DNA from: a virus
Reading direction: 5' to 3' (one strand)
DNA: 64,000 nt
IMG/VR virus record: IMGVR_UViG_3300020057_001228
Span: 64,001-128,000 of that record
Shown: one piece after another, positions 1 to 64,000 of the stretch
Position numbering within the stretch: the first letter of the stretch is position 1
Layout of the letters: every line of letters begins with the position of its first letter
Notes under the pieces: generated by a model
The model's database searches: none
What the model saw: only the letters and a program-made list of their open reading frames with translations
What the model was told of the DNA's origin: nothing
Program-made: the position numbers and the translations under genes

Positions 1-1
1 G

Positions 2-1045
2 TTGTTTGGTGTCGAGCCTGTATACTCTGGCCTCACTAACGAAGGACCTCACTCCGTAATCATCGACCTGACTACGGGTGAACGTACATCACAGTTACAG
101 ACTACTAACAACAACGATGCCACCCTCTCAGATACATTCTACTTTGAGTTAACTACAGCAGGTGATACAGCACAGGGTCAGGTAGAAGTACTTGGGACCG
201 TCACTGTTGGTGACCAGTTCAGCATCGTTATCAATGGCTCTACCTACACGTACACAGCCATACTGGGTGATACACCTATCACTGTAGCCGCTGCCCTAGC
301 TCCTTTAGTAGACGCTGATGCTAACGTTGTAGCCTTCACTGATGCTTCACCGAATGACGACATCGTTATCATCCAGGCTAACGCTATAGGTTCAGCTGGT
401 AATGCTATTACTCTAACTGCACCATTCGTTGCTGGTAGCGCCTCTCTAGTAGCCTCGGGTGCAACTCTAACTGGTGGTAGGAACGTCAACACACTATCTC
501 AGAACGGTGTTGTTACATTTAGATCGCAAGAGATGGTAGATGTACTGAACCCAGTCCCATTGACTGTGAATAGGCTACGTTCTGTAAACGTGACCACAGG
601 AATGACTGTTTTGGATGTAGTGTTAGCGTTGGCTAACGATATCGCTACCTTCTCTGCTACCAGTAGGATCCTAGGAGCCGTCAGAGCCCCTACAAGGTTC
701 GTCATTGAGGGTACACCATACAATGCACCTGGTCTAACGATCGTGCCTTATACGCGGGACACAGTGCATTACAACATTGTGTTTGATATGCTAACAGTAC
801 CTAGCGAATTGAAGTTCGCTGCGTTGCCTAGAATATTGATTGCTGATCCAATCCCTGTGTTCGATAATCTAGCTAAGTCTCTAGTACTTCCAGCTAAGAT
901 GCTAAACCCATCTGGTGGTGGTTCTACAACAGATGATACTCCTATCAGCCAGACCAACCAGGGACGTGTGTTCCTATCTGAACCAGCTCCTTCTGCTCGT
1001 TTCAAGAAGGCATTTGAAGCAATCCGTAGGTTAAACAACGAATGA
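2..1045 (+). CDS. Virion protein, 5'-truncated by the window edge
   Basis: The reading frame is open from the first bases. The first possible start is a TTG at position 2 with no room for a ribosome site, so the gene almost certainly begins upstream. Residues about 60-160 form a beta-rich domain (VTVGDQFSIVINGSTYTY ... ITLTAP ... TLTGG) of the kind inserted in contractile-tail sheath proteins, and a similar stretch occurs in the sheath gene at 1992. The C-terminal half is not recognised. Its last codons overlap the next gene by 4 bases (ATGA). Its position ahead of the sheath fits a tail, neck or second sheath-like virion protein. The domain resemblance is seen in the sequence; the role is inferred. 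Confidence 0.6.
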   Translation: MFGVEPVYSGLTNEGPHSVIIDLTTGERTSQLQTTNNNDATLSDTFYFELTTAGDTAQGQVEVLGTVTVGDQFSIVINGSTYTYTAILGDTPITVAAALAPLVDADANVVAFTDASPNDDIVIIQANAIGSAGNAITLTAPFVAGSASLVASGATLTGGRNVNTLSQNGVVTFRSQEMVDVLNPVPLTVNRLRSVNVTTGMTVLDVVLALANDIATFSATSRILGAVRAPTRFVIEGTPYNAPGLTIVPYTRDTVHYNIVFDMLTVPSELKFAALPRILIADPIPVFDNLAKSLVLPAKMLNPSGGGSTTDDTPISQTNQGRVFLSEPAPSARFKKAFEAIRRLNNE

Positions 1046-1980
1046 CAGATTACGTAGGTAATGCAGCGATCAATAATCGTACTGGAACTCATATCCAGGA
1101 GATTATTGAAGCTATCTTCATCAACCTAGCGGCACACCCGCTGATCAATAGCCCTCCGGTGTTTGATAAAGATAACAACCGTGTACGCATTACGTTGTTC
1201 AGGGACTATGATGGTATTGATCTTGAGAACACTGGTGGTGCTGGTGTAACTCTATCTATATTCCCGTATAGCTTCAGTAACAACCAGGATAACAACCTAA
1301 CAGTAAACAGCAGCAATGCCTCTATTGTGTTTAAGCCACATACTATCGGTAGGCTTGGCACACCTCAGGGTCCACTAGATGAAGCTAGGGCCCACATCAC
1401 ATTTAAGCTGCATGTCTTTGGGTACGATACACCTACTACAATGGATACCAACTTCATCGAGAACCAGGTAACCAAGTTCCAGCTCAACAAGAATCAGCAG
1501 ATCCTTAGGGTATGGGCTGAGACTTTGAGAATGGTACTTGTTAGCGATCTACAGAAGTTACCATCGGTGAATTACCCGATAAGAAACCTGCTGTCTAATA
1601 GCTTCTTAAACCAGATTAACTACGGCTCATCCAAGTGGGATGACGGTCCTAATCTGATCTTCCAAACAGCTACGATGCTGTGGGAGACTACGTATTATGC
1701 CAAGCGTAGTTTGGAGGACTGGAACCCTGTTGAGGTTATTGGTGGGAATGTTGGATCAGTCCCTGACCCAAACCCCTTAAATAATCCAATACCAGTCTGC
1801 TATAACCTGGCTCAGGACAGGTATTTTAACTGCAGTACCAACGATACCCTTACGAGGGATCAGTTGATTGACCCAGCTACGGGGACGTTCTATACTACTC
1901 TGGCGACTAACGTCATCAAGGTAGTAGATACAATCAACCCACAGCGGCAGAACTTTGTGACATTTAGTGATCAAGGGTAG
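1042..1980 (+). CDS. Putative tail completion/terminator-type structural protein
   Basis: This 312-aa soluble protein starts at an ATG overlapping the previous stop (ATGA) and ends 11 bases before the sheath start. The N-terminal part (HIQEIIEAIFINLAAHPLI, then a beta-rich region) suggests a compact virion protein with an N-terminal helix. No signal peptide or membrane segment is visible. In myophages the gene directly before the sheath is commonly a neck, tail-completion or terminator protein (T4 gp15 / gpU position), which is the main basis for the call. I do not recognise the family from residues alone. The last 60 residues contain three cysteines and a proline-rich linker. Confidence 0.4.
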   Translation: MTDYVGNAAINNRTGTHIQEIIEAIFINLAAHPLINSPPVFDKDNNRVRITLFRDYDGIDLENTGGAGVTLSIFPYSFSNNQDNNLTVNSSNASIVFKPHTIGRLGTPQGPLDEARAHITFKLHVFGYDTPTTMDTNFIENQVTKFQLNKNQQILRVWAETLRMVLVSDLQKLPSVNYPIRNLLSNSFLNQINYGSSKWDDGPNLIFQTATMLWETTYYAKRSLEDWNPVEVIGGNVGSVPDPNPLNNPIPVCYNLAQDRYFNCSTNDTLTRDQLIDPATGTFYTTLATNVIKVVDTINPQRQNFVTFSDQG

Positions 1981-1991
1981 GAGAGGGCACC

Positions 1992-3836
1992 ATGGCTCTA
2001 GAAAATAACCTATATCCTGATATCCAGTTTGAGGAGATCAACGACAGTCCTCGGCCTACCCAAGTTGGATCTACCAACCGTATTGGCCTAGTTGGAGTGT
2101 TTCGTAAGGGTCCAAACGGGACGTTCAGGTTGCGCAGCACGTTTGAAGAGTTTGCCAAGATGTATAGCGACACCACACATGCTGGTTCCGTTGCTGTACA
2201 AGAGGCCATGGACCAGGGTGCCGATGACTTCGGTATCATCCGTGTCATGGGTTCTGCCAAGGCAGCCTCTGGTAACATCATCTTCTCTACAGCTGTAGTA
2301 ACAGCCGGTAGTGTTGAGTTCACCTTCCAGAGATTCCAGGTAGACGGCGTCACCCAGATTGGTGCTGACGTTGTTGTAGCCATTGGCGTAACTGGTGGTA
2401 TGTCTGCTGCAGCTATTGCCAACGCAGCTGTAACCGCTATCAACGCTGACTCTGGTGTGAACACGTTCATCACTGCTGTCTACGACACTGGTGGTACTGT
2501 AACCATCCAGGCCGATACCAAGGCTGCTATCACCAACTACTACAAAGTTAAGTTGGAGATCCCTGGCGTTGGTGGTGCTGGTGGCGTAACCGTATCCCCA
2601 CTCGTAGCTACTTTTTTAACTGGCGGTGCCGATGGACCAGCGCGTTCCACAGCAATCGTTCAGGACCGTCAGGTTGTACCAGTTGACCTATTCAGGATTG
2701 ACGCAGCATTCGATGGTACCTGGGGCGACTTCGTTCAGTTCACTATCACGAATGGTTCTGTATCTGGTAAGTTCAACCTTATCGTTACTGACACGTTCAA
2801 TAGCCACCAGGAGTCTTACTTCGATCTAGACATCAGCAACCCACTAAACCTGGACGCTGACACCAATGAAGTTCTAGCCACTCGTGGCTCTAACCTCGCT
2901 CGTGTGTTCTACATTGGAGCTGGTACCTTCTCTGCTGAGCTTCCTGCTATTAGCACGGATGTTCCGCTAGTTGGTGGATCTGATGGTCCAGCGATCGAGC
3001 TAGATGACTATATTGATGCACTAACCACTCTGAAGATGAATGTCGCCAACATCATCCTATCCGCTGGTAGTGTAGACAACACGATTCGCGCTGCTCTAAT
3101 CGCACAGGCTGAAACGTCGGAGGCTATCTCAGGGTTCCGTCTAGCCGTTCTAAACGCTGGCAAGAACATGCCTATCGAGACTCTGGATACAGTGAGCTCT
3201 CCATTCAACACTACGACTGGCTCTGCCGTCATGGTTGCTGGTTGGGCTACTTACGCTGGTCAGCCACGTCTATCTAGGTTCGGTGGTTCTCCAGATGGTC
3301 TGTACGCAGGACACTTGGTAGCTACACCAATCCAGGTATCGCCTGCAGCTCGTAGCAGCTCTCCGTTCATCCAGAACATCGTAGAAGTTGATACCGTCAT
3401 GACAGGGCAGGCCTTCAACAACTACACCAAGGCTCGTATGGAAGCTCTTGTTCTTGATATTGCAACCGGTGGATTCCACTGCCTAAACGGCCGTACACTG
3501 TCTTCTGATGGTGCATGGTACTGGGTATCTGTCCGCAGGGTGTATAATCAGATCAAGTCCGACCTGTTCCGTGCAATCCAGTGGGTCAAGTCTCAGCCGA
3601 ACACTACGGCTATGCGTAACCAGCTCAAGCAGCAGCTAGATACCTACATGGGTCTACTGCTAGCCAGAGGGGTTATTGCTGCTACCAAGCCTTCGCTTGT
3701 TGACAGTACCAACAACCCACCTGATCGTGTGGCAAGCGGCTATCTCCGTGCAGAAGTTTACTTCGTGCCTGTATTCCCTGCAGACCACGTGATAATCGGA
3801 GTACGTAGGTTCCTAGCGGCTGATGTACTAGCGTAA
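1992..3836 (+). CDS. Contractile tail sheath protein
   Basis: This is a 614-aa sheath protein, the contractile outer tube of the tail. The N-terminus (NRIGLVGVFRKGPNGTF) is the usual 'vGivG.a.kGp.n.p' sheath opening. Residues about 90-215 hold an inserted beta domain ending in FLTGGADG. The C-terminal region (NNPPDRVASGYLRAEVYF, VPVFPADHVIIGVRRFLAAD) matches the conserved sheath C-terminal domain in which a sheath strand is exchanged with neighbours. Length is within the usual 450-700 aa. The start ATG follows GAGAGG with 5-base spacing. Its neighbours (tail completion upstream, tubes downstream) fit. It defines the phage as a myovirus. Confidence 0.9.
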   Translation: MALENNLYPDIQFEEINDSPRPTQVGSTNRIGLVGVFRKGPNGTFRLRSTFEEFAKMYSDTTHAGSVAVQEAMDQGADDFGIIRVMGSAKAASGNIIFSTAVVTAGSVEFTFQRFQVDGVTQIGADVVVAIGVTGGMSAAAIANAAVTAINADSGVNTFITAVYDTGGTVTIQADTKAAITNYYKVKLEIPGVGGAGGVTVSPLVATFLTGGADGPARSTAIVQDRQVVPVDLFRIDAAFDGTWGDFVQFTITNGSVSGKFNLIVTDTFNSHQESYFDLDISNPLNLDADTNEVLATRGSNLARVFYIGAGTFSAELPAISTDVPLVGGSDGPAIELDDYIDALTTLKMNVANIILSAGSVDNTIRAALIAQAETSEAISGFRLAVLNAGKNMPIETLDTVSSPFNTTTGSAVMVAGWATYAGQPRLSRFGGSPDGLYAGHLVATPIQVSPAARSSSPFIQNIVEVDTVMTGQAFNNYTKARMEALVLDIATGGFHCLNGRTLSSDGAWYWVSVRRVYNQIKSDLFRAIQWVKSQPNTTAMRNQLKQQLDTYMGLLLARGVIAATKPSLVDSTNNPPDRVASGYLRAEVYFVPVFPADHVIIGVRRFLAADVLA

Positions 3837-3845
3837 GGGTAATTA

Positions 3846-4130
3846 ATGTTAGCGGTATCTGATTTCTGTTATAGGTGCGGGGACTGCATTACAGCGTGCC
3901 CCGTACCTGGGACTATCACAAACATTCTCCCTGGCAAGGTCAGGATCAACTCCTTTTCATGTATTGATTGTAACCAGTGCATACCTGTATGCCGCTTTGG
4001 CCTCATTACAAAAGAGAAGGAAGCTGTGACTGAAGTGGAGTCTATTGATATTCTCGCTATGGCAGCACCAGATACCGTTGACGTACCTGCTGAAAAGAAG
4101 CCAGTACTTAAGAGGAAGCGAGCTAAGTAA
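3846..4130 (+). CDS. 2[4Fe-4S] ferredoxin-like protein in the tail operon
   Basis: This 94-aa protein carries two complete 4Fe-4S binding motifs: C8-x2-C11-x2-C14-x3-C18-P and C39-x2-C42-x2-C45-x3-C49. This is the arrangement of bacterial 2[4Fe-4S] ferredoxins, with all eight cysteines present. Residues 51-94 are an acidic-to-basic tail ending KPVLKRKRAK. The ATG follows AAGGG with good spacing, 9 bases after the sheath stop, and the stop overlaps the start of the tube-like gene (TAATG). It is therefore translated with the major tail proteins. Function is unknown: it could be a structural metal-cluster protein of the tail, an assembly factor, or an electron carrier. Fe-S clusters are known in some phage tail proteins (lambda gpL), but a stand-alone ferredoxin fold here is unexpected. 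Confidence 0.85.
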   Translation: MLAVSDFCYRCGDCITACPVPGTITNILPGKVRINSFSCIDCNQCIPVCRFGLITKEKEAVTEVESIDILAMAAPDTVDVPAEKKPVLKRKRAK

Positions 4131-5338
4131 TGGCTGACCAGGAACTACCGCCAATCCCACCCTTTGTTAATGACAGGGTGTACATTGACCTTCTTCCTAA
4201 AGAAGAGCAGAACCAGGTTGCTATCCTTAATGCTCGTCACGGTGGGCCTCTTGCTGACCCAAGCAAGCTTTTTAGCGAGGCGTTTCCATCATTGGGTGGT
4301 CTGCCTGCTGCCACATTGCCTACACCTGGTACCTCTTCTGAGGTAGCTCCCACATCTACTGAACGTCCTCTGCTTGATAGGATTATCAACCCGCCTGCTG
4401 AGCCACCTAGACCTGGTAGCATTCGCAACGTAACAGACCACGCTGGTCCAGATCCCTTCCAGGGCTTTGACGTTGACGTATGGATCCAGCGTATAGATCT
4501 CGTAGACAAGATGAAGGATTCCCTGCTTAAGAGTCCTCTAGCAGATAGTCATCATCATGGTGGTATGGTTCTGCTAGGTCAGTTCCAATCTGTCAGTATT
4601 GGTATCAAAACCACAGCTGAGGCATATCTAGAGTTTGATTCCCGCACTCCAATTTATATGGACGGAGAAGTACAAATAGTCTTCAGACTTGATAAGGGTC
4701 TGGTGGATATGGGTGTTCTTCAAGAAACATTTGGAGTAAACGTACTTGGTCGTAGGACCAGCTACAACGTTCTTCCAAGGTTCAACATTACTTTCAACAT
4801 CAATACGACTAGCTACAACTACATTGATGATAAGTGGGAGTCTGAGCTCAATGGGGTCGTCTCGTACGGTCAGAGGCCCTACAGTGACCTACCACCAGAG
4901 AATCAGTCACTCAGTAGAGCAGGTGGTTTGCTAGATGTTCTTACGAATGCAACAGGGTTATCACCAACTAGAGCTCTTGCTCCGATCAATGGTGAACCAC
5001 TACCAACATTCCAAAGACATGTGAACGGACGCTTTGTGCTCAAAAGCTGTAAGGTAAACTCGTTCAATATTGATGCAGGTGCTGGTAAGCAGGTTGTTGC
5101 CACACAGTGGTTAGGAGTAGCCGAGGAGATTGTATCTCTAGCAGGCGATCCACCTAACGTTGTGCATTCCAACAAAGGCGAACGGGGAGACTCAAACGCC
5201 GCGTTGGATACGTGGCCTGTAGGACAGGCTAATACACGGCTACCTTTGGAGAGCATCAAACGGGAAGAACGTGCAGGTGCGGCCAAGGATTTAGCCGGTA
5301 AAGCGTTTAGCGCAGGTCTAAGGGCATTGTTAGGATAA
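4130..5338 (+). CDS. Tail-tube-like protein, long paralogue
   Basis: This 402-aa protein starts with TAATG overlap. Its residues about 100-402 are a paralogue of the next gene. Shared stretches include DHAGPDPFQGFDVDVWI, TEAYLEF...YMDGEVQIVFRLDKG, RFNITFNINT and GKQVVATQWLGVAEE. The first ~100 residues are a proline-rich extension absent from the shorter paralogue, and there is an extra insertion around residues 230-290. Position directly after the sheath and the pairing with a ~200-aa protein fit a tube protein plus a specialised tube-end or baseplate-tube protein (as T4 gp19 with gp48/gp54). Tube identity is inferred from position and size of the core. Confidence 0.65.
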   Translation: MADQELPPIPPFVNDRVYIDLLPKEEQNQVAILNARHGGPLADPSKLFSEAFPSLGGLPAATLPTPGTSSEVAPTSTERPLLDRIINPPAEPPRPGSIRNVTDHAGPDPFQGFDVDVWIQRIDLVDKMKDSLLKSPLADSHHHGGMVLLGQFQSVSIGIKTTAEAYLEFDSRTPIYMDGEVQIVFRLDKGLVDMGVLQETFGVNVLGRRTSYNVLPRFNITFNINTTSYNYIDDKWESELNGVVSYGQRPYSDLPPENQSLSRAGGLLDVLTNATGLSPTRALAPINGEPLPTFQRHVNGRFVLKSCKVNSFNIDAGAGKQVVATQWLGVAEEIVSLAGDPPNVVHSNKGERGDSNAALDTWPVGQANTRLPLESIKREERAGAAKDLAGKAFSAGLRALLG

Positions 5339-5349
5339 GGAGTTCAATC

Positions 5350-5955
5350 GTGGCTGGTACTATCAAATCGATTACAGATCACGCAGGCCCGGATCCCATT
5401 CAGGGATTTGACGTAGACTGCTGGGTAAGCGACGCATCTGACGGTACAATGATCCTGTTTGGTTCATTCACGTCTATCGTTGTAACTATTAGAAACGCTA
5501 CTGAGGCGTATCTAGGACTGAACGAGCGTATCCCCCGTTACCTTGATGGTGAGGTACAGATCGCTTGGGTTATGGAAAAGGGAATGCTCGACGTCAACGT
5601 ACTCAAGCAGAGCTTCGGCTTCTCTGAGATGACTCGTATGATTCGTTTCAACCGTAGTCCTAGGTTCCAGATTACCTTCAACACAAACACATACGGTGAG
5701 CTGAACAAGAAGGTAACCCTTCTATCAGCACTACAGCCTATTACTGATCCAATGCGTGACCCAGATGGTCGTATCGAACTCGTGCGTGCTAAGCTAGACT
5801 CATTCCACTTTGCTGCTACTTCTGGTAAACAGGTTGTAGCTACCCAGTGGCAGGGTGTTTGCGAAGGTATTCGTGTATACGCTGATCACGTTGTTGGTCA
5901 GTACGAGAATGTACCTGGTGCAAGTACTGCACTACCTGGTATTACTGATACATAA
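5350..5955 (+). CDS. Major tail tube protein (probable)
   Basis: This 201-aa protein begins at a GTG preceded by AAGGAG and 7 bases. It has the length of typical myophage tube proteins and is paralogous to the longer upstream protein along its whole length (DHAGPDPIQGFDVDCWV, YLDGEVQIAWVMEKG, RFQITFNTNT, GKQVVATQWQGV). The beta-rich composition and position two genes after the sheath support its being the inner tube subunit. The shorter, insertion-free copy is the better candidate for the abundant tube protein, and the longer copy for a tube initiator or terminator. The call rests on genome order and family-like size, not on an invariant motif. Confidence 0.65.
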   Translation: MAGTIKSITDHAGPDPIQGFDVDCWVSDASDGTMILFGSFTSIVVTIRNATEAYLGLNERIPRYLDGEVQIAWVMEKGMLDVNVLKQSFGFSEMTRMIRFNRSPRFQITFNTNTYGELNKKVTLLSALQPITDPMRDPDGRIELVRAKLDSFHFAATSGKQVVATQWQGVCEGIRVYADHVVGQYENVPGASTALPGITDT

Positions 5956-5967
5956 TCTGGGGGTAAA

Positions 5968-7449
5968 ATGGCAGACCGCGTACCTGCGGCTATTGTCTTT
6001 GGCTTCAAGAATGGGCGTGCGCTAGAGGGTATGTTCCCTCTGTTCACAAGGGTACCTATAGCAGAATCGACCTATCCGACTGAGTTCACGAAGATCCTCG
6101 GAACTGTACCTGCACTTACGGGTGGAGCAACTTCCGGAACCTTCTTCTCAGACGGGTGGGTCCTTACTGCTATTAAGGTGAACCAAACTCGCTTCTGGGC
6201 CTGTGACACAGCTGTAATAACTATCTCTTTAGATCTCAGTGATCCTACTGAGCCTTTCCTACCTGCGCCAACACATCCTGAGCAGCCTCTCACGATCACC
6301 ATGGGGTGGACAGAGGACCTGTATGGGGTACCAGACCTAGCCCACCTAACAAGGGTCTTTACGGGCTACGTAGACACTGTGAGCTACAAGCTAACTCCTA
6401 CGAGAGTTATCGCTACGATTGCACTGAGAGACCCTATTAGGTTTCTAGTCGACAACAAGCTTACAGAACTGTTCACCGATACGTACGTGGCTGGACAGAA
6501 GCAGACAGAAGGCTCTGGTACTCCATTCCTACAGGGTGGTAGACAAGCTTTGATTCGTGCCCTGATCCGAGATGGTTCTGGTACTTTCTACGATGGTGCA
6601 CCAGCTATCCCAGACGAGCGTATCTACACACATGAATCTGGTAGACAGGCTATTGGTACCACGGTGGGTTCTGCACAGCAGGATGGTGTAAACGGTACTG
6701 GGAGTAAGGTGGGTCAGCAGCTCTTCGTGCACAACAGGTTCCCTATGGAGCTGATCAAGCATCTGTCTACAGTTGAGCCAACACCTATGGAGATCTATGC
6801 CGACGCCAGTGGTTATGTCTATTGGGATACACGTCGTACTCTCTTGGGTGATATAGAACTTCTTAGCGGCGAGAAGATCAGCTACAAACCAAAGGACTAC
6901 TACTTCAGGAACCCAGTCACGATAGATGCTTCTCATACAGATGGTGAACCACAGCCAATTCTATCTGGAACTATGGAGTGGTCGACCATTGGTACGATTA
7001 CCAAGTTCGTAGTATCTAACAGTGGCCCTGAGGGTGATAACAGTGTTGCCAACATAGGCTACATAGATCCTACTAAGGTACATGGCTTCGACATGGCACA
7101 GAAGACCAGGTTCATCTTTGATGACACGTCTGATAAGTCTGTGATGGAAACTGCTGCCTTCTTAGATGCTATGCTGCAGCTATGGGGTAAGGATGTCAGA
7201 GCTGGCGCCATCGAAGTAGAAGGCGACGCTACTATGACTCCCGCTAGGGCAGTACGGCTGTGGAGAGTAGGTCTCTATCCACCACCTGATAACATGTTTA
7301 GGGTTGAGTCTGTAGTACATCTGTTCAGTGGTTCAGGTGCTAAGAAAGGCTTCAGAACCAGCATGATGATTAGTGCTACTGAAGAGAGCCTTAGAGAGTT
7401 TACTACATACACCACCAAGGAGCCTTCTACAGTTAAACAGGAGTCCTAA
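5968..7449 (+). CDS. Baseplate hub protein (gp27/gpD-like)
   Basis: This 493-aa protein starts at ATG after GGGGG plus 6 bases. The middle carries the hub pattern: LTITMGW ... VFTGYVDTVSYKLTP ... IATIALRDPIRFLVDNKL (residues about 110-165), then FPMELIKHLSTVEPTPMEIYADASGYVYWD (about 255-290). This resembles the 'local basis function applied to a projected path' segment of hub proteins of the gp27, gpD and XkdQ type. Those proteins form the trimeric ring at the tube end and carry the spike. It lies directly before an OB-fold protein, as hub and spike genes usually do. Residue-level recognition is moderate. Confidence 0.6.
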   Translation: MADRVPAAIVFGFKNGRALEGMFPLFTRVPIAESTYPTEFTKILGTVPALTGGATSGTFFSDGWVLTAIKVNQTRFWACDTAVITISLDLSDPTEPFLPAPTHPEQPLTITMGWTEDLYGVPDLAHLTRVFTGYVDTVSYKLTPTRVIATIALRDPIRFLVDNKLTELFTDTYVAGQKQTEGSGTPFLQGGRQALIRALIRDGSGTFYDGAPAIPDERIYTHESGRQAIGTTVGSAQQDGVNGTGSKVGQQLFVHNRFPMELIKHLSTVEPTPMEIYADASGYVYWDTRRTLLGDIELLSGEKISYKPKDYYFRNPVTIDASHTDGEPQPILSGTMEWSTIGTITKFVVSNSGPEGDNSVANIGYIDPTKVHGFDMAQKTRFIFDDTSDKSVMETAAFLDAMLQLWGKDVRAGAIEVEGDATMTPARAVRLWRVGLYPPPDNMFRVESVVHLFSGSGAKKGFRTSMMISATEESLREFTTYTTKEPSTVKQES

Positions 7450-8453
7450 TGTATAACTTCTCCCTAGAGCATATTCGTGACCCCAACTTCATGCACGTTG
7501 GTGATAATACGATCACTAAGCATGCCTCTCATACACCTAGGCAGATTGGCTACATACTCAACGTTAACCCTGTAGACTATACAGCTGACGTTCAGCTAAG
7601 TGGAATCAACGGTAACAACGGACAGGCCATGGTTCTTAGGAACATCAAGGTGTCTGTCACGGATGGTGGATCAGGATGGGGTAAACACAACCTACCTCAC
7701 ATAGGACAGTTGGTAGAAGTTACGTTTGAGAACGGTCTTGTAACCAACTACACGAAGGCTACTATTGGTAACCGTTTCTATACAGCAGCACAGAAGGTTC
7801 CATTTCATCCTATGTTGCTAGAGGACAGAGCTTATCATAAGTCTCAGTTCGAGATGGCTGAGGGTGGTAGCTTTAAGTTCAAGTGCCACGATGGTTCTAT
7901 AACTGAGTTCAAGGCTAAGCCCCATACAGCAGAAGGCTCTAAGACCAACGCTAGGTCTACTGGTGTAGCACAGACAGCATCTGAAGCACGTATGGATAAG
8001 TCTCACGCCCAGCTGGACAGTATGAAGACCAAGCTGAAAGATGTTCAGAACAAGGCTTCCCAGGTGAAGGATCTAGCTGTGAAGGCTAAGAAGCTAAACC
8101 AGCTGAAGTCTTATATTGCTGATCTGCAACAGCGTGGTTATCAATCACCAGCTGGAACCACTAAGCCTTATGACCCATCTGCAAGCACTGCTGATTATCT
8201 ACATATCCTCAACTATAGAGATCCTGCACAGCTATCCACCATCATGACCGCTTTAGCACCGCTAGCTAAACTGAGTACCATCTCAGCTGGTGCTGGTACA
8301 TCTTACATAGCTCTATCCAATAACAACAACGATGCGTCCTTTATGACCGCTATCAAGTTGGCTTTGGGTGGTGCTGGTGTAAGATATAAGAGCGTGACAG
8401 GTGATTGGTACCTCACGTCTGATAAGACTACATATATTGTGGTGCAGCTATAA
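7449..8453 (+). CDS. Baseplate spike-complex protein with N-terminal OB-fold
   Basis: This 334-aa protein starts in the TAATG of the hub gene. Residues about 30-110 read as a gp5/gpV-type OB domain (IGYILNVNPVDYTADVQLSG, HNLPHIGQLVEVTFENGLV). Such domains join the spike to the hub trimer. Residues about 185-225 are lysine/glutamine-rich with heptad character (AQLDSMKTKLKDVQNKASQV), suggesting a trimeric coiled coil. The C-terminal 80 residues form a separate small domain of unknown type. The order hub then OB protein is that of known baseplates. No lysozyme domain is seen. Confidence 0.55.
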   Translation: MYNFSLEHIRDPNFMHVGDNTITKHASHTPRQIGYILNVNPVDYTADVQLSGINGNNGQAMVLRNIKVSVTDGGSGWGKHNLPHIGQLVEVTFENGLVTNYTKATIGNRFYTAAQKVPFHPMLLEDRAYHKSQFEMAEGGSFKFKCHDGSITEFKAKPHTAEGSKTNARSTGVAQTASEARMDKSHAQLDSMKTKLKDVQNKASQVKDLAVKAKKLNQLKSYIADLQQRGYQSPAGTTKPYDPSASTADYLHILNYRDPAQLSTIMTALAPLAKLSTISAGAGTSYIALSNNNNDASFMTAIKLALGGAGVRYKSVTGDWYLTSDKTTYIVVQL

Positions 8454-8737
8454 TGGCAAACATTCCTCTAGACGGTCAGATCCCATTCGAAGTCCTGAAG
8501 TACATGCGTGACCCAGGGCTTATTGCTATTGACGTAGAAGCCCTTACCAAACAGTCCACTACGACTGCTGGTGAATCAGCTAAGTTGGCTAAGGCTGCTG
8601 CGGATGATGCAGTTAAGTCAGCTGAGAACATGACATCAGCGGCTATCCAGACTGCTAACGCAACAAAGATACGCATTGAAGCTGTGCTATCTGCGATCTT
8701 GTCTGGTAGTCTCACTAACCCTCTGGCAGGTATCTAA
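8453..8737 (+). CDS. Small alanine-rich baseplate-region protein, unknown function
   Basis: This 94-aa protein has start and stop codons both overlapping its neighbours (TAATG at each end), so it is tightly coupled to them. The first ~30 residues (QIPFEVLKYMRDPGLIAIDVE) resemble the N-terminus of the upstream protein (LEHIRDPNFMHV) in a short 'xxRDPxx' way. Residues 35-85 are Ala/Thr/Lys-rich and likely form one long amphipathic helix. It has no cysteine, signal peptide or clear membrane segment. It may be a helical adaptor in the baseplate. I do not recognise a family. Confidence 0.6.
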   Translation: MANIPLDGQIPFEVLKYMRDPGLIAIDVEALTKQSTTTAGESAKLAKAAADDAVKSAENMTSAAIQTANATKIRIEAVLSAILSGSLTNPLAGI

Positions 8738-10851
8738 TGGCTGAAGCTGAAACCGTAGACGAGTGTGGACCAGCCTTTACTGCCGCTGCCGCTTCTAAAC
8801 GTGCGAGAGCTGCTTTAGCTACCGATCCTGATGTTGCTAAGAAGCTCATCAAGGAAGCCGAGGGCCTGGAGCAGATCGTCTCCAACCTACAGGTCATCAA
8901 AGACTCTCCTGGAATTCCTAGCAAGCAGGATATGATTGAGGCTAGCCTTCCTGGTAAGGGACCTGGTGATGTAGAGCAGGCGATGACCTTCTCTGACGTT
9001 GATGACGTTAAGCTACCTGTTGAAGGCTTACCGGATAGACAAGCTGTAAGTATGGAGACGGCTAAGTACTCTCAGGGTATGACTGATATCATGGCTATGC
9101 TTCTACCTCTACTGGCGTTAGCTGGTAGTGTATGGCAGACTCTCGGTGGCTTTGGCCAGATCATATCTATGTTCGATAGTATGACTGCTGCGTCTACTCC
9201 ACCAACCGGTCCTCTTACAGGTGATGCTAAGAAGGCAGAGGATGCTAAGTTCGCTATCAAGGTGGCTATCGAGGATGCTGGCTATACTATGGAGGATCTT
9301 AACGACCCTCTGAAGTCCAAGGAGATCGCTAAGAATGTAGAGATCCCTCCTACCCCAGGACTGTCCAGTAGCGCTATGTCTATAGATAACTTCATGGATA
9401 GGGTTATGCCTGTTATGCCCTGTGTAGCTGTTCCTAATGATCCTAATGTCAAATCAGATCTACCTAAAGGCTCAGGTGTTAAACAAGTCATTGAGACGGT
9501 ACCCAAGCAGATCCCTGGGTTGGTAGATTCATCTGCCGACAGCCCACCAGACTGCACGTTGGTTAACACCAACCAGTTTAGAAGTGACTCCAATATCTTC
9601 AAGGCTATTGGTAACCCTGCTGCTGCACTACAGGAAGACATCAGTCTCGCACAGGATCTGAACAACGTAGCTGGTCAACATCAAAACCTAGCAGCTGCTA
9701 TGACTAACATCAGTGACGCTGCAAAGAAGTTCGCTGAGGATGAGTTTACTGAGAGCCTAAGACTATCTATCAGAGCTCTTATCAAAGGACTCTGCACATA
9801 TAACTTCCAGACTGATGAAACTGGTAGCTTTGCTTCGAGTACAGCTCGTTCGTTGAAGTGGTGGAATGCCTTTACTCCGCCTCCTCAAACGTTAGATCCA
9901 ACTATCATGGAGAAGATCAACAACGGTGAGACTCTGCTACCTGGGGACATTACAGCGTACAACAACGCTATTGTAGATCTAGTTACTGCATCAGACATAG
10001 CAGCTTCGCCAGAGACTAGGTTTGGTTCTATGCCAGGCACACTGGTCCATGCAGCTATAGGTAACGATCCTTATGCTGGTACGCTGGATGAGTTAGTAGA
10101 CGATATCCCAGCACTCGTTGCAACCCGTGAGGGTATCGGCGGTGGTGGTGTAGCAACTATCCAAGCTGTGATCTTTGACCTAGGTCAGATCGACGCTAGA
10201 GTTCTTGAGATCCCTATCATCATCATGGGAGCAGACCCTAGGATCCAGACGTACACTACACCTGTTCAGCGTTGGATCCTCAGTATGAAGTATATCCTTG
10301 CACTAACCCCTGCAGAGAGAATTGCACTCCAGCTTGTTGAGACAGACATCTCTACGACATCACTCTTGTTCATCGAGCAGGTACGTGCGTCTACTGTAGA
10401 CTTCGATACTCTTTACCTAGCACTACTCCAACATAAGGTCCCCTTTGAACAAAAGCAGGATCTAGACGCACTAACAGCTGCTTGGGATATCCTCAATAGT
10501 GTTCTCGTAATCGAACCCCTACAGCAGTCTCCTGAAGCTGTCATGTTTTTAACTGAGCTGCTTGCCACGAGACCTTTGTTACCTGGTAGTGAGTCTCTAA
10601 CTTATGCTATTGAGCAGCTGGTAGAGTCTACACTAGCTATTGGTGGGCCTCTTGGTAGTGATCTAGCACAGCTATGTGGCGTCGTTGGTGCTCTACTCCG
10701 TTGTGACATGGTTCTTAAGTCTCTCACCATAGTAGATGAGGATAAGGAGGAGCGTGTTAAGGAGCTACTTGAGCATGCTGACGAGATGGCGAAGCCTGTA
10801 GAAATCCTACCTAACCGTGAGATCTTCCTGAACATCAGCGAGGTTATCTAA
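8737..10851 (+). CDS. Large baseplate-region protein, unknown function
   Basis: This 704-aa protein starts with TAATG overlap and ends with TAATG overlap into the next gene. The N-terminal ~90 residues are Ala/Lys/Glu-rich. A hydrophobic stretch (MAMLLPLLALAGSVW, about residues 118-140) could be a membrane-active or buried helix. The remainder is predominantly helical with long acidic segments and ends VKELLEHADEMAKPVE. Placement between the OB protein and the spike-like protein implies a virion or assembly role. No enzymatic motif was found. A tape-measure role is unlikely given its length relative to the 2958-aa protein downstream, but it cannot be excluded from sequence alone. Confidence 0.6.
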   Translation: MAEAETVDECGPAFTAAAASKRARAALATDPDVAKKLIKEAEGLEQIVSNLQVIKDSPGIPSKQDMIEASLPGKGPGDVEQAMTFSDVDDVKLPVEGLPDRQAVSMETAKYSQGMTDIMAMLLPLLALAGSVWQTLGGFGQIISMFDSMTAASTPPTGPLTGDAKKAEDAKFAIKVAIEDAGYTMEDLNDPLKSKEIAKNVEIPPTPGLSSSAMSIDNFMDRVMPVMPCVAVPNDPNVKSDLPKGSGVKQVIETVPKQIPGLVDSSADSPPDCTLVNTNQFRSDSNIFKAIGNPAAALQEDISLAQDLNNVAGQHQNLAAAMTNISDAAKKFAEDEFTESLRLSIRALIKGLCTYNFQTDETGSFASSTARSLKWWNAFTPPPQTLDPTIMEKINNGETLLPGDITAYNNAIVDLVTASDIAASPETRFGSMPGTLVHAAIGNDPYAGTLDELVDDIPALVATREGIGGGGVATIQAVIFDLGQIDARVLEIPIIIMGADPRIQTYTTPVQRWILSMKYILALTPAERIALQLVETDISTTSLLFIEQVRASTVDFDTLYLALLQHKVPFEQKQDLDALTAAWDILNSVLVIEPLQQSPEAVMFLTELLATRPLLPGSESLTYAIEQLVESTLAIGGPLGSDLAQLCGVVGALLRCDMVLKSLTIVDEDKEERVKELLEHADEMAKPVEILPNREIFLNISEVI

Positions 10852-11966
10852 TGTCATTCCAAACAGCAGCAGCGGTAGCCTTAGGGGAAGTCTCAAAGGC
10901 CGCGTCATCTGTAACTAACCAGGTACAAACCAACACCAAGGCAGCACAGTGTCTGTTGTCTCAGTCTCAGACTGGTAAGAACCCAGCATCAAAGATCAAT
11001 CCACCAACCAAGAACAACCCAGCTAAGTACGAAGAAGACGACGAGGCTATCGTACGCGGGTCTGCTATGTGGTTGGCTAAAGTCATGAACAGGGCCAAAG
11101 CGTCCATCGAAGACGTACACAAGTACACCAGTAAGAAGGTTGGAGAATCTAACGTTGACGGGGATTTTAATTCTAATACTGCTCCTGGGTTCTCTGACAG
11201 GCTGGCAAAGATATTCAAAGACATTTCCAGAATCGCCACCGCCGTTACAGCCAATAAGGATCAAGGACATACAGTACAGAAGAATGCTGAGATCCTGGTC
11301 AACGTATCAAAAGTAACCCATAATCAAGCTGGTTCTGCCATCTACAACGAGGCGCCCATACTAATCAACGCTGCCCGTATCTTAGTCACCAGAGGTGTGC
11401 TACAGATCACTGAAGTGGCTGATAGGATGACTAAAGCAGATACAGATCAGTATCGGGTTAACCACCAGGTTATCTCTGCTAACCGTATCTCTAGGTTGAT
11501 CACGGGAAGTGACACAACAGCAGTAGATGGTGACTACAAAGTCATCCAAAAGAACTCTGCCAAAGATATAGTATTCCAGGCAGGCCGAGACTTCATCGCT
11601 AAGACCCTTAACGGGGCCATAAAGCTCTTGTCTAAGACTCTTGTAACCATAGAGGCACAACAAGGGATAGACATCGCTGCTGGGGGTGCTATGACCCTTA
11701 GCTCAGCTGCGTCAGTTACAATGAAAGGCTCAGCTATCGATATAACTGCAGCTGGTATTATTAACTTAGGTGGTGGTTCCCCAGGTAGTACACCATCGGT
11801 GCCATCTGCGGATTCTATCGAACCTCAGAACCTAACAGCTATTCCTAAAATCACAGCGGAAGCTACTGACAAGAAACCAGGAATGCTGTTTGAGACTAGA
11901 CCAGGGTTAAACCCACCTGGAGCAGTACTACCGCGGGTTAATAAGAACGACGAGCCGAATAGGTAA
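10851..11966 (+). CDS. Spike-like protein with C-terminal beta-repeat region
   Basis: In this 371-aa protein, residues about 225-310 read as short repeated beta strands (IVFQAGRDFIAKTLNGAIKL, IDIAAGGAMTLSSAASVTMK, GSAIDITAAGIINLGG). This is the pattern of the triple-stranded beta-helix or beta-prism of T4 gp5C and VgrG tips ('i.v.a...i.l.a.g.i.i'). The N-terminal half is helical and may be an anchoring domain. The C-terminal ~55 residues are proline-rich. It probably forms the membrane-piercing needle or a component of it, sitting on the OB/hub complex encoded upstream. No terminal HxH iron-binding tip was seen. Starts with TAATG overlap. Confidence 0.6.
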   Translation: MSFQTAAAVALGEVSKAASSVTNQVQTNTKAAQCLLSQSQTGKNPASKINPPTKNNPAKYEEDDEAIVRGSAMWLAKVMNRAKASIEDVHKYTSKKVGESNVDGDFNSNTAPGFSDRLAKIFKDISRIATAVTANKDQGHTVQKNAEILVNVSKVTHNQAGSAIYNEAPILINAARILVTRGVLQITEVADRMTKADTDQYRVNHQVISANRISRLITGSDTTAVDGDYKVIQKNSAKDIVFQAGRDFIAKTLNGAIKLLSKTLVTIEAQQGIDIAAGGAMTLSSAASVTMKGSAIDITAAGIINLGGGSPGSTPSVPSADSIEPQNLTAIPKITAEATDKKPGMLFETRPGLNPPGAVLPRVNKNDEPNR

Positions 11967-11971
11967 CAGCT

Positions 11972-12445
11972 ATGGCAAATCCTTTTGTTATTGATGCCTT
12001 CGACCCAGCAATACTGGGTGCTGATTTAGCGTGGACTGCTGCGTCAAATAGAGCTAAGGATCTACGTTCTGGTGATCTTATGATGACCTCAACTGGAGAT
12101 ATAGCTTTAGTGGAGGGTGTTCAGCTCGTCGTTCAGTTGCGTATCAGAGAGCTAACTACACCTCTTGGCTACTTTGCTCAGGTAGTAGAGGACATCAATG
12201 GTGTGACTATCCTTGATGCTGACTACGGTAATCCAACGTACACATATCTGTCAGAGCCAGCTAACACACTACCCCTGGAGCTGATTGCAGAGATGTGTAG
12301 GGATATTATGCTCAAAGATGCACGTATCAAAGATGCCAGAGTTAAACCAAACATCGACCCTGGAACAGGTAACCTAGTCATCCAGGTGGACTTCAGTCTC
12401 ATCGACGGAACACAAGCCGAGCTGGCTCTATCCCTAAATCTGTAG
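11972..12445 (+). CDS. Baseplate wedge protein, gp25-like
   Basis: This 157-aa protein matches the gp25/W family. It has LRSGDLMMTSTGDIALVEGV, then QLRIRELTTPLGYFAQ and LDADYGNPTYTYL, the usual 'G.i.lv.g.....qai...L.t..Gel....dyG' series. Gp25 initiates sheath assembly on the baseplate. The C-terminal part (IDPGTGNLVIQVDFSLIDG) fits the family's final strands. Its position immediately before the J-like gene is the classic W-J-I order. The start ATG lies 6 bases after the previous stop and uses AGG within that gene's last codons. Confidence 0.8.
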   Translation: MANPFVIDAFDPAILGADLAWTAASNRAKDLRSGDLMMTSTGDIALVEGVQLVVQLRIRELTTPLGYFAQVVEDINGVTILDADYGNPTYTYLSEPANTLPLELIAEMCRDIMLKDARIKDARVKPNIDPGTGNLVIQVDFSLIDGTQAELALSLNL

Positions 12446-12460
12446 TAATGGAGAACCAGT

Positions 12461-13561
12461 ATGGCACTGCAACTTAAAGACACTCAGCAGCTAATCGATG
12501 AGTTGACCCTAGCTATCCTCCAGCAGGGTGGACCTATCGTTGACTTTAGCCAGGGGTCTAACGCGTATACGTTGACTCGCGCTGTAGCTATTGTCTTAGG
12601 CTTAACCTACAAGAACATCGATGAAGCTGTAACCAACGCATTCATCTCTACTGCCTCTGGTGATGCGCTAGAAGCCCATACGGCTTCCTTTGGTGTGTCC
12701 AAGAAACAAGGTACTCTATCTCAGGGTAACCTTATCGCTATACCTAAGGTAGTTGGTGCGCAGGGTATTCTTTCACCTACGAGTAAGTTTGCTACTCTAG
12801 ACGGCAAGTATGAGTTCGTGGTTGATCAATCAACCATCCTAGCTGTGCCTTCTACATTGGTACCAATCACTGCTGTATCTATTGGTTCTGAATACGATCT
12901 AGCTCCCGGTACTCCATTGATCGATGTCTCAGGTTCTCTGAATAACTCGTGGACCTTTATGGTTTGTACAGATGGTCTAGATACTCTAGGTAATCCAACA
13001 GGCTTCCTCCGTGGTGGTTCATCTGAGGAGACTGATGACGAACTGAGGACCAGGTTTGTTGAGTTCATCAACTCTCTATCTAGGTCTACCTTTAGGGCTG
13101 TTCGTACAGCGGTAGCCAGTGTGCCTGACGTTGAGTCCTTTGTTCTGAAGGAGCATGACCCCGGTGTAGGTTGGTTTACTGTCTATCTTGACGATGGTAC
13201 AGACGCTCTACCACAGTCTCTGATTGATGCTGTTACAGCTACCCTGGATGCTACTAAGGCTCTAGGCATCGCGTATGAGATCAAGCAGATGCCTAAGATC
13301 ATTACCAACATTACGCTTCAGGTGAAGATAGACCCAGGCTTTGCACCTGCTGCTGTTGAGTCAGCTGTTAAAGATCAGATTACTGATTACCTAAAGACTC
13401 TACAGTTTGGCCAGTCTCTATACCTACCTAAGATTGCAGACCTAGCGTACAACGTTCCAGGTGTACTCAGACCTACCGTATTCCAACCTCTCACAGATGT
13501 TCTCGTAGAACCTGAAGAGGTAGTAAGGGCTGGCGTCATCACAGTAACATCGGTGCTATAA
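12461..13561 (+). CDS. Baseplate wedge protein, J/gp6-like
   Basis: This 366-aa protein has the baseplate J signature. The N-terminal region (FSQGSNAYTLTRAVAIVLG, ASGDALEAHTASFGV) is followed by a carboxy part of repeated alpha/beta units (RTRFVEFINSLSRSTFRAVR, VESFVLKEHDPGVGWFTVYL, TNITLQVKIDPGF). J proteins form the wedge ring of the baseplate. Length is normal. The start ATG follows GGAG with 7-base spacing. It is followed after one base by the I-like gene. Confidence comes from both motifs and synteny with the gp25-like gene. Confidence 0.8.
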   Translation: MALQLKDTQQLIDELTLAILQQGGPIVDFSQGSNAYTLTRAVAIVLGLTYKNIDEAVTNAFISTASGDALEAHTASFGVSKKQGTLSQGNLIAIPKVVGAQGILSPTSKFATLDGKYEFVVDQSTILAVPSTLVPITAVSIGSEYDLAPGTPLIDVSGSLNNSWTFMVCTDGLDTLGNPTGFLRGGSSEETDDELRTRFVEFINSLSRSTFRAVRTAVASVPDVESFVLKEHDPGVGWFTVYLDDGTDALPQSLIDAVTATLDATKALGIAYEIKQMPKIITNITLQVKIDPGFAPAAVESAVKDQITDYLKTLQFGQSLYLPKIADLAYNVPGVLRPTVFQPLTDVLVEPEEVVRAGVITVTSVL

Positions 13562-13562
13562 G

Positions 13563-14756
13563 ATGCCTTTACAGAGACAAGTAGTAACGCCAGCCATTGA
13601 GTTGGTTAAGGCTCTAACTACCAGCAAAGTGTTGAACTCTGTTCCCACTGGGTTTAGATGGTTCCACGAAGATAGCCTAGCTCCTACCAAGGAACTTGGT
13701 CAGCTTCTCCATGGTATGGCAGATGTCCTCTCACCCCTCGTACACACGTCTGAGGAGTTGAAGTACGCTGCTGCCCTTAGGTCTGCTACAGGTGTCCTGC
13801 TGGACCTCCTAGGACAGGGCTACGGCATTCTACGTAACCCGCTTGAGATAGATGATGACTACGCTATTCGTATCCAGCAAGAGCTGTTGATCGAACGCGT
13901 AACTGGTCCTGCTATCCTAGCTGGTTTAACCGCTCTGATGCCCGGAGCTGTTCTGTTTGAACCATGGAGGTTCTTACCCAAGCCTTCAGAGAACTGGATT
14001 CCTTCAGACGATCAGCCTCTTGAGAGTGCTGACTACTGGCGTACAGCTGTATTTGACCTATTCCTATACCCAGATCGTGGTGATGTACCTGGCATTGAAT
14101 CCTTCATTCAGTTCATGAAGGCGTATGGTGTTAAGCATTGGTTCACCGTAGTACAACCTGACGCACACATTGATACCAATGATGATCCTCTTATCCCTGA
14201 TGCTACGTATCTACTGCTACCTAACGGATTGCAGGACCCTCGTACACCACGTAAAGCGAACAACGTAGTCGTATCAAATACAATCCTACAGACAGATGAT
14301 GTCGCTGGACCTTGGGAAGGTTGGCTTCCATCAGCTTATGGTGGTGAACCTTCAGGTGATCTAACACCATCAGGTTTCGAAGAGACTTACTTCGTTCTAG
14401 ACCTTATCCAAGATTTCTACACGGAGATGGGTAAGAATCTTTTAGCTGGAGATCCTATCCCAACAGTTGGTTTTGATAGACAGTCAGCCAATTACGCCGC
14501 TGCCCTACTCGCTGGGTTTAGCTTTCCAGACATCCCTGTGGACGATTTGAGTAAAAATGTAGTTATCTCCGTAGATATATTTGCGTCTGAAGCTATAGGC
14601 TCAAACGTATACAACATCATAAGAGAGCCATTCACACCAGACACCACCCTATCGGATATTCAGGCCAAGTGTGTTATAAGACAGATGACATCCTTAGGAG
14701 ATCCTGATACATTAGGAAGTGGTACTTTCTTGGGTGGCGAGTTGGTCAGTAGCTAG
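13563..14756 (+). CDS. Baseplate/tail protein I-like
   Basis: This 397-aa protein follows directly after J, the usual place of P2 gpI or related wedge-fibre connector proteins. Residues about 45-120 (LHGMADVLSPLVHT, LLDLLGQGYGILRN, DDDYAIRIQQELL) resemble the helical DUF2313/gpI pattern in which a tail-fibre-bearing protein assembles on J. The C-terminal ~200 residues are not recognised and look like an extra virion domain. No catalytic motif. Function is inferred from order and weak motif match. Confidence 0.5.
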   Translation: MPLQRQVVTPAIELVKALTTSKVLNSVPTGFRWFHEDSLAPTKELGQLLHGMADVLSPLVHTSEELKYAAALRSATGVLLDLLGQGYGILRNPLEIDDDYAIRIQQELLIERVTGPAILAGLTALMPGAVLFEPWRFLPKPSENWIPSDDQPLESADYWRTAVFDLFLYPDRGDVPGIESFIQFMKAYGVKHWFTVVQPDAHIDTNDDPLIPDATYLLLPNGLQDPRTPRKANNVVVSNTILQTDDVAGPWEGWLPSAYGGEPSGDLTPSGFEETYFVLDLIQDFYTEMGKNLLAGDPIPTVGFDRQSANYAAALLAGFSFPDIPVDDLSKNVVISVDIFASEAIGSNVYNIIREPFTPDTTLSDIQAKCVIRQMTSLGDPDTLGSGTFLGGELVSS

Positions 14757-14768
14757 GGAGTTGTTTGG

Positions 14769-15314
14769 ATGCCGTTTGTTATAACTCCACAGTTTGTGGG
14801 CGTGGGTACGATTAGATCTCACGTTAGGCGTGCTCTAGAGTTCACCCAAAAGACTGATGTCTATGTGTCCTTTGGTAAGACTACAAGCTGGCCTGATGAC
14901 GCTATTCCACCAGACCCAGATCCTCTAGCGATCTTAATAGCTGAACCTGTCGGCTATAAGAAGGTAACTAAGAACGTGCTCGTGGTTCCAGATGTTGCTG
15001 GACCGATCGAGATCTACGGGCTTAACTGGAGAGAAGTAGCTGGTGTTGATGCTTATACAGAGTCTGCACGTCACGTGTGGATCCAAGGGCAGCTCAACTA
15101 TGATGAGTTCCCTACAAACATCAGCTACCGCCAGCTAGGGATCTTCACGGGTCTAGTAAGAGAAGCTGCTGATGAACTAGCTAATCCTGGTAAGACAGCT
15201 TTACTTCCAGCAGTCGTTGACGATCCTGGTATCCTAGAATATATCTACAATGACAGGCCCATACCAAGGGCTGTGAACCGTAGAGATTTCATTAATGTGA
15301 TTCTGACTTTCTAA
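14769..15314 (+). CDS. Baseplate wedge subunit, gp8-like
   Basis: This 181-aa protein contains DVYVSFGKTTSWPDDAIPPDPDP (residues about 31-53). That is the 'y..igr.tpWpde..pp.p' motif seen in T4 gp8-type wedge subunits of large phages. It continues with ESARHVWIQGQLNYDEFP and YRQLGIFTGL, also family-like. Such proteins build the outer wedge that holds fibres. The start ATG follows GGGAG in the previous stop region. A DUF4815-like protein comes next, as often seen in large myophage baseplates. Confidence 0.55.
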   Translation: MPFVITPQFVGVGTIRSHVRRALEFTQKTDVYVSFGKTTSWPDDAIPPDPDPLAILIAEPVGYKKVTKNVLVVPDVAGPIEIYGLNWREVAGVDAYTESARHVWIQGQLNYDEFPTNISYRQLGIFTGLVREAADELANPGKTALLPAVVDDPGILEYIYNDRPIPRAVNRRDFINVILTF

Positions 15315-15325
15315 GGGACTAACTA

Positions 15326-18300
15326 ATGACAATTTACTACGATAGGTACAACCGTTCTACCAAGAAGTGGAAGGGTTTGAAGTTCGTCCCAGGTCGTGTT
15401 GTTCAGCTACCAGAGCTCAACGAGATGCAGTCTGTAGCACATGACAACTTCAAACAGATCAGTGACGTTCTGTTTAAGGATGGAAGTATCGTTGCTGGAC
15501 TACAGCTAATCCCCGACGCGAACAATGTGAACAACAGGATCGTAACAGCTGGGCAGGTGTACGCTTACGGCTACATCATCGATGCCCCTCAGGGCACTGT
15601 TACCATTGCTAACCTCTCTGAGGAAAAGATCGGTATCAAGCTAACCGAAACAGTAGTCACCGAGAACGAAGACGTTGAGCAGAACGACCCAGTAGAGGGT
15701 GCTAAGAACCAGGGTAGACCTGGTGCCCATCGTCTCACATACGTTCCTACCTACACGGTTAACGATGACGATGCGTTTACCCTCCACATCCTGCGCTTTG
15801 GTGAACTTGTAACCAACAACATCCCACCGCAGTTTGACGAGCTAAACAAGACTCTGGCTATCAGGACCTATGATGAGTCAGGTTCATACCTAGTTAATGG
15901 GATGAACGCACGTGTAGAGGACTCTACGCTAGACTACGTTCTTCAGTTCCGCTCTACGCAGCTTGACGACCTAGCTCTTACAGTAGGTATCCTTCGGGAG
16001 CCGTTGGAGGATGACGTTACTCTTGCAGGGCGTGTAGTAGCAGAGTCTATGCTTACCGTTGTGGAAGCTGGTCTGGCGTATGTATCTGGCTTCCGCATCG
16101 AGAAGCCATCTCCTACACGTGTACTGATCCCTAAATCTAAGACTGAGCGCTTCGTCAACGGGGAGATTAAGAGCTTACCCGCAGTCCATGTAGCGGGTAC
16201 AGCTGTAGACTTGTTTGTATCAGACCTACCTGTAAGCAGACTTGGGGAGGTAACAGCATCCATCAGGAAGACCTTCGCTAACGTTGTTCGTTCTAACGTA
16301 ACGTCCGGCGACTTCTTACCTACTGCTGGGCCTGTCATTGGTGCACCTGCGTCAGTTACATACACAGATATCAGCTCAGTGGTACATACGTATTCACTAG
16401 GCACCCACTACACATTCGCGAGCAATACTATCACCTGGATTGACCCAGATAACATTGATCCTAACGTTACTGTTCCTCGTGGCGCTAGTTACATTGTGGT
16501 CCTTGACTATAACGCCACCCTTACGGTTGGAGATGACAACACGGCTGATGTGTATCTGTTCGACGGTCCTACAGGCACTGTGAGGCTCACAGGTAAGATC
16601 GCTGGGTATAACGTACAGTACACACCTAATGGCTTCTCTAGCATCGACTACTACTGGTACCTAAATCGTTCTGATCTTATCTACATGGATAAGGACGGTA
16701 AGATCGATGTGATCCTAGGACAGTCTGATCGCAACCCTGTTGTTAAAGGGGTGCCTTCTGGTGCCTTTGGTATCGCTCAGGTAGCCCTTGTTGCTAACCA
16801 GAACGCCGCAGCTACTCAGGTTACGGACGTTAAGATCAGACGTTTAACCATGACAGATCTGAATGATCTAGTTAAGCGTCTAGAGCGTGCTGAGTATAAC
16901 CAGGCTATTACGAATCTAAATGTAACTGCTCGGCTCGGCGTTGCTAACAACATCAACCTAAAGGGTATCTTTACTGATGCCTTTAGTAACGTTGATAAGT
17001 TGGACACCAACCATGCAGACTACATCGCTAACAAGATCGGATTCAACTTCACAGAAGGATTCATTACCCCAGGTGAGGATCGTACCGAAGCTATCCCAGC
17101 GTTCACTACTGTTGGCAGCACTGGCTACAAAGAGGGACCTAGGTTCCTAACCAGTGCTACAGCCGGCGGTATCTATGACACTAGCCGTATGAGTCAGCTA
17201 GATGCTACAAGTACTGTACAGATCAATCAGTACAGCGCCTTCAGTATGGGTGCCACTATGACAGTGAGCCCTGATGCTGACATCGCTACATCTAACAACA
17301 GTGTAGTCTTAGGTAGCGCTGGTAGCGGTTCTATTACGGTGACTACAGGTAGCCTGAGCGCCGACGAGATCAACAGGCAACGGTTCAGCGCAGCTCAGAA
17401 CATCACTATGTCCGATTCCACACGCTTTGCGCGTAGCCGCGTTGTGACTATCAGTGCTGCTGGTTTCCCAGCCTTTGCAGATAACCTGGCTGTTACTATG
17501 GACCAGATTGCTATAAGTGCTACACCTACAGGAACAACCACTGTTGGTGCACAGCCGTTCAATGGTAAGACCACAGTCAAAGCCGACTCCACCGGTAAGG
17601 TAACTGCTACGTTCACAATCCCTGCTAACACTATCATCTCAGGTGTTAGAACGGTAAGGTTGTCCAACGGGACTGTGACAGCAGAGACAACTTACACAGC
17701 TACGAACGTAGTGAACACTTCTCTGACATTCTTGCCTGCGGTTACCTTCGTAAACCCTGTACCTAGGAACGCTGACCCAGTGGCACAGACGTTCTCCTTT
17801 GGTACTGCTAATGGTGGTGCTGCTCTAGTAGCTGGTATCGATCTATACTTCTCAGCAAAGCCTACAACGGGTGATACGCAGGCTAACAGGCTGATCGTAC
17901 AGATACGTAGGACTACAGCTGGTATCCCTGATAGTGAGAAGGTTCTCGCCAGCAAAGATGTGATGCCTAGCGATGTAAATATCTCTAACAACGGTACAGT
18001 TGCTACTCGTGTGATCTTTGACGACTCTGTTCTTTGCGAGAAGGACGTAGAGTACTCTGTAGTATTGCTATCAATCAGCAATCAGTACTATGTCTACAAG
18101 GCTACTCTTGGTGAGTCCACGATTGGTGCAAACCCTCGTGTCATCTCCGAGCAGGCTCATGGAGGCGTACTACTGACATCTGCCAACGGTTCCACGTGGA
18201 CACCTGATCAGTTCTCCGATCTAAAGTTCGCTCTGTTGTGCACAAACACACCAAGTACGACAATCCTTCGGTTTGATAACGTTACGTTCCCCTATACAGT

Positions 18301-18874
18301 TAATCAGCTACAGTTGCTAGCTAGGCAGCTAGAGGTACCTGGGTCCACTGTTGTATGGCAGTACTCTACAGATGCATTTGCAACTGATATCAATAGCATT
18401 GATCACACAGGTGTTGTTAACATCATGCGTGCATCAGCCTCTGTAATCTCCCTGCGGGCTGTTATCAGTAACTCAGGAACGTTTGTATCCAGCCAAATCG
18501 AGAAGCTAAGTGTCACTCTCCTTGGTATCAGGAATAAGCCAACTGGTGTATACGTATCCAAAGCAATCCAGTTGTTACAGACTCCTGCGAACATCAAGAT
18601 CCAGTTGGATGTAAAAGTACCAGCAGGTACCACCTTCCAGCTAGAGTACGGTCTACAGGACGGCTTCGGTGCGATAACTTGGTATCCGACCAGCATCTCT
18701 GGTAGCCCTGCAGTTACTAATGAACCAGGTTACTCTACGTACACGTATGACTCTGGAGTCATCAGTACAGCGCACACTATCGTTAGGGTAAGAACAACAC
18801 TTACCTCAAATGTAAGTGGAGCGGATATCATATCCTCACCAAGAGCTCGTAGGCTTGTAGCCATCGTTTCATAA
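15326..18874 (+). CDS. Large fibre/baseplate protein with DUF4815-like N-terminus
   Basis: This 1182-aa protein has N-terminal ~270 residues (YDRYNRSTKKWKGLKF, PGRVVQLPELNEMQSV, GQVYAYGYIIDAPQG) that fit the DUF4815 pattern of baseplate-associated fibre proteins. The 'grv.q..El.e.Q' element is characteristic. Residues about 500-560 contain a helical segment (LTMTDLNDLVKRLERAEYNQ) that may trimerise. The rest is beta-rich with several Ig-like stretches and ends with a C-terminal receptor or contact domain. Probably a peripheral baseplate protein or fibre bridging the baseplate and host-recognition proteins encoded next. No enzymatic residues identified. Confidence 0.65.
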   Translation: MTIYYDRYNRSTKKWKGLKFVPGRVVQLPELNEMQSVAHDNFKQISDVLFKDGSIVAGLQLIPDANNVNNRIVTAGQVYAYGYIIDAPQGTVTIANLSEEKIGIKLTETVVTENEDVEQNDPVEGAKNQGRPGAHRLTYVPTYTVNDDDAFTLHILRFGELVTNNIPPQFDELNKTLAIRTYDESGSYLVNGMNARVEDSTLDYVLQFRSTQLDDLALTVGILREPLEDDVTLAGRVVAESMLTVVEAGLAYVSGFRIEKPSPTRVLIPKSKTERFVNGEIKSLPAVHVAGTAVDLFVSDLPVSRLGEVTASIRKTFANVVRSNVTSGDFLPTAGPVIGAPASVTYTDISSVVHTYSLGTHYTFASNTITWIDPDNIDPNVTVPRGASYIVVLDYNATLTVGDDNTADVYLFDGPTGTVRLTGKIAGYNVQYTPNGFSSIDYYWYLNRSDLIYMDKDGKIDVILGQSDRNPVVKGVPSGAFGIAQVALVANQNAAATQVTDVKIRRLTMTDLNDLVKRLERAEYNQAITNLNVTARLGVANNINLKGIFTDAFSNVDKLDTNHADYIANKIGFNFTEGFITPGEDRTEAIPAFTTVGSTGYKEGPRFLTSATAGGIYDTSRMSQLDATSTVQINQYSAFSMGATMTVSPDADIATSNNSVVLGSAGSGSITVTTGSLSADEINRQRFSAAQNITMSDSTRFARSRVVTISAAGFPAFADNLAVTMDQIAISATPTGTTTVGAQPFNGKTTVKADSTGKVTATFTIPANTIISGVRTVRLSNGTVTAETTYTATNVVNTSLTFLPAVTFVNPVPRNADPVAQTFSFGTANGGAALVAGIDLYFSAKPTTGDTQANRLIVQIRRTTAGIPDSEKVLASKDVMPSDVNISNNGTVATRVIFDDSVLCEKDVEYSVVLLSISNQYYVYKATLGESTIGANPRVISEQAHGGVLLTSANGSTWTPDQFSDLKFALLCTNTPSTTILRFDNVTFPYTVNQLQLLARQLEVPGSTVVWQYSTDAFATDINSIDHTGVVNIMRASASVISLRAVISNSGTFVSSQIEKLSVTLLGIRNKPTGVYVSKAIQLLQTPANIKIQLDVKVPAGTTFQLEYGLQDGFGAITWYPTSISGSPAVTNEPGYSTYTYDSGVISTAHTIVRVRTTLTSNVSGADIISSPRARRLVAIVS

Positions 18875-18883
18875 GAGGTAGCC

Positions 18884-19072
18884 ATGCAAGACTATTTAGA
18901 AGATTCCTCTGGGGCATGGGTGTTCCCACCTAGTGCTGGCCAGACTCTAGCAGAAGAGAACGCTAAGCTGAAGACTTTGCTAGCGTCTATCCTGGCTGCT
19001 CTCCCAGCTGATGTTACCAGGAAGATTCCTGATGAGCACATGAAGGCGGTTACTGGCGATGGCTCTAACTAA
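18884..19072 (+). CDS. Small tail-fibre-region protein, unknown
   Basis: This 62-aa protein has its ATG preceded by AGAGG with suitable spacing. Its 3' end overlaps the next gene by 14 bases. The core (LAEENAKLKTLLASILAAL) has leucine spacing suited to a short coiled coil, possibly a trimerisation or fibre-connector peptide. No family recognised. Compact spacing between two fibre genes argues that it is real. Confidence 0.55.
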   Translation: MQDYLEDSSGAWVFPPSAGQTLAEENAKLKTLLASILAALPADVTRKIPDEHMKAVTGDGSN

Positions 19073-20741
19073 CGTCAACTTTGGCGACAATATGGCCATC
19101 GCCTTAGACAAAGTGAACAAGAACTTCCAGTTCGTTGGTAGCTTGAGTCTTGGTCAACCAACAGACGTATGGGCTAACTTGTCTTGGGGACTATCCCCAG
19201 GCCAGTTAGTCGATAACGGTGGAGTTGGTGCATCTTCGTACAGTAGAGCTGATTCTGCTTTAGCATTTGATCGTACTGGTTATGTCACACAGTTTGGTAG
19301 TGGTACTCTCAGATTAGTCCCTGGTAAGTTTGGTGGCAAAGCTGCCATGAAGACCGAAGGGATCTCTACCAACCTGTTTACACAATCGACGATCAAAGAC
19401 CTCGATAGTAATGGTATTGCGGATGGTTGGACTTTCATTGGGAATATCAATGACGCTCTGGCAACTGTAGAGGGAGCAGACATCGGGTTTGGTTCCGAGC
19501 AGGTGATCCTTACTCAGGACTCCCTCCAAGTCACAGGAGTAGAACATACTACTACAGCTTCTGTGAACCACCTTGGTAAGAGCTATATTGCCTCCGCAAT
19601 CCTCAAGTTGACCAACGGGACACCTACCAACTTTGAAGTGGTTGTACAGGGCTACAACAACGCCTCAACGCTTATCTTTGAAGAAGCATTCCCTCTTACC
19701 AAGTGGACAGATGTTGGTACCAACTCTAACTACGAGATCCACACTGCCAAGGTATCAACGCCAACCGTGTTGGACTTTGGTAACCTGACAGGTTTCGAAG
19801 GTGACACGATCTCCACGGTAGCAGTTGTTATTAGGTTTGCTTCTACAACAGAGTTCACTTCACACATCTGGTATGTAGCCCTTCAAGAGGGACCTGTAAC
19901 CACACCTATCTTCACAGATGGTACTGAGGTTACAACTGTACCGGATCTACTCACTTGGACATGGCCAACAGATGTTAAACAATCTGGTGGTGTGTCGTTC
20001 TGGATGCGTGCTCCGATTCATTCGGATGGATCTTCGTTCCTGCTTTTTGGCTCGGCGGCTGGTCTACGTATTGAAGCCGTAGATAGAGACGTTCACTTCA
20101 AGATCCCTTACAACTCTGGAACTGTCACAGTGGTTAGTAAGAACTCCGTTAATGTGTTTGATGGGGAACTCCACCACGTGAACATTGGATGGGATAACTA
20201 CCAGGCTGGTGGTCTTCTACACATGCCTGCATTCCTAGCAATTGATGGTGTTGACCAACCTACCAATGGTGATGCTGGAGTATCTATTGATCTAAAGACT
20301 CAGAGACCCTGTGTAGACGCCTCAAGTGATGTCGCAGCAGCGAGTTGGCAGCTACCAGTATCTACGTATTTTGGTACGAACACGACCTTCGTAAACATCG
20401 AGAATCCGTTCATTTCCAATCAGCCTACATTATCACCCACGTTAGCTGAGAACATGTTTAGTGTCGGTGGTCCATTACTATGTAGTGGAACAATGACTTC
20501 TCTTTCTCCAACGGCTACGGCTACTAACAGAAGAGTCGGAGCTTTTGCATTATCAGGTCAGACGTTGGTATCACTAGAGCCCAATGTCATTCCTGAATCC
20601 GAGCTAGTGGTTATGGATGGCGTCTCGCAAGACAAAACCGCTGGTGACTATACCGTTGATTACGGTGCAGGTGAGGTCACCCTGAGCACCCCAATGACGG
20701 TAGGTATCAAGTATTTCGTGATGTATCAAATAGCCGTGTAG
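19059..20741 (+). CDS. Tail fibre/receptor-binding protein with LamG-like domain
   Basis: In this 560-aa protein, residues about 310-420 (GVSFWMRAPIHSDGSSFLLF, VHFKIPYNSGTVTVVS, ELHHVNIGWDNYQ) form a concanavalin/LamG-type jelly roll, a common glycan-binding fold in phage fibres. The final ~50 residues (ELVVMDGVSQDKTAGDYTVD, VTLSTPMTVGIKYFVMY) repeat in divergent form at the C-terminus of the next gene, suggesting a swappable tip or attachment module. The N-terminus (NFGDNMAIALDKVNKNFQFV) probably anchors it to the baseplate. Receptor binding is inferred from fold and location. Confidence 0.65.
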   Translation: MALTNVNFGDNMAIALDKVNKNFQFVGSLSLGQPTDVWANLSWGLSPGQLVDNGGVGASSYSRADSALAFDRTGYVTQFGSGTLRLVPGKFGGKAAMKTEGISTNLFTQSTIKDLDSNGIADGWTFIGNINDALATVEGADIGFGSEQVILTQDSLQVTGVEHTTTASVNHLGKSYIASAILKLTNGTPTNFEVVVQGYNNASTLIFEEAFPLTKWTDVGTNSNYEIHTAKVSTPTVLDFGNLTGFEGDTISTVAVVIRFASTTEFTSHIWYVALQEGPVTTPIFTDGTEVTTVPDLLTWTWPTDVKQSGGVSFWMRAPIHSDGSSFLLFGSAAGLRIEAVDRDVHFKIPYNSGTVTVVSKNSVNVFDGELHHVNIGWDNYQAGGLLHMPAFLAIDGVDQPTNGDAGVSIDLKTQRPCVDASSDVAAASWQLPVSTYFGTNTTFVNIENPFISNQPTLSPTLAENMFSVGGPLLCSGTMTSLSPTATATNRRVGAFALSGQTLVSLEPNVIPESELVVMDGVSQDKTAGDYTVDYGAGEVTLSTPMTVGIKYFVMYQIAV

Positions 20742-20751
20742 GAGACATCCA

Positions 20752-21861
20752 ATGTCAGTACGTGAAGTTACAACAAGGTTTATTAAAGACGCAGCGGTCA
20801 CTGGTGCTAAGGTAGCATCCGATACGCTGACAAACGCAAACATCAACTCAGCTGCTGCTATCGTTTACAGCAAGCTGTCTCTAACTGGTGGTATTACCAA
20901 TGCTGATATCAACGCCTCAGCAGCGATTGCTTACAGCAAACTAGCTCTAACTGGCACAATCGTAGTTGCTGACGTAGCCGCTGCTGCCAAGGCTACTGCT
21001 GCTACTGCTGACACATTTGTTCTTCGTGATGCTAACGGTCGCGCACAGTTCGCAACCCCTTCTGCTTCAGCGGATGCTGCTACCAAGGGTTACGTTGACT
21101 CTGTAGCCACTGGTCTAGATGTTAAGGCATCTGTCCGTGCTGTTACTGCCGCTGCTCTTCCTGCTTATACCAGGACCGCCAACGTCATTACAGCTGATGC
21201 TAACGGCGCTCTTGCAGCAGTTGATGGTGTAACCCTAATCGCTTCTGACCGTCTTCTCCTGAAGAATGGTGCAGACGGCTCAGACAACGGTATCTATACT
21301 GTAACTACAGTAGGCGACGGTGGCACCGCGTTTGTTCTAACTCGTGCTACTGATGCTGATACGTCCGGTGAAGTAACTGCAGGCATGTTCACGTTCTCTG
21401 AAGAGGGTACTGCTAACGCTGATACTGGTTGGGTGCTGTCTACCAACAACCCAATCACCCTGAACACAACTGCCCTCGCCTTCTCTCAGTTCTCAGCAGC
21501 TGGTGTTATCACCGCTTCTGGTGTACTGACGAAGACTGGTAACGATATCACACACAACACCTCTGGTGTTGGTGCTGGTACCTATACATCCGTCACAGTT
21601 AATACCTACGGCCACGTAACCGCTGGTACTAACCCAACCGTTTACACCTCTCGCAAGTACTCCGGAACTGCGACAGCTGCCCAGACTGTGATCACCGTTG
21701 GTCTAACCAACCTGATCACAGATTCAACTCTGGTCATTGTTGAGGGTGTTGTAATGGATGAAGCTGCTGGTGACTACTCTGTTGTTCACTCAACAGGTGT
21801 TATCACTTTGTCCACAGGTATGACGTTGAGTGAGCGTTTCTTCGTCTACTATATGGCATAA
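20752..21861 (+). CDS. Modular tail fibre protein
   Basis: This 369-aa protein has fibre-type repeats. The N-terminal residues 25-70 contain two copies of an 'aNI(N/D)ssAAI(V/A)YSKL(S/A)LTGg' unit. Then come FVLRDANGRAQFATPSAS, DAATKGYVDS, LASDRLLLKNGADGSDNGIY-type and FSQFSAAGVITASGVLTKTG segments familiar from phage fibres. The last ~45 residues match the C-terminus of the preceding gene (STLVIVEGVVMDEAAGDYSV, FFVYYMA). The ATG follows GGAG plus 7 bases. It ends just before the long hairpin at 21878, so it may be the last gene of a transcript segment. Confidence 0.75.
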   Translation: MSVREVTTRFIKDAAVTGAKVASDTLTNANINSAAAIVYSKLSLTGGITNADINASAAIAYSKLALTGTIVVADVAAAAKATAATADTFVLRDANGRAQFATPSASADAATKGYVDSVATGLDVKASVRAVTAAALPAYTRTANVITADANGALAAVDGVTLIASDRLLLKNGADGSDNGIYTVTTVGDGGTAFVLTRATDADTSGEVTAGMFTFSEEGTANADTGWVLSTNNPITLNTTALAFSQFSAAGVITASGVLTKTGNDITHNTSGVGAGTYTSVTVNTYGHVTAGTNPTVYTSRKYSGTATAAQTVITVGLTNLITDSTLVIVEGVVMDEAAGDYSVVHSTGVITLSTGMTLSERFFVYYMA

Positions 21862-21877
21862 TAGGGAAGTAGTTAGG

Positions 21878-21915
21878 GGTGCCACTCAGTTAGAACTTTT
21901 TAGCTGAGTGGCACC
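21878..21915 (+). terminator. Long perfect hairpin after the fibre gene
   Basis: GGTGCCACTCAG (21878-21889) and CTGAGTGGCACC (21904-21915) are exact inverted repeats of 12 bp. The intervening bases can extend the stem with further A-T and G-T pairs. It begins 17 bases after the stop of the fibre gene and ends 24 bases before the next start. No T-run follows the stem, so a classic intrinsic terminator is not proven; attenuation, mRNA processing or mRNA stabilisation are alternatives. Confidence 0.5.
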
Positions 21916-21939
21916 TATCCATAGTAGCTGGAGGATTGT

Positions 21940-22296
21940 ATGAGTCGCAGAGGACAGGAGTTCGTAAAAGATCTAGCCGAACGCGCTTCTGCTCATACAG
22001 GTTTGAACTACGGTTACTTTGGGGGTAGGGTTCGTAGTGATAATGTCATTACGCTTGTTAGTCCGGGTACTGTACTACTGGCGGCTAATTCGACTAACTA
22101 CATAGAAGCTGGTATAGATGGTAATGTGAGTGCTAATACAACGAGCTTTACTTCAGGTAAGGTACCTATGGCCGTTGTTGTAACCGGTGAGTCATCGTTC
22201 TTATCCACCAACGTAGCAGAGAAGAGAACGATGGTTAGTACGGGCGGAGGATCAACGAATGTGTTTGCAGATCCGGCGTACTGGATGGGAGTCTAG
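21940..22296 (+). CDS. Small fibre-associated protein A
   Basis: This 118-aa protein has its ATG preceded by GGAGG with 5-base spacing, 24 bases after the long hairpin. Residues 30-95 are beta-rich (NVITLVSPGTVLLAANSTNY, KVPMAVVVTGESSFLSTN), resembling the short adaptor domains between fibre shaft and head. It ends FADPAYWMGV; the next protein ends with a similar FFDPATWMMV. A shared C-terminal peptide in neighbouring small virion proteins suggests a common docking site. No family recognised. Confidence 0.6.
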   Translation: MSRRGQEFVKDLAERASAHTGLNYGYFGGRVRSDNVITLVSPGTVLLAANSTNYIEAGIDGNVSANTTSFTSGKVPMAVVVTGESSFLSTNVAEKRTMVSTGGGSTNVFADPAYWMGV

Positions 22297-22298
22297 TT

Positions 22299-22811
22299 GT
22301 GGCTTATTCAGCTGAACAGTTAGCTAAGATAAACGAGCTTGAGGCATCTGTAGACGGAACCCCCATTGATATTGGGGACTTCGTTAACGGAGAGCCGGTA
22401 GACGAAACAACGTGGGATACTAGACAGACTTTAATCAATGGACTACTCACCAGACTTTGGTACCGTATTACTCAGAGGTACATCAAGCCAGCAGGTGGTA
22501 TTCCTAGTTCAGATCTAGCTAACCCAGTACAAGTAACTCTAGCCAACGCATATGTTCTCCCTGTAGGTGGTGTTCCAGAGGGCGATCTAAGCTCTGCTGT
22601 ACAGACCAAACTAAACAGGGTCTACGGTGATAGCTGGCAGGACCCAGTTGCTGATATTGTGGATCTTCCCCTAGTTGGGAACACATTAGGTGATGTTAGG
22701 GTTGTAACGAATACAGAAGAAACGTACACTTGGAATGGAGCTGCCTGGGTAGTCTCTTCAGGTTCTGGTGGCGGTGGGTTCTTCGACCCTGCTACCTGGA
22801 TGATGGTATAG
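22299..22811 (+). CDS. Small fibre protein B with VQ/DL repeats
   Basis: This 170-aa protein starts at GTG two bases after the previous stop, with GGGAG at the end of that gene. It contains two copies of a unit IKPAGGIPSSDLANPVQVTL / VLPVGGVPEGDLSSAVQTKL, a repeat common in phage fibre shafts ('p.gGiP..DLs..vq..L'). Residues about 125-155 (LGDVRVVTNTEETYTWNGAA) are a small beta motif often at fibre ends. The C-terminus, FFDPATWMMV, resembles that of the preceding protein. Confidence 0.65.
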   Translation: MAYSAEQLAKINELEASVDGTPIDIGDFVNGEPVDETTWDTRQTLINGLLTRLWYRITQRYIKPAGGIPSSDLANPVQVTLANAYVLPVGGVPEGDLSSAVQTKLNRVYGDSWQDPVADIVDLPLVGNTLGDVRVVTNTEETYTWNGAAWVVSSGSGGGGFFDPATWMMV

Positions 22812-22825
22812 CGCTTAGATAAGCG
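22812..22825 (+). other. Small stem-loop in intergenic gap
   Basis: CGCTT-AGAT-AAGCG forms a 5-bp stem with a 4-base loop directly after the stop codon, in the 53-base gap before the GTG of the next gene. It has no T-run. Its geometry (5-6 bp stem, 4-base loop) is like the stem-loops at 28517 and 35584. Its role is unknown. Confidence 0.35.
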
Positions 22826-22864
22826 TTCGGGTCGATATGTATCTTAGGTTGTGGAGATGGTAAC

Positions 22865-23209
22865 GTGGCAACAACAACAGTAAAGTCGTTAGGGCAGTCT
22901 AAGCCTGCCTATAACACACCCACCACCCTATATACAGCACCTAACGTTTCTGGTGCGGGAGCTATCCTAAAGGAGCTCCTAGTGTGCAACACGACAGCTA
23001 ACGATGGTACCTTCAGTGCCTACAAGGTAGCTACCGGTGGATCACCTACAACCAGCAACGCTATCGTATCTACCCTCTTAGTGAAGGCAGGAGATACTTT
23101 TGTATTCTCCTCTAGCACTGTTCTAGGGCAGAACGAAACCATTAGGGTAATCTCGCTAACCACTGGTGCGGATCTAACCTTTACTGCAAGTGGAGTGGAG
23201 TTCCAGTAA
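22865..23209 (+). CDS. Small virion/fibre-region protein, unknown
   Basis: This 114-aa protein starts at GTG, preceded by GGAG and 8 bases. The sequence (TLYTAPNVSGAGAILKELLV, NAIVSTLLVKAGDTFVFSSS, LTFTASGVEFQ) is a compact beta sandwich typical of small phage decoration or fibre-tip proteins, with the last strand reading up to the end. The stop overlaps the next start (TAATG). It is an unrecognised family; the fold is inferred from strand pattern. Confidence 0.6.
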   Translation: MATTTVKSLGQSKPAYNTPTTLYTAPNVSGAGAILKELLVCNTTANDGTFSAYKVATGGSPTTSNAIVSTLLVKAGDTFVFSSSTVLGQNETIRVISLTTGADLTFTASGVEFQ

Positions 23210-24051
23210 TGTCTAGCACCTTCCATACACTTAAGGCTGCTGCCTCAGGCGGTGGGACAGCTGGTGCTGCAGCTGCGGCTACTTCAGGTCTGAAGATTGA
23301 TAACTTCACTGCCACGGCTAGCCAGACAGCTTTTGTGTTGTCGTGGTCTCCACCTACAGTTGGCGAACTTCTAGTACTTGTGGATGGTACTAGAATCAAC
23401 ATGGGTTACACGGTTACTGTAACTGGCTCCACGCTGAACATATCCCCAGGGCTAGATGCCGATATGGTCCTCACGGTAGTTGGTGCCACAGGGGTAACCA
23501 CACGTAACGATCTATCTGGCGCGATGACCCACCCTACTCTTCTAGGTACTGGAGATGGAGTCACTGTTGACTTCCCTATACCTACGCAGGGTGACGAAGA
23601 GATTATCTGGCTTGGTGGTGCACTCCAAATCCGTGGTACAGATTACACTGTAGTAACCGCAAGCGGTGTAAAGAACGCCAGGTTCACCGTAGCTCCTGAT
23701 ACAGGGATTAAGGTGCACGGTAGTTCTGCTATAACTCTACTACCCGGTACCGATGCCCTAACCCTAAATGGTTACGGTTCTGCGCGGTACAATGATGCTA
23801 ACCTAGGTACGGGCTCTCTTGGTGAGAAGTATGTTACGGTAGACCCAGCGACAGGACAATTTCCCCAAGCTGTTGACCCAGCCGCCCAAAGGTTAGATAC
23901 TACAGGAGCAGCAGTAGACATATCTGCCGCAGCTCCTCCCACTACTGGGCAGCTCTTGACAGCTACTGGGGCTACGACTGCTACATGGCAGACACCCGCA
24001 GCAGCAGATCTTCTCAATAGTTCCTTATTCTGGTATTTAGGAGGATCATAA
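23209..24051 (+). CDS. Fibre-type protein, unknown
   Basis: In this 280-aa protein, residues about 30-90 (KIDNFTATASQTAFVLSWSP, ELLVLVDGTRINMGYTVT) and 115-155 (VTVDFPIPTQGDEEIIWLGG, QIRGTDYTVVTA) form two copies of a small 'F.l...p....e.vfv.G..q..g.DYtv' domain. This domain is common in phage tail fibres and decoration proteins. The C-terminal ~60 residues (TTGQLLTATGATTATWQTPA) are a typical fibre linker. It lies 1 base before the next gene. Receptor or carbohydrate interaction is likely but not shown. Confidence 0.65.
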   Translation: MSSTFHTLKAAASGGGTAGAAAAATSGLKIDNFTATASQTAFVLSWSPPTVGELLVLVDGTRINMGYTVTVTGSTLNISPGLDADMVLTVVGATGVTTRNDLSGAMTHPTLLGTGDGVTVDFPIPTQGDEEIIWLGGALQIRGTDYTVVTASGVKNARFTVAPDTGIKVHGSSAITLLPGTDALTLNGYGSARYNDANLGTGSLGEKYVTVDPATGQFPQAVDPAAQRLDTTGAAVDISAAAPPTTGQLLTATGATTATWQTPAAADLLNSSLFWYLGGS

Positions 24052-24052
24052 G

Positions 24053-25462
24053 ATGCCTGGAACACTTCAACAGTTTGCAGCGGCTCAGTTGTCGCCAGGC
24101 TATGGTTCCCTGCTTGGCACAGTCGGGGCCAACGGGTTGAGCACACTTCATGTGGAGATGAACAACATCGTTAACATGACACCGAAGTCTACTACAGCCG
24201 GTATCCAAGCTCTAGCCGGCTTCAACGTAGCCCAAATTGCCGGGACTACTTACTTTCTGGATGGCGCCAAACTACGACGGATTAGTCCTTTGGGGTACTG
24301 TGACATCGTAGCAGGTACGAATACCAACACAGATGCCCAGGGTACTGGAAGTGCTGCTGGGTTTAACAGCCCGACTGGCTTGTGCACAGATGGTACAAAC
24401 TTGTACGTAGCTACTTCTAGTCACCGCATTATGAAGGTGGTTCCTGGACCTGGTAATACGTCCGTTGTTACATTCTTCGCTGGTACAGGTAGTACAGGTG
24501 CTACCGATAACACTACTGGTACGAGTGCGACTCTGAATGCCCCTAAAGCTATCTGCTGTAATGCAGCTGGTACATTCCTATTCTTTACAGACGCAGGTAA
24601 CACACTTCGGCGTGTCTCTCTGTCAGGTCTCAACCCAGTGGTCACCCTAGCTGGTAATGCTGTTGCAGCGGATGCTCAAGGCACGGGCGCTAGTGGTGGG
24701 TTTAACGTACCTAAAGGCATCTGCATCACCAGTGATTCCACAGCAATCTATATTGCTACTGGGACAGGCAACCGTATTATGAAGGTAACTCCAGGGTCTA
24801 ACTTCACAACGGATGCAGCTAACACCGGTGTTGTTACGTTCTTCGCTGGTTCTGGTTCTGCAGGTAGTCTGGATGCTACAGGCACGGCAGCTACATTCCA
24901 GAGTCTAACAGGGCTAACGATCGATACTACTAACACATTCCTGTACGTCGGCCAGGGGCAAGGATCAGGTAACTCCCTACGAAAGATTTCTATTCCAGGG
25001 GCGGTAGTTACCACCATCGCTAACACTACCTCAGCCGTTACCACAACAGATGCCTCTCTGGACAACTATGGTAGTGATCTGGAAATGGGTACTGTCTATG
25101 GGTTATCTGTCAGTCTAGATGGAACAACCCTGATTGTGCTGGCTTCTGGTGGTGGTGCTGTTGGTGGTGGGTATCATATTACCTTCGTTGATATTGCCAC
25201 TCTCAAGGGAACGAACCTAATTACCTTCGTTGCTGGCAATGGTAGTGGTAGTGTAGCCCGCAACCTGGATGCTGAAGTGGTTATCCATGCTGTTCCTTCT
25301 GGTGGGACTTTAGGTCCAGATAACATTCGGTTCCGCCAAGGTGTTCCTATGTCTGGGGCTACGGTGTTTATCAACAGCGATATGGTGTTCCCAACCGGTA
25401 CTAAGATCTATGCCATCACTAAGCACTACACAGTTAATCTGATTGCAACAGGGGTGTTCTAA
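24053..25462 (+). CDS. NHL-repeat beta-propeller virion protein
   Basis: This 469-aa protein has multiple NHL-like repeats: GFNSPTGLCTDGTNLYVATS-type, LNAPKAICCNAAGTFLFFTD, GFNVPKGICITSDSTAIYIA and FQSLTGLTIDTTNTFLYVGQ. Each is followed by an 'IMKV..' or 'LRKIS' strand and a VVTFFAGTGS-type turn. At least four to five blades are visible, so a closed six-bladed propeller is probable (residues about 60-370). Propellers of this kind bind proteins or glycans. Placement among fibre genes suggests a receptor-contact role. The last ~90 residues are a separate beta domain. Confidence 0.75.
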   Translation: MPGTLQQFAAAQLSPGYGSLLGTVGANGLSTLHVEMNNIVNMTPKSTTAGIQALAGFNVAQIAGTTYFLDGAKLRRISPLGYCDIVAGTNTNTDAQGTGSAAGFNSPTGLCTDGTNLYVATSSHRIMKVVPGPGNTSVVTFFAGTGSTGATDNTTGTSATLNAPKAICCNAAGTFLFFTDAGNTLRRVSLSGLNPVVTLAGNAVAADAQGTGASGGFNVPKGICITSDSTAIYIATGTGNRIMKVTPGSNFTTDAANTGVVTFFAGSGSAGSLDATGTAATFQSLTGLTIDTTNTFLYVGQGQGSGNSLRKISIPGAVVTTIANTTSAVTTTDASLDNYGSDLEMGTVYGLSVSLDGTTLIVLASGGGAVGGGYHITFVDIATLKGTNLITFVAGNGSGSVARNLDAEVVIHAVPSGGTLGPDNIRFRQGVPMSGATVFINSDMVFPTGTKIYAITKHYTVNLIATGVF

Positions 25463-25896
25463 TGGGAAGTATTAACACGAGTGCCGACGCACCTCTATCT
25501 AACACTATTGCTGGAGCAACTCTTACACTGATTACACTCCCGGTTAGCGGAGTATACACAGTGCCTGCAGGAAAGCTCGCCAAGCTGATCGGTTACTATA
25601 CTAACTGTAATGCCACTGCTGCTTTTACAGCCAACGGGATAAATGTCCTAGGTCCAAACGGAGCTCCTCAACTCGGAGCGTGCTCTAGGAGAATGGTGCC
25701 TCAGTCTGCTGCTCCTGGCGCATCAATAGGTTTTATGTTAGGTATTAACAGTGGTGCTTTATCTACTGCTCCGAATATTGTGTCGGCATCGATCTTCATC
25801 GATGGGGATTACATTCTTATCTTAAAGTCTGGTCAGACCCTGGTCCAGAACTCAGGTGGCACTGGTGGATACCTATTCGAAATCATTGACTTGTAA
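25462..25896 (+). CDS. Small beta-rich virion protein
   Basis: This 144-aa protein starts in TAATG overlap. It has a pattern of paired hydrophobic strands (ATLTLITLPVSGVYTVPAGK, LAKLIGYYTNCNATAAFTAN, YILILKSGQTLVQNSGG) seen in small phage decoration and fibre-end proteins. No catalytic residues. It is followed by a tiny gene at 25909. Family not recognised. Confidence 0.6.
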   Translation: MGSINTSADAPLSNTIAGATLTLITLPVSGVYTVPAGKLAKLIGYYTNCNATAAFTANGINVLGPNGAPQLGACSRRMVPQSAAPGASIGFMLGINSGALSTAPNIVSASIFIDGDYILILKSGQTLVQNSGGTGGYLFEIIDL

Positions 25897-25908
25897 TAGG
25901 GGTAACCA

Positions 25909-26043
25909 ATGAGTACCCAACCTGAAGTCCTTGACGCCATCCCTCAGAGTAAGGTGACTGGTCTAGTAGCAGCTGGTGGTGTCATTGGTGCAACAGCGGG
26001 TACCGCATACATCTTTGCCACACTCCACGACGTAGTAGCTTAA
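25909..26043 (+). CDS. 44-aa tail-region peptide
   Basis: This is an ATG frame of 44 codons with a clear ribosome site (AGGGG, 6 bases spacing) between two well-supported genes. The N-terminus (EVLDAIPQSKVTGLV) resembles the 'IPqSKvtgL' segment of phage fibre proteins. Residues 18-40 (LVAAGGVIGATAGTAYIFAT) are hydrophobic and glycine/alanine rich. It could be a fibre remnant or a small membrane-active peptide. The spacing and ribosome site favour translation. Confidence 0.55.
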   Translation: MSTQPEVLDAIPQSKVTGLVAAGGVIGATAGTAYIFATLHDVVA

Positions 26044-26056
26044 TCGGAGACTGATC

Positions 26057-26803
26057 ATGCCAGGACGTGAGAAATATACTAACGAGTGGATGACAGTAGA
26101 CTTCAATAGCTACTGGCTGAACTCCGTAGGTGAGACTTATCACCCTATGATCCTGTCAGATTGGATGACTGAGATCTATTACAGCTACAGTCACAACTGG
26201 ATGGCGTTTGATAAGCTCCGAGAGATCAATGTATGGAGTCCCTATAGAACTGATTGCCCTGAGATCAAGAACTATGCTGGCCTAACCTACTATGATGGTC
26301 ACATCGACATCAACCAGAACTACATTAACAAGGGTACTCTATCTCACGAGTTCGGACACTTCGTTGCCTTCGCTAATGACATGGGAGACTGGGCAGACCA
26401 ATATGGTCAGAAGATGTGGAAGCTCTATACAGATTTACGTGGCAGAGACTTTACTGCTAATACTAATGCAGGCGAGCGTTGGGCTGAAGACTTCAAGTTC
26501 TTCTTTGGTTGCATTGGTGTTAAGGGTGTTGTAGAACGTAACGACGATTCTAACACCTATGGCAGCTCCGTAAGGAAGCCTAATAACGTCGAAGGCCTAG
26601 AGAACTTCATCAGATACTTCTGTGCCGTCCTGCCCTACTGGAGACGTATCAAGAGTATTACTCTTGCCAATGTATCCTATAACCCTAATACTAGAGTTTG
26701 GATGTGGAGCAGACCTACCTACTGGTTCCAGCAATGGGAATGTTTCCAGGATGGTAAGTTCTACGTCTGGCAGAACAATACGTGGGTGGAGATGAAGGCA
26801 TGA
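26057..26803 (+). CDS. Zinc metallopeptidase-like protein (HEFGH)
   Basis: This 248-aa protein starts at ATG after GGAG and 7 bases. Residues about 94-100 hold SHEFGHF, the HExxH zinc-binding motif with the catalytic glutamate. About 36 residues later comes GERWAEDFKFFFG, where a glutamate or aspartate could be the third ligand as in gluzincins or aspzincins. The start (ILSDWMTEIYYSYSHNW) and C-terminal aromatic-rich tail (PTYWFQQWECFQDGKFYVWQ) may bind surface polymers. No secretion signal, which fits a virion-borne peptidase that degrades a surface protein. The activity is inferred from the motif; the family is not identified. Confidence 0.65.
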   Translation: MPGREKYTNEWMTVDFNSYWLNSVGETYHPMILSDWMTEIYYSYSHNWMAFDKLREINVWSPYRTDCPEIKNYAGLTYYDGHIDINQNYINKGTLSHEFGHFVAFANDMGDWADQYGQKMWKLYTDLRGRDFTANTNAGERWAEDFKFFFGCIGVKGVVERNDDSNTYGSSVRKPNNVEGLENFIRYFCAVLPYWRRIKSITLANVSYNPNTRVWMWSRPTYWFQQWECFQDGKFYVWQNNTWVEMKA

Positions 26804-27357
26804 AGCTACTAATCCGGCTACGCCCATTGAAGTTAACGATACGTCTTAGTGAACGAGGTCGAGCAACTATGCCTGAGGTTATTTCTGTATACAGAAACGA
26901 TACGCTACCAGACATGTTGGTGGACATCGTTGATTACGATCCAATTACTGGGAGTGAGACTCCGTCAGACTTGAGTGCTGATGGTATCATTGCTCACTTT
27001 AAGACCGTCCCTAAGGAGGGAGGTACTATCAAGGTGAACTCTACACTCACAGCCATTGATGCATCTATAGGCCAGTACAAGTACTCATGGGCTACGTTGG
27101 ACAACGATACAGCTGTCGTGTACAAAGCTGAGATTAGTCTTGAGTATCCACCTGTAGCAATCGTTGATCTAGGAGCCTGGAGTAACCTTACAGCTTATGT
27201 AGCTGGAGATATGGTTACGAACCTAGGTCTCAAATGGAGAGCCATTGCTCCTAACACTGGTGTCACTCCTGTAGAGGGTGCCAACTGGACTGCCTACATT
27301 CCTAAAACGAGAACCATTCTCCAATTTGAACTTAACGTTTGGGAGGACGTCCAGTAA
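26800..27357 (+). CDS. BppU-like baseplate protein with carbohydrate-binding module
   Basis: The start chosen is the ATG at 26800, overlapping the previous stop (ATGA). A second in-frame ATG lies at 26869 and gives a product beginning MPEVISVYRNDTLPDML. The N-terminal domain (VYRNDTLPDMLVDIVDYD, IIAHFKTVPKEGG, YKYSWATLDNDTA, VYKAEISLEYP) is like the BppU N-terminal domain of baseplate/fibre proteins. Residues about 130-175 (GAWSNLTAYVAGDMVTNLGL, W-R-A ... W-T-A-Y-I-P) form a CBM5/12-like module with its W, YxxGDxV and W positions. It probably binds host polysaccharide. The stop lies within the start of the next gene. Confidence 0.65.
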   Translation: MKLLIRLRPLKLTIRLSERGRATMPEVISVYRNDTLPDMLVDIVDYDPITGSETPSDLSADGIIAHFKTVPKEGGTIKVNSTLTAIDASIGQYKYSWATLDNDTAVVYKAEISLEYPPVAIVDLGAWSNLTAYVAGDMVTNLGLKWRAIAPNTGVTPVEGANWTAYIPKTRTILQFELNVWEDVQ

Positions 27358-27743
27358 TGTTTATAACAGACGCATACACACTACGAGCTCTAAAGACTTA
27401 TAGCTACGAGTTTACAACCACACAAACTGGTACCATCTTATTCGCTGCTCAAGATGCCAGTAGTCGCTTTGTGATTACTGATTGGGAGATCAATGTAGGT
27501 GGTGCTACGAATGGCACGGTTACCCTCTTTGATGAAACTAACGCTGCTGCTAGCTTGATGTTCAAGCATGATGTAGTAGCTCCCAATAGGTTCCAAAGCA
27601 ACTACTCCAACCCATTTGTATCAGCAATTAAGGGAAACAACCTGAGACTCACTACGAGCGCCGGTATCACCCTAAGGATCTTGGTTCGTGGTTACCACGT
27701 AGGTATCGATCCTAATACTGCTCTACCTAACATTCCGGTCTAA
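27357..27743 (+). CDS. Small virion protein, unknown
   Basis: The start is taken at the ATG at 27357 (GGAGG then 10 bases), in TAATG overlap with the previous stop; it gives 128 aa. The sequence is beta-rich (KTYSYEFTTTQTGTILFAAQ, FVITDWEINVGGATNGTVTL, GITLRILVRGYHVGID) and resembles small fibre or decoration proteins. It ends 4 bases before the papain-like gene. No family assigned. Confidence 0.6.
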   Translation: MFITDAYTLRALKTYSYEFTTTQTGTILFAAQDASSRFVITDWEINVGGATNGTVTLFDETNAAASLMFKHDVVAPNRFQSNYSNPFVSAIKGNNLRLTTSAGITLRILVRGYHVGIDPNTALPNIPV

Positions 27744-27747
27744 TAAC

Positions 27748-28500
27748 ATGTACACACCATTCCCTCTCAACCTTGGTTTACGCAAAGACGTTCTTGATGA
27801 ACGTGACTTCTTGTACAAAGACGACAGGAAGATGAGAGGGTATTTGCCTCCTAGGTTTACAGTACGAGATAAGATGTCTCGTGTGTATAACCAGGGGGCT
27901 CTTGGTTCGTGTACAGCTTTCTCAACAGCTAAGGGAGCTCGTGAAGCTCTAGACCTCAGGGATGATAACCAGTTCACTCCACTGTCAGCTCTGTATCTCT
28001 ATTACCATACAAGAGCTGCCGAAGGTAACATCCAATCTGATTGTGGTGCTACTCTACGTAACGCTGTAAAGATCCTAAGTACCCGTGGGTGTGCTACGCA
28101 TGATGACTGGTTATACGACCAGAATGCGTTCCATACTCTACCAAACCAGAATGCAGAGTCTAGTGCTCCTAGGTTCAAGATCGTAGAGTATCACCGCCTT
28201 ACTACTCTAGAAGAGATGCTGCGCTGCCTTGCAGATGGCTACCCATTCGTTGGTGGTGTGTCAGCCTACTCTCACTGGTATAGTAAGGAAGTAGTTGCTG
28301 GTGGTAAGATCTGCTACCCACGTGATGGGGACTCTGATCTAGGCGGACATGCTATCTGCTTTACGGGTTATGACGTTGGTGAGAGCATACTTCAGTTCAA
28401 GAACTCTTGGGGTGAGGACTGGGGTGATAAGGGTTATGGCTATCTCCCACTGAACTATGTTGAGAAGTACGGGTGGGACTTCTGGACTATGACTAAGTAA
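27748..28500 (+). CDS. Papain-like (C1) cysteine peptidase
   Basis: This 250-aa protein has all C1 catalytic features. VYNQGALGSCTAFSTAKGA (about residues 48-66) contains the oxyanion Gln and the catalytic Cys. GGHAICFTGYD (about 204-214) contains the catalytic His. FKNSWGEDWGDKGYGYLPL (about 222-240) contains the Asn and the 'NSWG..WG..Gy' block. There is no prodomain of usual length and no signal peptide. Such C1 proteins occur in bacteria and large viruses. Its position between fibre genes and lysis genes suggests a virion-associated or lysis-stage peptidase acting on a host surface protein. Substrate unknown. Confidence 0.8.
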   Translation: MYTPFPLNLGLRKDVLDERDFLYKDDRKMRGYLPPRFTVRDKMSRVYNQGALGSCTAFSTAKGAREALDLRDDNQFTPLSALYLYYHTRAAEGNIQSDCGATLRNAVKILSTRGCATHDDWLYDQNAFHTLPNQNAESSAPRFKIVEYHRLTTLEEMLRCLADGYPFVGGVSAYSHWYSKEVVAGGKICYPRDGDSDLGGHAICFTGYDVGESILQFKNSWGEDWGDKGYGYLPLNYVEKYGWDFWTMTK

Positions 28501-28516
28501 CGGTGCTTAAGCAAAC

Positions 28517-28530
28517 ACTAGGTACCTAGT
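28517..28530 (+). promoter_or_regulatory. Perfect 14-bp palindrome before the holin gene
   Basis: ACTAGGTACCTAGT is a perfect palindrome in the 54-base gap upstream of the holin start. As RNA it folds to ACTAG-GTAC-CTAGT. A near copy (CCTAGATACCTAGG) lies in the next large + strand gap at 35584. It could be an operator or an RNA structure controlling lysis gene expression. No promoter elements are clear. Confidence 0.4.
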
Positions 28531-28554
28531 TCATCATTGATTGGGAGAATAGTG

Positions 28555-29028
28555 ATGAAGCGAGGTAAGTCTATCATGCAAGATGTTTACGCTTTCTTCC
28601 GTGAGAACTTTAAGGGTATTCTAGATCATCCTATCGTAGCCACCCTTGGCGCCTTCACGGGAGTTATGCTCCCAATAGTTATCGAACCTGGTCTTGGTTT
28701 AACCCTACTCGTAGCTGTAGATACCTTCACAGGTAGGCAGGCCGCTTACAAGCGTGGTGAAGCTGTGCTCTCTGGTAAGATGCGTCAGATGACCATCAGT
28801 AAAGTGAACGGCTACTTGGTGTTTATTACGATGGCTGCAGTTGCTAGCTTCGTGATGAAATCTGACGTAATGCTTAGAGGTGCCTTCGGTCTAGCTGCTG
28901 CTGTAGAGTTCTTCTCCATTACTGAGAACCTCTACGACATGGGCCTCATTAGATTTGACCCTAGACGTGTACCCCTGTTTAAGGGTATTGTCGATGCTAT
29001 AAAGCATAAGGGTAAGAAGGACGAGTAA
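28555..29028 (+). CDS. Holin, phage holin family (toxin secretion/lysis type)
   Basis: The start at ATG 28555 (GGGAG, 7 bases) gives 157 aa. An ATG 18 bases upstream has no ribosome site. Hydrophobic segments are visible at about residues 22-60 (HPIVATLGAFTGVMLPIVIE, GLGLTLLVAVDTFTG) and 82-105 (VNGYLVFITMAAVASFVM). The order 'DtftG..AAykrg' followed by a second membrane helix resembles the Bacteriophage_holin_4 (pfam05105-type) family. A charged C-terminus (KHKGKKDE) is typical of holins. It lies 4 bases before the amidase gene, the usual holin-endolysin pair. It would form membrane lesions to release the endolysin. Confidence 0.75.
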   Translation: MKRGKSIMQDVYAFFRENFKGILDHPIVATLGAFTGVMLPIVIEPGLGLTLLVAVDTFTGRQAAYKRGEAVLSGKMRQMTISKVNGYLVFITMAAVASFVMKSDVMLRGAFGLAAAVEFFSITENLYDMGLIRFDPRRVPLFKGIVDAIKHKGKKDE

Positions 29029-29032
29029 GACC

Positions 29033-29707
29033 ATGGGTTACTTAAACGCAACAAAGTTGTACGGTAAACAAGATAGCGCGCTGATAGACGAATTCAATCT
29101 CTATCTGTTTGGTGAGAACACACAAGCAAGCCGCCCACTTGGTAAGCCCCAGGGTGTAGTCTTCCACCACACAGCGGGCACGTACAACCAATGCTTCAAT
29201 GGCTATCACTTCAACGTCGTGTATGATGTTAAGACACAAAAAGCACACATCGTGAAGAACCTAACCATCAAGCAGCTTGGACAGCACCTCTGGGGCAGGA
29301 ACACTGGCATGCTAGCCATCTCCTTCTCATCTATGCGTGGTGCTGTGAATATGACCAATCATCCTGGTCCGTATCCAATCAACGCAGCCATGCTACAGGT
29401 AGCTACCATCTTTACAGCTGAGTTGTGTGCTTGGACTTCACTCAACCCTAAAGGTAACCTGGTTCTGCCTAAGAAGCGTATTAGTGGTAATAGCTTAATT
29501 ACAGTACCCGGTGCGTCTATCACAGTACCTGTATTGGGCGACCACGCTATCTATGCTAGGCACGATGGGTACTTCCCTAGTCGTTGGGACGTAGGGGGTC
29601 CTGAGGGTGAAATCATGAAGGCTCTTGCGCCCGCCATTGCTACACATCATGATAGGTTGAAGTCTGGTAAGGCAACGTTCGAGTATCTAGGACTGTTGAA
29701 GGAGTAG
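29033..29707 (+). CDS. Endolysin, N-acetylmuramoyl-L-alanine amidase
   Basis: In this 224-aa protein, residues about 40-75 (GVVFHHTAGTYNQCF, YHFNVVYDVKTQKAHIVKNL) contain the FHHTAG zinc ligand motif of Amidase_2/PGRP-type amidases. A second zinc region (DHAIYARHDGYFPSRWDVGG) near residues 165-185 provides a further His and Asp. The order holin, endolysin, second small membrane protein is a lysis cassette. Its substrate would be the MurNAc-L-Ala bond of host peptidoglycan. No obvious separate cell-wall-binding domain is present beyond the C-terminal ~30 residues. Confidence 0.85.
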   Translation: MGYLNATKLYGKQDSALIDEFNLYLFGENTQASRPLGKPQGVVFHHTAGTYNQCFNGYHFNVVYDVKTQKAHIVKNLTIKQLGQHLWGRNTGMLAISFSSMRGAVNMTNHPGPYPINAAMLQVATIFTAELCAWTSLNPKGNLVLPKKRISGNSLITVPGASITVPVLGDHAIYARHDGYFPSRWDVGGPEGEIMKALAPAIATHHDRLKSGKATFEYLGLLKE

Positions 29708-29711
29708 GAAG

Positions 29712-30023
29712 ATGGATTTCTTCGTATTACTACAGGAACATAGTGGGCTGATTCAGATGATCATAGCCACTGTACTTGGTGGTTTGGTTGGTGGTGTTAC
29801 AACTAAGAAGGCTCTAGCTATTGCAGCTACTATCGTAGCTATGGTTGCTAAGGAGTCTTTAAACAACCAGGAGAAGCGTGACAAGGCTGTAGAGATGTTC
29901 TACCAGGCTCTGCCTCAGGTAGCTAACCGTATACCTCGCTTTTTAGCTGTGTGGATCATTGAAGTAACCTGGCAGGGTTTGGTCAAAGCGGTTGTAGAAG
30001 CCCCCAAGAGTCCTGAGGGTTAA
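29712..30023 (+). CDS. Small membrane protein, second holin/lysis-associated candidate
   Basis: In this 103-aa protein, residues 12-50 (GLIQMIIATVLGGLVGGVTT, KKALAIAATIVAMVAKES) include two hydrophobic stretches separated by a short basic turn. A second amphipathic half follows (RIPRFLAVWIIEVTWQGLVK). It starts 4 bases after the endolysin stop with GGAAG upstream. Small two-helix membrane proteins beside an endolysin are often second holins, antiholins or spanin-like factors. It has no lipobox. The specific role is inferred from position. Confidence 0.6.
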   Translation: MDFFVLLQEHSGLIQMIIATVLGGLVGGVTTKKALAIAATIVAMVAKESLNNQEKRDKAVEMFYQALPQVANRIPRFLAVWIIEVTWQGLVKAVVEAPKSPEG

Positions 30024-30035
30024 GAGGGTGTTGAG

Positions 30036-30308
30036 ATGCAAGCTCCTGATCAGAACTACTACCTCAGTAGGCCAGAGGGAATGGCTGATGAAGACATACT
30101 TAAAGCCTGTCTTACTACCGACTCTCTCGGCTATGCTCTGAAGCTTGCATCTTTCGTCTTTGAAAATGGACTCCAAGTGACTGTGGATGATAGTGTCACT
30201 GGGATCTTCAATCTCTACATCGTCTGTATCGCTAAAGACTTGGACAAGGTAAACTTTTCAACCTATCTAGCGGAAAAGTGGGAGTTAAAATTCAGTGGCC
30301 CAGTTTGA
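30036..30308 (+). CDS. Small protein of unknown function in the lysis-tail junction
   Basis: This 90-aa protein has its ATG preceded by AGAGGG and suitable spacing. It is acidic (PEGMADEDILKACLTTDSLG) with a core beta section (FENGLQVTVDDSVTGIFNLY). No membrane segment or known motif. The 3' end overlaps the next gene by 14 bases, suggesting translational coupling. It may belong functionally with the following large tail-associated protein rather than with lysis. Confidence 0.6.
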   Translation: MQAPDQNYYLSRPEGMADEDILKACLTTDSLGYALKLASFVFENGLQVTVDDSVTGIFNLYIVCIAKDLDKVNFSTYLAEKWELKFSGPV

Positions 30309-33300
30309 TCCATCGATCCTAGGGTCTGGGGATATTACGTTATCAACGTTCTCCGACCAGGAACTAAGTATACTGAACCAACATGTCATAGCCAATTACA
30401 GCTTGACTATGTTCTCTCCGTTCGCCATGCAATCAATTACGCTACAGCGTCAGAGCTACTTAACTGTACTTAGGGCACAAGGTCCAGCATCTGCTGAAGC
30501 AACGTTTAGGTCCGCTACTAACATCATCCATCAGGCCTTCACAGATAACGGGTTCGGTATCTCCCTAAAGGAAGCTGAAGAGCTATGGGCTGAGATCCCA
30601 GCCGCTGTTGGTACTTACACTGCTACGCCTATCAACAAGGACAACTTCAACCTACAGATGCAGAATCAGATGATGTCTGACCTGACTACCATGTTTAGTC
30701 GTACACCAGATGCTAAGGACAAGGCTCTAATCGGTATCAAGAACTCGACGTTGCCTGACTCTAATCTGGTCACACTCGTTAAGAAGGCTCTACTGATCCC
30801 TGACGCGAGTAAGTTACACGAAGATCCTAAGTTCGCTAACGTTGTACTAACTCCTCTTATGGAGTTGAGACGTACTGCTCCTGCAGACATTGCTACGAGG
30901 ATCAGCAATGCATTCAACCAGATGAACCCGACACGAAGGATCAACATGTCCCATATGATGGGGCTGGATACCTACTGGGCAGATTCAGCTGGGGACCCTA
31001 CTGTCTTTGGTAACCTGATCAAAGCAGATTTAACCAGCAGTGCGCAGTCACAGTTTCCAAACCAAGAGTCTTCAGCTAGCAAGACCTTCCAGAAGATCAT
31101 AGCTGGGCTGTTTAGGAACTTCGAACTCGCTGATCCTGATCCTGATAAGACGCGGCTAGACATAGCCGCAGTCCTTCTTAACGGTATCGCTGACATCCGT
31201 GATACTGAACCTACCAGTACGACCCATGCTTTCGTTCAGATCATCAACAAGGGCTTCGTTGAGAAAGTAACCAACGAGCTGGTTGCTATGACACGTACTG
31301 CGGTTGCTACTCAGAACCAGACCACCATGGATGCTGTATCCAAGCCTATCCTAGAAGCAGCCTATGGCCCAGGAGCCGCTGCTAACTATCGTAACGTAAA
31401 CCTAAAGCAGCAGGACTCTGCACTAGGCTCTACAGTAGCTACAAGGGACAGAAGGATCACTAAGGACGCCAAGACTCTAGATGTAGAGAAGAACGCAAAG
31501 AAGGCCTCTGACGCACTTGGTAATGCTATGCAAGCTGCAGCAGTAGCTGCTGGTATTGCTACCTTTACCACTAACGTTGTAGGCATTGGTCCCATTGATG
31601 CCACAGCTGCTACTCTCAAGGCTTACACAGACCTAGCTGTCATTTCAGGTAGAGATGCTATCTTCAACAACCCTGCTTCCAAACTGCTAGGGTTAAATCG
31701 CTTCTCCCCTATCTACGACCTGGTAGCACAAGACCTAATCCAGCAGCCAGCTAAAGGCGCTATAGCAGCTGTCCAGAAAGAAGTGAACCAGTTGTTCGGT
31801 GGGGTTATGGACTCTATCTTAACCGGTCAGCCTATCAGAGCGTTCGAAGGGGCTAAGAGCCCAGCTGACATGTTAGGTATGCTTGGTAAGACAGCATTGG
31901 GTGGGGCGTTCCCTTGGCTCCTACCACCAGATTCCAAGCTCTCTTCTCCTCTAAGGAAGTATCTAGTTGGCACTGGGGCTCTAGATAACTTCCTTGGTAT
32001 CTCTGCCTTCAATGTCTACGACAAAGGTGGAATGAAGATTGAGCAGGATGGTAGAGCCCCTAAGATCGACAACAGCTTTATAGACGCTGTGCCATCTAAC
32101 CCTATTGGAGCACTGCCTAAACCACAGATCGTCTTTGCAGATGACAACGGTGTCATTAGGTATGAGTTCAAGCTGCTACCAGCTATGAAGTCCAACACTC
32201 AGCTTGGCCACGGGCAGGATGGACAGGACGTTCCATTCCCTAGCTATGGTATCTCCTATAGCCATGTACAGAACATCGCAAGCATTGACGTACCTGGTGG
32301 TACTCCACTGTTCCAATCTCTAGGTATCTCTGCAGACATCATCGAGATTGTAGGAGAAGTAGTCAGCTACGGCTTCCGTGCTGTTGGTGGTACTAAAGAC
32401 TTCAGTCAATCCATGTTCCCCTTTGGTCCAGACTTGAATGCGGAGGGATCAGGCAACAAGAAGATCGCTGGAGCTCTAAGTAACAATGCTACTGAGCGTA
32501 CCAGCTATAGAGCCTATGGTGCCTGGAACGATGTTGAAGAAGGATTAATGAAGCTTACTAAAGAAGGTAAGCCTATCCACTTCAAGATTATGTATAGCTA
32601 CCTCAATGCTGCTGATACTAGCTTCGCTGCCATCGACTACAAGGTCTATATCGCTCGCGTGCAACGTATCCATGCTCGTAGGGATAAGGTGTACTACAAG
32701 ATCACAATGATCCGTACCGAGTGGAAGGGTTTCAACAACGGTAGTACAGATATGAGTGACACAGCAGCAAAGGCTGAGGAGTTGTTCAACAAGAAGAAGG
32801 CAGCTCAGCTTATTGCACCACCTGTATCACAAGACCCCGTACTACCAGGTGGTGTAGACAACCCAGCTCTATCTGACGTGGGTAAGAAGGTCACAGAGGA
32901 CACACTCACCAAGTTAGGTATTGAACCTACGGGCAATTCTCTAAGTGATACTGCCAAACTTGTTGTTGCGGATCAGATCAAGAACCGTAAGCTAACCGTA
33001 AATAACATCACTGGCTTCAACCTAAAGCTTCCTGATAAGCCAGTACACATCATCTCTGATCAAACCTTCAATGGTGTAACAGAGGCTGAGAGAAAGACCA
33101 ATCGGGCTAACCGTAAAGTGAACAAGATTGGTGATAATCTCTATGAGACTGTAGTCTTCGTTAAGACCGAAGGTGGTCAGGGTAGAACTGTAAACGTCCA
33201 GGTAGGTGGTACCGGTACCTTCAAGTCTAATAAACAAGGGGAACTAACACAAACTGGTAAGTTCTTAACAGAAGCTGATGTACGTAACATCGCTATCGCT

Positions 33301-33363
33301 CTAGAAGACAAGAGTCAAACTTCGTTCACTAGCCGTCTCAAGGAAGTGAAGGCTACACCGTAA
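30295..33363 (+). CDS. Large tail/baseplate-associated protein with gpU-like C-terminal region
   Basis: This 1022-aa protein starts at GTG (GGGAG, 10 bases). The first ~600 residues are mostly helical with an Ala-rich hydrophobic region (LGNAMQAAAVAAGIATFTTN). Residues about 660-815 resemble a gpU/XkdP-type tail domain: VPGGTPLFQSLGISADIIEI, GEVVSYGFRAVGG, LTKEGKPIHFKIMYSYLNAA, YIARVQRIHARRDKVYYKIT. This is the 'fq.lG..p..i.i.G.l.....' pattern of proteins binding the tape measure or baseplate. Residues 820-1022 are a flexible C-terminal tail. It may form a partner of the 2958-aa protein downstream. Confidence 0.55.
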   Translation: MAQFDPSILGSGDITLSTFSDQELSILNQHVIANYSLTMFSPFAMQSITLQRQSYLTVLRAQGPASAEATFRSATNIIHQAFTDNGFGISLKEAEELWAEIPAAVGTYTATPINKDNFNLQMQNQMMSDLTTMFSRTPDAKDKALIGIKNSTLPDSNLVTLVKKALLIPDASKLHEDPKFANVVLTPLMELRRTAPADIATRISNAFNQMNPTRRINMSHMMGLDTYWADSAGDPTVFGNLIKADLTSSAQSQFPNQESSASKTFQKIIAGLFRNFELADPDPDKTRLDIAAVLLNGIADIRDTEPTSTTHAFVQIINKGFVEKVTNELVAMTRTAVATQNQTTMDAVSKPILEAAYGPGAAANYRNVNLKQQDSALGSTVATRDRRITKDAKTLDVEKNAKKASDALGNAMQAAAVAAGIATFTTNVVGIGPIDATAATLKAYTDLAVISGRDAIFNNPASKLLGLNRFSPIYDLVAQDLIQQPAKGAIAAVQKEVNQLFGGVMDSILTGQPIRAFEGAKSPADMLGMLGKTALGGAFPWLLPPDSKLSSPLRKYLVGTGALDNFLGISAFNVYDKGGMKIEQDGRAPKIDNSFIDAVPSNPIGALPKPQIVFADDNGVIRYEFKLLPAMKSNTQLGHGQDGQDVPFPSYGISYSHVQNIASIDVPGGTPLFQSLGISADIIEIVGEVVSYGFRAVGGTKDFSQSMFPFGPDLNAEGSGNKKIAGALSNNATERTSYRAYGAWNDVEEGLMKLTKEGKPIHFKIMYSYLNAADTSFAAIDYKVYIARVQRIHARRDKVYYKITMIRTEWKGFNNGSTDMSDTAAKAEELFNKKKAAQLIAPPVSQDPVLPGGVDNPALSDVGKKVTEDTLTKLGIEPTGNSLSDTAKLVVADQIKNRKLTVNNITGFNLKLPDKPVHIISDQTFNGVTEAERKTNRANRKVNKIGDNLYETVVFVKTEGGQGRTVNVQVGGTGTFKSNKQGELTQTGKFLTEADVRNIAIALEDKSQTSFTSRLKEVKATP

Positions 33364-33845
33364 TGGCAGACATCAAGCTAGAGATCGCACTATCGAAAGT
33401 ACTCCCTAGGTTGGGAGGAGTTCAGGGTGCTCGTAAGCTGGAGACTAAGTGTGTAGAGAAGATCGTCAGCCACCCTGGTGACGTCGTTATCATCACTAGC
33501 TATGACTTCACACTACGTCTGCCTAACTGCAAGTTTGGTTACAGGGTGTTTGATGAACGGATGCAGCTACGTTACGCAGTAGCTTTTGATCTATCTCAAG
33601 CTGACCTGTATGAGACGTATGGTGCTGATGTACGTGTGCCTGAGTTCAACTTTGGCTATAATAGTCTAGATGAACTATGGTTATCTTCTGTGACTAAGGG
33701 TGATTTCTTCTACATCATGTACACGTTCCAATCACCAGCAACACTAGATACTCACGAGAGAATCGTCCTCGTTGTTAAAACTGCTGCAGAGAACCAGGAT
33801 CAGTTGCCTGCAAATACCAGCAGAAACATCTTGAAAGGCTTCTAA
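33363..33845 (+). CDS. Structural-region protein of unknown function
   Basis: This 160-aa protein starts and stops in TAATG overlaps with its neighbours. The sequence is a compact beta-rich protein (VVIITSYDFTLRLPNCKFGY, RYAVAFDLSQADLYETYGAD, GDFFYIMYTFQSPATLDTHE) with no membrane segment. It is translationally coupled both to the gpU-like protein and to the large terminase. It has no motif for a small terminase (no helix-turn-helix). Candidate for a tail, head-tail or packaging accessory factor; not recognised. Confidence 0.6.
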   Translation: MADIKLEIALSKVLPRLGGVQGARKLETKCVEKIVSHPGDVVIITSYDFTLRLPNCKFGYRVFDERMQLRYAVAFDLSQADLYETYGADVRVPEFNFGYNSLDELWLSSVTKGDFFYIMYTFQSPATLDTHERIVLVVKTAAENQDQLPANTSRNILKGF

Positions 33846-35566
33846 TGGCTAAGGGTAACTTTAAATCCTTCGGATTGCTTGATGACCTCATCAGTGGGGC
33901 ACAGGAAGGTGGCAGTAGCGACCTTAACATCATCGAGTTCTCTGAACAGGTACTTGAGATCACAACGCTCTACACGCCTCAGAGAGCTGTGCTTAAAGCG
34001 TTCTACAACCTACCACTCGACCCAGATGAAGAAGCCTGGCTAGAGCAGATGGTAGCAGACGACAAGTCTACTTGGGTTAAGGGTAGGAAGTACAAAGAGC
34101 TAGCCCTAGAAGTGGGCATGCGTGCTGGTAAGACTCTGCTTGCATCTATCGTCGTTTGCTATGAGTTCTGGAAGCTCAGCAAGATGGCTGATCCTGCTAA
34201 GGCATTTGGCCTGATCAAGAACTCACCCATCTTCATCATCACAGTAGCTACCACAGGAGCTCAGTCCAAGGATACCGTCTTTGGCTACACCAAGGCTCGT
34301 ATGGAAGGCTCTACCTACTTCAAGGGACTGATGGACAACGGCAGGCTGGTCCTAAAGGATGACCGTATTGAGTTTCCATCGAAGCGCCTAACCATCATTG
34401 GTGGTCACAGCAACCAAGCGGGTATGGTAGGTAAGACAGCCAAGCTGTTCTGCATGGACGAGGCTGCTCGTTTCAAAGAGCAATCAGATGTAGACGCCAA
34501 GAGCATGTACTCTAACGTTGGTAGATCTACAGTTACCTTCAAGGATGAAGGATTTAAGATGGTGGTCTCCTCTGCTTGGGAAGAGGGTGACATCATGGAG
34601 TGGCTATATGAGAGAGGTGATCCACTTAAGGAAGATCAGACTCTGCTAGCCTTCCGGCTTACCACGTGGGATATGAACCCACAGCTCACACGTAACCAGC
34701 TACGCGACCAGTATGAAGCTGACGAAGTAGCAGCTAGACGTGACCATGAGGGTATCCGTCCTGGTACCGTAGAGAACTTCTTCACTAAGAAAGCCATCCT
34801 CGCGTGTATTGAGGATAAGCGTAAGTCAGCTATCACGTTCAACCAGATCACACGGAAGGTAGAAGACAGGACCTACGTTGAGGTTATGCTCAATGAGATC
34901 ACTCGTGTCGACTTCCCTGTGTACTCATACGCACACTCTGACCCTGGTCTTAAGCGAGATAGCTTTGCCTTCGCTTCTGGTAGGCCTGTAAAGACTCCTG
35001 ATGGCATCAAGGTTTACATCGATGTCGTGATTGAGTGGACTCCTCAAGATAGGGGTAAGGGTGTTGTGTACCCTGTAAGCTACGAGAACGTAGAGAAGAT
35101 CATTATGGAAGTACACAAGGCTCGTAACCTTCGTAGGTTAACGTTCGACCACTGGCAGAACGCCAGCCTGGTTCAGAAGCTATACACCAAAGGTATCCTT
35201 ACTAAAGAAGTACAGTTCTCCCGTGGTCACCAGTTAGACATCTATCAAGTTGCTCGACGTAAATTCAACACTGGTATGGTGGTGCTACCTGACGATTGTC
35301 CTAAGCTGATTAGGGAGCTCATCCACATCCAGTTAAAAAACGGATCAAAGATAGATCACCCTGTTAAGAACCCTGACGAGAGTATGGGGTCTAAAGACTT
35401 AGCAGACGCTGTTGTTTCTGTAATCGCACAGTGTGTAGATGAAGAACGCTCAATGATTACAGGTGGAAGGAGTTATGCTCCTATACAGACGTTAGGTAAA
35501 ACACACGTTGCTGATCTCACTACAACTAGGCAGAATTTGCCAAACATTAGTCAACAGATCAAGTAA
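33845..35566 (+). CDS. Terminase large subunit (packaging ATPase-nuclease)
   Basis: This 573-aa protein has an N-terminal ATPase with a Walker A-like segment GMRAGKTLLASIV (about residues 97-109). The coupling or adenine region (FIITVATTGAQSKD, KTAKLFCMDEAARFKE) includes Walker B CMDEAAR with the catalytic Glu. The C-terminal nuclease resembles RNase H with acidic residues in YSYAHSDPGLKRDSFAFA, LRRLTFDHWQNASLV and SKDLADAVVSVI. It powers DNA packaging and cuts genome ends. The Walker A spacing differs from canonical GxxxxGK(T/S), as is common in terminases. No small subunit sits beside it; a - strand HTH protein at 45196 is the candidate. Confidence 0.85.
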   Translation: MAKGNFKSFGLLDDLISGAQEGGSSDLNIIEFSEQVLEITTLYTPQRAVLKAFYNLPLDPDEEAWLEQMVADDKSTWVKGRKYKELALEVGMRAGKTLLASIVVCYEFWKLSKMADPAKAFGLIKNSPIFIITVATTGAQSKDTVFGYTKARMEGSTYFKGLMDNGRLVLKDDRIEFPSKRLTIIGGHSNQAGMVGKTAKLFCMDEAARFKEQSDVDAKSMYSNVGRSTVTFKDEGFKMVVSSAWEEGDIMEWLYERGDPLKEDQTLLAFRLTTWDMNPQLTRNQLRDQYEADEVAARRDHEGIRPGTVENFFTKKAILACIEDKRKSAITFNQITRKVEDRTYVEVMLNEITRVDFPVYSYAHSDPGLKRDSFAFASGRPVKTPDGIKVYIDVVIEWTPQDRGKGVVYPVSYENVEKIIMEVHKARNLRRLTFDHWQNASLVQKLYTKGILTKEVQFSRGHQLDIYQVARRKFNTGMVVLPDDCPKLIRELIHIQLKNGSKIDHPVKNPDESMGSKDLADAVVSVIAQCVDEERSMITGGRSYAPIQTLGKTHVADLTTTRQNLPNISQQIK

Positions 35567-35583
35567 CCACGCCTACGTGCTAT

Positions 35584-35597
35584 CCTAGATACCTAGG
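35584..35597 (+). promoter_or_regulatory. Small stem-loop before the giant gene
   Basis: CCTAG-ATAC-CTAGG (35584-35597) forms a 5-bp stem, 6 bp with flanking T-A, in the 42-base gap between the terminase and the 2958-aa protein. It lies 11 bases before the GTG start and overlaps the AGGAG ribosome site, so folding could limit initiation. It resembles the palindrome at 28517. Confidence 0.4.
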
Positions 35598-35608
35598 AGT
35601 GATCTATA

Positions 35609-38600
35609 GTGGCCGAGAGCAACTTATTTGAAGACCAGGGTCAATTACTATCTGGTATGGGTGCCAGACAGCAAGCGACACCTAATTCTTCGCTGTTCGT
35701 AACCTCCTACGAGGGTGAACCTAAATATATTAGTACCTTGAATCTACAAGGTGCTAATATCCTCATGTCTCAACCACAGACAGCGTTTGACTCTGCTCGT
35801 CAGGCGAAGCTGTTTGAGACTCATAAGAACATACATCCGTTTAAACAGGATATTCTGTTCCACGCTAAAGCAGCTGTAAGGACAGTATCTGGTATCCCAC
35901 AAGAAGCAGCGATGCTTACTTCTAACTTGACTCCCTCAGGACATGGTAAGAACACAGACTTCTGGGGTAACCCTTATCACAACCAGCTGAACCTGGGTTA
36001 CAACATTACTGATAAGAAGGTAATGTCCGAGCTGAACAGCAAGCTAGCCGTCTTACGTAGTGGTAACCTACCAGCCGCTCATAAGGGCGATAGTATCTTG
36101 GTAGGTGGGCCTGGTACTACAACGCTAGGTAGTCAGGTAGCAGATCTCATCAAGCAGAGTCGTGGCACTATGACCATGACATCAGCTACGATATCTACGA
36201 ATTCAGAAGCTGTAACTGGTGCTATCCGTGACAAGCTGACCCGTGGCGATACTGTAAACCTGTACGTTGGTGGTGTATCAGAACAGGATCGTAAGTCTGG
36301 CGCAGCTAGCGTTAAGGCTTTAATGCCATTCGCCACAAAGAACAACCTGAAGGTTTTCAACCTACCACCAGGCGCCTCATCCCACGCTAACGTCTATGCG
36401 TTCCAGAATGGTTTGATGCTCATCGGTTCTGCTCGTGACTCCGATCAAGCTATGGGCGGCAACAACGTTGAGATGCTCCTAAAGGTTGTGGACAAGGGAG
36501 CTGGTGTTCAGCTCAAGAAGATCCTAGACCAGCACTTCACTGAGTCTCTAGATCCCTATAAGATGTACCAGGCTAGCGCAAAGCTAAGCACAGATACTGT
36601 CTTTCGTTCTGATGAAATCTGGAAGTCTGTTAGACAGGTAACTGGTCTCTCTGAGCAGCGCTATCGTGTCGATCCGTTTATCCCTACAGATGTACGTAGG
36701 GGACTCAAGAATGAGATCGGAGCTGAGCTAGCTCGTAAGGGTATCACTGACCCCAGTGTGATAGCTGAAGAGTACAGCAAGCGGGTACGTGGGTACTCAC
36801 AGCGTGGTGTCTATAGCTACATGTACTCTAGTGCTTACCAAGAGGTGAATGGTAGGACTGGACGTAACCTAGTACCAATGGGTCCACCAGAGATCCCGTA
36901 CGCTATCCGTATTGCGGATGAGAAGGCTATGGCTCTCACACAGGGAGACAAGTGGGCCTCTCACTGGGCTGTACAGAACTACGCTAAGGTCGCTGGTGAC
37001 CTAGGTGTGGGTATTGACCTATCAGAGTTTGCTCAGCGTGAAGGCCGTGGTATGGCAGCATCGCTGATCTTAAGCCACGTCCACCAGTACGAGAAGAGCT
37101 CCTACCTCAAAGAGGTCGATGAGCGCTCTCATAGTGAGTACAGGCCTAACCTAGCAGGGTTCCAAAAAGGATTCCTTGAGTCTGGCTTAGAGTCAATCTT
37201 CGATGGTACTAACTCGCTAATCATGATGGGTGCTATGTACACCTATGGTATGCGTTGGGTAGCTAGAGACCTGGCTGACATCCAAGGCCAGTTCATGACA
37301 GCGATGGCCCATAAGATCGATGGAGATCTGTATGCTAATAAGCTAAAGGCTAACAACCATGCTGGCCGATGGGCTGTTCGTGGCGCAGCTAAGATGCTAA
37401 ACGTCATGGGTAGTTTTACCCACGGTATGATGGCTGGTCTATCTCTTGGTTCTCTTAACACCTACAACGAGACTATGCGTGCCATCTTCCCTTCAACCGT
37501 AAACCCTATGGAAAAGACTATGCAGTCTGTTGTATCCAAAGGTGGAACTCATGCTGACGTAGTAGCCGCGGTTAACAAGGTCTGGATCGGTGCTGCCAAC
37601 ACTGTAGAGAGGGCTATTGATAAGACTATGCTAGAACACATTGGTAGTGTTCTCCGCAACTTTATCAAGAAGCAGACGCCAGTAGGCCTTCAGAAGGCTA
37701 TGCACAACGCTCTCAGAGGCGCAGGAGCAATGAAGGGCATGGGGGCTGCTCTCCTAATGGCAGCCAAGAGTAACGTAGGGGTTCGTGGGGCTCTGGGAGC
37801 TGCTGCGTTTAGTATCGCTACAGGTATCACAGCATGGAACTCTCTCTATGCTTCTCAGTCTGCAGCTACCCAGTTAACCACAGGGGAACAGATCACAGCG
37901 CAGAAGACCATCGAGACAATCTTTGGTGATCAAATTCGTGTGCCTCTTACCATGTACAGAGCTGGGTATAACCCGACTGCAGTCTCTACATCTGTAGACA
38001 CAATGATCGCAGCCTCTCTAGGAGCTGCTGTCGGCGCAAAGATAGGTGGACCTAGAGGCGCTCTTGCTGGCGGTATTATCGGTGCTGCCGGTGTCCTAGC
38101 TGGCGGCCTTAGTCCTGGCTTTGCATACGAGAACTACATTAGGGTACCACTACTCAATAACTATGAGATGGGTACGTACGACTTCCTAAACCACGGAGCC
38201 TACAGGGCGGGTGGTGCAGTAGCTGGATTCGGGGCAGGTGTAGCCTATGGCACCCTGTACGCACGTAGGTTTAGCACACCTCGCCACATCGTAAGTGGCA
38301 CGGTTGTATCCACTGTAGCTGGTATCATCGGTGGAGTCGTTGGTGCTAACCTGAACCACGTCATTGCTGGTCTAGCCGGCACTCAGTGGAAAGCTCACCA
38401 TATGGAAGGTGCTGAGCACAGCTGGGTAGTCCTTGGTAACAAGTTCAACCAGGCTGCTGGTTACCTTATGGCTGCTAAAGAAGCTAAGGATCGCTACCTG
38501 AAGAAGGGCAATCCTGACGACATGAAGCTATGGTATCAGCTGAACCAGAAGGCCCTTGCCTACAACCACATGCGTGGTGATGGCACAGCCGGTAACATGG

Positions 38601-41600
38601 TTGGTATCGTTAACCAAATCGGTCACCCAATGCTAGGTGTGTTGGCCATGGGTGAGGTCATTAAGACTGACCAGGCTAACCGTGTTAAGACCACATACTT
38701 CGTAGGTATCCAGGGCCCATTCCACGTTCAGATGGGTATTGGTTTGGTTGCCCCTTACCAGAAGGTAGAAACACGTAACGAGCACGGAGCAATACAAACC
38801 CAGTGGGAGTACGCTCCTGATACTGTAGCTGGTGGTTTAATCAGCGCAGCTGCCTTCCCAGTCGTAGGTTTAATATCTGCTGGAGCTATCCTTGGTTCTG
38901 CCTATGGTTGGAAACCAACTGGTAAGCTCGGTCTGGCTGTAGGTGTAGCTAAGTACAACATTGCTGTAAACCCTCTAGGCCTGGCAGCTAAGCTAACCTC
39001 TGGTGCATGGAACATCATCTCCTCTGCTGCTGAAGCTACCCGTAATGCTGGTAAGCCTATGGGCAGAGCAGCTTTACCAAGGTACCGCGTAACACCAGGT
39101 GTCATCGGTTCCATCGGTCTAGCATCTGCCTTCGCTACTGCTATTGGTATGCAGTGGGCAGGAGCCAGGGCTGCTCTTATCGCGCACAGTGGTGACAATA
39201 TCGGTGGGCGTATGCGCGAGATGACCAACGTTAGCCAAGACATAGAAGCTAATGGTGGTAGGAACCTTACCAACCTAGCGTTCGTATCTGGTGCTCTAGT
39301 TGGTGGAGCTTCCGGTTTAGGTGGCTACAGACATGACACCTTAGTCAAACACCCAGGTATGAGTAAGACTCAAATGGCTAGAGGTATGGGTCTAGCTGGT
39401 GCCTACCGTGGCGCCGTCGTAGCCTTTGCTATGGCAGGACTAGCAGAGCTAGCGAGTGCTTACGGTGCTCCTACCTTCATGAACAACATCTGGCTACAGG
39501 TAACAGGGTTCGGTCAGAAGGTTAATAAGGTAGATGGTGGACTTAGCACTAAGATGCGTAGGGCTAACCATACTACGGATGGCTTCCTCGGCAGCTATGA
39601 TGTCATTGCATCACAGATGTCTGCTAACGAGAACGCTCCACCAACTGGTGCAAACTGGTGGGCAATAACGCTTCGTAACATATCTACTCTTCCCAAGGCT
39701 ATTTACCTAGGTATCTCTGCACCGTTTGTAGGAGCTGGTGGTGCAGCAGGTGTCAAGTTTGGTGACCAGACAGGTGACGGTGCGTTATCCTACCCAACGT
39801 CATTCACGCAGGCGCAGTACCCAGGTCAGGACTTCACGATGTCTACCACCACATGGGGTAGCAAGACGATCAAGCCTGACGACATAGCTATGTACATGGA
39901 TGTCTTAAGTAAGTCCCCTGAGTGGCTACGTACGCATAGGCATACCCGTAACCCTCGTGTATCTGGGACCATGTTCTACCAGAGTGGTGCTCTACAGGAT
40001 GCATCTCCATCTGTACGTATGGCTGTTACCCAAAGGCTCAACATCCACAAGTGGGCACTAGGCGCATGGGGTGACGAAGTAGCTAACTACATGGGTATCG
40101 ACCCTGTAACTACTAAAGGCCAGATGTCTTACCTCACTTCCAAGGGTAGTGGGTTCCAGATGAAGCGCTTCGAAGTAAAGCTAGGCTCGCTGAGCAACGT
40201 CATCAAAGACCAATTCAGGAACATTGAGAAGTACATTACGACCAAAGGAGAGTACGTAGAAGTAGACGGTGTAAACCAAGCCGAGTTCCAGGCTCGTAGT
40301 GAAGAGCTATGGACTAAGCTACAACGCTATAGAAGCAAACTAGGTTCGCCTGGTGCTGCTACCTTTAACGCGTTTGCTAAGAGTGATAGCGATGACATGG
40401 TTAACATGCTCGTTGTTACAGCCGGTGCCGCATCTCTTGGTATGTACGCTGTACGACAGCTGTTCATCAATGGTAGTACTGACAAGAGTGGCCTGCTGCA
40501 GAGGATCACACGCTCTTGGCAAGGTGCTATGACTAACTTGGCTACTGCTCTTGGTGGTAGTGAAGCTCTACAGAACCAGAAACTAGGTACCCATATTCAG
40601 ATGGTCAGGCCTCTAGGTCAACCTATGCGTTGGGACCCAGTAGCAGAAGCTATGAAGGTAACTCAGCAGAGTCTTGTGGACACACTTAAGGTAAGTGCTG
40701 AGCCATACTACCTAGACTCCAGGGTAAAGCTGCATTATGTAGTCACCGGCCACCACTACTTTGCACCTGGTGGTGTATCGATGGTAGATGAGATGACTAG
40801 ACGTCTAGTTAACAACCAGGTTGGTAGGTTCGAGGTAGCGTTCCTACAGGGTAAGATAGCCGCTGGGTTCACCAATGCGTTCGACACACCTCTAACCTAC
40901 AATATGATTGAGCATGGTCTTGTACAAAACATCCAGCTCATGTCCCAACACATCACTGACTCGCGTACAGCTCTTATCAACTTGCTAAACCACGCAGGTG
41001 GGAGCGAGGCTGGTATCATGCCTCAGTTCCAGAACTACGTAGACAGAAGTGACGCTTTGCTCGCTAGGGCTAATAACCTATTGGCTATTCATGTACCAGG
41101 ACATGTTGAGGTAACTGATAAGGAGCTTCTAGCTCTTACCAGGGGTATCGCTGAAGATGTTGAAAAGCTAATGGTAGAGGCCCAGGACCAGCACGGATTC
41201 GTCCGGTTTGGTCTAGGTGCTGAAGCTAGTGACGTTACCTTTAAACAGGTGCACATCGACGCAAAGACCATGTCCAAGTCAGCTACAGCTTGGCAGTGGA
41301 CCAGGAAGATACTTAGCGGTGCCTTTGGTGCTGATCACCACAAGAGAGTAGCAGTACAGTTAGAGGCTGAAAGAGTAAGGGCAGCTAGCGTACAGTCATC
41401 CAGAGGAACATCCCAGACCTTTGAAGGAGCTCGCTACAAGAGGACCACTGGCCCACAGGCTAGATCTGTAGCAATGTGGACTCGTAGTCTGCTTGGTGGC
41501 AGCATGGGTGATGAACTCCATGAGATGACCACTGGTGAGCTAGCAGCGAAGAACGTTGGTTTAGCAGCCGCTAAGGGTGGTAGTAGTATTCTAGCCATAC

Positions 41601-44485
41601 TTAAGTTTGGTGGTTCATCTCTGATGATCATCAATAACCTTGGCTATATGGCATCGTTCCCCATCATGACTATGGCTGCTACAAGCAAGTACAGTACCAA
41701 GGAAGTAAGAGAAGCTGCTGCTGTTGGTATGCTATCTATGCCTGGTGTTATCGCTGTAGACGTCCTGATTGGTAGACAGATCAACGCCCATGCTATAGCC
41801 GCTGGTGGCTCGTCTCCACTCTTCGCTAGCTTCATTGGTAAGCAGTTCGATAGGCTTGGTGGCGCAGCTACCATGAAGAAGCTGTTCCCATGGGCAGGAT
41901 CAGTTGCAGGGTTTGCTGAGTCTAGTAAGATAGCCCAAGCTGTTGGTTGGCTTAAGGTAGGTGCTACTGATGGCTTCGTAAAGACCGAAGGCAAGCACGC
42001 TGTTGCTAATATCATCAGAGCTACAGTAGGTGCTGCTGCTGGGTACGCAATAGGTGGTAGTACGACCGGAGCTGTAATTGGTGGTGCCGTTGGTACAGCA
42101 GCTCTACGAGGAGCTGTTCTACAGTCTCTACGTGGTGGTATACAACTAGGAGCTTTCGTTGTAGTAGGTGGTGCTGCTGATCACTTCTTCACAGGCGGTG
42201 CGCTTGTTAAGGGCATGGGTGAAACCATGGAGAAGCAACGTAAGTTCCAGCGCAGCGAAGACACATGGGCCCGTATAACCTCTGGTGCATCTAGCATGGC
42301 TGCTGAGTGGATGCAGTGGGGTACTCTCATTGGTTCTGCTATTGAACCTGGTGGAGGTACTGTAGTAGGTGCTGTCGCTGGTGCTGGACTTGGTCTACTT
42401 GCTGGTGGCTTCATGGGTCTATTCGATGGCTTCCGTGGCCTAGATGACATCGGTTCTAAGATAGCTCACTCTATTGCTTTGGGAACTCAAGAGTACAACG
42501 TTAAGTGGAGAGTAGCTCTCGATAGGCGTGGAGCTAGACCGGCTACCGGTGTCTGGGATTGGATGGGTCGTGGTATCTCACGGGGTAGCCTGGGTATGTC
42601 TGACATTGTCTGGCAGACTATCTTTGGTAGGAGCTACGGAACGATCATAGCCAAGGAGATGAACAAGAATGGTGTAGAAGGTACAAGTCTATCTCTATAC
42701 AACCAGGTCCTCAAATCCTTCTCTCCAATCTGGCATGGTAATGCCAACGACTACATCAAGAATGTAGCTATCCCTGAGCAGGAGGCTATGAGGCTAGGTG
42801 TAGCTGGTAACTCCATGTACAAGCTATTCGCTGGTGCTACGTTCAACGAGTTCAAGAATGGCATTGGCTACGATATGGTTCAGGGTGCAGACCTACCAGG
42901 TAGGTACTACGCTAACCCTAATGGTATTGGGCTTGCTTCTGTTACCGAGCGTAGGATTGGTGCTGACTTCATGCCTAGTCAGACATTCGGTGACCCTGTA
43001 GCTTCCGCTATGAAGACTCGTGCCATGATCACTGACACATGGGCACTAGGTCAGGTACTCAATCGTGAGAACACAAACGTCGATAAGCTGCTCCGTCCCG
43101 ATAAGGTCAAGGGTGGCTACCTAGACTCAATAGCTAGCGGTATAGGTTCAGCATGGGGCTGGTCCAAATCTACTGTCGGTGGTGGGCTTAGTGGTGTTGG
43201 TTCAGCGTTAGGTTACGTGGCTAATGCCTGGAAAAGCGCTGTAGGTTACTGGAGTAACGGTGCTGGTCCTGGTAATGGCGTAGGCGGTGTAAGTGACGGT
43301 GTAGCAATGGCTCATCGTATTATCACAAGTGACTTCAAAGGACTACACTTCAGTGGTGGTGGTAGAAGTGCTGCTCGTAACGCTGCAGTTGGTGGTGTGG
43401 TAGGAAGTAGACACATCGAGAACGCTGCTGGTATCAGAGACGCTAACGACTACGTGGGTTCTATAACCGATATGAACAAGGCTGCGGCCCGTATCAACGG
43501 TATCAGAGGTATGTCCGCCATAGTCCACAATGCTGGATCAGGACTCCATCTACACGTACAAACCGCTGCAGGTACACAGAGAGGCGTTGTTACTCATGAG
43601 TCCCACGAGCACCCTCATGAACATGAAGGCGAACACAAGGAAGTAAAGACACCTGTTGGTAGTATTAGTTCCAGTCCTATGGGTGGTTGGAACACCACTG
43701 TACTCAAGAGCATGACTTCACTAGCCAAAGGTAATACTCAACGGTTTGCTGGGTATATAGAAAGAGCTGCTGCTAAATACGGAGTAGATAAGAACCTGAT
43801 CGCGTTGATCGCATCGCAGGAGTCTAACTTCAACGTACAGTCTACATCTCACTCCGGTGCTATTGGTCTAATGCAGACTATGCCATTCCACTGGACTAAG
43901 TCACAGGTAGCTTCTGGTATAGCTAGAGATCCTCTGAACAACATCATGAAGGGTACCAGTATCTTCTCTGGTTACTACAACAGGCTGTCAGGTATCAAAG
44001 ATAAGGTCGAACGTGTGAAGTTCGCTCTAGCTTCTTACAACGCTGGTCCTGGCCATGTAGACAACGCAATGGCAGAAGCACGTAGGCGTGGACTCAACCC
44101 ACATAAGTACGAGAACGTTGTTGGACTGCTACCTGCTCAAGAGAACAGGGAGTACGCTGCCAGAGTTCTCGCATGGGGAGGTGGTAAAGCACCTACAGGT
44201 ACCACTGGTAAAGCACCTACAGGTACCACTGGTAAGAACACAGGTGGTTCTGTACAGATTGATATCCCATCAAAGACTATGATGGCAGCAATCGATACAA
44301 CACGCCAGAATGCCTCTGAAAGAGTACCGGGCATACGTTACGCAGTAATGCAGGGTAACGTGGCTTACACGGCACGTGGTGAGGTTGTAGATAGAACAGA
44401 AGCTATGAGTGCAGATGCCTCAGACAATACTCAGTACGTATCGATGGCTAAGTACATGCAGGACACTACATTCAGGATGGGATAA
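35609..44485 (+). CDS. Giant multidomain virion protein (tape-measure or DNA-ejection candidate) with lytic transglycosylase
   Basis: This 2958-aa protein starts at GTG after AGGAG and 9 bases. N-terminal residues about 160-310 resemble a phospholipase D fold (HANVYAFQNGLMLIGSARDS) with H259 and G273-S274, but Lys, Asp and Asn of HxKx4Dx6GSxN are replaced, so it is probably inactive. Long Gly/Ala-rich segments (for example AASLGAAVGAKIGGPRGALA, about residues 800-835, and several later) look membrane-active. Residues about 2600-2650 resemble an M15-type peptidase (SRH2602, H2647-L-H2649). A His-rich stretch (2663-2676) follows. A C-terminal SLT lytic transglycosylase has E2738 in ASQESNFN, GLMQTMP and ALASYNAGPG. 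As a tape measure at ~1.5 angstrom per residue it would imply a tail of about 440 nm. Confidence 0.8.
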   Translation: MAESNLFEDQGQLLSGMGARQQATPNSSLFVTSYEGEPKYISTLNLQGANILMSQPQTAFDSARQAKLFETHKNIHPFKQDILFHAKAAVRTVSGIPQEAAMLTSNLTPSGHGKNTDFWGNPYHNQLNLGYNITDKKVMSELNSKLAVLRSGNLPAAHKGDSILVGGPGTTTLGSQVADLIKQSRGTMTMTSATISTNSEAVTGAIRDKLTRGDTVNLYVGGVSEQDRKSGAASVKALMPFATKNNLKVFNLPPGASSHANVYAFQNGLMLIGSARDSDQAMGGNNVEMLLKVVDKGAGVQLKKILDQHFTESLDPYKMYQASAKLSTDTVFRSDEIWKSVRQVTGLSEQRYRVDPFIPTDVRRGLKNEIGAELARKGITDPSVIAEEYSKRVRGYSQRGVYSYMYSSAYQEVNGRTGRNLVPMGPPEIPYAIRIADEKAMALTQGDKWASHWAVQNYAKVAGDLGVGIDLSEFAQREGRGMAASLILSHVHQYEKSSYLKEVDERSHSEYRPNLAGFQKGFLESGLESIFDGTNSLIMMGAMYTYGMRWVARDLADIQGQFMTAMAHKIDGDLYANKLKANNHAGRWAVRGAAKMLNVMGSFTHGMMAGLSLGSLNTYNETMRAIFPSTVNPMEKTMQSVVSKGGTHADVVAAVNKVWIGAANTVERAIDKTMLEHIGSVLRNFIKKQTPVGLQKAMHNALRGAGAMKGMGAALLMAAKSNVGVRGALGAAAFSIATGITAWNSLYASQSAATQLTTGEQITAQKTIETIFGDQIRVPLTMYRAGYNPTAVSTSVDTMIAASLGAAVGAKIGGPRGALAGGIIGAAGVLAGGLSPGFAYENYIRVPLLNNYEMGTYDFLNHGAYRAGGAVAGFGAGVAYGTLYARRFSTPRHIVSGTVVSTVAGIIGGVVGANLNHVIAGLAGTQWKAHHMEGAEHSWVVLGNKFNQAAGYLMAAKEAKDRYLKKGNPDDMKLWYQLNQKALAYNHMRGDGTAGNMVGIVNQIGHPMLGVLAMGEVIKTDQANRVKTTYFVGIQGPFHVQMGIGLVAPYQKVETRNEHGAIQTQWEYAPDTVAGGLISAAAFPVVGLISAGAILGSAYGWKPTGKLGLAVGVAKYNIAVNPLGLAAKLTSGAWNIISSAAEATRNAGKPMGRAALPRYRVTPGVIGSIGLASAFATAIGMQWAGARAALIAHSGDNIGGRMREMTNVSQDIEANGGRNLTNLAFVSGALVGGASGLGGYRHDTLVKHPGMSKTQMARGMGLAGAYRGAVVAFAMAGLAELASAYGAPTFMNNIWLQVTGFGQKVNKVDGGLSTKMRRANHTTDGFLGSYDVIASQMSANENAPPTGANWWAITLRNISTLPKAIYLGISAPFVGAGGAAGVKFGDQTGDGALSYPTSFTQAQYPGQDFTMSTTTWGSKTIKPDDIAMYMDVLSKSPEWLRTHRHTRNPRVSGTMFYQSGALQDASPSVRMAVTQRLNIHKWALGAWGDEVANYMGIDPVTTKGQMSYLTSKGSGFQMKRFEVKLGSLSNVIKDQFRNIEKYITTKGEYVEVDGVNQAEFQARSEELWTKLQRYRSKLGSPGAATFNAFAKSDSDDMVNMLVVTAGAASLGMYAVRQLFINGSTDKSGLLQRITRSWQGAMTNLATALGGSEALQNQKLGTHIQMVRPLGQPMRWDPVAEAMKVTQQSLVDTLKVSAEPYYLDSRVKLHYVVTGHHYFAPGGVSMVDEMTRRLVNNQVGRFEVAFLQGKIAAGFTNAFDTPLTYNMIEHGLVQNIQLMSQHITDSRTALINLLNHAGGSEAGIMPQFQNYVDRSDALLARANNLLAIHVPGHVEVTDKELLALTRGIAEDVEKLMVEAQDQHGFVRFGLGAEASDVTFKQVHIDAKTMSKSATAWQWTRKILSGAFGADHHKRVAVQLEAERVRAASVQSSRGTSQTFEGARYKRTTGPQARSVAMWTRSLLGGSMGDELHEMTTGELAAKNVGLAAAKGGSSILAILKFGGSSLMIINNLGYMASFPIMTMAATSKYSTKEVREAAAVGMLSMPGVIAVDVLIGRQINAHAIAAGGSSPLFASFIGKQFDRLGGAATMKKLFPWAGSVAGFAESSKIAQAVGWLKVGATDGFVKTEGKHAVANIIRATVGAAAGYAIGGSTTGAVIGGAVGTAALRGAVLQSLRGGIQLGAFVVVGGAADHFFTGGALVKGMGETMEKQRKFQRSEDTWARITSGASSMAAEWMQWGTLIGSAIEPGGGTVVGAVAGAGLGLLAGGFMGLFDGFRGLDDIGSKIAHSIALGTQEYNVKWRVALDRRGARPATGVWDWMGRGISRGSLGMSDIVWQTIFGRSYGTIIAKEMNKNGVEGTSLSLYNQVLKSFSPIWHGNANDYIKNVAIPEQEAMRLGVAGNSMYKLFAGATFNEFKNGIGYDMVQGADLPGRYYANPNGIGLASVTERRIGADFMPSQTFGDPVASAMKTRAMITDTWALGQVLNRENTNVDKLLRPDKVKGGYLDSIASGIGSAWGWSKSTVGGGLSGVGSALGYVANAWKSAVGYWSNGAGPGNGVGGVSDGVAMAHRIITSDFKGLHFSGGGRSAARNAAVGGVVGSRHIENAAGIRDANDYVGSITDMNKAAARINGIRGMSAIVHNAGSGLHLHVQTAAGTQRGVVTHESHEHPHEHEGEHKEVKTPVGSISSSPMGGWNTTVLKSMTSLAKGNTQRFAGYIERAAAKYGVDKNLIALIASQESNFNVQSTSHSGAIGLMQTMPFHWTKSQVASGIARDPLNNIMKGTSIFSGYYNRLSGIKDKVERVKFALASYNAGPGHVDNAMAEARRRGLNPHKYENVVGLLPAQENREYAARVLAWGGGKAPTGTTGKAPTGTTGKNTGGSVQIDIPSKTMMAAIDTTRQNASERVPGIRYAVMQGNVAYTARGEVVDRTEAMSADASDNTQYVSMAKYMQDTTFRMG
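44183..44230 (+). repeat. Two tandem 24-bp repeats within the giant gene
   Basis: GGTAAAGCACCTACAGGTAC-CACT occurs twice in direct succession (44183-44206 and 44207-44230), encoding two identical GKAPTGTT units after the transglycosylase domain. They form a flexible linker to the last ~90 residues. Identical copies indicate recent duplication. Confidence 0.9.
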
Positions 44486-44654
44486 TAGAGTCTATAGCAT
44501 CCAGAATAACTTGTGGATCTGCAGAGCTCTTAACCAATTCACGTACGTACTCTAGACACGCCTTATAGCGGTGTGCTTCCGTCTGAGCACCATAGGCTTC
44601 TGCTAGAGCTTTACCTAGTGGACTGTTGATAGGTACGTTTGGGCTTAACTGCAT
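44472..44654 (-). CDS. Small protein of unknown function, last gene of the - strand block
   Basis: This 60-aa protein has its ATG overlapping the previous stop (TAATG), indicating translational coupling. It is amphipathic (GKALAEAYGAQTEAHRYKAC, LEYVRELVKSSADPQVILDA, IDSIIPS) and probably a short helical bundle. Its stop lies 14 bases inside the end of the giant + strand gene, so the two transcription units collide here. No family recognised. Confidence 0.6.
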   Translation of the reverse strand: MQLSPNVPINSPLGKALAEAYGAQTEAHRYKACLEYVRELVKSSADPQVILDAIDSIIPS

Positions 44655-45043
44655 TAGATGTTAATCGAGGGGCCGGACTCATTCAGTCTGGTTCCACGCC
44701 ACTTACCAATACAGGTAAAGAAGATCTCCATCTCGCCACCTGGAGTGTCGTTGACTCTCGACGGGTGGTCTGGATTCCAATCTTCCATAATCATTACTCT
44801 ATCTCCAGGCATGTATAGAGCAGCTGGGTCTAGATCGTTGTAAGCTAGAGTGTTTGGTTTGATGAAGTCACGGCTGATCTTCACCAGCTTCTTGTAGTTC
44901 CGCTGATCGATGAAGAAGGGCTTATCGAATGGACCTTTGATATCGCTCTTCTCAAACTCAACGAAGATGCTATCCGTACCAAGGGTATAGAGGACACGGG
45001 CAATATAGTAGTGACCTCTACCGTACATACTCGTGTTATACAT
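44654..45043 (-). CDS. Protein of unknown function
   Basis: The start is taken as the ATG at 45043 (GGAGAG upstream); a GTG one codon earlier is also possible. It gives 129 aa. The sequence is beta-rich (GHYYIARVLYTLGTDSIFVE, ALYMPGDRVMIMEDWNPDHP, MEIFFTCIGKWRGTR), which could be an OB- or SH3-like barrel. No catalytic signature. It is coupled to the following 60-aa gene by TAATG and overlaps the 3' end of the 56-aa gene. Confidence 0.6.
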   Translation of the reverse strand: MYNTSMYGRGHYYIARVLYTLGTDSIFVEFEKSDIKGPFDKPFFIDQRNYKKLVKISRDFIKPNTLAYNDLDPAALYMPGDRVMIMEDWNPDHPSRVNDTPGGEMEIFFTCIGKWRGTRLNESGPSINI

Positions 45044-45206
45044 CACAGCTCTCCAGTGTCTCTAACATAAGCGTAATGAGATCTAGAAGCTGATTCCTTA
45101 TAGACTCAATGATCGCTAACCTAAACGGTCTGTGCCGATGGACAAGATCTAGTTTGGTCAGTAGCCCATCAACTAAGAGTGCATACTCCTCTAGTTTACT
45201 TTCCAT
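45036..45206 (-). CDS. 56-aa helical protein
   Basis: This is an ATG frame of 56 codons. Its start overlaps the end of the HTH-like gene (ATGGAAAGTAA) and its stop overlaps the start of the next gene. It fills what would otherwise be a 150-base gap in a tightly packed operon. The protein (ESKLEEYALLVDGLLTKLDL, LAIIESIRNQLLDLITLMLE) is all-helical with leucine spacing suggesting a helical hairpin or dimer. AGGTG lies directly ahead of the ATG. It is unrecognised, but position and composition favour a real gene. Confidence 0.55.
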   Translation of the reverse strand: MESKLEEYALLVDGLLTKLDLVHRHRPFRLAIIESIRNQLLDLITLMLETLESCDV

Positions 45207-45678
45207 CACCTGGTAGTCTTACGCTAGACTTATTGTCTCTGAGTTCGGTTAGCCTAGCTATCACCTTAGCTCTAGCGATCTCACCACATTCCTCTTTGAG
45301 GATATCTAGGTAAGCTTCTTTGAATCTCTCGTTCTCTTCGTACAGAGCAACGGTCTCTAGAACTTCCTTAGCCAGCTTGAGTGACTGTCGGATCTCACCA
45401 AGGGCCTTACCACGACTCTCCATATCACCAGACTGTTTGGCTTCGTTCAGGAAGGCTACAACCTCTCCCAAGAGCTCAGGTAGTCTGCTGCTAAGATCAA
45501 AGATGTTGGAGTTGCCAGCAGCTAGTTTAGCTACGACAGCTTTCACTGGCATGTTCTTGGTACGCCATTTGGTTACAGCTTCTACTTCGAGGCCCATCTC
45601 GTCAGCAATCTCGGTGTCCTTCTGACCACGCTCAATGCGCTCTTTGACTTCATCGCCAAGCTTCAGCTTATCTATCAC
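45196..45678 (-). CDS. HTH protein, possible terminase small subunit-like
   Basis: In this 160-aa protein, residues 12-40 (RIERGQKDTEIADEMGLEVE, then TKWRTKNMP) form a helix-turn-helix of the 'dteIA..lgls..tv..w' type. Residues 60-150 are helical with long hydrophobic repeats suited to oligomerisation. N-terminal HTH plus helical oligomer domain is the plan of many small terminase subunits, and no other candidate is in the window. It could equally be a transcription factor. It overlaps the upstream ArpU-like gene by 11 bases. The role is inferred. Confidence 0.45.
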   Translation of the reverse strand: MIDKLKLGDEVKERIERGQKDTEIADEMGLEVEAVTKWRTKNMPVKAVVAKLAAGNSNIFDLSSRLPELLGEVVAFLNEAKQSGDMESRGKALGEIRQSLKLAKEVLETVALYEENERFKEAYLDILKEECGEIARAKVIARLTELRDNKSSVRLPGDGK

Positions 45679-46006
45679 GCTTGACCTCAGTCTTTACTAC
45701 AGTCTCTTCGAGATCTCTATTCGCCAGTCTATATAGTATACACTCTATAGCCTGATCCAGCTTACGCTTCACGGTACTGTAGTCATAGTTAACCCGAGCT
45801 GATATCAGATGTCTGGGCATTCGGCTCACTGTGTAGAGCTTAAGGACACTGTGGAGTACTTCATCAGTCTCCTGTAGTTCCTTGATGCACACCTTCACAT
45901 CTTCAGCACTATGGTACCCCCACCCATCAATCCAAGGTTCATGGTGAGAGTACCCATTACGTAGGTACTTTATGAAACTATCTCTGCGTGCGTTTGGACT
46001 GGGCAT
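45668..46006 (-). CDS. ArpU/sigma-region-4-like helix-turn-helix protein
   Basis: In this 112-aa protein, residues about 65-100 (RHLISARVNYDYSTVKRKLD, QAIECILYRLANRD) fit a sigma-70 region 4 or ArpU-type HTH. A loop precedes the recognition helix ('s...v....v.r.l..a...l'). The N-terminal half (NARRDSFIKYLRNGYSHHEP, WGYHSAEDVKVCIKELQETD) is helical. ArpU-type proteins regulate late genes in Gram-positive phages, so it may switch on the opposite + strand block. Its location at the convergent junction is suggestive. Function inferred. Confidence 0.45.
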   Translation of the reverse strand: MPSPNARRDSFIKYLRNGYSHHEPWIDGWGYHSAEDVKVCIKELQETDEVLHSVLKLYTVSRMPRHLISARVNYDYSTVKRKLDQAIECILYRLANRDLEETVVKTEVKRDR

Positions 46007-46047
46007 GGTTCACCAAGACTATAATACTGAGTACATTTAACAATAGT

Positions 46048-46368
46048 TTAGAGTGCGATGTCAACGGAGATAGGGCTGATGACAAACATCAGGTAGGACT
46101 GCTCCGTTACCACCTTGAAGTCCAACAGCCATCCGGTAAAAACTTTAGCCAATGACGAGGCTTGATCATCTACGAATACGCAGACTTGCTTCGTCACCGG
46201 CGAGCATAGTGCTTCGATCTGCTGCTTTGATAGGTTACCTATGGCCCCCGCTACGAGACATAGTTGGGTAGCTCCGTCCTTCTCAGAAGTCCAGAAACCC
46301 GGTGAGTCTATCGACATAACTAGTTTGAAATCTAGCACGTTCGTAGACAGGTAAATAGCGGAGACCAT
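46048..46368 (-). CDS. Protein of unknown function
   Basis: The ATG of this 106-aa protein follows AAGGTG plus 7 bases. The sequence (VLDFKLVMSIDSPGFWTSEK, LCLVAGAIGNLSKQQIEALC, VCVFVDDQASSLAKVFTGWL) is a compact alpha/beta domain with two cysteines. No catalytic motif is clear. It lies between the dNMP kinase and the ArpU-like gene, separated from the latter by a 41-base AT-rich gap that may hold a weak promoter. No family identified. Confidence 0.55.
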   Translation of the reverse strand: MVSAIYLSTNVLDFKLVMSIDSPGFWTSEKDGATQLCLVAGAIGNLSKQQIEALCSPVTKQVCVFVDDQASSLAKVFTGWLLDFKVVTEQSYLMFVISPISVDIAL

Positions 46369-46379
46369 AGTTAAACACC

Positions 46380-46964
46380 TTAACAGCGCATAGTGTTGTG
46401 ATAGCGAGACGAACCCTCAATGAGAGTTACAATCTCTGTTGCTATCACAGAACACCTTGCGCTGTATGATTTCAAAGCCCCATTATTGAAGATGATCTGA
46501 TCCCATTTGACTGCTTGATCCAAGTCAGTCTCAGAGGGATCATTCTCAATAATACGGCCTCTTCGTGCACGCATCTCTGTCAATGCTTCAATCCTAACAA
46601 AGTATACATCCATCTTGTCGGACCGTAGTCCCTTCAGATAGTCATACTCGTTACGAAATCGCATATCAGTGATTACGACATTGCCCTCATCAGGGATAGC
46701 CTTCTTTACCCAGTAGAGTATATCTTCCAACCGACGCTTTGCTCCATGTACTATTAGTAGCTCACGCAGCTCGTCTTTACGGGCGGTCAATTCTTCTACT
46801 GTAATCCCAAGCTCCTCTGCCACTTCTATCTTCAGAGTGTCGGCAAAGCCTACTCTAGAATAGTCGTAGCCCATACCAGCAGCTGTAGGGATAAAGGAAT
46901 CTGCAAAGGTATCCTTACCGGATCTCATCTTACCTGAGATAGCTATGATCTTACGTGTATCCAT
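46380..46964 (-). CDS. Deoxynucleoside monophosphate kinase-like P-loop kinase
   Basis: The start is placed at ATG 46964, which has GGGGG and 7 bases upstream; it gives 194 aa. The P-loop is AISGKMRSGKDTFADSF (GxxxxGKD, as in T4 gp1-type dNMP kinases). Other family-like parts are YDYSRVGFADTLKIEVAEEL, NVVITDMRFRNEYDYLK (Walker B-like, D-M-R-F) and a lid region (RIEALTEMRARRGRIIENDP). T4-like kinases phosphorylate dGMP, dTMP and hydroxymethyl-dCMP to supply dNTPs. The C-terminal helices close the fold. It sits next to nuclease and recombination genes. Confidence 0.75.
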   Translation of the reverse strand: MDTRKIIAISGKMRSGKDTFADSFIPTAAGMGYDYSRVGFADTLKIEVAEELGITVEELTARKDELRELLIVHGAKRRLEDILYWVKKAIPDEGNVVITDMRFRNEYDYLKGLRSDKMDVYFVRIEALTEMRARRGRIIENDPSETDLDQAVKWDQIIFNNGALKSYSARCSVIATEIVTLIEGSSRYHNTMRC

Positions 46965-46968
46965 TACC

Positions 46969-48042
46969 TTACCCCCTAAGGATCTTGTGTAGATCGGGGT
47001 GGCATACATCTAAGTACTTACATACTCTGGTAGCTTCAGCCATACTCTTAGCTCCACCTAGGCAAGGTGAACCAAACTCAGTTGGGCTACGCTTACAGTG
47101 GTTCCCACTCTTAGCACTCGTAATAGAGTCCTCAAAGCGGTTGACTGCATCTTTAACGATGTCCCAGTTGATAGGGGCAAGCGTTGTCTTACCAGACCTA
47201 AGGTGGTTGATACCAATGTAGTAAGGCTTCTCACCAAACACTGCTTCGTAAGCAAACGCGTAGAGTAAGAGCTGATCCCAGTACATGACCGTGAGAACGT
47301 CTGGTGCTTCCCCAGAGCTGGTCTTATGATCGATGATAGCAATCTGGTCGTTGACCACTGCTACAAGGTCAGCAAAGCCATTCAGGTAGTCTTTAGTTCT
47401 CGGTAGGATTACAGGGTTCCTGATCTCACCGTTCCAACGGTTAGAGTCTGGATCCTTTACCTTCTCTGAGAATGAGAGCTCTACGTTCTTGACTTCTGTA
47501 AGCCCAGGGATCTCTTCGTAGTTCTCAAGCAGTTGGTTTGTTTCTGCATAGCAATCTACCAGGCTGATGCCCTTTAGATCTTCAGTGCGTTTATCAACCT
47601 GCCTGTCGATGTAGGCTTTGCGTTCGTCTAAGCCAAGCTTCTCTGCCTCTTTCTTGTAGATTGAGGTCATAGAAGCATTCTTAGGGATGCTGCCATCCTT
47701 TGTTCTTATCTGTAGCTTTGGGTCTTGACACTTGGTCGAAGCTCTCCAAGCTAACTGAGAGAGGTCTGTACTAAGATCATTGATCCTACCAAAGACATCC
47801 CCAAGGTCCCGTTCTTCAAAGAACCTAGACCATGCCCCCTGAAGGGACTTGTGCGGGTGATCCGCTTTACCCTCGTAGAAATCTTCGAGGGCACTATGTA
47901 CCATAGTTCCGATAAGCGTATGTATGTTTGTATCGCTACGGTACATACTCATTGTGTAATGTAGATGATACATCTCTGTGCAACGCGCAAAGGTCTGTAC
48001 CTTGGAAACCGAATAGAAGCCTTTGTTATCAGCCACGAGCAT
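46969..48042 (-). CDS. Cas4/AddB-like PD-(D/E)XK nuclease with cysteine cluster
   Basis: In this 357-aa protein, nuclease motifs are visible: LIGTMVHSALEDFYEG (GxxxH), LNGFADLVAVVN (the Asp), AIIDHKTSSG (DxK) and YWDQLLLYAFAYE (QxxxY). A C-terminal cysteine set (NHCKRSPTEFGSPCLGG, VCKYLDVC) resembles the 4Fe-4S cluster of Cas4, AddB and related RecB-family nucleases. The cluster would hold the C-terminal lobe. It probably processes DNA ends or is a recombination exonuclease working with the helicases in this block. The start (FYSVSKVQTFARCTEMYHLH) is family-like 'fSaSqL..f..CP..y'. Confidence 0.75.
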   Translation of the reverse strand: MLVADNKGFYSVSKVQTFARCTEMYHLHYTMSMYRSDTNIHTLIGTMVHSALEDFYEGKADHPHKSLQGAWSRFFEERDLGDVFGRINDLSTDLSQLAWRASTKCQDPKLQIRTKDGSIPKNASMTSIYKKEAEKLGLDERKAYIDRQVDKRTEDLKGISLVDCYAETNQLLENYEEIPGLTEVKNVELSFSEKVKDPDSNRWNGEIRNPVILPRTKDYLNGFADLVAVVNDQIAIIDHKTSSGEAPDVLTVMYWDQLLLYAFAYEAVFGEKPYYIGINHLRSGKTTLAPINWDIVKDAVNRFEDSITSAKSGNHCKRSPTEFGSPCLGGAKSMAEATRVCKYLDVCHPDLHKILRG

Positions 48043-48535
48043 TGTCCTCGCTAACGAAGATCAGACTGCAAGATTCACACTTGTATGAATACAAGTTTAG
48101 CACTGCATGGGGCTGCTTAACAACCTCGTGAGCACATCGTGGGCATGCCCACAGTGATGAATCCCTGGTCCTTAGGAATGCCTTAGCTAGAATAGCTAAC
48201 CATACCTCCAATGTGACTGTTACAAACGATCCACGCTCGTTCCCACTCTTTGTATGCATGACACCGAAGTTACCTTCAGTACCCTTTACATACCGTTCAT
48301 CTATTTCTTCTTTGAAAACAGTGTGATGCCCCCAGCCACCATGACGATACTTCATATCGAGCATCATGTTAGGGAGTTCAGGAACAGTGACATCAGGACG
48401 GGATGCCCCAAAGTCACTGCCCCTGGTAATTCTCTTTGCCTTTCCAAAGCCAGCTTTTCTATAAGCGCCTGCTATAGCACGCTCAAAGCCAGCCCAGGCC
48501 GTACTCTGTTTTCCAGAAGGGGTCTTGTGAGCCAT
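48029..48535 (-). CDS. PD-(D/E)XK resolvase-like nuclease with C-terminal zinc ribbon
   Basis: In this 168-aa protein, residues 38-68 (RGSDFGASRPDV, then MMLDMKYRHGG) show the D-x-(n)-(D/E)xK arrangement of Holliday-junction-resolvase-like nucleases (RPDV ... LDMK). Residues about 130-160 contain CPRC and CESC, a zinc ribbon. This combination looks like an endonuclease that recognises branched or damaged DNA. The N-terminal helix (WAGFERAIAGAYRKAGFGKA) is typical of such resolvases. It overlaps the nuclease downstream by 14 bases. The hairpin at 48543-48592 precedes its start. Confidence 0.6.
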   Translation of the reverse strand: MAHKTPSGKQSTAWAGFERAIAGAYRKAGFGKAKRITRGSDFGASRPDVTVPELPNMMLDMKYRHGGWGHHTVFKEEIDERYVKGTEGNFGVMHTKSGNERGSFVTVTLEVWLAILAKAFLRTRDSSLWACPRCAHEVVKQPHAVLNLYSYKCESCSLIFVSEDNARG

Positions 48536-48542
48536 ATATACC

Positions 48543-48592
48543 TGCTAGTGATGTGAACAATGTGGTATGTCTCACATCCTAAACAGCTAGCA
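48543..48592 (-). promoter_or_regulatory. Nested inverted repeat upstream of the resolvase gene
   Basis: The 61-base gap 48536-48596 holds TGCTAG/CTAGCA (48543-48548 and 48587-48592) outside GATGTGA/TCACATC (48550-48556 and 48572-48578). The inner stem is 7 bp with a 15-base loop. As it lies between two - strand genes, it could be an attenuator, operator, or a terminator without a U-run. Confidence 0.4.
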
Positions 48593-48596
48593 CAAA

Positions 48597-48962
48597 TTAG
48601 TCAACCAACGGTGTCCATAATTCATCTCTGATCTCTTGGTACATGCCTAGGTAATCCCCAAACTCACCAGGACTCTGAGAGAAGAAGTCTAGCGCCTTAT
48701 TGAGCCGCTCATGACGTTTAAACTGAGAGAAGCCATTAAGCTCCAGCAGTTGATCCATAGCACCCATTAACTCTATGTAGTCTGTACATATCTCTTCTGG
48801 AGTAGCTACCTTCTCAGAGATGTTCAGCTCTGTAGCACGTTGAATCAGATCATCGATCCTCTTTAACCTGCTTGGCTGAGAAGCATCCTCGAATTCAGCT
48901 ACGTCCTTCTTGAGCATCTGACTGTAGATTTGTGTTAGCTTTAGCAACTTGTCGTCTACCAC
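48597..48962 (-). CDS. Helical protein of unknown function
   Basis: The start is placed at GTG 48962, with GAGG and 7 bases upstream, which gives 121 aa. An ATG at 48977 lies too close to its AGG. The protein is all-helical and charged (LLKLTQIYSQMLKKDVAEFE, LKRIDDLIQRATELN, DQLLELNGFSQFKRHERLNK). No motif recognised. It overlaps the previous reading frame by about 68 bases, one of several long overlaps in this block. Confidence 0.55.
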   Translation of the reverse strand: MVDDKLLKLTQIYSQMLKKDVAEFEDASQPSRLKRIDDLIQRATELNISEKVATPEEICTDYIELMGAMDQLLELNGFSQFKRHERLNKALDFFSQSPGEFGDYLGMYQEIRDELWTPLVD

Positions 48963-49161
48963 TGATCGTCCTCGCATACCTGTTTAACCAGGTTCCTTGT
49001 TCTATGATTCTGTCTGCAAATGTTTTTATTTCGGTTCTAAAGGTGGTGTTCGTGATTGGGTTCATAGAGTACGTAATGTGTAGGATCGTACTGTACGGTA
49101 ACTCCAACCGGTTGTAGGTGAGGTCATCTAATCCTTTAAGTTGGGATGTTAGATCGTGCAT
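48895..49161 (-). CDS. Small protein of unknown function
   Basis: In this 88-aa protein, the ATG at 49161 has GAGAT upstream and overlaps the end of the previous gene by 26 bases. It mixes beta (LPYSTILHITYSMNPITNTT) and helix (ADRIIEQGTWLNRYARTISG) and is basic at its C-terminus. The last ~22 codons overlap the next gene in another frame. No family seen. Confidence 0.5.
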   Translation of the reverse strand: MHDLTSQLKGLDDLTYNRLELPYSTILHITYSMNPITNTTFRTEIKTFADRIIEQGTWLNRYARTISGRRQVAKANTNLQSDAQEGRS

Positions 49162-49339
49162 CTGCTATCTCATAAGCGCTACGTAGAAGGTGGCAGTAGG
49201 GTATCAGCAGTTCTGTGTATCCTACTGCCTCGTGTGGTAAGTATGTTTCTTCGTCTAGGAAGTGATCTAGGTCCAGTAACCTGTATCGTACTGGACCAGA
49301 GAGGCTACGCGCCTGGGTGGTGATAAGAGCCAGCCTCAT
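49136..49339 (-). CDS. Small protein of unknown function
   Basis: The start is placed at ATG 49339 (AAAGAG upstream), giving 67 aa; an upstream start would enlarge the overlap with the previous gene. The sequence (MRLALITTQARSLSGPVRYR, LLDLDHFLDEETYLPHEAVG) is mixed with a hydrophobic C-terminal part (YTELLIPYCHLLRSAYEIA). No recognised domain. It is part of a run of short coupled genes upstream of the UvrD-like helicase. Confidence 0.45.
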   Translation of the reverse strand: MRLALITTQARSLSGPVRYRLLDLDHFLDEETYLPHEAVGYTELLIPYCHLLRSAYEIADARSNIPT

Positions 49340-49517
49340 GGATGTTCTCTTTCCACACAGACTCAAGGACCTCCTCTTGAGTCTTCGGCTGGGTTAGTTC
49401 TTGTGAAGGTTGGGTTCCTGAGGTTGAATGATACTGACAAGCTTGATGAACTGGAGGTGTCTCCCGCTTCTCATCGTCTTCATCCTTCTTACCAAGAATC
49501 CATTTTAGTATGTTCAT
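49305..49517 (-). CDS. Small acidic/polar protein of unknown function
   Basis: In this 70-aa protein, the ATG at 49517 has GGGAG and 6 bases upstream, 9 bases after the helicase stop. The N-terminus (NILKWILGKKDEDDEKRETP) is an amphipathic helix followed by a Gln/Pro/Ser-rich disordered region. Such peptides are common as inhibitors or membrane-associated early factors in phages, but nothing here indicates which. It overlaps the next gene by about 35 bases. Confidence 0.5.
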   Translation of the reverse strand: MNILKWILGKKDEDDEKRETPPVHQACQYHSTSGTQPSQELTQPKTQEEVLESVWKENIHEAGSYHHPGA

Positions 49518-49526
49518 TAGTGCTCC

Positions 49527-51344
49527 CTATAATCCAAACAGCTCTGCTAGCTCTTGAGCCCCGTTAGGTGTCAACTCACCGAGAACACCAGCAGACTCAT
49601 CTCTATTAGAGGCGAATATGGATAGTGTGCCCATGGCCCGTGTGACAGCTACGTATAGCAGACGGTATTCTTCAGGCTGGTTATCTTTCAAAGGGAAGGT
49701 CTTCCTACCCACATTCCAGACACCAACGTGTGGCCACTCAAGTCCCTTTGACTTGTGAACAGTGATGATGGTAACACCTTCACCCTTGCTCTTGGGCCTG
49801 TTGTTGTAGAAGCTCCATAGCTCATCACCTGTTTTGAACTTATCCAACCAGTTCATTAGCGCGACCTGCATGCTTCGATATTCGAATTCTACATCAGGAT
49901 CACCACTACAATGGTCTAGCCACTTCTTCTTGAGAACGTGGCCGATAAGCTCGGAACAAATGACGTCAGGGCGTTCTGTCTTCATCCTAGGAACCATACG
50001 CTCCAAGAACTCTTTCATACGCCACCAGATGTTTCGTTGAGATTCTGCTTTGAGATACTTCGCGGGGAACTTACTCCACGGTGCTTCAGGATCAGTCTTG
50101 AAGGCTTGTTCGATAGACTCTACGCTTAGGTACTTATAGACCCTTCCCATCGAGACCCAGTCCTCAAGGTTACCCTCGTAAAGGAACCTATAGTAACTCA
50201 TGAAGTCATCGATAACTGGGTGGTCAAAGAAGGAGCCGTTAGTACAGTGATAGGGTATGCCAGCTGTAGAGAGTTGTATCTCAAGAGGTAAGATGTGGGA
50301 CCTAGCCCTATAGAGGATGGCTACATCGGTTAGAGGTACACCACTGTCGATCAGCCCCTGTAACCAGAACGAGACGTCGTCTTGGTTCTTGTACAAGGCT
50401 ACGGGATCTCCAGGCTGTTCACCATTAGGCTCTAACCTCATATCGGTTTCCATGATTGGGAGAGCTAAGATCTTGTTTGCTAACTCAAGGATAGGTTCTT
50501 TGGATCTATAGTTGATGTCTAGTACGTAGTCAGTAGCGTTGTAGTCTTCTGGGATAGATCTGAACCGTTCTGGGTTTGCTGCGCTAAATGCATAAATGCA
50601 TTGGCTCTCATCACCAACAATGGTGGTGCTCTCTGCATACTGGACGATTCTCTTTACGAAGGCATGCTGTGATGTAGATAGATCTTGTGCTTCGTCTACG
50701 AGAAGGTGTTTGTAGTAGAGCTCTTCATACGTCTCATTGGGTAGCTCTAGAGCTAGAGATATCATGTCCTGGAATAAGACTGTAGATGAGGCTCTGCGCG
50801 CTCTACGTAGGTGCATAGATAGAAGGACTAGTGCTTCGTTACCCTGTTGTTCCATCAGCTTTTCCATCGGCATAGTCCACGAAGGCATCTCTGCGAAGTT
50901 CGTAGACATAGCACTCTGGCGCCAACTATCAGCAGCAAGGAAAGCCTTCATTTGTGATTCCTGTAATTGGAATCCATTCTGCTTGGCTACGATGATGCTG
51001 TCTTTGATTACCTTCCACTCGGGAGGCATAGGCTTTGGTAGGGTGGGCATGCCTAAGAGCTTATGGTTTGCTTTGAGCAACCCGTTAGCCAGGCCGTAAC
51101 TAGTGAAGACAGATATGGCTGCTGATACCCACGGATCGGGTATTCTCTGCACCTTATCTCTAAACTCATCTGCTACTGTGTTGTTGAAGGCAATGCATAC
51201 AATGCGGCCTGGAGACTCCTTATGGAGGTGCTCAGAGCGCTTCAGTAGTACAGTTGACTTCCCAGACCCAGCGGTAGCACGGACGCGTATAACACCTGTA
51301 ACAGGTGCTTCAACTGCCGCCTTCTGCTTCGAATTGAGCTCCAA
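49527..51344 (-). CDS. UvrD/Rep-like SF1A DNA helicase
   Basis: This 605-aa protein starts at TTG 51344, supported by GAGG and 6 bases; it overlaps the RNase H gene by 35 bases. SF1A motifs are present in order: VRATAGSGKSTVLLKRSEHL (I), LLVDEAQDLSTSQ (II, DEAQD), TIVGDESQCIYAFSAANPER (III), LDINYRSKEPILELA (IV), GVTIITVHKSKGLEWPHVGV (V) and YRLLYVAVTRAMGTL (VI). It unwinds DNA 3' to 5' as Rep or UvrD do and may act in replication restart or recombination together with the two PD-(D/E)XK nucleases. Slightly shorter than bacterial UvrD (~720 aa). Confidence 0.85.
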   Translation of the reverse strand: MELNSKQKAAVEAPVTGVIRVRATAGSGKSTVLLKRSEHLHKESPGRIVCIAFNNTVADEFRDKVQRIPDPWVSAAISVFTSYGLANGLLKANHKLLGMPTLPKPMPPEWKVIKDSIIVAKQNGFQLQESQMKAFLAADSWRQSAMSTNFAEMPSWTMPMEKLMEQQGNEALVLLSMHLRRARRASSTVLFQDMISLALELPNETYEELYYKHLLVDEAQDLSTSQHAFVKRIVQYAESTTIVGDESQCIYAFSAANPERFRSIPEDYNATDYVLDINYRSKEPILELANKILALPIMETDMRLEPNGEQPGDPVALYKNQDDVSFWLQGLIDSGVPLTDVAILYRARSHILPLEIQLSTAGIPYHCTNGSFFDHPVIDDFMSYYRFLYEGNLEDWVSMGRVYKYLSVESIEQAFKTDPEAPWSKFPAKYLKAESQRNIWWRMKEFLERMVPRMKTERPDVICSELIGHVLKKKWLDHCSGDPDVEFEYRSMQVALMNWLDKFKTGDELWSFYNNRPKSKGEGVTIITVHKSKGLEWPHVGVWNVGRKTFPLKDNQPEEYRLLYVAVTRAMGTLSIFASNRDESAGVLGELTPNGAQELAELFGL

Positions 51345-52047
51345 CGTTTTCCTCGTCGTCTAACCATACACCAGGTTCCAGCCAGGCTGGTTTAACCATA
51401 TCGGTGTACTTCATATATTTCTCGTAGTGTACTTGAAGCACACGTTTGAGATAATGCCTACGGTGAACTCCATAGATTGGCCCTAGCTTCAACAGCACTG
51501 TTAGATGCTCTAGAGTAGGGTAACCTTTGTTCCTATCAAAGCCAAAGATAGGGAACTCTTTGTTGATCTCTATCATGTAACTGTCACGAGTATGTTTTGC
51601 CATAACGCTAGCTACAGAGACCGGTAAATAGTTCAAGTCAGCTTTTGGTATAGCTATCTGTTCGACTTCAGATGGTAGGTTAGGCAGCACATGTACGCCA
51701 TCTACAATCACTGTTATCTCATCGAACCTAGCACCAAGCTGGTTAATGATAACCAGTATAGCTGTCCTAGCTGCTTTGAATTGCGCATCCAGAGGAGACA
51801 TACTATCGATCTCCTGAGGAGTGACAGAAGCGCAGGACCACTCTACACCGAGTTCGGTCCCACGTTTGTGTAACTCCTGATACAGGCGTCTTCGATCTGG
51901 CTCCTTGAGCTTCTTTGAATCGGTGAAGCCCCATGACTTCAACTCTTCCCATTGCTCAGGTGGTATGTAACAGGCACCTATAGTAACTGGACCTGATATA
52001 GCTCCAGTACCAACCTCGTCAGTACCAATGATATATTTCCTAGTCAT
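51310..52047 (-). CDS. RNase HII/HIII-type ribonuclease H
   Basis: In this 245-aa protein, residues 5-25 (YIIGTDEVGTGAISGPVTIG) give the DEVG motif, with T-G as in RNase HIII (DEVGTG..GPV) rather than the R-G of HII. FTDSKKLKEPDRRRLYQEL is the DSKKL element. Later parts include VIVDGVHVLPN (D), LPVSVASVMAKHTRD (S-AK..RD) and GFDRNKGYPTLEHL (G-Y-pT..H). The N-terminal TBP-like domain of bacterial HIII is absent, so the enzyme is a compact catalytic core. It would remove RNA primers or cleave RNA in hybrids, working with the primase encoded two genes upstream. Confidence 0.85.
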   Translation of the reverse strand: MTRKYIIGTDEVGTGAISGPVTIGACYIPPEQWEELKSWGFTDSKKLKEPDRRRLYQELHKRGTELGVEWSCASVTPQEIDSMSPLDAQFKAARTAILVIINQLGARFDEITVIVDGVHVLPNLPSEVEQIAIPKADLNYLPVSVASVMAKHTRDSYMIEINKEFPIFGFDRNKGYPTLEHLTVLLKLGPIYGVHRRHYLKRVLQVHYEKYMKYTDMVKPAWLEPGVWLDDEENVGAQFEAEGGS

Positions 52048-52426
52048 CAGAGAGCTGCCCTACCTGATAAGATACAGATGACGACTCTGGATCTCCTACA
52101 CCAAAGTTTGGTTCCTTGGCACCAAAGATCCTAAGGACGCTAGATCCATCAGGCTTGCGGAAGAACGTTTCCTCTGCGTTGTTAACTACATATCTACTAC
52201 CACTGACTACGATGTCGCCAGTAGGTAAGGTCTTCACCTTACTACCAAAGCCATCTTTTATCTCGATAGTCCCATCCCCAGAGAAGACTAGATACGCTCC
52301 TGTGCCTGTATGTACAAGGCATACTGAGTACGTACCATCATCCTCCTGCTTGACCATAGTCTTAAAGACTTGGCTAGGATCTACCTCAGGTGTTAGCGGT
52401 CTACCGTCCGGTCCAACTAATGCCAC
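52040..52426 (-). CDS. Protein of unknown function between primase and RNase H
   Basis: The start is placed at a GTG (52426) with AGGAG and 8 bases upstream, giving about 128 aa beginning MALVGPDGRPLTPEV; an ATG at 52444 is an alternative. It is beta-rich (YSVCLVHTGTGAYLVFSGDG, KVKTLPTGDIVVSGSRYVVN) and ends in an acidic tail (SVSYQVGQLSDD). It overlaps the primase end by ~26 bases and RNase H start by 8. Possibly a small OB-like accessory or primase partner; not recognised. Confidence 0.45.
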   Translation of the reverse strand: MALVGPDGRPLTPEVDPSQVFKTMVKQEDDGTYSVCLVHTGTGAYLVFSGDGTIEIKDGFGSKVKTLPTGDIVVSGSRYVVNNAEETFFRKPDGSSVLRIFGAKEPNFGVGDPESSSVSYQVGQLSDD

Positions 52427-53636
52427 TGGACACACTCCTATCATTACCAGATACAACACTAAGCAGGTAATCGATTGACACTCTAGGCCAGCCAACCTTC
52501 TTACTGAAGTATTGTACCCAGCGTTCTGGGTCTGGTGTGGAGCTAAGAACTTCTGCTATCTGATAATGAGTATTGATTGAGGTGCTTAAGGAATCGATGA
52601 CGAGCTGAATGGCTGGTTTAGCGTTAGCTTTCACCATATCCATGAACTGCTCGCTAGATGGTTTGTGTTTCAGATACCATTCATTGGTATCCATCTTCTC
52701 TTCACCAGGCTCTTTGGGTAAGGTTACATTGTAGACTTCTGTGTTAGGTAGCTTCGACTGCATTCTAGCCAGCTCTTGGACTACCTTATCCTGCGATGCA
52801 GAATCATTGTCCATCATTATATATAGACGCTTGATCCTTTTTAGCTTGTAAGCATGGATATGGAATCCCTGATTACCGATGGTAGCGAAGGAAGTAAACC
52901 CAAGCTGCCTAACGATAAGGCTATCTGGAATGCCCTCGTTGATGAATGCTGTGTCGATGTCTCTGGTGAGTTGATCTTCACCATATAGATACTGAGAGAT
53001 CGGGAAGCTGCCCATGGTGGTGTCCTTAGGTAGCTGTATGTACTTTACATCACTACGAAAGTCTAACCCCAATGTCCTACCCTGAAGATGGATGATGTTA
53101 CAACTCTGGTCATGGATTGCAAACATGATCCGATTAGCGAAGTATGGATCTCCATTACTACATAGAAGACCGACGCTCTTTAGATCGTCAATACTTATAT
53201 CAGGCGGAGTACCCATAGAGAAACCAATGTTCGCTTTGAACCAGGTCTCCTCGTTAATACCTCTATCCAGTAAGAACTTAGTAGCCTTACTGGAATAGCG
53301 GAGATTCCCTCGGTAGTCTGCCATAGCTTTAGAGAGTATCTCTATTCTCTTACTAGGTGGCTTCGTAGGGATGTTACCAAGGTTGGCCAGATGTTTGACT
53401 ATGTCAGCAAAGGAGAACTCCGGTCTCTCCATCTTCATCCACTCAAAGATGTCCCCACCTTTACCACAACGCCCGAAACACCTCCAGGTGTCATTGTTAT
53501 GATTAAGAGATAGGTCTTTGTCTTTGCTGCTATGGAAGGGGCACTCAGTACGGGTACGTGTGGTATTCGCCAAACGTGAGATCGGTACTGCGCCCCTGAT
53601 CCTATCAAGGAATGACTGGTCCAGGTTGGACTTCAT
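52401..53636 (-). CDS. DnaG-type primase
   Basis: The start is placed at ATG 53636 (AGGA, 7 bases), giving 411 aa; the upstream starts at 53660 and 53711 lack a ribosome site. The CHC2 zinc finger is ECPFHSSKDKDL...WRCFGRCGKGGDIFEWM (C-x2-H ... C-x3-C). A TOPRIM core follows (AFINEGIPDSLIVRQLG with the Glu, then RLYIMMDNDSASQDKVV with DxD). It synthesises RNA primers. The C-terminal ~100 residues are helical and may bind helicase; no fused helicase domain is seen. It overlaps the UvsW-like gene by 32 bases. Confidence 0.85.
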   Translation of the reverse strand: MKSNLDQSFLDRIRGAVPISRLANTTRTRTECPFHSSKDKDLSLNHNNDTWRCFGRCGKGGDIFEWMKMERPEFSFADIVKHLANLGNIPTKPPSKRIEILSKAMADYRGNLRYSSKATKFLLDRGINEETWFKANIGFSMGTPPDISIDDLKSVGLLCSNGDPYFANRIMFAIHDQSCNIIHLQGRTLGLDFRSDVKYIQLPKDTTMGSFPISQYLYGEDQLTRDIDTAFINEGIPDSLIVRQLGFTSFATIGNQGFHIHAYKLKRIKRLYIMMDNDSASQDKVVQELARMQSKLPNTEVYNVTLPKEPGEEKMDTNEWYLKHKPSSEQFMDMVKANAKPAIQLVIDSLSTSINTHYQIAEVLSSTPDPERWVQYFSKKVGWPRVSIDYLLSVVSGNDRSVSSGISWTGR

Positions 53637-55101
53637 ACACGTATCCTGGGTACTTTTCATTGTAGTGATATCGCCGTGCGTATACTTGATCCTGTAGGTA
53701 ACAAGATTCAAGATCGCAGATATCTATAATCAAAGCTTCATCCTTACCCTCGTAGGTTCTAAGGACTCTACCAGCTCTCTGTACAGTCTGGATACCAGAC
53801 CTACCAGCACCAGCTACTACAACGGTTCTCAAACGCTTGATGTTGATACCCGTCACCCAGATTACAGAGGCGACTACAATGTCGATCTCCCCAGTGGCTA
53901 CCTTGTCTTTGACCTCTTTACGCTTATCAGTCTTAGTATCACCATTGATAAGCACGCATGAATCAGAGACTGCCTTAAGAGCCAAGTAGAGTGACTTCCC
54001 ATGGTCTATCCGATCAAACAAAACTAGCACTGGGCCAGCCTCATTCTCTAGACACTTTTTTACCTGGAAGGCAATGTACTCGGTTCTTTCCGTGTTAGTC
54101 GTAACAGCCTGGTTGTACACTTCAGAGAAGGCAGGCTTAGCCCCTTTTACTCTATAGCTCTTGTGGTCGAACATGTGGAGTTCTACTCTAGGTTTGCACA
54201 AGAACCCATCGTCTATTAGACGTGATGGACTTATGCTAAGCCTACTAGGCCCAAGGATGCCCTCCATGACCATCTCTGCCCCATCCTCTCGTCTGAGAGT
54301 AGCAGTGAAGCCGTAACGCCTTACAGCATTAGGTACCATGTAGCTAACGATCTGATATGACTCAGCAGCAGCTCCATGGCATTCATCTACGATCCACATC
54401 TTTGTACCGTGTAGCCAAGCTAGTCTTTCGACTAGACCCTTATCTGCAACATCATATACGAGACGCTTTGATCGCTTCTCGATACCTATGTCGTGCACTA
54501 GGCTTTGTATCGTACACACTGTGATGCGGTTCGAGGTATCTTTTTCACCATCACCATAGATACCAACCTTCTCTCCAGTAAACCTAGAGAGTTCATCTCT
54601 AGTTTGGAAGAGTAGATCTAACGATGGAACAGTGATCAGAACCTTGAGGTCTTTGTTCCTCATACATACTTCAGATATGCAGACTGTCTTGCCACCACCG
54701 GTTGGTACTTCTACCATGCCATTGGAGTGAGCTAACAGAGACTTCACGACTTCCTTCTGATAATCATAGAGAGATTCAATCTGAATATCCTCTACCATCT
54801 CAGGTATGTTGAGTTCACACTGAAGAGTTGCATCAGGGTATAGGTTAGTAACAGCTGTCATGAGCCCTGCTGGGAACTCCTTAGAGCGCCTATCGTAGAG
54901 CCTGACCTTAGGATCCCACCCAGGGATGTATCGCTTGTTGTAGACCATCCTACCGAGTCCTGGAGAGTAGATAAACTTCTGACCAAACGCAGCGTACTTA
55001 GCTCCGTCAGGTTCATAAGACATCATCTCGGCTAACGCTAAATCCGTGGCCTGGTCTGTACCATAGATCTTGGCTCTATGCCCGTTGAATATGATATGCA
55101 C
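53605..55101 (-). CDS. UvsW-like SF2 DNA helicase
   Basis: This 498-aa protein has an N-terminal region (FGQKFIYSPGLGRMVYNKRY, DPKVRLYDRRSKEFPAGLMT) that resembles the UvsW DNA-binding domain ('w.G.irl.dr....f..GL'). Helicase motifs: VEVPTGGGKTVCISEVC (I), MWIVDECHGAAAESYQ (II, DECH), RYGFTATLRREDGAEMV (III) and GRSGIQTVQRAGRVLRTYEG (VI). T4 UvsW is a 3'-5' helicase for recombination intermediates and for R-loop removal, helping the switch from origin- to recombination-dependent replication. The family is assigned by domain order and motifs. A hairpin lies between it and the ssDNA-binding-like gene. Confidence 0.8.
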   Translation of the reverse strand: MHIIFNGHRAKIYGTDQATDLALAEMMSYEPDGAKYAAFGQKFIYSPGLGRMVYNKRYIPGWDPKVRLYDRRSKEFPAGLMTAVTNLYPDATLQCELNIPEMVEDIQIESLYDYQKEVVKSLLAHSNGMVEVPTGGGKTVCISEVCMRNKDLKVLITVPSLDLLFQTRDELSRFTGEKVGIYGDGEKDTSNRITVCTIQSLVHDIGIEKRSKRLVYDVADKGLVERLAWLHGTKMWIVDECHGAAAESYQIVSYMVPNAVRRYGFTATLRREDGAEMVMEGILGPSRLSISPSRLIDDGFLCKPRVELHMFDHKSYRVKGAKPAFSEVYNQAVTTNTERTEYIAFQVKKCLENEAGPVLVLFDRIDHGKSLYLALKAVSDSCVLINGDTKTDKRKEVKDKVATGEIDIVVASVIWVTGINIKRLRTVVVAGAGRSGIQTVQRAGRVLRTYEGKDEALIIDICDLESCYLQDQVYARRYHYNEKYPGYVYEVQPGPVIP

Positions 55102-55125
55102 TATCGAAACCTCTATAGGTTAACA

Positions 55126-55158
55126 GATAGGAAGAGCGGACGTACCACTCCTCTTATC
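55126..55158 (-). terminator. Possible hairpin terminator or attenuator between replication genes
   Basis: On the - strand GATAAGAGGAGTGG pairs with CCGCTCTTCCTATC (55145-55158 and 55126-55139), a 14-bp stem with two G-U pairs and one A-C mismatch and a 5-base loop. It lies between the candidate ssDNA-binding gene and the UvsW-like gene. There is no U-run, so full termination is uncertain; attenuation could make the upstream gene more highly expressed. Confidence 0.4.
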
Positions 55159-55168
55159 TATCAACTAA

Positions 55169-56107
55169 CTAGAATGGACCTTTCTTGCCTTTGGGAGCAG
55201 GAGCTTCCTCAGTGGCCTCTGCTGGTGCAGCTGCCTCTGGATTACCCTGGTTCTTACCGGACTCCAGGGCACCGTAGCTGCTTGAAATCACAGCCTGTTG
55301 CTCTGGTGTAGTTGGGGCCACCTCTGCGAACTTGAGGACATAGTACGGGGTACCAGCCTTAGTCTCAAGCTGCTCGATCTCGATGTCAGTCACCACCTGG
55401 AACGGGGCACTGATCCGGTACTTGTTCTTGATACGATCAACGTACTCATGGTACCGCTGTGCAGTAGCCTTAGTAACATTGATATATCCGATGAAAGGCT
55501 CAGCAATCTTCGTGCCGTTCTTCTGGGTAACGAGTACCTCAACACGACCAGTCTGGTTGCACTTCTTGAACCATTCGTCTTCATTCTCGTTCATGCATGA
55601 AACGCAAGAGAACGGGGTAGAGGCAAAGCTCTCAGTCCCGTCAGGGTTAACCGCAGTACCATTTCTGACAGCTTGCAGGTTGTAGCCCTTGATGAAGTTC
55701 CACTTGTTGTTACTAGGCATCATAGGATCACCTTCCTTGGTGACTGGTGCCTTGGTTACAGGGTCTACCCCAAAGGAGTAAGCCACTGAGCTGCAAGCAG
55801 GCCTCTTAGAACCCGCTGGCCAGTTGAGCATCCTGAAGTTGGAGCTCATGATAAGTACTCTCAGTACTTTAGCTGTATCCAGTCCAGTCTGGTCTGCAGC
55901 CTTCACGTAAACCTCATCAGGCTTACAGTACTGGAATTTGCCGTTGCCCTTGGTCATATTGATATTGACCTTACCTAGATTCTCATCGGACCTCCGAGGA
56001 GCCTTAGGCTTAGTCGTTTCTTCGATTTGAGCAGCGAATTCACCGATATCAAACCGTATGACATCTGCTACTGTGTTATCGATGGTGACCAAAGATGTGT
56101 CGGACAT
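55169..56107 (-). CDS. Candidate single-stranded DNA-binding protein
   Basis: The start is placed at ATG 56107 (AAGAAGG, 8 bases), giving 312 aa. The core has paired beta segments (YCKPDEVYVKAADQTGLDTA, VLRVLIMSSNFRMLNW, GRVEVLVTQKNGTKIAEPFI) suggesting OB-type folding. It has a cysteine set (FSCVSCMNENEDEWFKKCNQ) that could bind zinc as in T4 gp32. The C-terminus is Glu/Ala/Pro-rich and ends KGKKGPF, with a terminal Phe as in bacterial SSB tips (DDIPF). Placement among replication genes and a possible downstream attenuator (high expression) fit. No single invariant motif; moderate confidence. Confidence 0.45.
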   Translation of the reverse strand: MSDTSLVTIDNTVADVIRFDIGEFAAQIEETTKPKAPRRSDENLGKVNINMTKGNGKFQYCKPDEVYVKAADQTGLDTAKVLRVLIMSSNFRMLNWPAGSKRPACSSVAYSFGVDPVTKAPVTKEGDPMMPSNNKWNFIKGYNLQAVRNGTAVNPDGTESFASTPFSCVSCMNENEDEWFKKCNQTGRVEVLVTQKNGTKIAEPFIGYINVTKATAQRYHEYVDRIKNKYRISAPFQVVTDIEIEQLETKAGTPYYVLKFAEVAPTTPEQQAVISSSYGALESGKNQGNPEAAAPAEATEEAPAPKGKKGPF

Positions 56108-56112
56108 GTGTG

Positions 56113-56574
56113 CTACCTTCTTTCGATGTAGATTGCTGTGTTGATAGATTGGGTGACGGAGCATTTCACTGCTTCGTATCTAGCTGGCTCGTCAACTTCC
56201 TTGATAGATGAGTTCATCATCCTTAGGTTGTCGACAGATAGATGGTAATCAGCAAATACCTTCCTGCTCTTCAGAGAGGTCTTCGATTTACCAGTCGAGG
56301 ATAGTAGCATACCACCAACGTCGTTGGTAACAAAGTACCTGTATAAACCTTTTGCAGGCGTTATAACACCAGGTGCTTCGTATCTATGCCAAACCAGTTC
56401 ACCATCGTGCATTGGGTACGCGTCGATTCTGAATAGTACTTTTAGAATGACGTCGTCACATCTCCAAAGCCCAATGAGGGGATACCTGAGAGTTGGTAAA
56501 GGTCCAACATCAGGTCTGTAGAAACCACTGAAGTGGATCTCTTCTTCCCCAATTGTGATGTTTGATAACTGCAT
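56113..56574 (-). CDS. Protein of unknown function, overlapping the delta-like gene
   Basis: The start is placed at ATG 56574; a GTG at 56607 is possible. Neither has a strong ribosome site. It gives 153 aa, including EEEIHFSGFYRPDVGPLPTL, ILKVLFRIDAYPMHDGELVW, KGLYRYFVTNDVGGMLLSST and KCSVTQSINTAIYIERR. It is beta-rich and looks like a real folded protein (few low-complexity stretches). The 5' part overlaps the 3' end of the next upstream gene by about 133 bases in a different frame. Function unknown; it lies between the candidate SSB and the clamp loader genes. Confidence 0.55.
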   Translation of the reverse strand: MQLSNITIGEEEIHFSGFYRPDVGPLPTLRYPLIGLWRCDDVILKVLFRIDAYPMHDGELVWHRYEAPGVITPAKGLYRYFVTNDVGGMLLSSTGKSKTSLKSRKVFADYHLSVDNLRMMNSSIKEVDEPARYEAVKCSVTQSINTAIYIERR

Positions 56575-57314
56575 AGCTTTAACACGCTCGCTATGAATAG
56601 GATGCACCCTACCTTATATTCATACCTCAAGTTGTCAGCTCCGTAGCGACAAGTCTTCAGTATCAATAACCAGGGCGAATTCCTATACCTTATTACTTTT
56701 TCGATATACACCATCAGCCTGATTGCATCGTTATCCGATGGTATCTTAGCTGCTAAAGATATGCTCTCAGGTTTGCCTAGAGCGTCTATAATCCTCGCTG
56801 CTAGCCTTAGCTCCTCACCACCCAACACTACAGCTACATCAACCGATGAGAGGCCGCGTGGTTGTGGGTATGTAAGTAGCAGTTGCGACATGAGATTATT
56901 TACCGCCCGCCTGGAGAGCCGCCCAGAAGACTTAGGATCCAGGGCTATAGAGATTGCTTCAACAGCAGTGTCTGTGAACTTCAAATGTTTGATCCCTCTA
57001 GTTAACGCCCTCTCTACAGAGTTCGTCGTTAAAGGGGCTATACGTTTGATCTGCAGTTCGTGCTTATTAGCCCAAGCAGTCCACGCCCTGGGTATATCTG
57101 TATCCCAGCCTAGATGCCTGTTCTTCTTAGGTGTAGCAGTTATGAAGAGCATCTTCTCAGACGGGTTGAGGAACAGAAGAGGACCACCATTGATCCTGGT
57201 CTGTGCCCACTGTAATCTGAACTGACCATTAGTTAGGTCAGCACAGTTGATGACTTCAATTCCCGGAACAGCGTCTATTACGTCTTCCCTGCTACCTACG
57301 TAGAGATCAGTCAT
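56442..57314 (-). CDS. Possible clamp-loader delta-like subunit
   Basis: This 290-aa protein starts at ATG 57314 overlapping the clamp-loader stop (ATGACTGA). It is alpha/beta with the layout of DNA polymerase III delta/HolA-like proteins: N-terminal domain (EVINCADLTNGQFRLQWAQT, PLLFLNPSEKMLFITATPKK), middle (TDAVEAISIALDPKSSGRLS), and a helical C-terminal bundle (VDVAVVLGGEELRLAARIID, AIRLMVYIEKVIRYRNSPWL). There is no Walker motif, as expected for delta. The resemblance and coupling to the ATPase subunit are the basis. The last ~43 codons overlap the next gene. Confidence 0.4.
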   Translation of the reverse strand: MTDLYVGSREDVIDAVPGIEVINCADLTNGQFRLQWAQTRINGGPLLFLNPSEKMLFITATPKKNRHLGWDTDIPRAWTAWANKHELQIKRIAPLTTNSVERALTRGIKHLKFTDTAVEAISIALDPKSSGRLSRRAVNNLMSQLLLTYPQPRGLSSVDVAVVLGGEELRLAARIIDALGKPESISLAAKIPSDNDAIRLMVYIEKVIRYRNSPWLLILKTCRYGADNLRYEYKVGCILFIASVLKLCSYQTSQLGKKRSTSVVSTDLMLDLYQLSGIPSLGFGDVTTSF

Positions 57315-58356
57315 ACAAGAACTTCTTTACACCTTTCAGGTTGGTCAAGTCTACTTCCTTAACAGAGAGACTATAGGGCTGTCCAGCAATCGTTAAGAGT
57401 GCAGCTAGCCATATGTCGGTGTTACCTTGTAGACGAGCTCCTGAGAGTATGACCAGAGGCTTCTGCCAATAGAGCTTCGTTGTATCCCTAGAAGCCATGA
57501 ACACCAGATCATCAATAAGCTGAGAACCCGCACGTGCAGGCTGAGCCCCAGAGGTTATCCAAGACTTCCATCGCTTGGCAACTGCAGCTATATCTGTACG
57601 TGCCAGATCAGTCCACATCTTATTCCTATCAGCAGTGGAGATTCCTCCAATAGCTTTATAGATAAGATCCTCAGTGATCGGTTGTCCAGATAGGGTCAAA
57701 GACTCAACGATAGACCAGGCTTCCCTAAATGAACCGTTAGCCTCTTTAGCTACCATGATGAATGGAGTTGGGTCTGCTACCTTGAGAGCCTCTGCTATAC
57801 GTACACCTACAAGCTCTGGATCCACTCCATTGAATCTTACTCTTCTACATCTACCTTGGATTTCAGGGAGTACCTTATCCGGTTCAGTAGTACAGAAGAT
57901 AGCAACTGTTGTCTTCGGCATATTCTCCAAGAGAGTTAAGAACGGACTTATCGAGTCCTTCTTAAACTGGTGAACCTCATCGATGATGAGTATCTTATAC
58001 TTGGAGTTGATTGGGGCAGACCTCACGAACGGTCTAATAGTCTCTCTAACGAAATCGATAGATCGATCATTAGTACCATCTACGTAGAGCAGGTTAGGGT
58101 TATCCCCTTTGTCTACCGTGAGGCATGCCTTACATTCGTTACACGGATCTTCTTCGTTTGGGCTTTGGCAGATCAGCCTCTTCGCTATCAGGAGTGCTCC
58201 CGACGTCTTGCCGCTGCCGCTCGTCCCCTCTAAAAGGAATGCAGGTGGGAGTTGGTTCAACCTTATTGACCCTGTCAAGATCGCTTTCGCGACTGGCTGG
58301 CCTAAAAGTTGGTTCCATGTCCTCGGCCTGTTCTGTAGTGCTAAGGTTGATATCAT
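57307..58356 (-). CDS. DnaX-type clamp loader ATPase
   Basis: In this 349-aa protein, the ATG at 58356 follows AGG with 6 bases. RPRTWNQLLGQPVAKAIL is the DnaX/RFC box. FLLEGTSGSGKTSGALLIAK is Walker A (GTSGSGKT). CQSPNEEDPCNECKACLTVD is the bacterial DnaX zinc module. KILIIDEVHQFKKDSISPFL is Walker B (DEVH), VAIFCTTEPDKVLPEIQGRC is sensor 1, and G-R-C replaces the usual SRC (arginine retained). It would open the sliding clamp for a phage-encoded replisome. The C-terminal domain is the collar region. Its first ~218 bases are also read in another frame by the next gene. Confidence 0.85.
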   Translation of the reverse strand: MISTLALQNRPRTWNQLLGQPVAKAILTGSIRLNQLPPAFLLEGTSGSGKTSGALLIAKRLICQSPNEEDPCNECKACLTVDKGDNPNLLYVDGTNDRSIDFVRETIRPFVRSAPINSKYKILIIDEVHQFKKDSISPFLTLLENMPKTTVAIFCTTEPDKVLPEIQGRCRRVRFNGVDPELVGVRIAEALKVADPTPFIMVAKEANGSFREAWSIVESLTLSGQPITEDLIYKAIGGISTADRNKMWTDLARTDIAAVAKRWKSWITSGAQPARAGSQLIDDLVFMASRDTTKLYWQKPLVILSGARLQGNTDIWLAALLTIAGQPYSLSVKEVDLTNLKGVKKFLYD

Positions 58357-58606
58357 CTACTACCTGTCTAGTTTCTACGATGCTTGCTACTTCTACGGCT
58401 GAGCGTGAGTAGCCACGGTATGATGGACGACCATAAGGGTCAACAAAGCATGCTCTACAGCCAAGCGCAACGATAGCGTCTTTGGTCACGATAACCGTTT
58501 GGTTCATCGTAGAGAACAGGTTTGTGGGCTTGTGTGGCTTACCAGGGCGACCACTACATACCAGATTGACTTCCTGGTTCTTCGTTAGGTCTAATACTGT
58601 AGCCAT
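58139..58606 (-). CDS. Protein of unknown function with overprinted C-terminal tail
   Basis: In this 155-aa protein, the first ~84 residues (MATVLDLTKNQEVNLVCSGR, STMNQTVIVTKDAIVALGCR, ACFVDPYGRPSYRGYSRSAV) look like a small folded domain with a GCRACFVDPYGR segment. The last ~70 residues (RESDLDRVNKVEPTPTCIPF, EEADLPKPKRRRSV) are charged and disordered and are encoded by the same DNA as the N-terminal 72 codons of the clamp loader in another frame. The basic end PKPKRRRSV could bind nucleic acid. The real stop could be earlier only if the frame were broken; none is seen. Confidence 0.55.
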   Translation of the reverse strand: MATVLDLTKNQEVNLVCSGRPGKPHKPTNLFSTMNQTVIVTKDAIVALGCRACFVDPYGRPSYRGYSRSAVEVASIVETRQVVDDINLSTTEQAEDMEPTFRPASRESDLDRVNKVEPTPTCIPFRGDERQRQDVGSTPDSEEADLPKPKRRRSV

Positions 58607-58901
58607 CAGGTAGTGGTCCTCCTCTTGCGAGCTTGTCTAGTCTAGCTCTCGCGTTATCTTTTGCTAAGCACAGAAGCTCACCGACTGACGAGATTGGCAT
58701 ATGGATATGCCCGAAGGTGGGAGCCCCGTTAACAGGGTCTATTAGTTCAGCGTGGAAGAGCGTCTCGCCAACCTCGGTGATTCGAATGATGTACGACTGG
58801 TTGAGGCGTAGTATCTCTTTCGACACTTTGTATAGATCGAGAAGATACTTTAGCTCTTTGTGACTAGCTTCCACTATAAGCATATCGGCCCCCATACCCA
58901 T
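58554..58901 (-). CDS. Protein of unknown function
   Basis: This 115-aa protein has three possible in-frame ATG starts close together (58901, 58895, 58883); AGG-8-ATG favours 58895 and GGGGG-5-ATG favours 58883. The core (LIVEASHKELKYLLDLYKVS, SYIIRITEVGETLFHAELID, PVNGAPTFGHIHMPISSVGE) is an alpha/beta domain ending in a polar tail. It immediately follows the SpoVS-like gene (one-base overlap) and overlaps the next gene by 53 bases. No family recognised. Confidence 0.55.
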   Translation of the reverse strand: MGMGADMLIVEASHKELKYLLDLYKVSKEILRLNQSYIIRITEVGETLFHAELIDPVNGAPTFGHIHMPISSVGELLCLAKDNARARLDKLARGGPLPDGYSIRPNEEPGSQSGM

Positions 58902-59179
58902 TACCTAGGCTCTACAATGTACTGCAGAGCCGTCTTAGTCTCACCAGAGATAAGCACCTCTACAAATCCAGGTATCATAATAACATCCACATGAGTGCTG
59001 GCTAGCTGCCCTCTAGAAATAGCGATTGCTTTATTAGCCTGGTTCACAGCATCGGATCCAATAGCTCGAACGTATGACCGTCCAAACTCCTTGATCTGAT
59101 TAGTGATCGCACCGGCTACACTATTTGGGTTGCTTTTCGCACCGACCGTTAAGATCGTTTCAGCACTCGTTGCGGGCAT
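58901..59179 (-). CDS. SpoVS-like (stage V sporulation protein S) homologue
   Basis: This 92-aa protein matches SpoVS over its whole length: VGAKSNPNSVAGAITNQIKE, VRAIGSDAVNQANKAIAISR and STHVDVIMIPGFVEVLISGE, then TALQYIVEPR. Bacterial SpoVS has the same order (AK.sPNSVAGAla ... AiGagAlNQAvKAvAIaRG ... vdl.ciPaF......GeerTAiklivEPR). SpoVS is a small Alba-like regulator affecting sporulation and division in Bacillus. In a phage it may influence the host's sporulation or cell-cycle decision, or act as a nucleic-acid-binding factor. It starts at ATG 59179, 4 bases after the SNF2-like gene. Confidence 0.85.
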   Translation of the reverse strand: MPATSAETILTVGAKSNPNSVAGAITNQIKEFGRSYVRAIGSDAVNQANKAIAISRGQLASTHVDVIMIPGFVEVLISGETKTALQYIVEPR

Positions 59180-59183
59180 GTTG

Positions 59184-60926
59184 TTAATCTCCGTGTATCA
59201 TCGTTCTGGCGACTTCGATAGGATCGATGTATGCAGCTTCACCGCTGTCAAACTCTCTATCAATAGTCTGTGATGTAGCGCGAGCCTTACGTATCATTGC
59301 ATCGTAGATGTATTTATCAACGGTGTTAGACATGATCAAGTCGTAAACTGGAACAGGATCGTAAAACTGTCCAGGTCTAACCACCCTGTTATTACCCTGT
59401 GACCAAGAGACTGATCTCCAGTCATGGTCATGGTGGATAACATAAGAGGCTTCGACAAGAGTCAGACCTTCTGACATCAAGTCTAAGTTACCTACGAGTA
59501 CATCAAGAGTCTCATCCTCTTGGAACCCCTCGATACGCATATCGCGATCTAGCTGCGTAAGCTTCTTGGGAGCTGCACTCTTATCTTGGTCATAGATACG
59601 GGTGGTTGTTAACCCACCACTCTTGAGTAAAGATACGAGCCTATTACCTACTGCTATGCGGTTGGTGTAGACAATGACCTTACGGTTCTCTGCCTTAGCT
59701 TCCTTACATATCTCTAGTACCTTCTGCATCTTAGCAGTGTACTGAGTGTCCAGTGGTGGTAACAGCCCTACTTCCCAGGGGTGATTAGCAGCAGCTCTAA
59801 GGATGTTCAGGTGTGTTAGAACATTCTGTCTAGCTTTCATCCTGGAGACGGTACCCTTGTCCATCTGAACAATGGCGTCCTCTATCAGGAGAAGCATCTG
59901 CTGATGAATCTTGTTGTAGTACTCTACATGATCATCGGAGGCCTGTATGAGACATAGCTGAGAGTTTACCTTAGGGAACTTAACGTGTGGAGATACTTCT
60001 CCGTCCTTGAAGGTTAATCTATGGACTAGGTGTTTGGTAGCGTTATGAAACGCTGGTACCTGATCCGCTGCTATACCTGGTGCAGGTCTCTTCTTGATTG
60101 ACTTGGTACCCTCTTCACCAGTTACGAAGTCACGTGTGTGAGCTTCTACTCTAGTGAACTTACGGGTAAAGCCAGCTACTGTGAATGGGAACTCTGGTGA
60201 CTTCTCTCTGTAGACGACAGCAAGGATAGAGGACAGGTGTTCTACCCAACCATCCATAGGAGTACCAGTGAGTCCTAGGACTCTCTTAGCCTTCTTACGA
60301 AGCTCCTTGACGGCATGAGTACGTTGAGTCCCTACCTTCAGTCTGTGGATCTCATCAATGATCAACAAGCTTGGTGGATATCTATGCCTGAATAACTTGT
60401 ACATAGGAATGCCAACCTTACGATCGGACTTACGTCCACGTTCAGTCTGCTTCTTCAGTAGGTCGTAATGATAGATCCAGATCGGAGCCTTTGAAAGCCT
60501 AGCTGATAGTTCACCATCAATGATCTGTGCATACTTATCCATACCAGCTTTACTAAGCTCACCCTTTAACCAAACGAGGTTGAGAGTATGTCTAGGAGCC
60601 ATGATATGAATAGAGCCAGGCTTCAAGTCTTTGAGCTGCTCTTTGTAGATACCCATGATCATCAGGATAGCTTCGTAGCTCTTACCAGTACCAGCCTCAT
60701 GGGCAAACAAGTTGTTCTGTCTGAGAGCACCTAGACAAGCGTAGCGTAGTTGGTAGGGCCGTGGTGGCCTCTCACGTAGCTTAGGTATGGTCGCTATCTT
60801 GTGCTCTAGGTATGTCTCAATGTTGTCATAGTCAGGGATACCTAACAGAGTTTCCTCTGGGGTTATCTTCAGACCTAGTTTAGCGAACTCCTCTGGGGAG
60901 TTAACAATCAATCTTTGATCCGTCAT
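59184..60926 (-). CDS. SNF2-like SF2 helicase/translocase
   Basis: The start is taken at ATG 60926 (580 aa); ATGs at 60935 and 60956 and a TTG at 60977 are possible and none has a strong ribosome site. Motifs: NLFAHEAGTGKSYEAILMIM (I), LLIIDEIHRLKVGTQR (II, DEIH), VLGLTGTPMDGWVEHLSSIL (III), VIVYTNRIAVGNRLV (IV), LMSEGLTLVEASYVIHHDHD (V) and SWSQGNNRVVRPGQ (VI). This is the SWI2/SNF2 arrangement. Phage SNF2 proteins remodel or translocate DNA in replication, repair or against host defences. No extra nuclease domain is seen. Confidence 0.8.
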   Translation of the reverse strand: MTDQRLIVNSPEEFAKLGLKITPEETLLGIPDYDNIETYLEHKIATIPKLRERPPRPYQLRYACLGALRQNNLFAHEAGTGKSYEAILMIMGIYKEQLKDLKPGSIHIMAPRHTLNLVWLKGELSKAGMDKYAQIIDGELSARLSKAPIWIYHYDLLKKQTERGRKSDRKVGIPMYKLFRHRYPPSLLIIDEIHRLKVGTQRTHAVKELRKKAKRVLGLTGTPMDGWVEHLSSILAVVYREKSPEFPFTVAGFTRKFTRVEAHTRDFVTGEEGTKSIKKRPAPGIAADQVPAFHNATKHLVHRLTFKDGEVSPHVKFPKVNSQLCLIQASDDHVEYYNKIHQQMLLLIEDAIVQMDKGTVSRMKARQNVLTHLNILRAAANHPWEVGLLPPLDTQYTAKMQKVLEICKEAKAENRKVIVYTNRIAVGNRLVSLLKSGGLTTTRIYDQDKSAAPKKLTQLDRDMRIEGFQEDETLDVLVGNLDLMSEGLTLVEASYVIHHDHDWRSVSWSQGNNRVVRPGQFYDPVPVYDLIMSNTVDKYIYDAMIRKARATSQTIDREFDSGEAAYIDPIEVARTMIHGD

Positions 60927-60928
60927 CG

Positions 60929-61324
60929 TTAGCATGTAACTTCGAGCTTCGGCCATATAGTTTGATTGGGTGTCCAACTAGCTATCTGATGAATCTTCTC
61001 CTGCACTTGCAGCTTAGCTACAGAGAACTGGTCACGTCTGTATACCTGTTCTGCTTCTAGTGAGGATACTTGCTGTACCAGCTCCTCTTCTCTAGCGAGG
61101 AAGGATAGGTACTCAGCATCCTGCTGTAGCTTTAGGACTAGTGCTGCTGCACGTTTGGTATCGTTAGACCCGTCAGCGTCAGTCATCCTCATACGTAGCA
61201 TGTAGGCCTTTTTATACTTGATGGCCTCTTGTACTACTTTGAGTTGACGTCGGCTTTCTGTTAAGGCTTCAGAGATTTCTTTAATTGCTTTTGGGTATGC
61301 TTCGATAGGCATGTAATCAGCCAT
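60929..61324 (-). CDS. Coiled-coil protein of unknown function
   Basis: The start is placed at ATG 61324, with GGAG and 8 bases upstream, giving 131 aa; an upstream start at 61366 lacks a ribosome site. Residues 8-120 are almost entirely heptad-like (AIKEISEALTESRRQLKVVQ, LVLKLQQDAEYLSFLAREEE, LVQQVSSLEAEQVYRRDQFS). A short C-terminal aromatic/basic end follows (WTPNQTIWPKLEVTC). It is coupled to the SNF2-like gene. It could be a helicase partner or oligomer scaffold. Not a recognised family. Confidence 0.6.
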   Translation of the reverse strand: MADYMPIEAYPKAIKEISEALTESRRQLKVVQEAIKYKKAYMLRMRMTDADGSNDTKRAAALVLKLQQDAEYLSFLAREEELVQQVSSLEAEQVYRRDQFSVAKLQVQEKIHQIASWTPNQTIWPKLEVTC

Positions 61325-61378
61325 AGTGTGTCTCCTGATACGGCTACCAACCACGTAGGTTGGCACACCGTTTAGCTA

Positions 61379-61597
61379 CTAAATGAAATCTCCAAACATC
61401 TTCTTAAGTTCTCTGTTTGGTCTTGTATTCTCTAGTTCTTCTGCGGCTGCCTTAGCGATAGCCTTGTAGCTAAGCCTAAGTGCCTTTACCTTTCCTGGTA
61501 GACGTACAGCGATGCCATCCTTCTCAACGATGACTACAATCTCTGTACCCTCTACTTCAACCTTACGGCTCAGGGGACTGCGAAGTTCTACTGCCAT
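61379..61597 (-). CDS. Small protein of unknown function
   Basis: The start is placed at ATG 61597 (AGGAG, 10 bases), giving 72 aa. It has a beta hairpin-like N-terminus (KVEVEGTEIVVIVEKDGIAV, RLPGKVKALRL) followed by a helix (SYKAIAKAAAEELENTRPNR, ELKKMFGDFI). This is a compact alpha/beta domain of unknown type. It overlaps the 62-aa gene by 35 bases. Confidence 0.55.
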   Translation of the reverse strand: MAVELRSPLSRKVEVEGTEIVVIVEKDGIAVRLPGKVKALRLSYKAIAKAAAEELENTRPNRELKKMFGDFI

Positions 61598-61751
61598 TGT
61601 TCTGCGACTCCTCACAACGAATCTGTTCTAAGTTCATTATAGCCTCATAGAGGCTACGATCCAACAGTTTTCGCCTGGGAAAGTACTTCCTTATGACATG
61701 TTTTTGCCATTCAGGAAGACGGGATATACGGACTAGATTAGGACGTTCCAT
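61563..61751 (-). CDS. Small basic protein of unknown function
   Basis: This 62-aa protein has its ATG at 61751 preceded by GGAAGAG, overlapping the end of the glycosylase gene by 14 bases. It is basic and helical (VRISRLPEWQKHVIRKYFPR, RKLLDRSLYEAIMNLEQIRC), suggesting a nucleic-acid-binding or HTH-like peptide. No family recognised. Confidence 0.5.
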   Translation of the reverse strand: MERPNLVRISRLPEWQKHVIRKYFPRRKLLDRSLYEAIMNLEQIRCEESQNNGSRTSQSPEP

Positions 61752-62325
61752 ACGTCTCTTCCAAGAGCTGTTTCAGCTTATCTAAATCCTTGAGGAACAT
61801 CCAGGGTACTGAACCTGTTTTGAATTGTCTATCCCCATCTAAGTCGAACGAACTGAATTGCTCGATGGTGGCTGGATTCCAAGTAACTAAATACTTGTAG
61901 CCCTTTAGGGGGTCGGTGAATACTTTGCCATGGATCTTACCAATACCACTCTCCACGTGGGGGAGTAGAGAAGTCTTAGCACGTTCGCCACAGATCATGA
62001 TGATCTTACACTGAACCAGCTTGAACTCTTGGTTGATCCACTTACGACAGGCATTCAACTCTTTCTCGGTAACGTCAAGCTTCTTAGGTGGGCACTTGAT
62101 AACGTTAGTAATGAATACATCACGTTCCATATCCAGTCCTACATAGGACGCCAATGCCGATCTGAGAAGCTTACCGCTAGGGCCCATCATAGGCCTTCTT
62201 AGTTTGGTCTCCTGGTTACCAGGGTAGTCGGAGACAATGATCAGCTTAGGGTTAGTAGGGCCTTCACCTGGGACAGTAATACCCTCGCCAAGCTTGCAGG
62301 CCTTACAGGCTATATCAATTAGCAT
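61738..62325 (-). CDS. Uracil-DNA glycosylase, family 4-like (Fe-S)
   Basis: In this 195-aa protein, GEGPTNPKLIIVSDYPGNQE followed by RRPMMGPSGKLL corresponds to the family-4 motif 'GeaPG..Ed..g.PF.G.aG.lL', although SDYPG replaces the usual residues. Cysteines C-K-A-C near the N-terminus plus NVIKCPPKK and LNACRKWINQE (14 residues between the last two) fit the four Fe-S ligands. LVTWNPATIEQF corresponds to the HPS/NP motif. It would remove uracil from DNA. The changed motifs could mean altered substrate preference. Start ATG 62325 has GGAGG upstream. Confidence 0.75.
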   Translation of the reverse strand: MLIDIACKACKLGEGITVPGEGPTNPKLIIVSDYPGNQETKLRRPMMGPSGKLLRSALASYVGLDMERDVFITNVIKCPPKKLDVTEKELNACRKWINQEFKLVQCKIIMICGERAKTSLLPHVESGIGKIHGKVFTDPLKGYKYLVTWNPATIEQFSSFDLDGDRQFKTGSVPWMFLKDLDKLKQLLEETYGTS

Positions 62326-62500
62326 TCTTCATGTGCCTCCTCGCTTGGTGGTACCAGGTTCTAAGGACGATTAGGATACCATCATGGTCACCTCCTATGT
62401 CAGACTCAGCCCACATCATGTTGTCTTCTAGCTGAGTAAGGAAGCCAGGTGGCCACCATTGCCCAGCATTCTCAGCCTGGTCCCAACGATTAACAAACAT
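62315..62500 (-). CDS. Small protein of unknown function
   Basis: The start is placed at ATG 62500, just downstream of the previous stop (62517), giving 61 aa (MFVNRWDQAENAGQWWPPGF ...). In-frame starts at 62599 and 62611 would extend it to 94-98 aa, but would overlap the 413-aa gene by about 80-95 bases; 62599 has GAGGGG abutting the ATG. The protein has many Trp and a C-terminal helix (ILIVLRTWYHQARRHMKN). No family recognised; start uncertain. Confidence 0.5.
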   Translation of the reverse strand: MFVNRWDQAENAGQWWPPGFLTQLEDNMMWAESDIGGDHDGILIVLRTWYHQARRHMKNAN

Positions 62501-62516
62501 GTAGACCCAGTAGCGC

Positions 62517-63758
62517 TTATTCCGTTCTCCCAAGCGTGACCCGTGGGGGCTTATGAGTAACGATATCTGCTTCTGAGAAGAGGACTGTGTATTGCTCATC
62601 CCCTCGTTCAACCTTTGCCCCTGGACCTAGAGCCCAGTAGGATCGTTCAATGTCTGAGTTGGTTGGGTACGCTAGCGATGCTCGCTTCTGACGCGTCTCG
62701 ACCTTATTCAGGAACTTAGTTAAATCCCTGGACTCTTTGATAGTGGTTGAATCTGAAAGCATCGTAATGTCCCACAGAGGCCGACCACTGTTCCGCAAGC
62801 GTAAGTAGTTGTTCAGCTCGAACCGCTCACTCACTCTAGCCTTAGCCCTGAACCAAGCTGGATCTGCATTCTCTTTCAGTACTGACCCAACCCAGGTTAG
62901 GGCTGACTCCATGTTACTGAACTTAAGAGCTACAGAGTCACCAGACTTAACCACTTGGTTCTCCGCTACGTAGGGCTCAGCTGGAACCAATCGTATATTC
63001 CACAGTATGGATTTGATCGGTCTAGGATCAGCTGTAGCAACCGGTACTCTCACAACTGAGGTGAAGGTAGATAGAAGCTCTGACAGCTTGCTTACAGTAC
63101 GCAGAGTAAGCACAGAGCTAGGTTTAGCCACTCTATATCCACCAATGATGGTGACGTCATACTCTGCTACATAGGTATACAGGAACGTCTGTACATTGGT
63201 CTGGATATACTCCTTGATGTTGTCAGGAAGCTCCATAGTACCTTTGTGTAGACCTATGAGGATGCCGTTCTCTACAAGAGACTTAGTAGCCACGTCTAGA
63301 CATATAGAGGTTTGTGAGGCTTGGCTGGTTGTGTTAACCAGACCTCTGTCTACACAGTTCGATGCATTCATTAAGAACCACTGCTGTTTCTGTGGATCCA
63401 AGTGGACGATAGCCAAACCAAAAGCTTTATTCGGTTCACCGATGGTGAGTAGGCTTGGACTCTTGGCTAAGAAGTTACCAGTTGGAAACACTTCTCTGTT
63501 CAAAGCCATCAGAGATTCATCTGTGTCTACACCTTGGTACAAGACACCACCACCCAGTGAAGATGTAATCAGTGCTTTGTCGCACATCATCTCCAGGATA
63601 GCTACGTTGTCCTGTACCCGTAGTAGATGGACTAGCTCTGCGTAGACCTTCTCATCGATCTTGTACTTATCCGCAGCGGCAATCCAGAGGGCTGTAGCAT
63701 GCTCCACAACCTTCTGACGGGGTTTCTTTTGTAGGTCTGACAGTGTTATCTGCTTCAT
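62517..63758 (-). CDS. Protein of unknown function (413 aa)
   Basis: This large alpha/beta protein has no recognised motif. Features: N-terminal helix (VVEHATALWIAAADKYKIDE), a central alternating core (PNKAFGLAIVHLDPQKQQWF, LVENGILIGLHKGTMELPDN, YDVTIIGGYRVAKPSSVLTL) and a helical C-terminal part with a basic end (KFLNKVETRQKRASLAYPTN, THKPPRVTLGRTE). The ATG at 63758 overlaps the 3' end of the upstream membrane-protein gene by 92 bases. It may be a DNA-modification or accessory protein, but nothing supports a specific function. Confidence 0.65.
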   Translation of the reverse strand: MKQITLSDLQKKPRQKVVEHATALWIAAADKYKIDEKVYAELVHLLRVQDNVAILEMMCDKALITSSLGGGVLYQGVDTDESLMALNREVFPTGNFLAKSPSLLTIGEPNKAFGLAIVHLDPQKQQWFLMNASNCVDRGLVNTTSQASQTSICLDVATKSLVENGILIGLHKGTMELPDNIKEYIQTNVQTFLYTYVAEYDVTIIGGYRVAKPSSVLTLRTVSKLSELLSTFTSVVRVPVATADPRPIKSILWNIRLVPAEPYVAENQVVKSGDSVALKFSNMESALTWVGSVLKENADPAWFRAKARVSERFELNNYLRLRNSGRPLWDITMLSDSTTIKESRDLTKFLNKVETRQKRASLAYPTNSDIERSYWALGPGAKVERGDEQYTVLFSEADIVTHKPPRVTLGRTE

Positions 63759-63984
63759 TGATTAGCTTGTGCTCCCGAAGAACTCTATCCACAACAGCTT
63801 CTATATGCTGCTCTTTAGCGAAGTGCTGGTCTACCTGTTCCTCAACCCACTCAGCTATTTTCTGGGTAGGTCGTGAGGCAGTAAAAGCATGTAAGACACC
63901 AAGGCCACAGAGTGTAACACCAACACCCATAAGAACTAAGCTCGCCTGCCCAAAGACTATTGATAAGCCAATTGAATCTACCAT
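63667..63984 (-). CDS. Small membrane protein with cytosolic helix
   Basis: This 105-aa protein has its ATG at 63984 preceded by AGGAG and 8 bases. Residues 5-36 (IGLSIVFGQASLVLMGVGVT, LCGLGVLHAF) form one membrane segment. Residues 40-75 (KIAEWVEEQVDQHFAKEQHI, EAVVDRVLREHKL) are an amphipathic helix. The C-terminus is cysteine-rich (EGCGACYSPLDCRCG, four Cys), perhaps a metal site or a cross-linked end. It overlaps the next gene by 92 bases. It may be a membrane-associated early protein; function unknown. Confidence 0.6.
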   Translation of the reverse strand: MVDSIGLSIVFGQASLVLMGVGVTLCGLGVLHAFTASRPTQKIAEWVEEQVDQHFAKEQHIEAVVDRVLREHKLINEADNTVRPTKETPSEGCGACYSPLDCRCG

Positions 63985-64000
63985 CTGTACTACTCCTGGA

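Follow-up and report, generated by a model that had tools for sequence, protein, structure and literature searches.

The window, by which we mean the whole 64,000-nucleotide stretch of DNA analysed here, comprises bases 64001–128000 of a 166,577-bp (166.6 kb) IMG/VR virus record (IMGVR_UViG_3300020057_001228) and carries a contractile-tail operon (Table 1), in which a short ORF encoding a 2[4Fe-4S] ferredoxin-type protein follows the sheath gene. A preliminary description of this DNA gave the coordinates, length and cysteine positions of the ORF exactly, and its placement of the gene between sheath and tube holds with one refinement: the next gene encodes a 402-aa tube paralogue, after which comes the 201-aa tube protein. 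The overlapping start and stop codons that were also claimed exist downstream, where the ferredoxin stop codon TAA (4128–4130) overlaps the ATG at 4130 of the next gene, but not upstream, where the sheath gene stops at 3836 and the ferredoxin gene starts at 3846, leaving a gap of 9 nt.

Table 1 Features of the tail operon around the ferredoxin gene (window positions)
Feature	Position	Strand	Evidence and remarks
312-aa protein 5′ of sheath	1042..1980	+	phrog_34839 (function unknown), E=4.5e-6; present in the ferredoxin carriers and in L054
Tail sheath protein, 614 aa	1992..3836	+	phrog_30392, E=4e-51; phrog_23, E=3e-25; 30% to the annotated tail sheath of Ma-LMM01 (tblastn)
2[4Fe-4S] ferredoxin-type protein, 94 aa	3846..4130	+	C8/11/14/18 and C39/42/45/49
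TAATG stop/start overlap, ferredoxin/tube paralogue	4128..4132	+	Sequence; kept in 3/3 carriers
Long tube paralogue, 402 aa	4130..5338	+	phrog_34837, E=6.5e-25; alignments
Tail tube protein, 201 aa	5350..5955	+	phrog_34837, E=1.4e-39; AlphaFold2 model matches tail tubes in the PDB
Probable baseplate hub protein, 493 aa	5968..7449	+	Weak PHROG baseplate hub match, E=0.009; gene order
Baseplate/spike-region protein, 334 aa	7449..8453	+	Weak PHROG baseplate matches, E=0.002-0.005

The AlphaFold2 model of the 201-aa tube protein (mean pLDDT 62) matches tail tubes of phages and of contractile injection systems in the PDB, with a best E value of 8.5e-7, and alignments divide the long paralogue into a variable N-terminal extension, the tube core and a C-terminal extension. 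The 312-aa protein, judged by its position, would have a neck or tail role. No Rfam family was found in window positions 1–12000, and promoter- and terminator-like matches between 1800 and 6200 are about as numerous as in shuffled sequence. Microcystis phage Ma-LMM01 and Microcoleus phage My-WqHQDG have related sheath (~30-34%) and tube (~36%) proteins encoded in the same order; there, a single tube gene directly follows the sheath gene and no ferredoxin is present, whereas the window has the ferredoxin gene and two tube genes. At the start of the window, an ORF at positions 1–1045 (with L043:2997-5045) encodes a 682-aa protein whose region 386–483 matches phrog_165 (tail sheath), which may point to a shared sheath-like insert domain.

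The ferredoxin contains two intact CX2CX2CX3C motifs in one small protein. In profile searches judged against the curated gathering cut-offs of Pfam, it matches the dicluster families Fer4_10 (E=1.8e-8, 34.6 bits, cut-off 25.5), Fer4_7 (E=3.8e-8, 34.1 bits, cut-off 27) and Fer4_9 (30.8 bits, cut-off 27), and from its sequence it very probably binds two [4Fe-4S] clusters. The core of ~58 aa resembles that of bacterial-type ferredoxins of the clostridial kind (PF13237/PF12838). The phage protein departs from these in its basic predicted pI (~8.1-8.7), in an additional C-terminal segment of ~36 aa ending in KRKRAK, in an invariant loop, PGTITxILPG, and in its location in a tail operon. The classical clostridial ferredoxin has a computed pI of 4.05 and a spacing of ~19 residues where the phage protein has 21 between C18 and C39. 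The charge of the basic C terminus is given little weight here, because its coding sequence overlaps the following gene's Shine-Dalgarno region, and this overlap may partly constrain it. None of the many ferredoxin-like NCBIfam families among the matches listed reaches its threshold, nor is the cut-off for FdxA-type equivalogs reached (NF045490, 24.3 bits against 135; NF058577, 30.0 against 65), so the protein is best described as a generic bacterial-type 2[4Fe-4S] ferredoxin claimed by no specific subfamily. Its AlphaFold2 model, made from a three-sequence alignment, is poor (pLDDT 42). With eight cysteines the ferredoxin stands out among the products of the structural operon, most of which contain 0–2 (the probable hub has one) and a few 4–6, and no second ORF with a ferredoxin-type motif is present in the whole record.

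Scans of IMG/VR for sheath relatives yielded two further carriers of the gene, IMGVR_UViG_3300049847_000132 (L002; ferredoxin 64% identical along its full length, sheath 76%) and IMGVR_UViG_3300049846_000908 (L009; ferredoxin 43%, sheath 56%). The order of sheath, ferredoxin and long tube paralogue is common to the window and both relatives, thus down to 56% sheath identity, and so is the TAATG coupling to the long paralogue. All eight cysteines are kept in both, as expected of the 2[4Fe-4S] ferredoxin first proposed, and the three proteins also share, without any change, the non-cysteine stretch PxPGTITxILPGxVxIN, located between the clusters and around them. The claim of a free-standing ferredoxin-type gene within the sheath–tube operon is thereby borne out and extended to relatives, although a third relative, L054, lacks the gene. 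The record is a metagenome record, which could raise the thought of misassembly or of bacterial contamination; this explanation is refuted by independent contigs of two other metagenome records, on which the gene occupies this junction in diverged sequence, and we give it practically no credence. A degenerate DNA pattern for PGTITxILPG, which picks up exact versions of that motif only, found no further ferredoxin beyond L002 and L009 among 2.9 million viral contigs; another match was a chance one in a helicase-like gene. A DNA-level search for the ferredoxin gene in phages gave no match.

Between the window and L002, core dN/dS is 0.11 for the ferredoxin and 0.125 for the sheath, whereas synonymous sites of the ferredoxin are saturated in the other carrier pairs; by this measure the ferredoxin core is under purifying selection on a par with the sheath. 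GC content at third codon positions is likewise close for ferredoxin and sheath in the window (0.47 and 0.49) and in L002 (0.50 and 0.49). Judged by the similar dN/dS and the close GC3 in these two phages, the ferredoxin gene is a long resident that co-diverged with the tail genes. In L009, the GC3 of the ferredoxin gene (0.67) is somewhat below that of the sheath gene (0.77).

The search for a cellular source returned best matches of 30-43% identity and ~30 bits; a sample of 207 bacterial genomes from two phyla, which may not include the host, gave no match at E<=1e-8. Two GTDB matches (L038 and L039) were rejected as sources, because the Fer4 domains concerned belong to larger redox proteins, or to redox operons, of bacteria. 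Also rejected were the tblastn match in Pseudomonas phage Y11 (OQ572412), which sits inside a formate-dehydrogenase-like operon, and those in three faecal ‘phage’ records (H1-H3), in which the neighbours look bacterial or unrelated and no tail genes were recognised. We note that several records labelled as phage, L003 (OQ572412.1) and L046-L048 (MT83xxxx), have bacterial-looking gene neighbourhoods.

Ferredoxins have been met in phages before, as candidates for auxiliary metabolic genes. Such genes are found in phage structural operons too, and one of the ferredoxins concerned, cyanophage petF, is a photosynthetic 2Fe-2S ferredoxin. According to the available portions of the two reports, petF (PMC2984593) and the ferredoxin of Lake Baikal Nitrospirota phage VP_99, which is 86% identical to that of its host (PMC7678222), were both proposed to be auxiliary metabolic genes; both belong to tailed phages, and those portions describe a sheath–tube placement for neither. 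By analogy, and as an alternative left aside in the preliminary description, the protein in the window could be a soluble low-potential carrier whose gene simply happens to lie in the late operon; it would donate electrons late in infection to an oxidoreductase of the host and would not touch the tail. Its intact cluster motifs, like those of ordinary electron carriers, agree with this, as do the patchy presence of the gene and its absence from L054 and from all more distant relatives examined. No close cellular source comparable to the host gene of the Baikal phage was found, however, the pI is basic, and, despite deep divergence, the gene has kept its position and its stop/start coupling to the tube gene. 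Among the products of the record are a ribonucleotide reductase (barrel and TSCPD domains), a thymidylate synthase and a family A DNA polymerase, but no ferredoxin-using enzyme or phage redox partner was seen in the scanned parts. A role as auxiliary carrier is kept alive by the dispensability of the gene in L054 together with the intact motifs, and we regard it as the main rival reading, of real substance though less likely than not.

In L054 (IMGVR_UViG_3300049893_001839; 57% sheath identity), the genes for sheath, long tube paralogue and tube follow one another in the same order, but no ferredoxin gene is present at the junction or on the rest of the 40-kb contig, a genome fragment outside which a copy may lie. 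Where the carriers have the ferredoxin gene, L054 has a strong GC-rich hairpin (GGGGCGGG/CCCGCCCC; L054:7177-7210) followed by T-rich sequence, which may lower transcription from the sheath gene into the tube genes. The L054 sheath gene (L054:5001-7166) encodes an extra insert of ~90 residues that none of the three carriers has. L009 is the first branch of the sheath tree, with L054 as the sister of the window and L002 together (support 96/96), and only 6% of bootstrap trees set the carriers apart as one side of a branch. Because L054 nests among the carriers, which do not form one clade, two changes are needed; the simplest history that the tree suggests, though not proven, is one ancestral gain followed by one loss in the L054 lineage. 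More distant sheath relatives with downstream sequence, including the Ma-LMM01 and My-WqHQDG types, have no ferredoxin. Since these sheath and tube paralogues occur in L054 with no ferredoxin gene beside them, the ferredoxin cannot be a tail part that is required throughout the group. A comparison with L054 revealed no clear docking segment specific to the carriers, either in the sheath or in the long tube paralogue. The ORF is real, conserved and under selection, and at the same time dispensable.

The terminator-like hairpin of L054 suggests that the junction tunes the expression of sheath against tube, which, with the conserved TAATG coupling, is consistent with the ferredoxin fold having been co-opted for a small protein of purely structural or regulatory function (such as an RNA-binding protein or a translation-coupling cistron that sets tube expression), with clusters serving folding only. 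We consider this unlikely, as a mere coupling cistron needs no eight cysteines and residues beyond the cysteines are strongly conserved.

Iron–sulfur clusters are present in the tail hub proteins of phages lambda, R4C and T1 (PMC10721106, PMC10276861, PMC11945409), where their function is still described as uncharacterised (PMC10721106). Like lambda gpL, the R4C hub and T1 gp36, the ferredoxin is an Fe-S protein encoded with tail genes. Unlike them, in which a single cluster is held by a four-cysteine domain of a large hub protein, it is a separate protein with two motifs in a contractile-tail operon, and at 94 aa without the C-terminal four-cysteine hub domain, it is not a hub of the gpL type. 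In the literature searched, there is no report of a ferredoxin linked to, or fixed between, tail sheath and tube.

We tentatively favour, at slightly less than even odds, the reading in which the ferredoxin is a phage-adapted accessory Fe-S protein, associated with the tail or a partner in its assembly; that it is a structural Fe-S part of the tail, as first suggested, is plausible. This preference derives from the conserved position, the coupling, the divergence from cellular ferredoxins and the basic pI. It is strengthened by the retention of the junction, the TAATG, the eight cysteines and the PxPGTITxILPGxVxIN stretch in three phages, by the lack of a redox partner among the proteins scanned and of another ferredoxin-type ORF in the record, and by the precedent of Fe-S clusters in tail hubs; it is weakened by L054, which builds the same tail gene order without the ferredoxin. 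As a tail-linked accessory protein, the ferredoxin would be made late, as a product of the sheath–tube operon, and its translation would be coupled to that of the tube paralogue, whose start codon overlaps the ferredoxin stop codon. It would fold about two host-supplied clusters and would bind sheath or tube, perhaps the long tube paralogue, serving as an assembly factor or as a minor tail component, and might be either absent from the virion or present in it. The benefit could be better tail assembly or stability, yet one that a phage can dispense with.

A further suggestion was that the protein is a redox switch or sensor, in which oxidation of the clusters would control tail assembly, or contraction and ejection, according to the redox state of the host or the environment. 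The position of the gene and the general sensitivity of 4Fe-4S clusters to oxygen are in line with such a role, and the cluster of lambda gpL has been called oxygen-sensitive (PMC10721106). A free-standing protein, however, offers no clear route for passing a signal on, and the ferredoxin is dispensable in L054, which makes a switch or sensor improbable. We hold it to be very improbable that the cluster state of a ferredoxin built into the tail gates assembly or contraction, making the tail a redox-responsive injection machine.

We know of no earlier free-standing tail-associated ferredoxin; if it is tail-associated, the present protein would be the first known of that kind. The carriers (the window, L002 and L009) and L054 provide natural plus/minus pairs for distinguishing a function of Fe-S proteins in building the tail from one in the metabolism of the host.

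Some other ORFs were observed in passing. Window positions 35609–44485 contain a giant ORF of 2958 aa that lacks cysteines, has an SLT transglycosylase domain and gives a weak PLD-like match, and L042:4437-13238 a giant ORF of 2933 aa with no Pfam match. A 147-aa ORF on the minus strand (L041:19070-19513), which may not be a gene, has 16 cysteines and no Pfam match. Near the start of the record, L040:5210-5821 and L040:4089-5024 (minus) encode a protein whose N-terminus looks J-domain-like to the eye and, according to Pfam, an SPFH/Band 7 protein.
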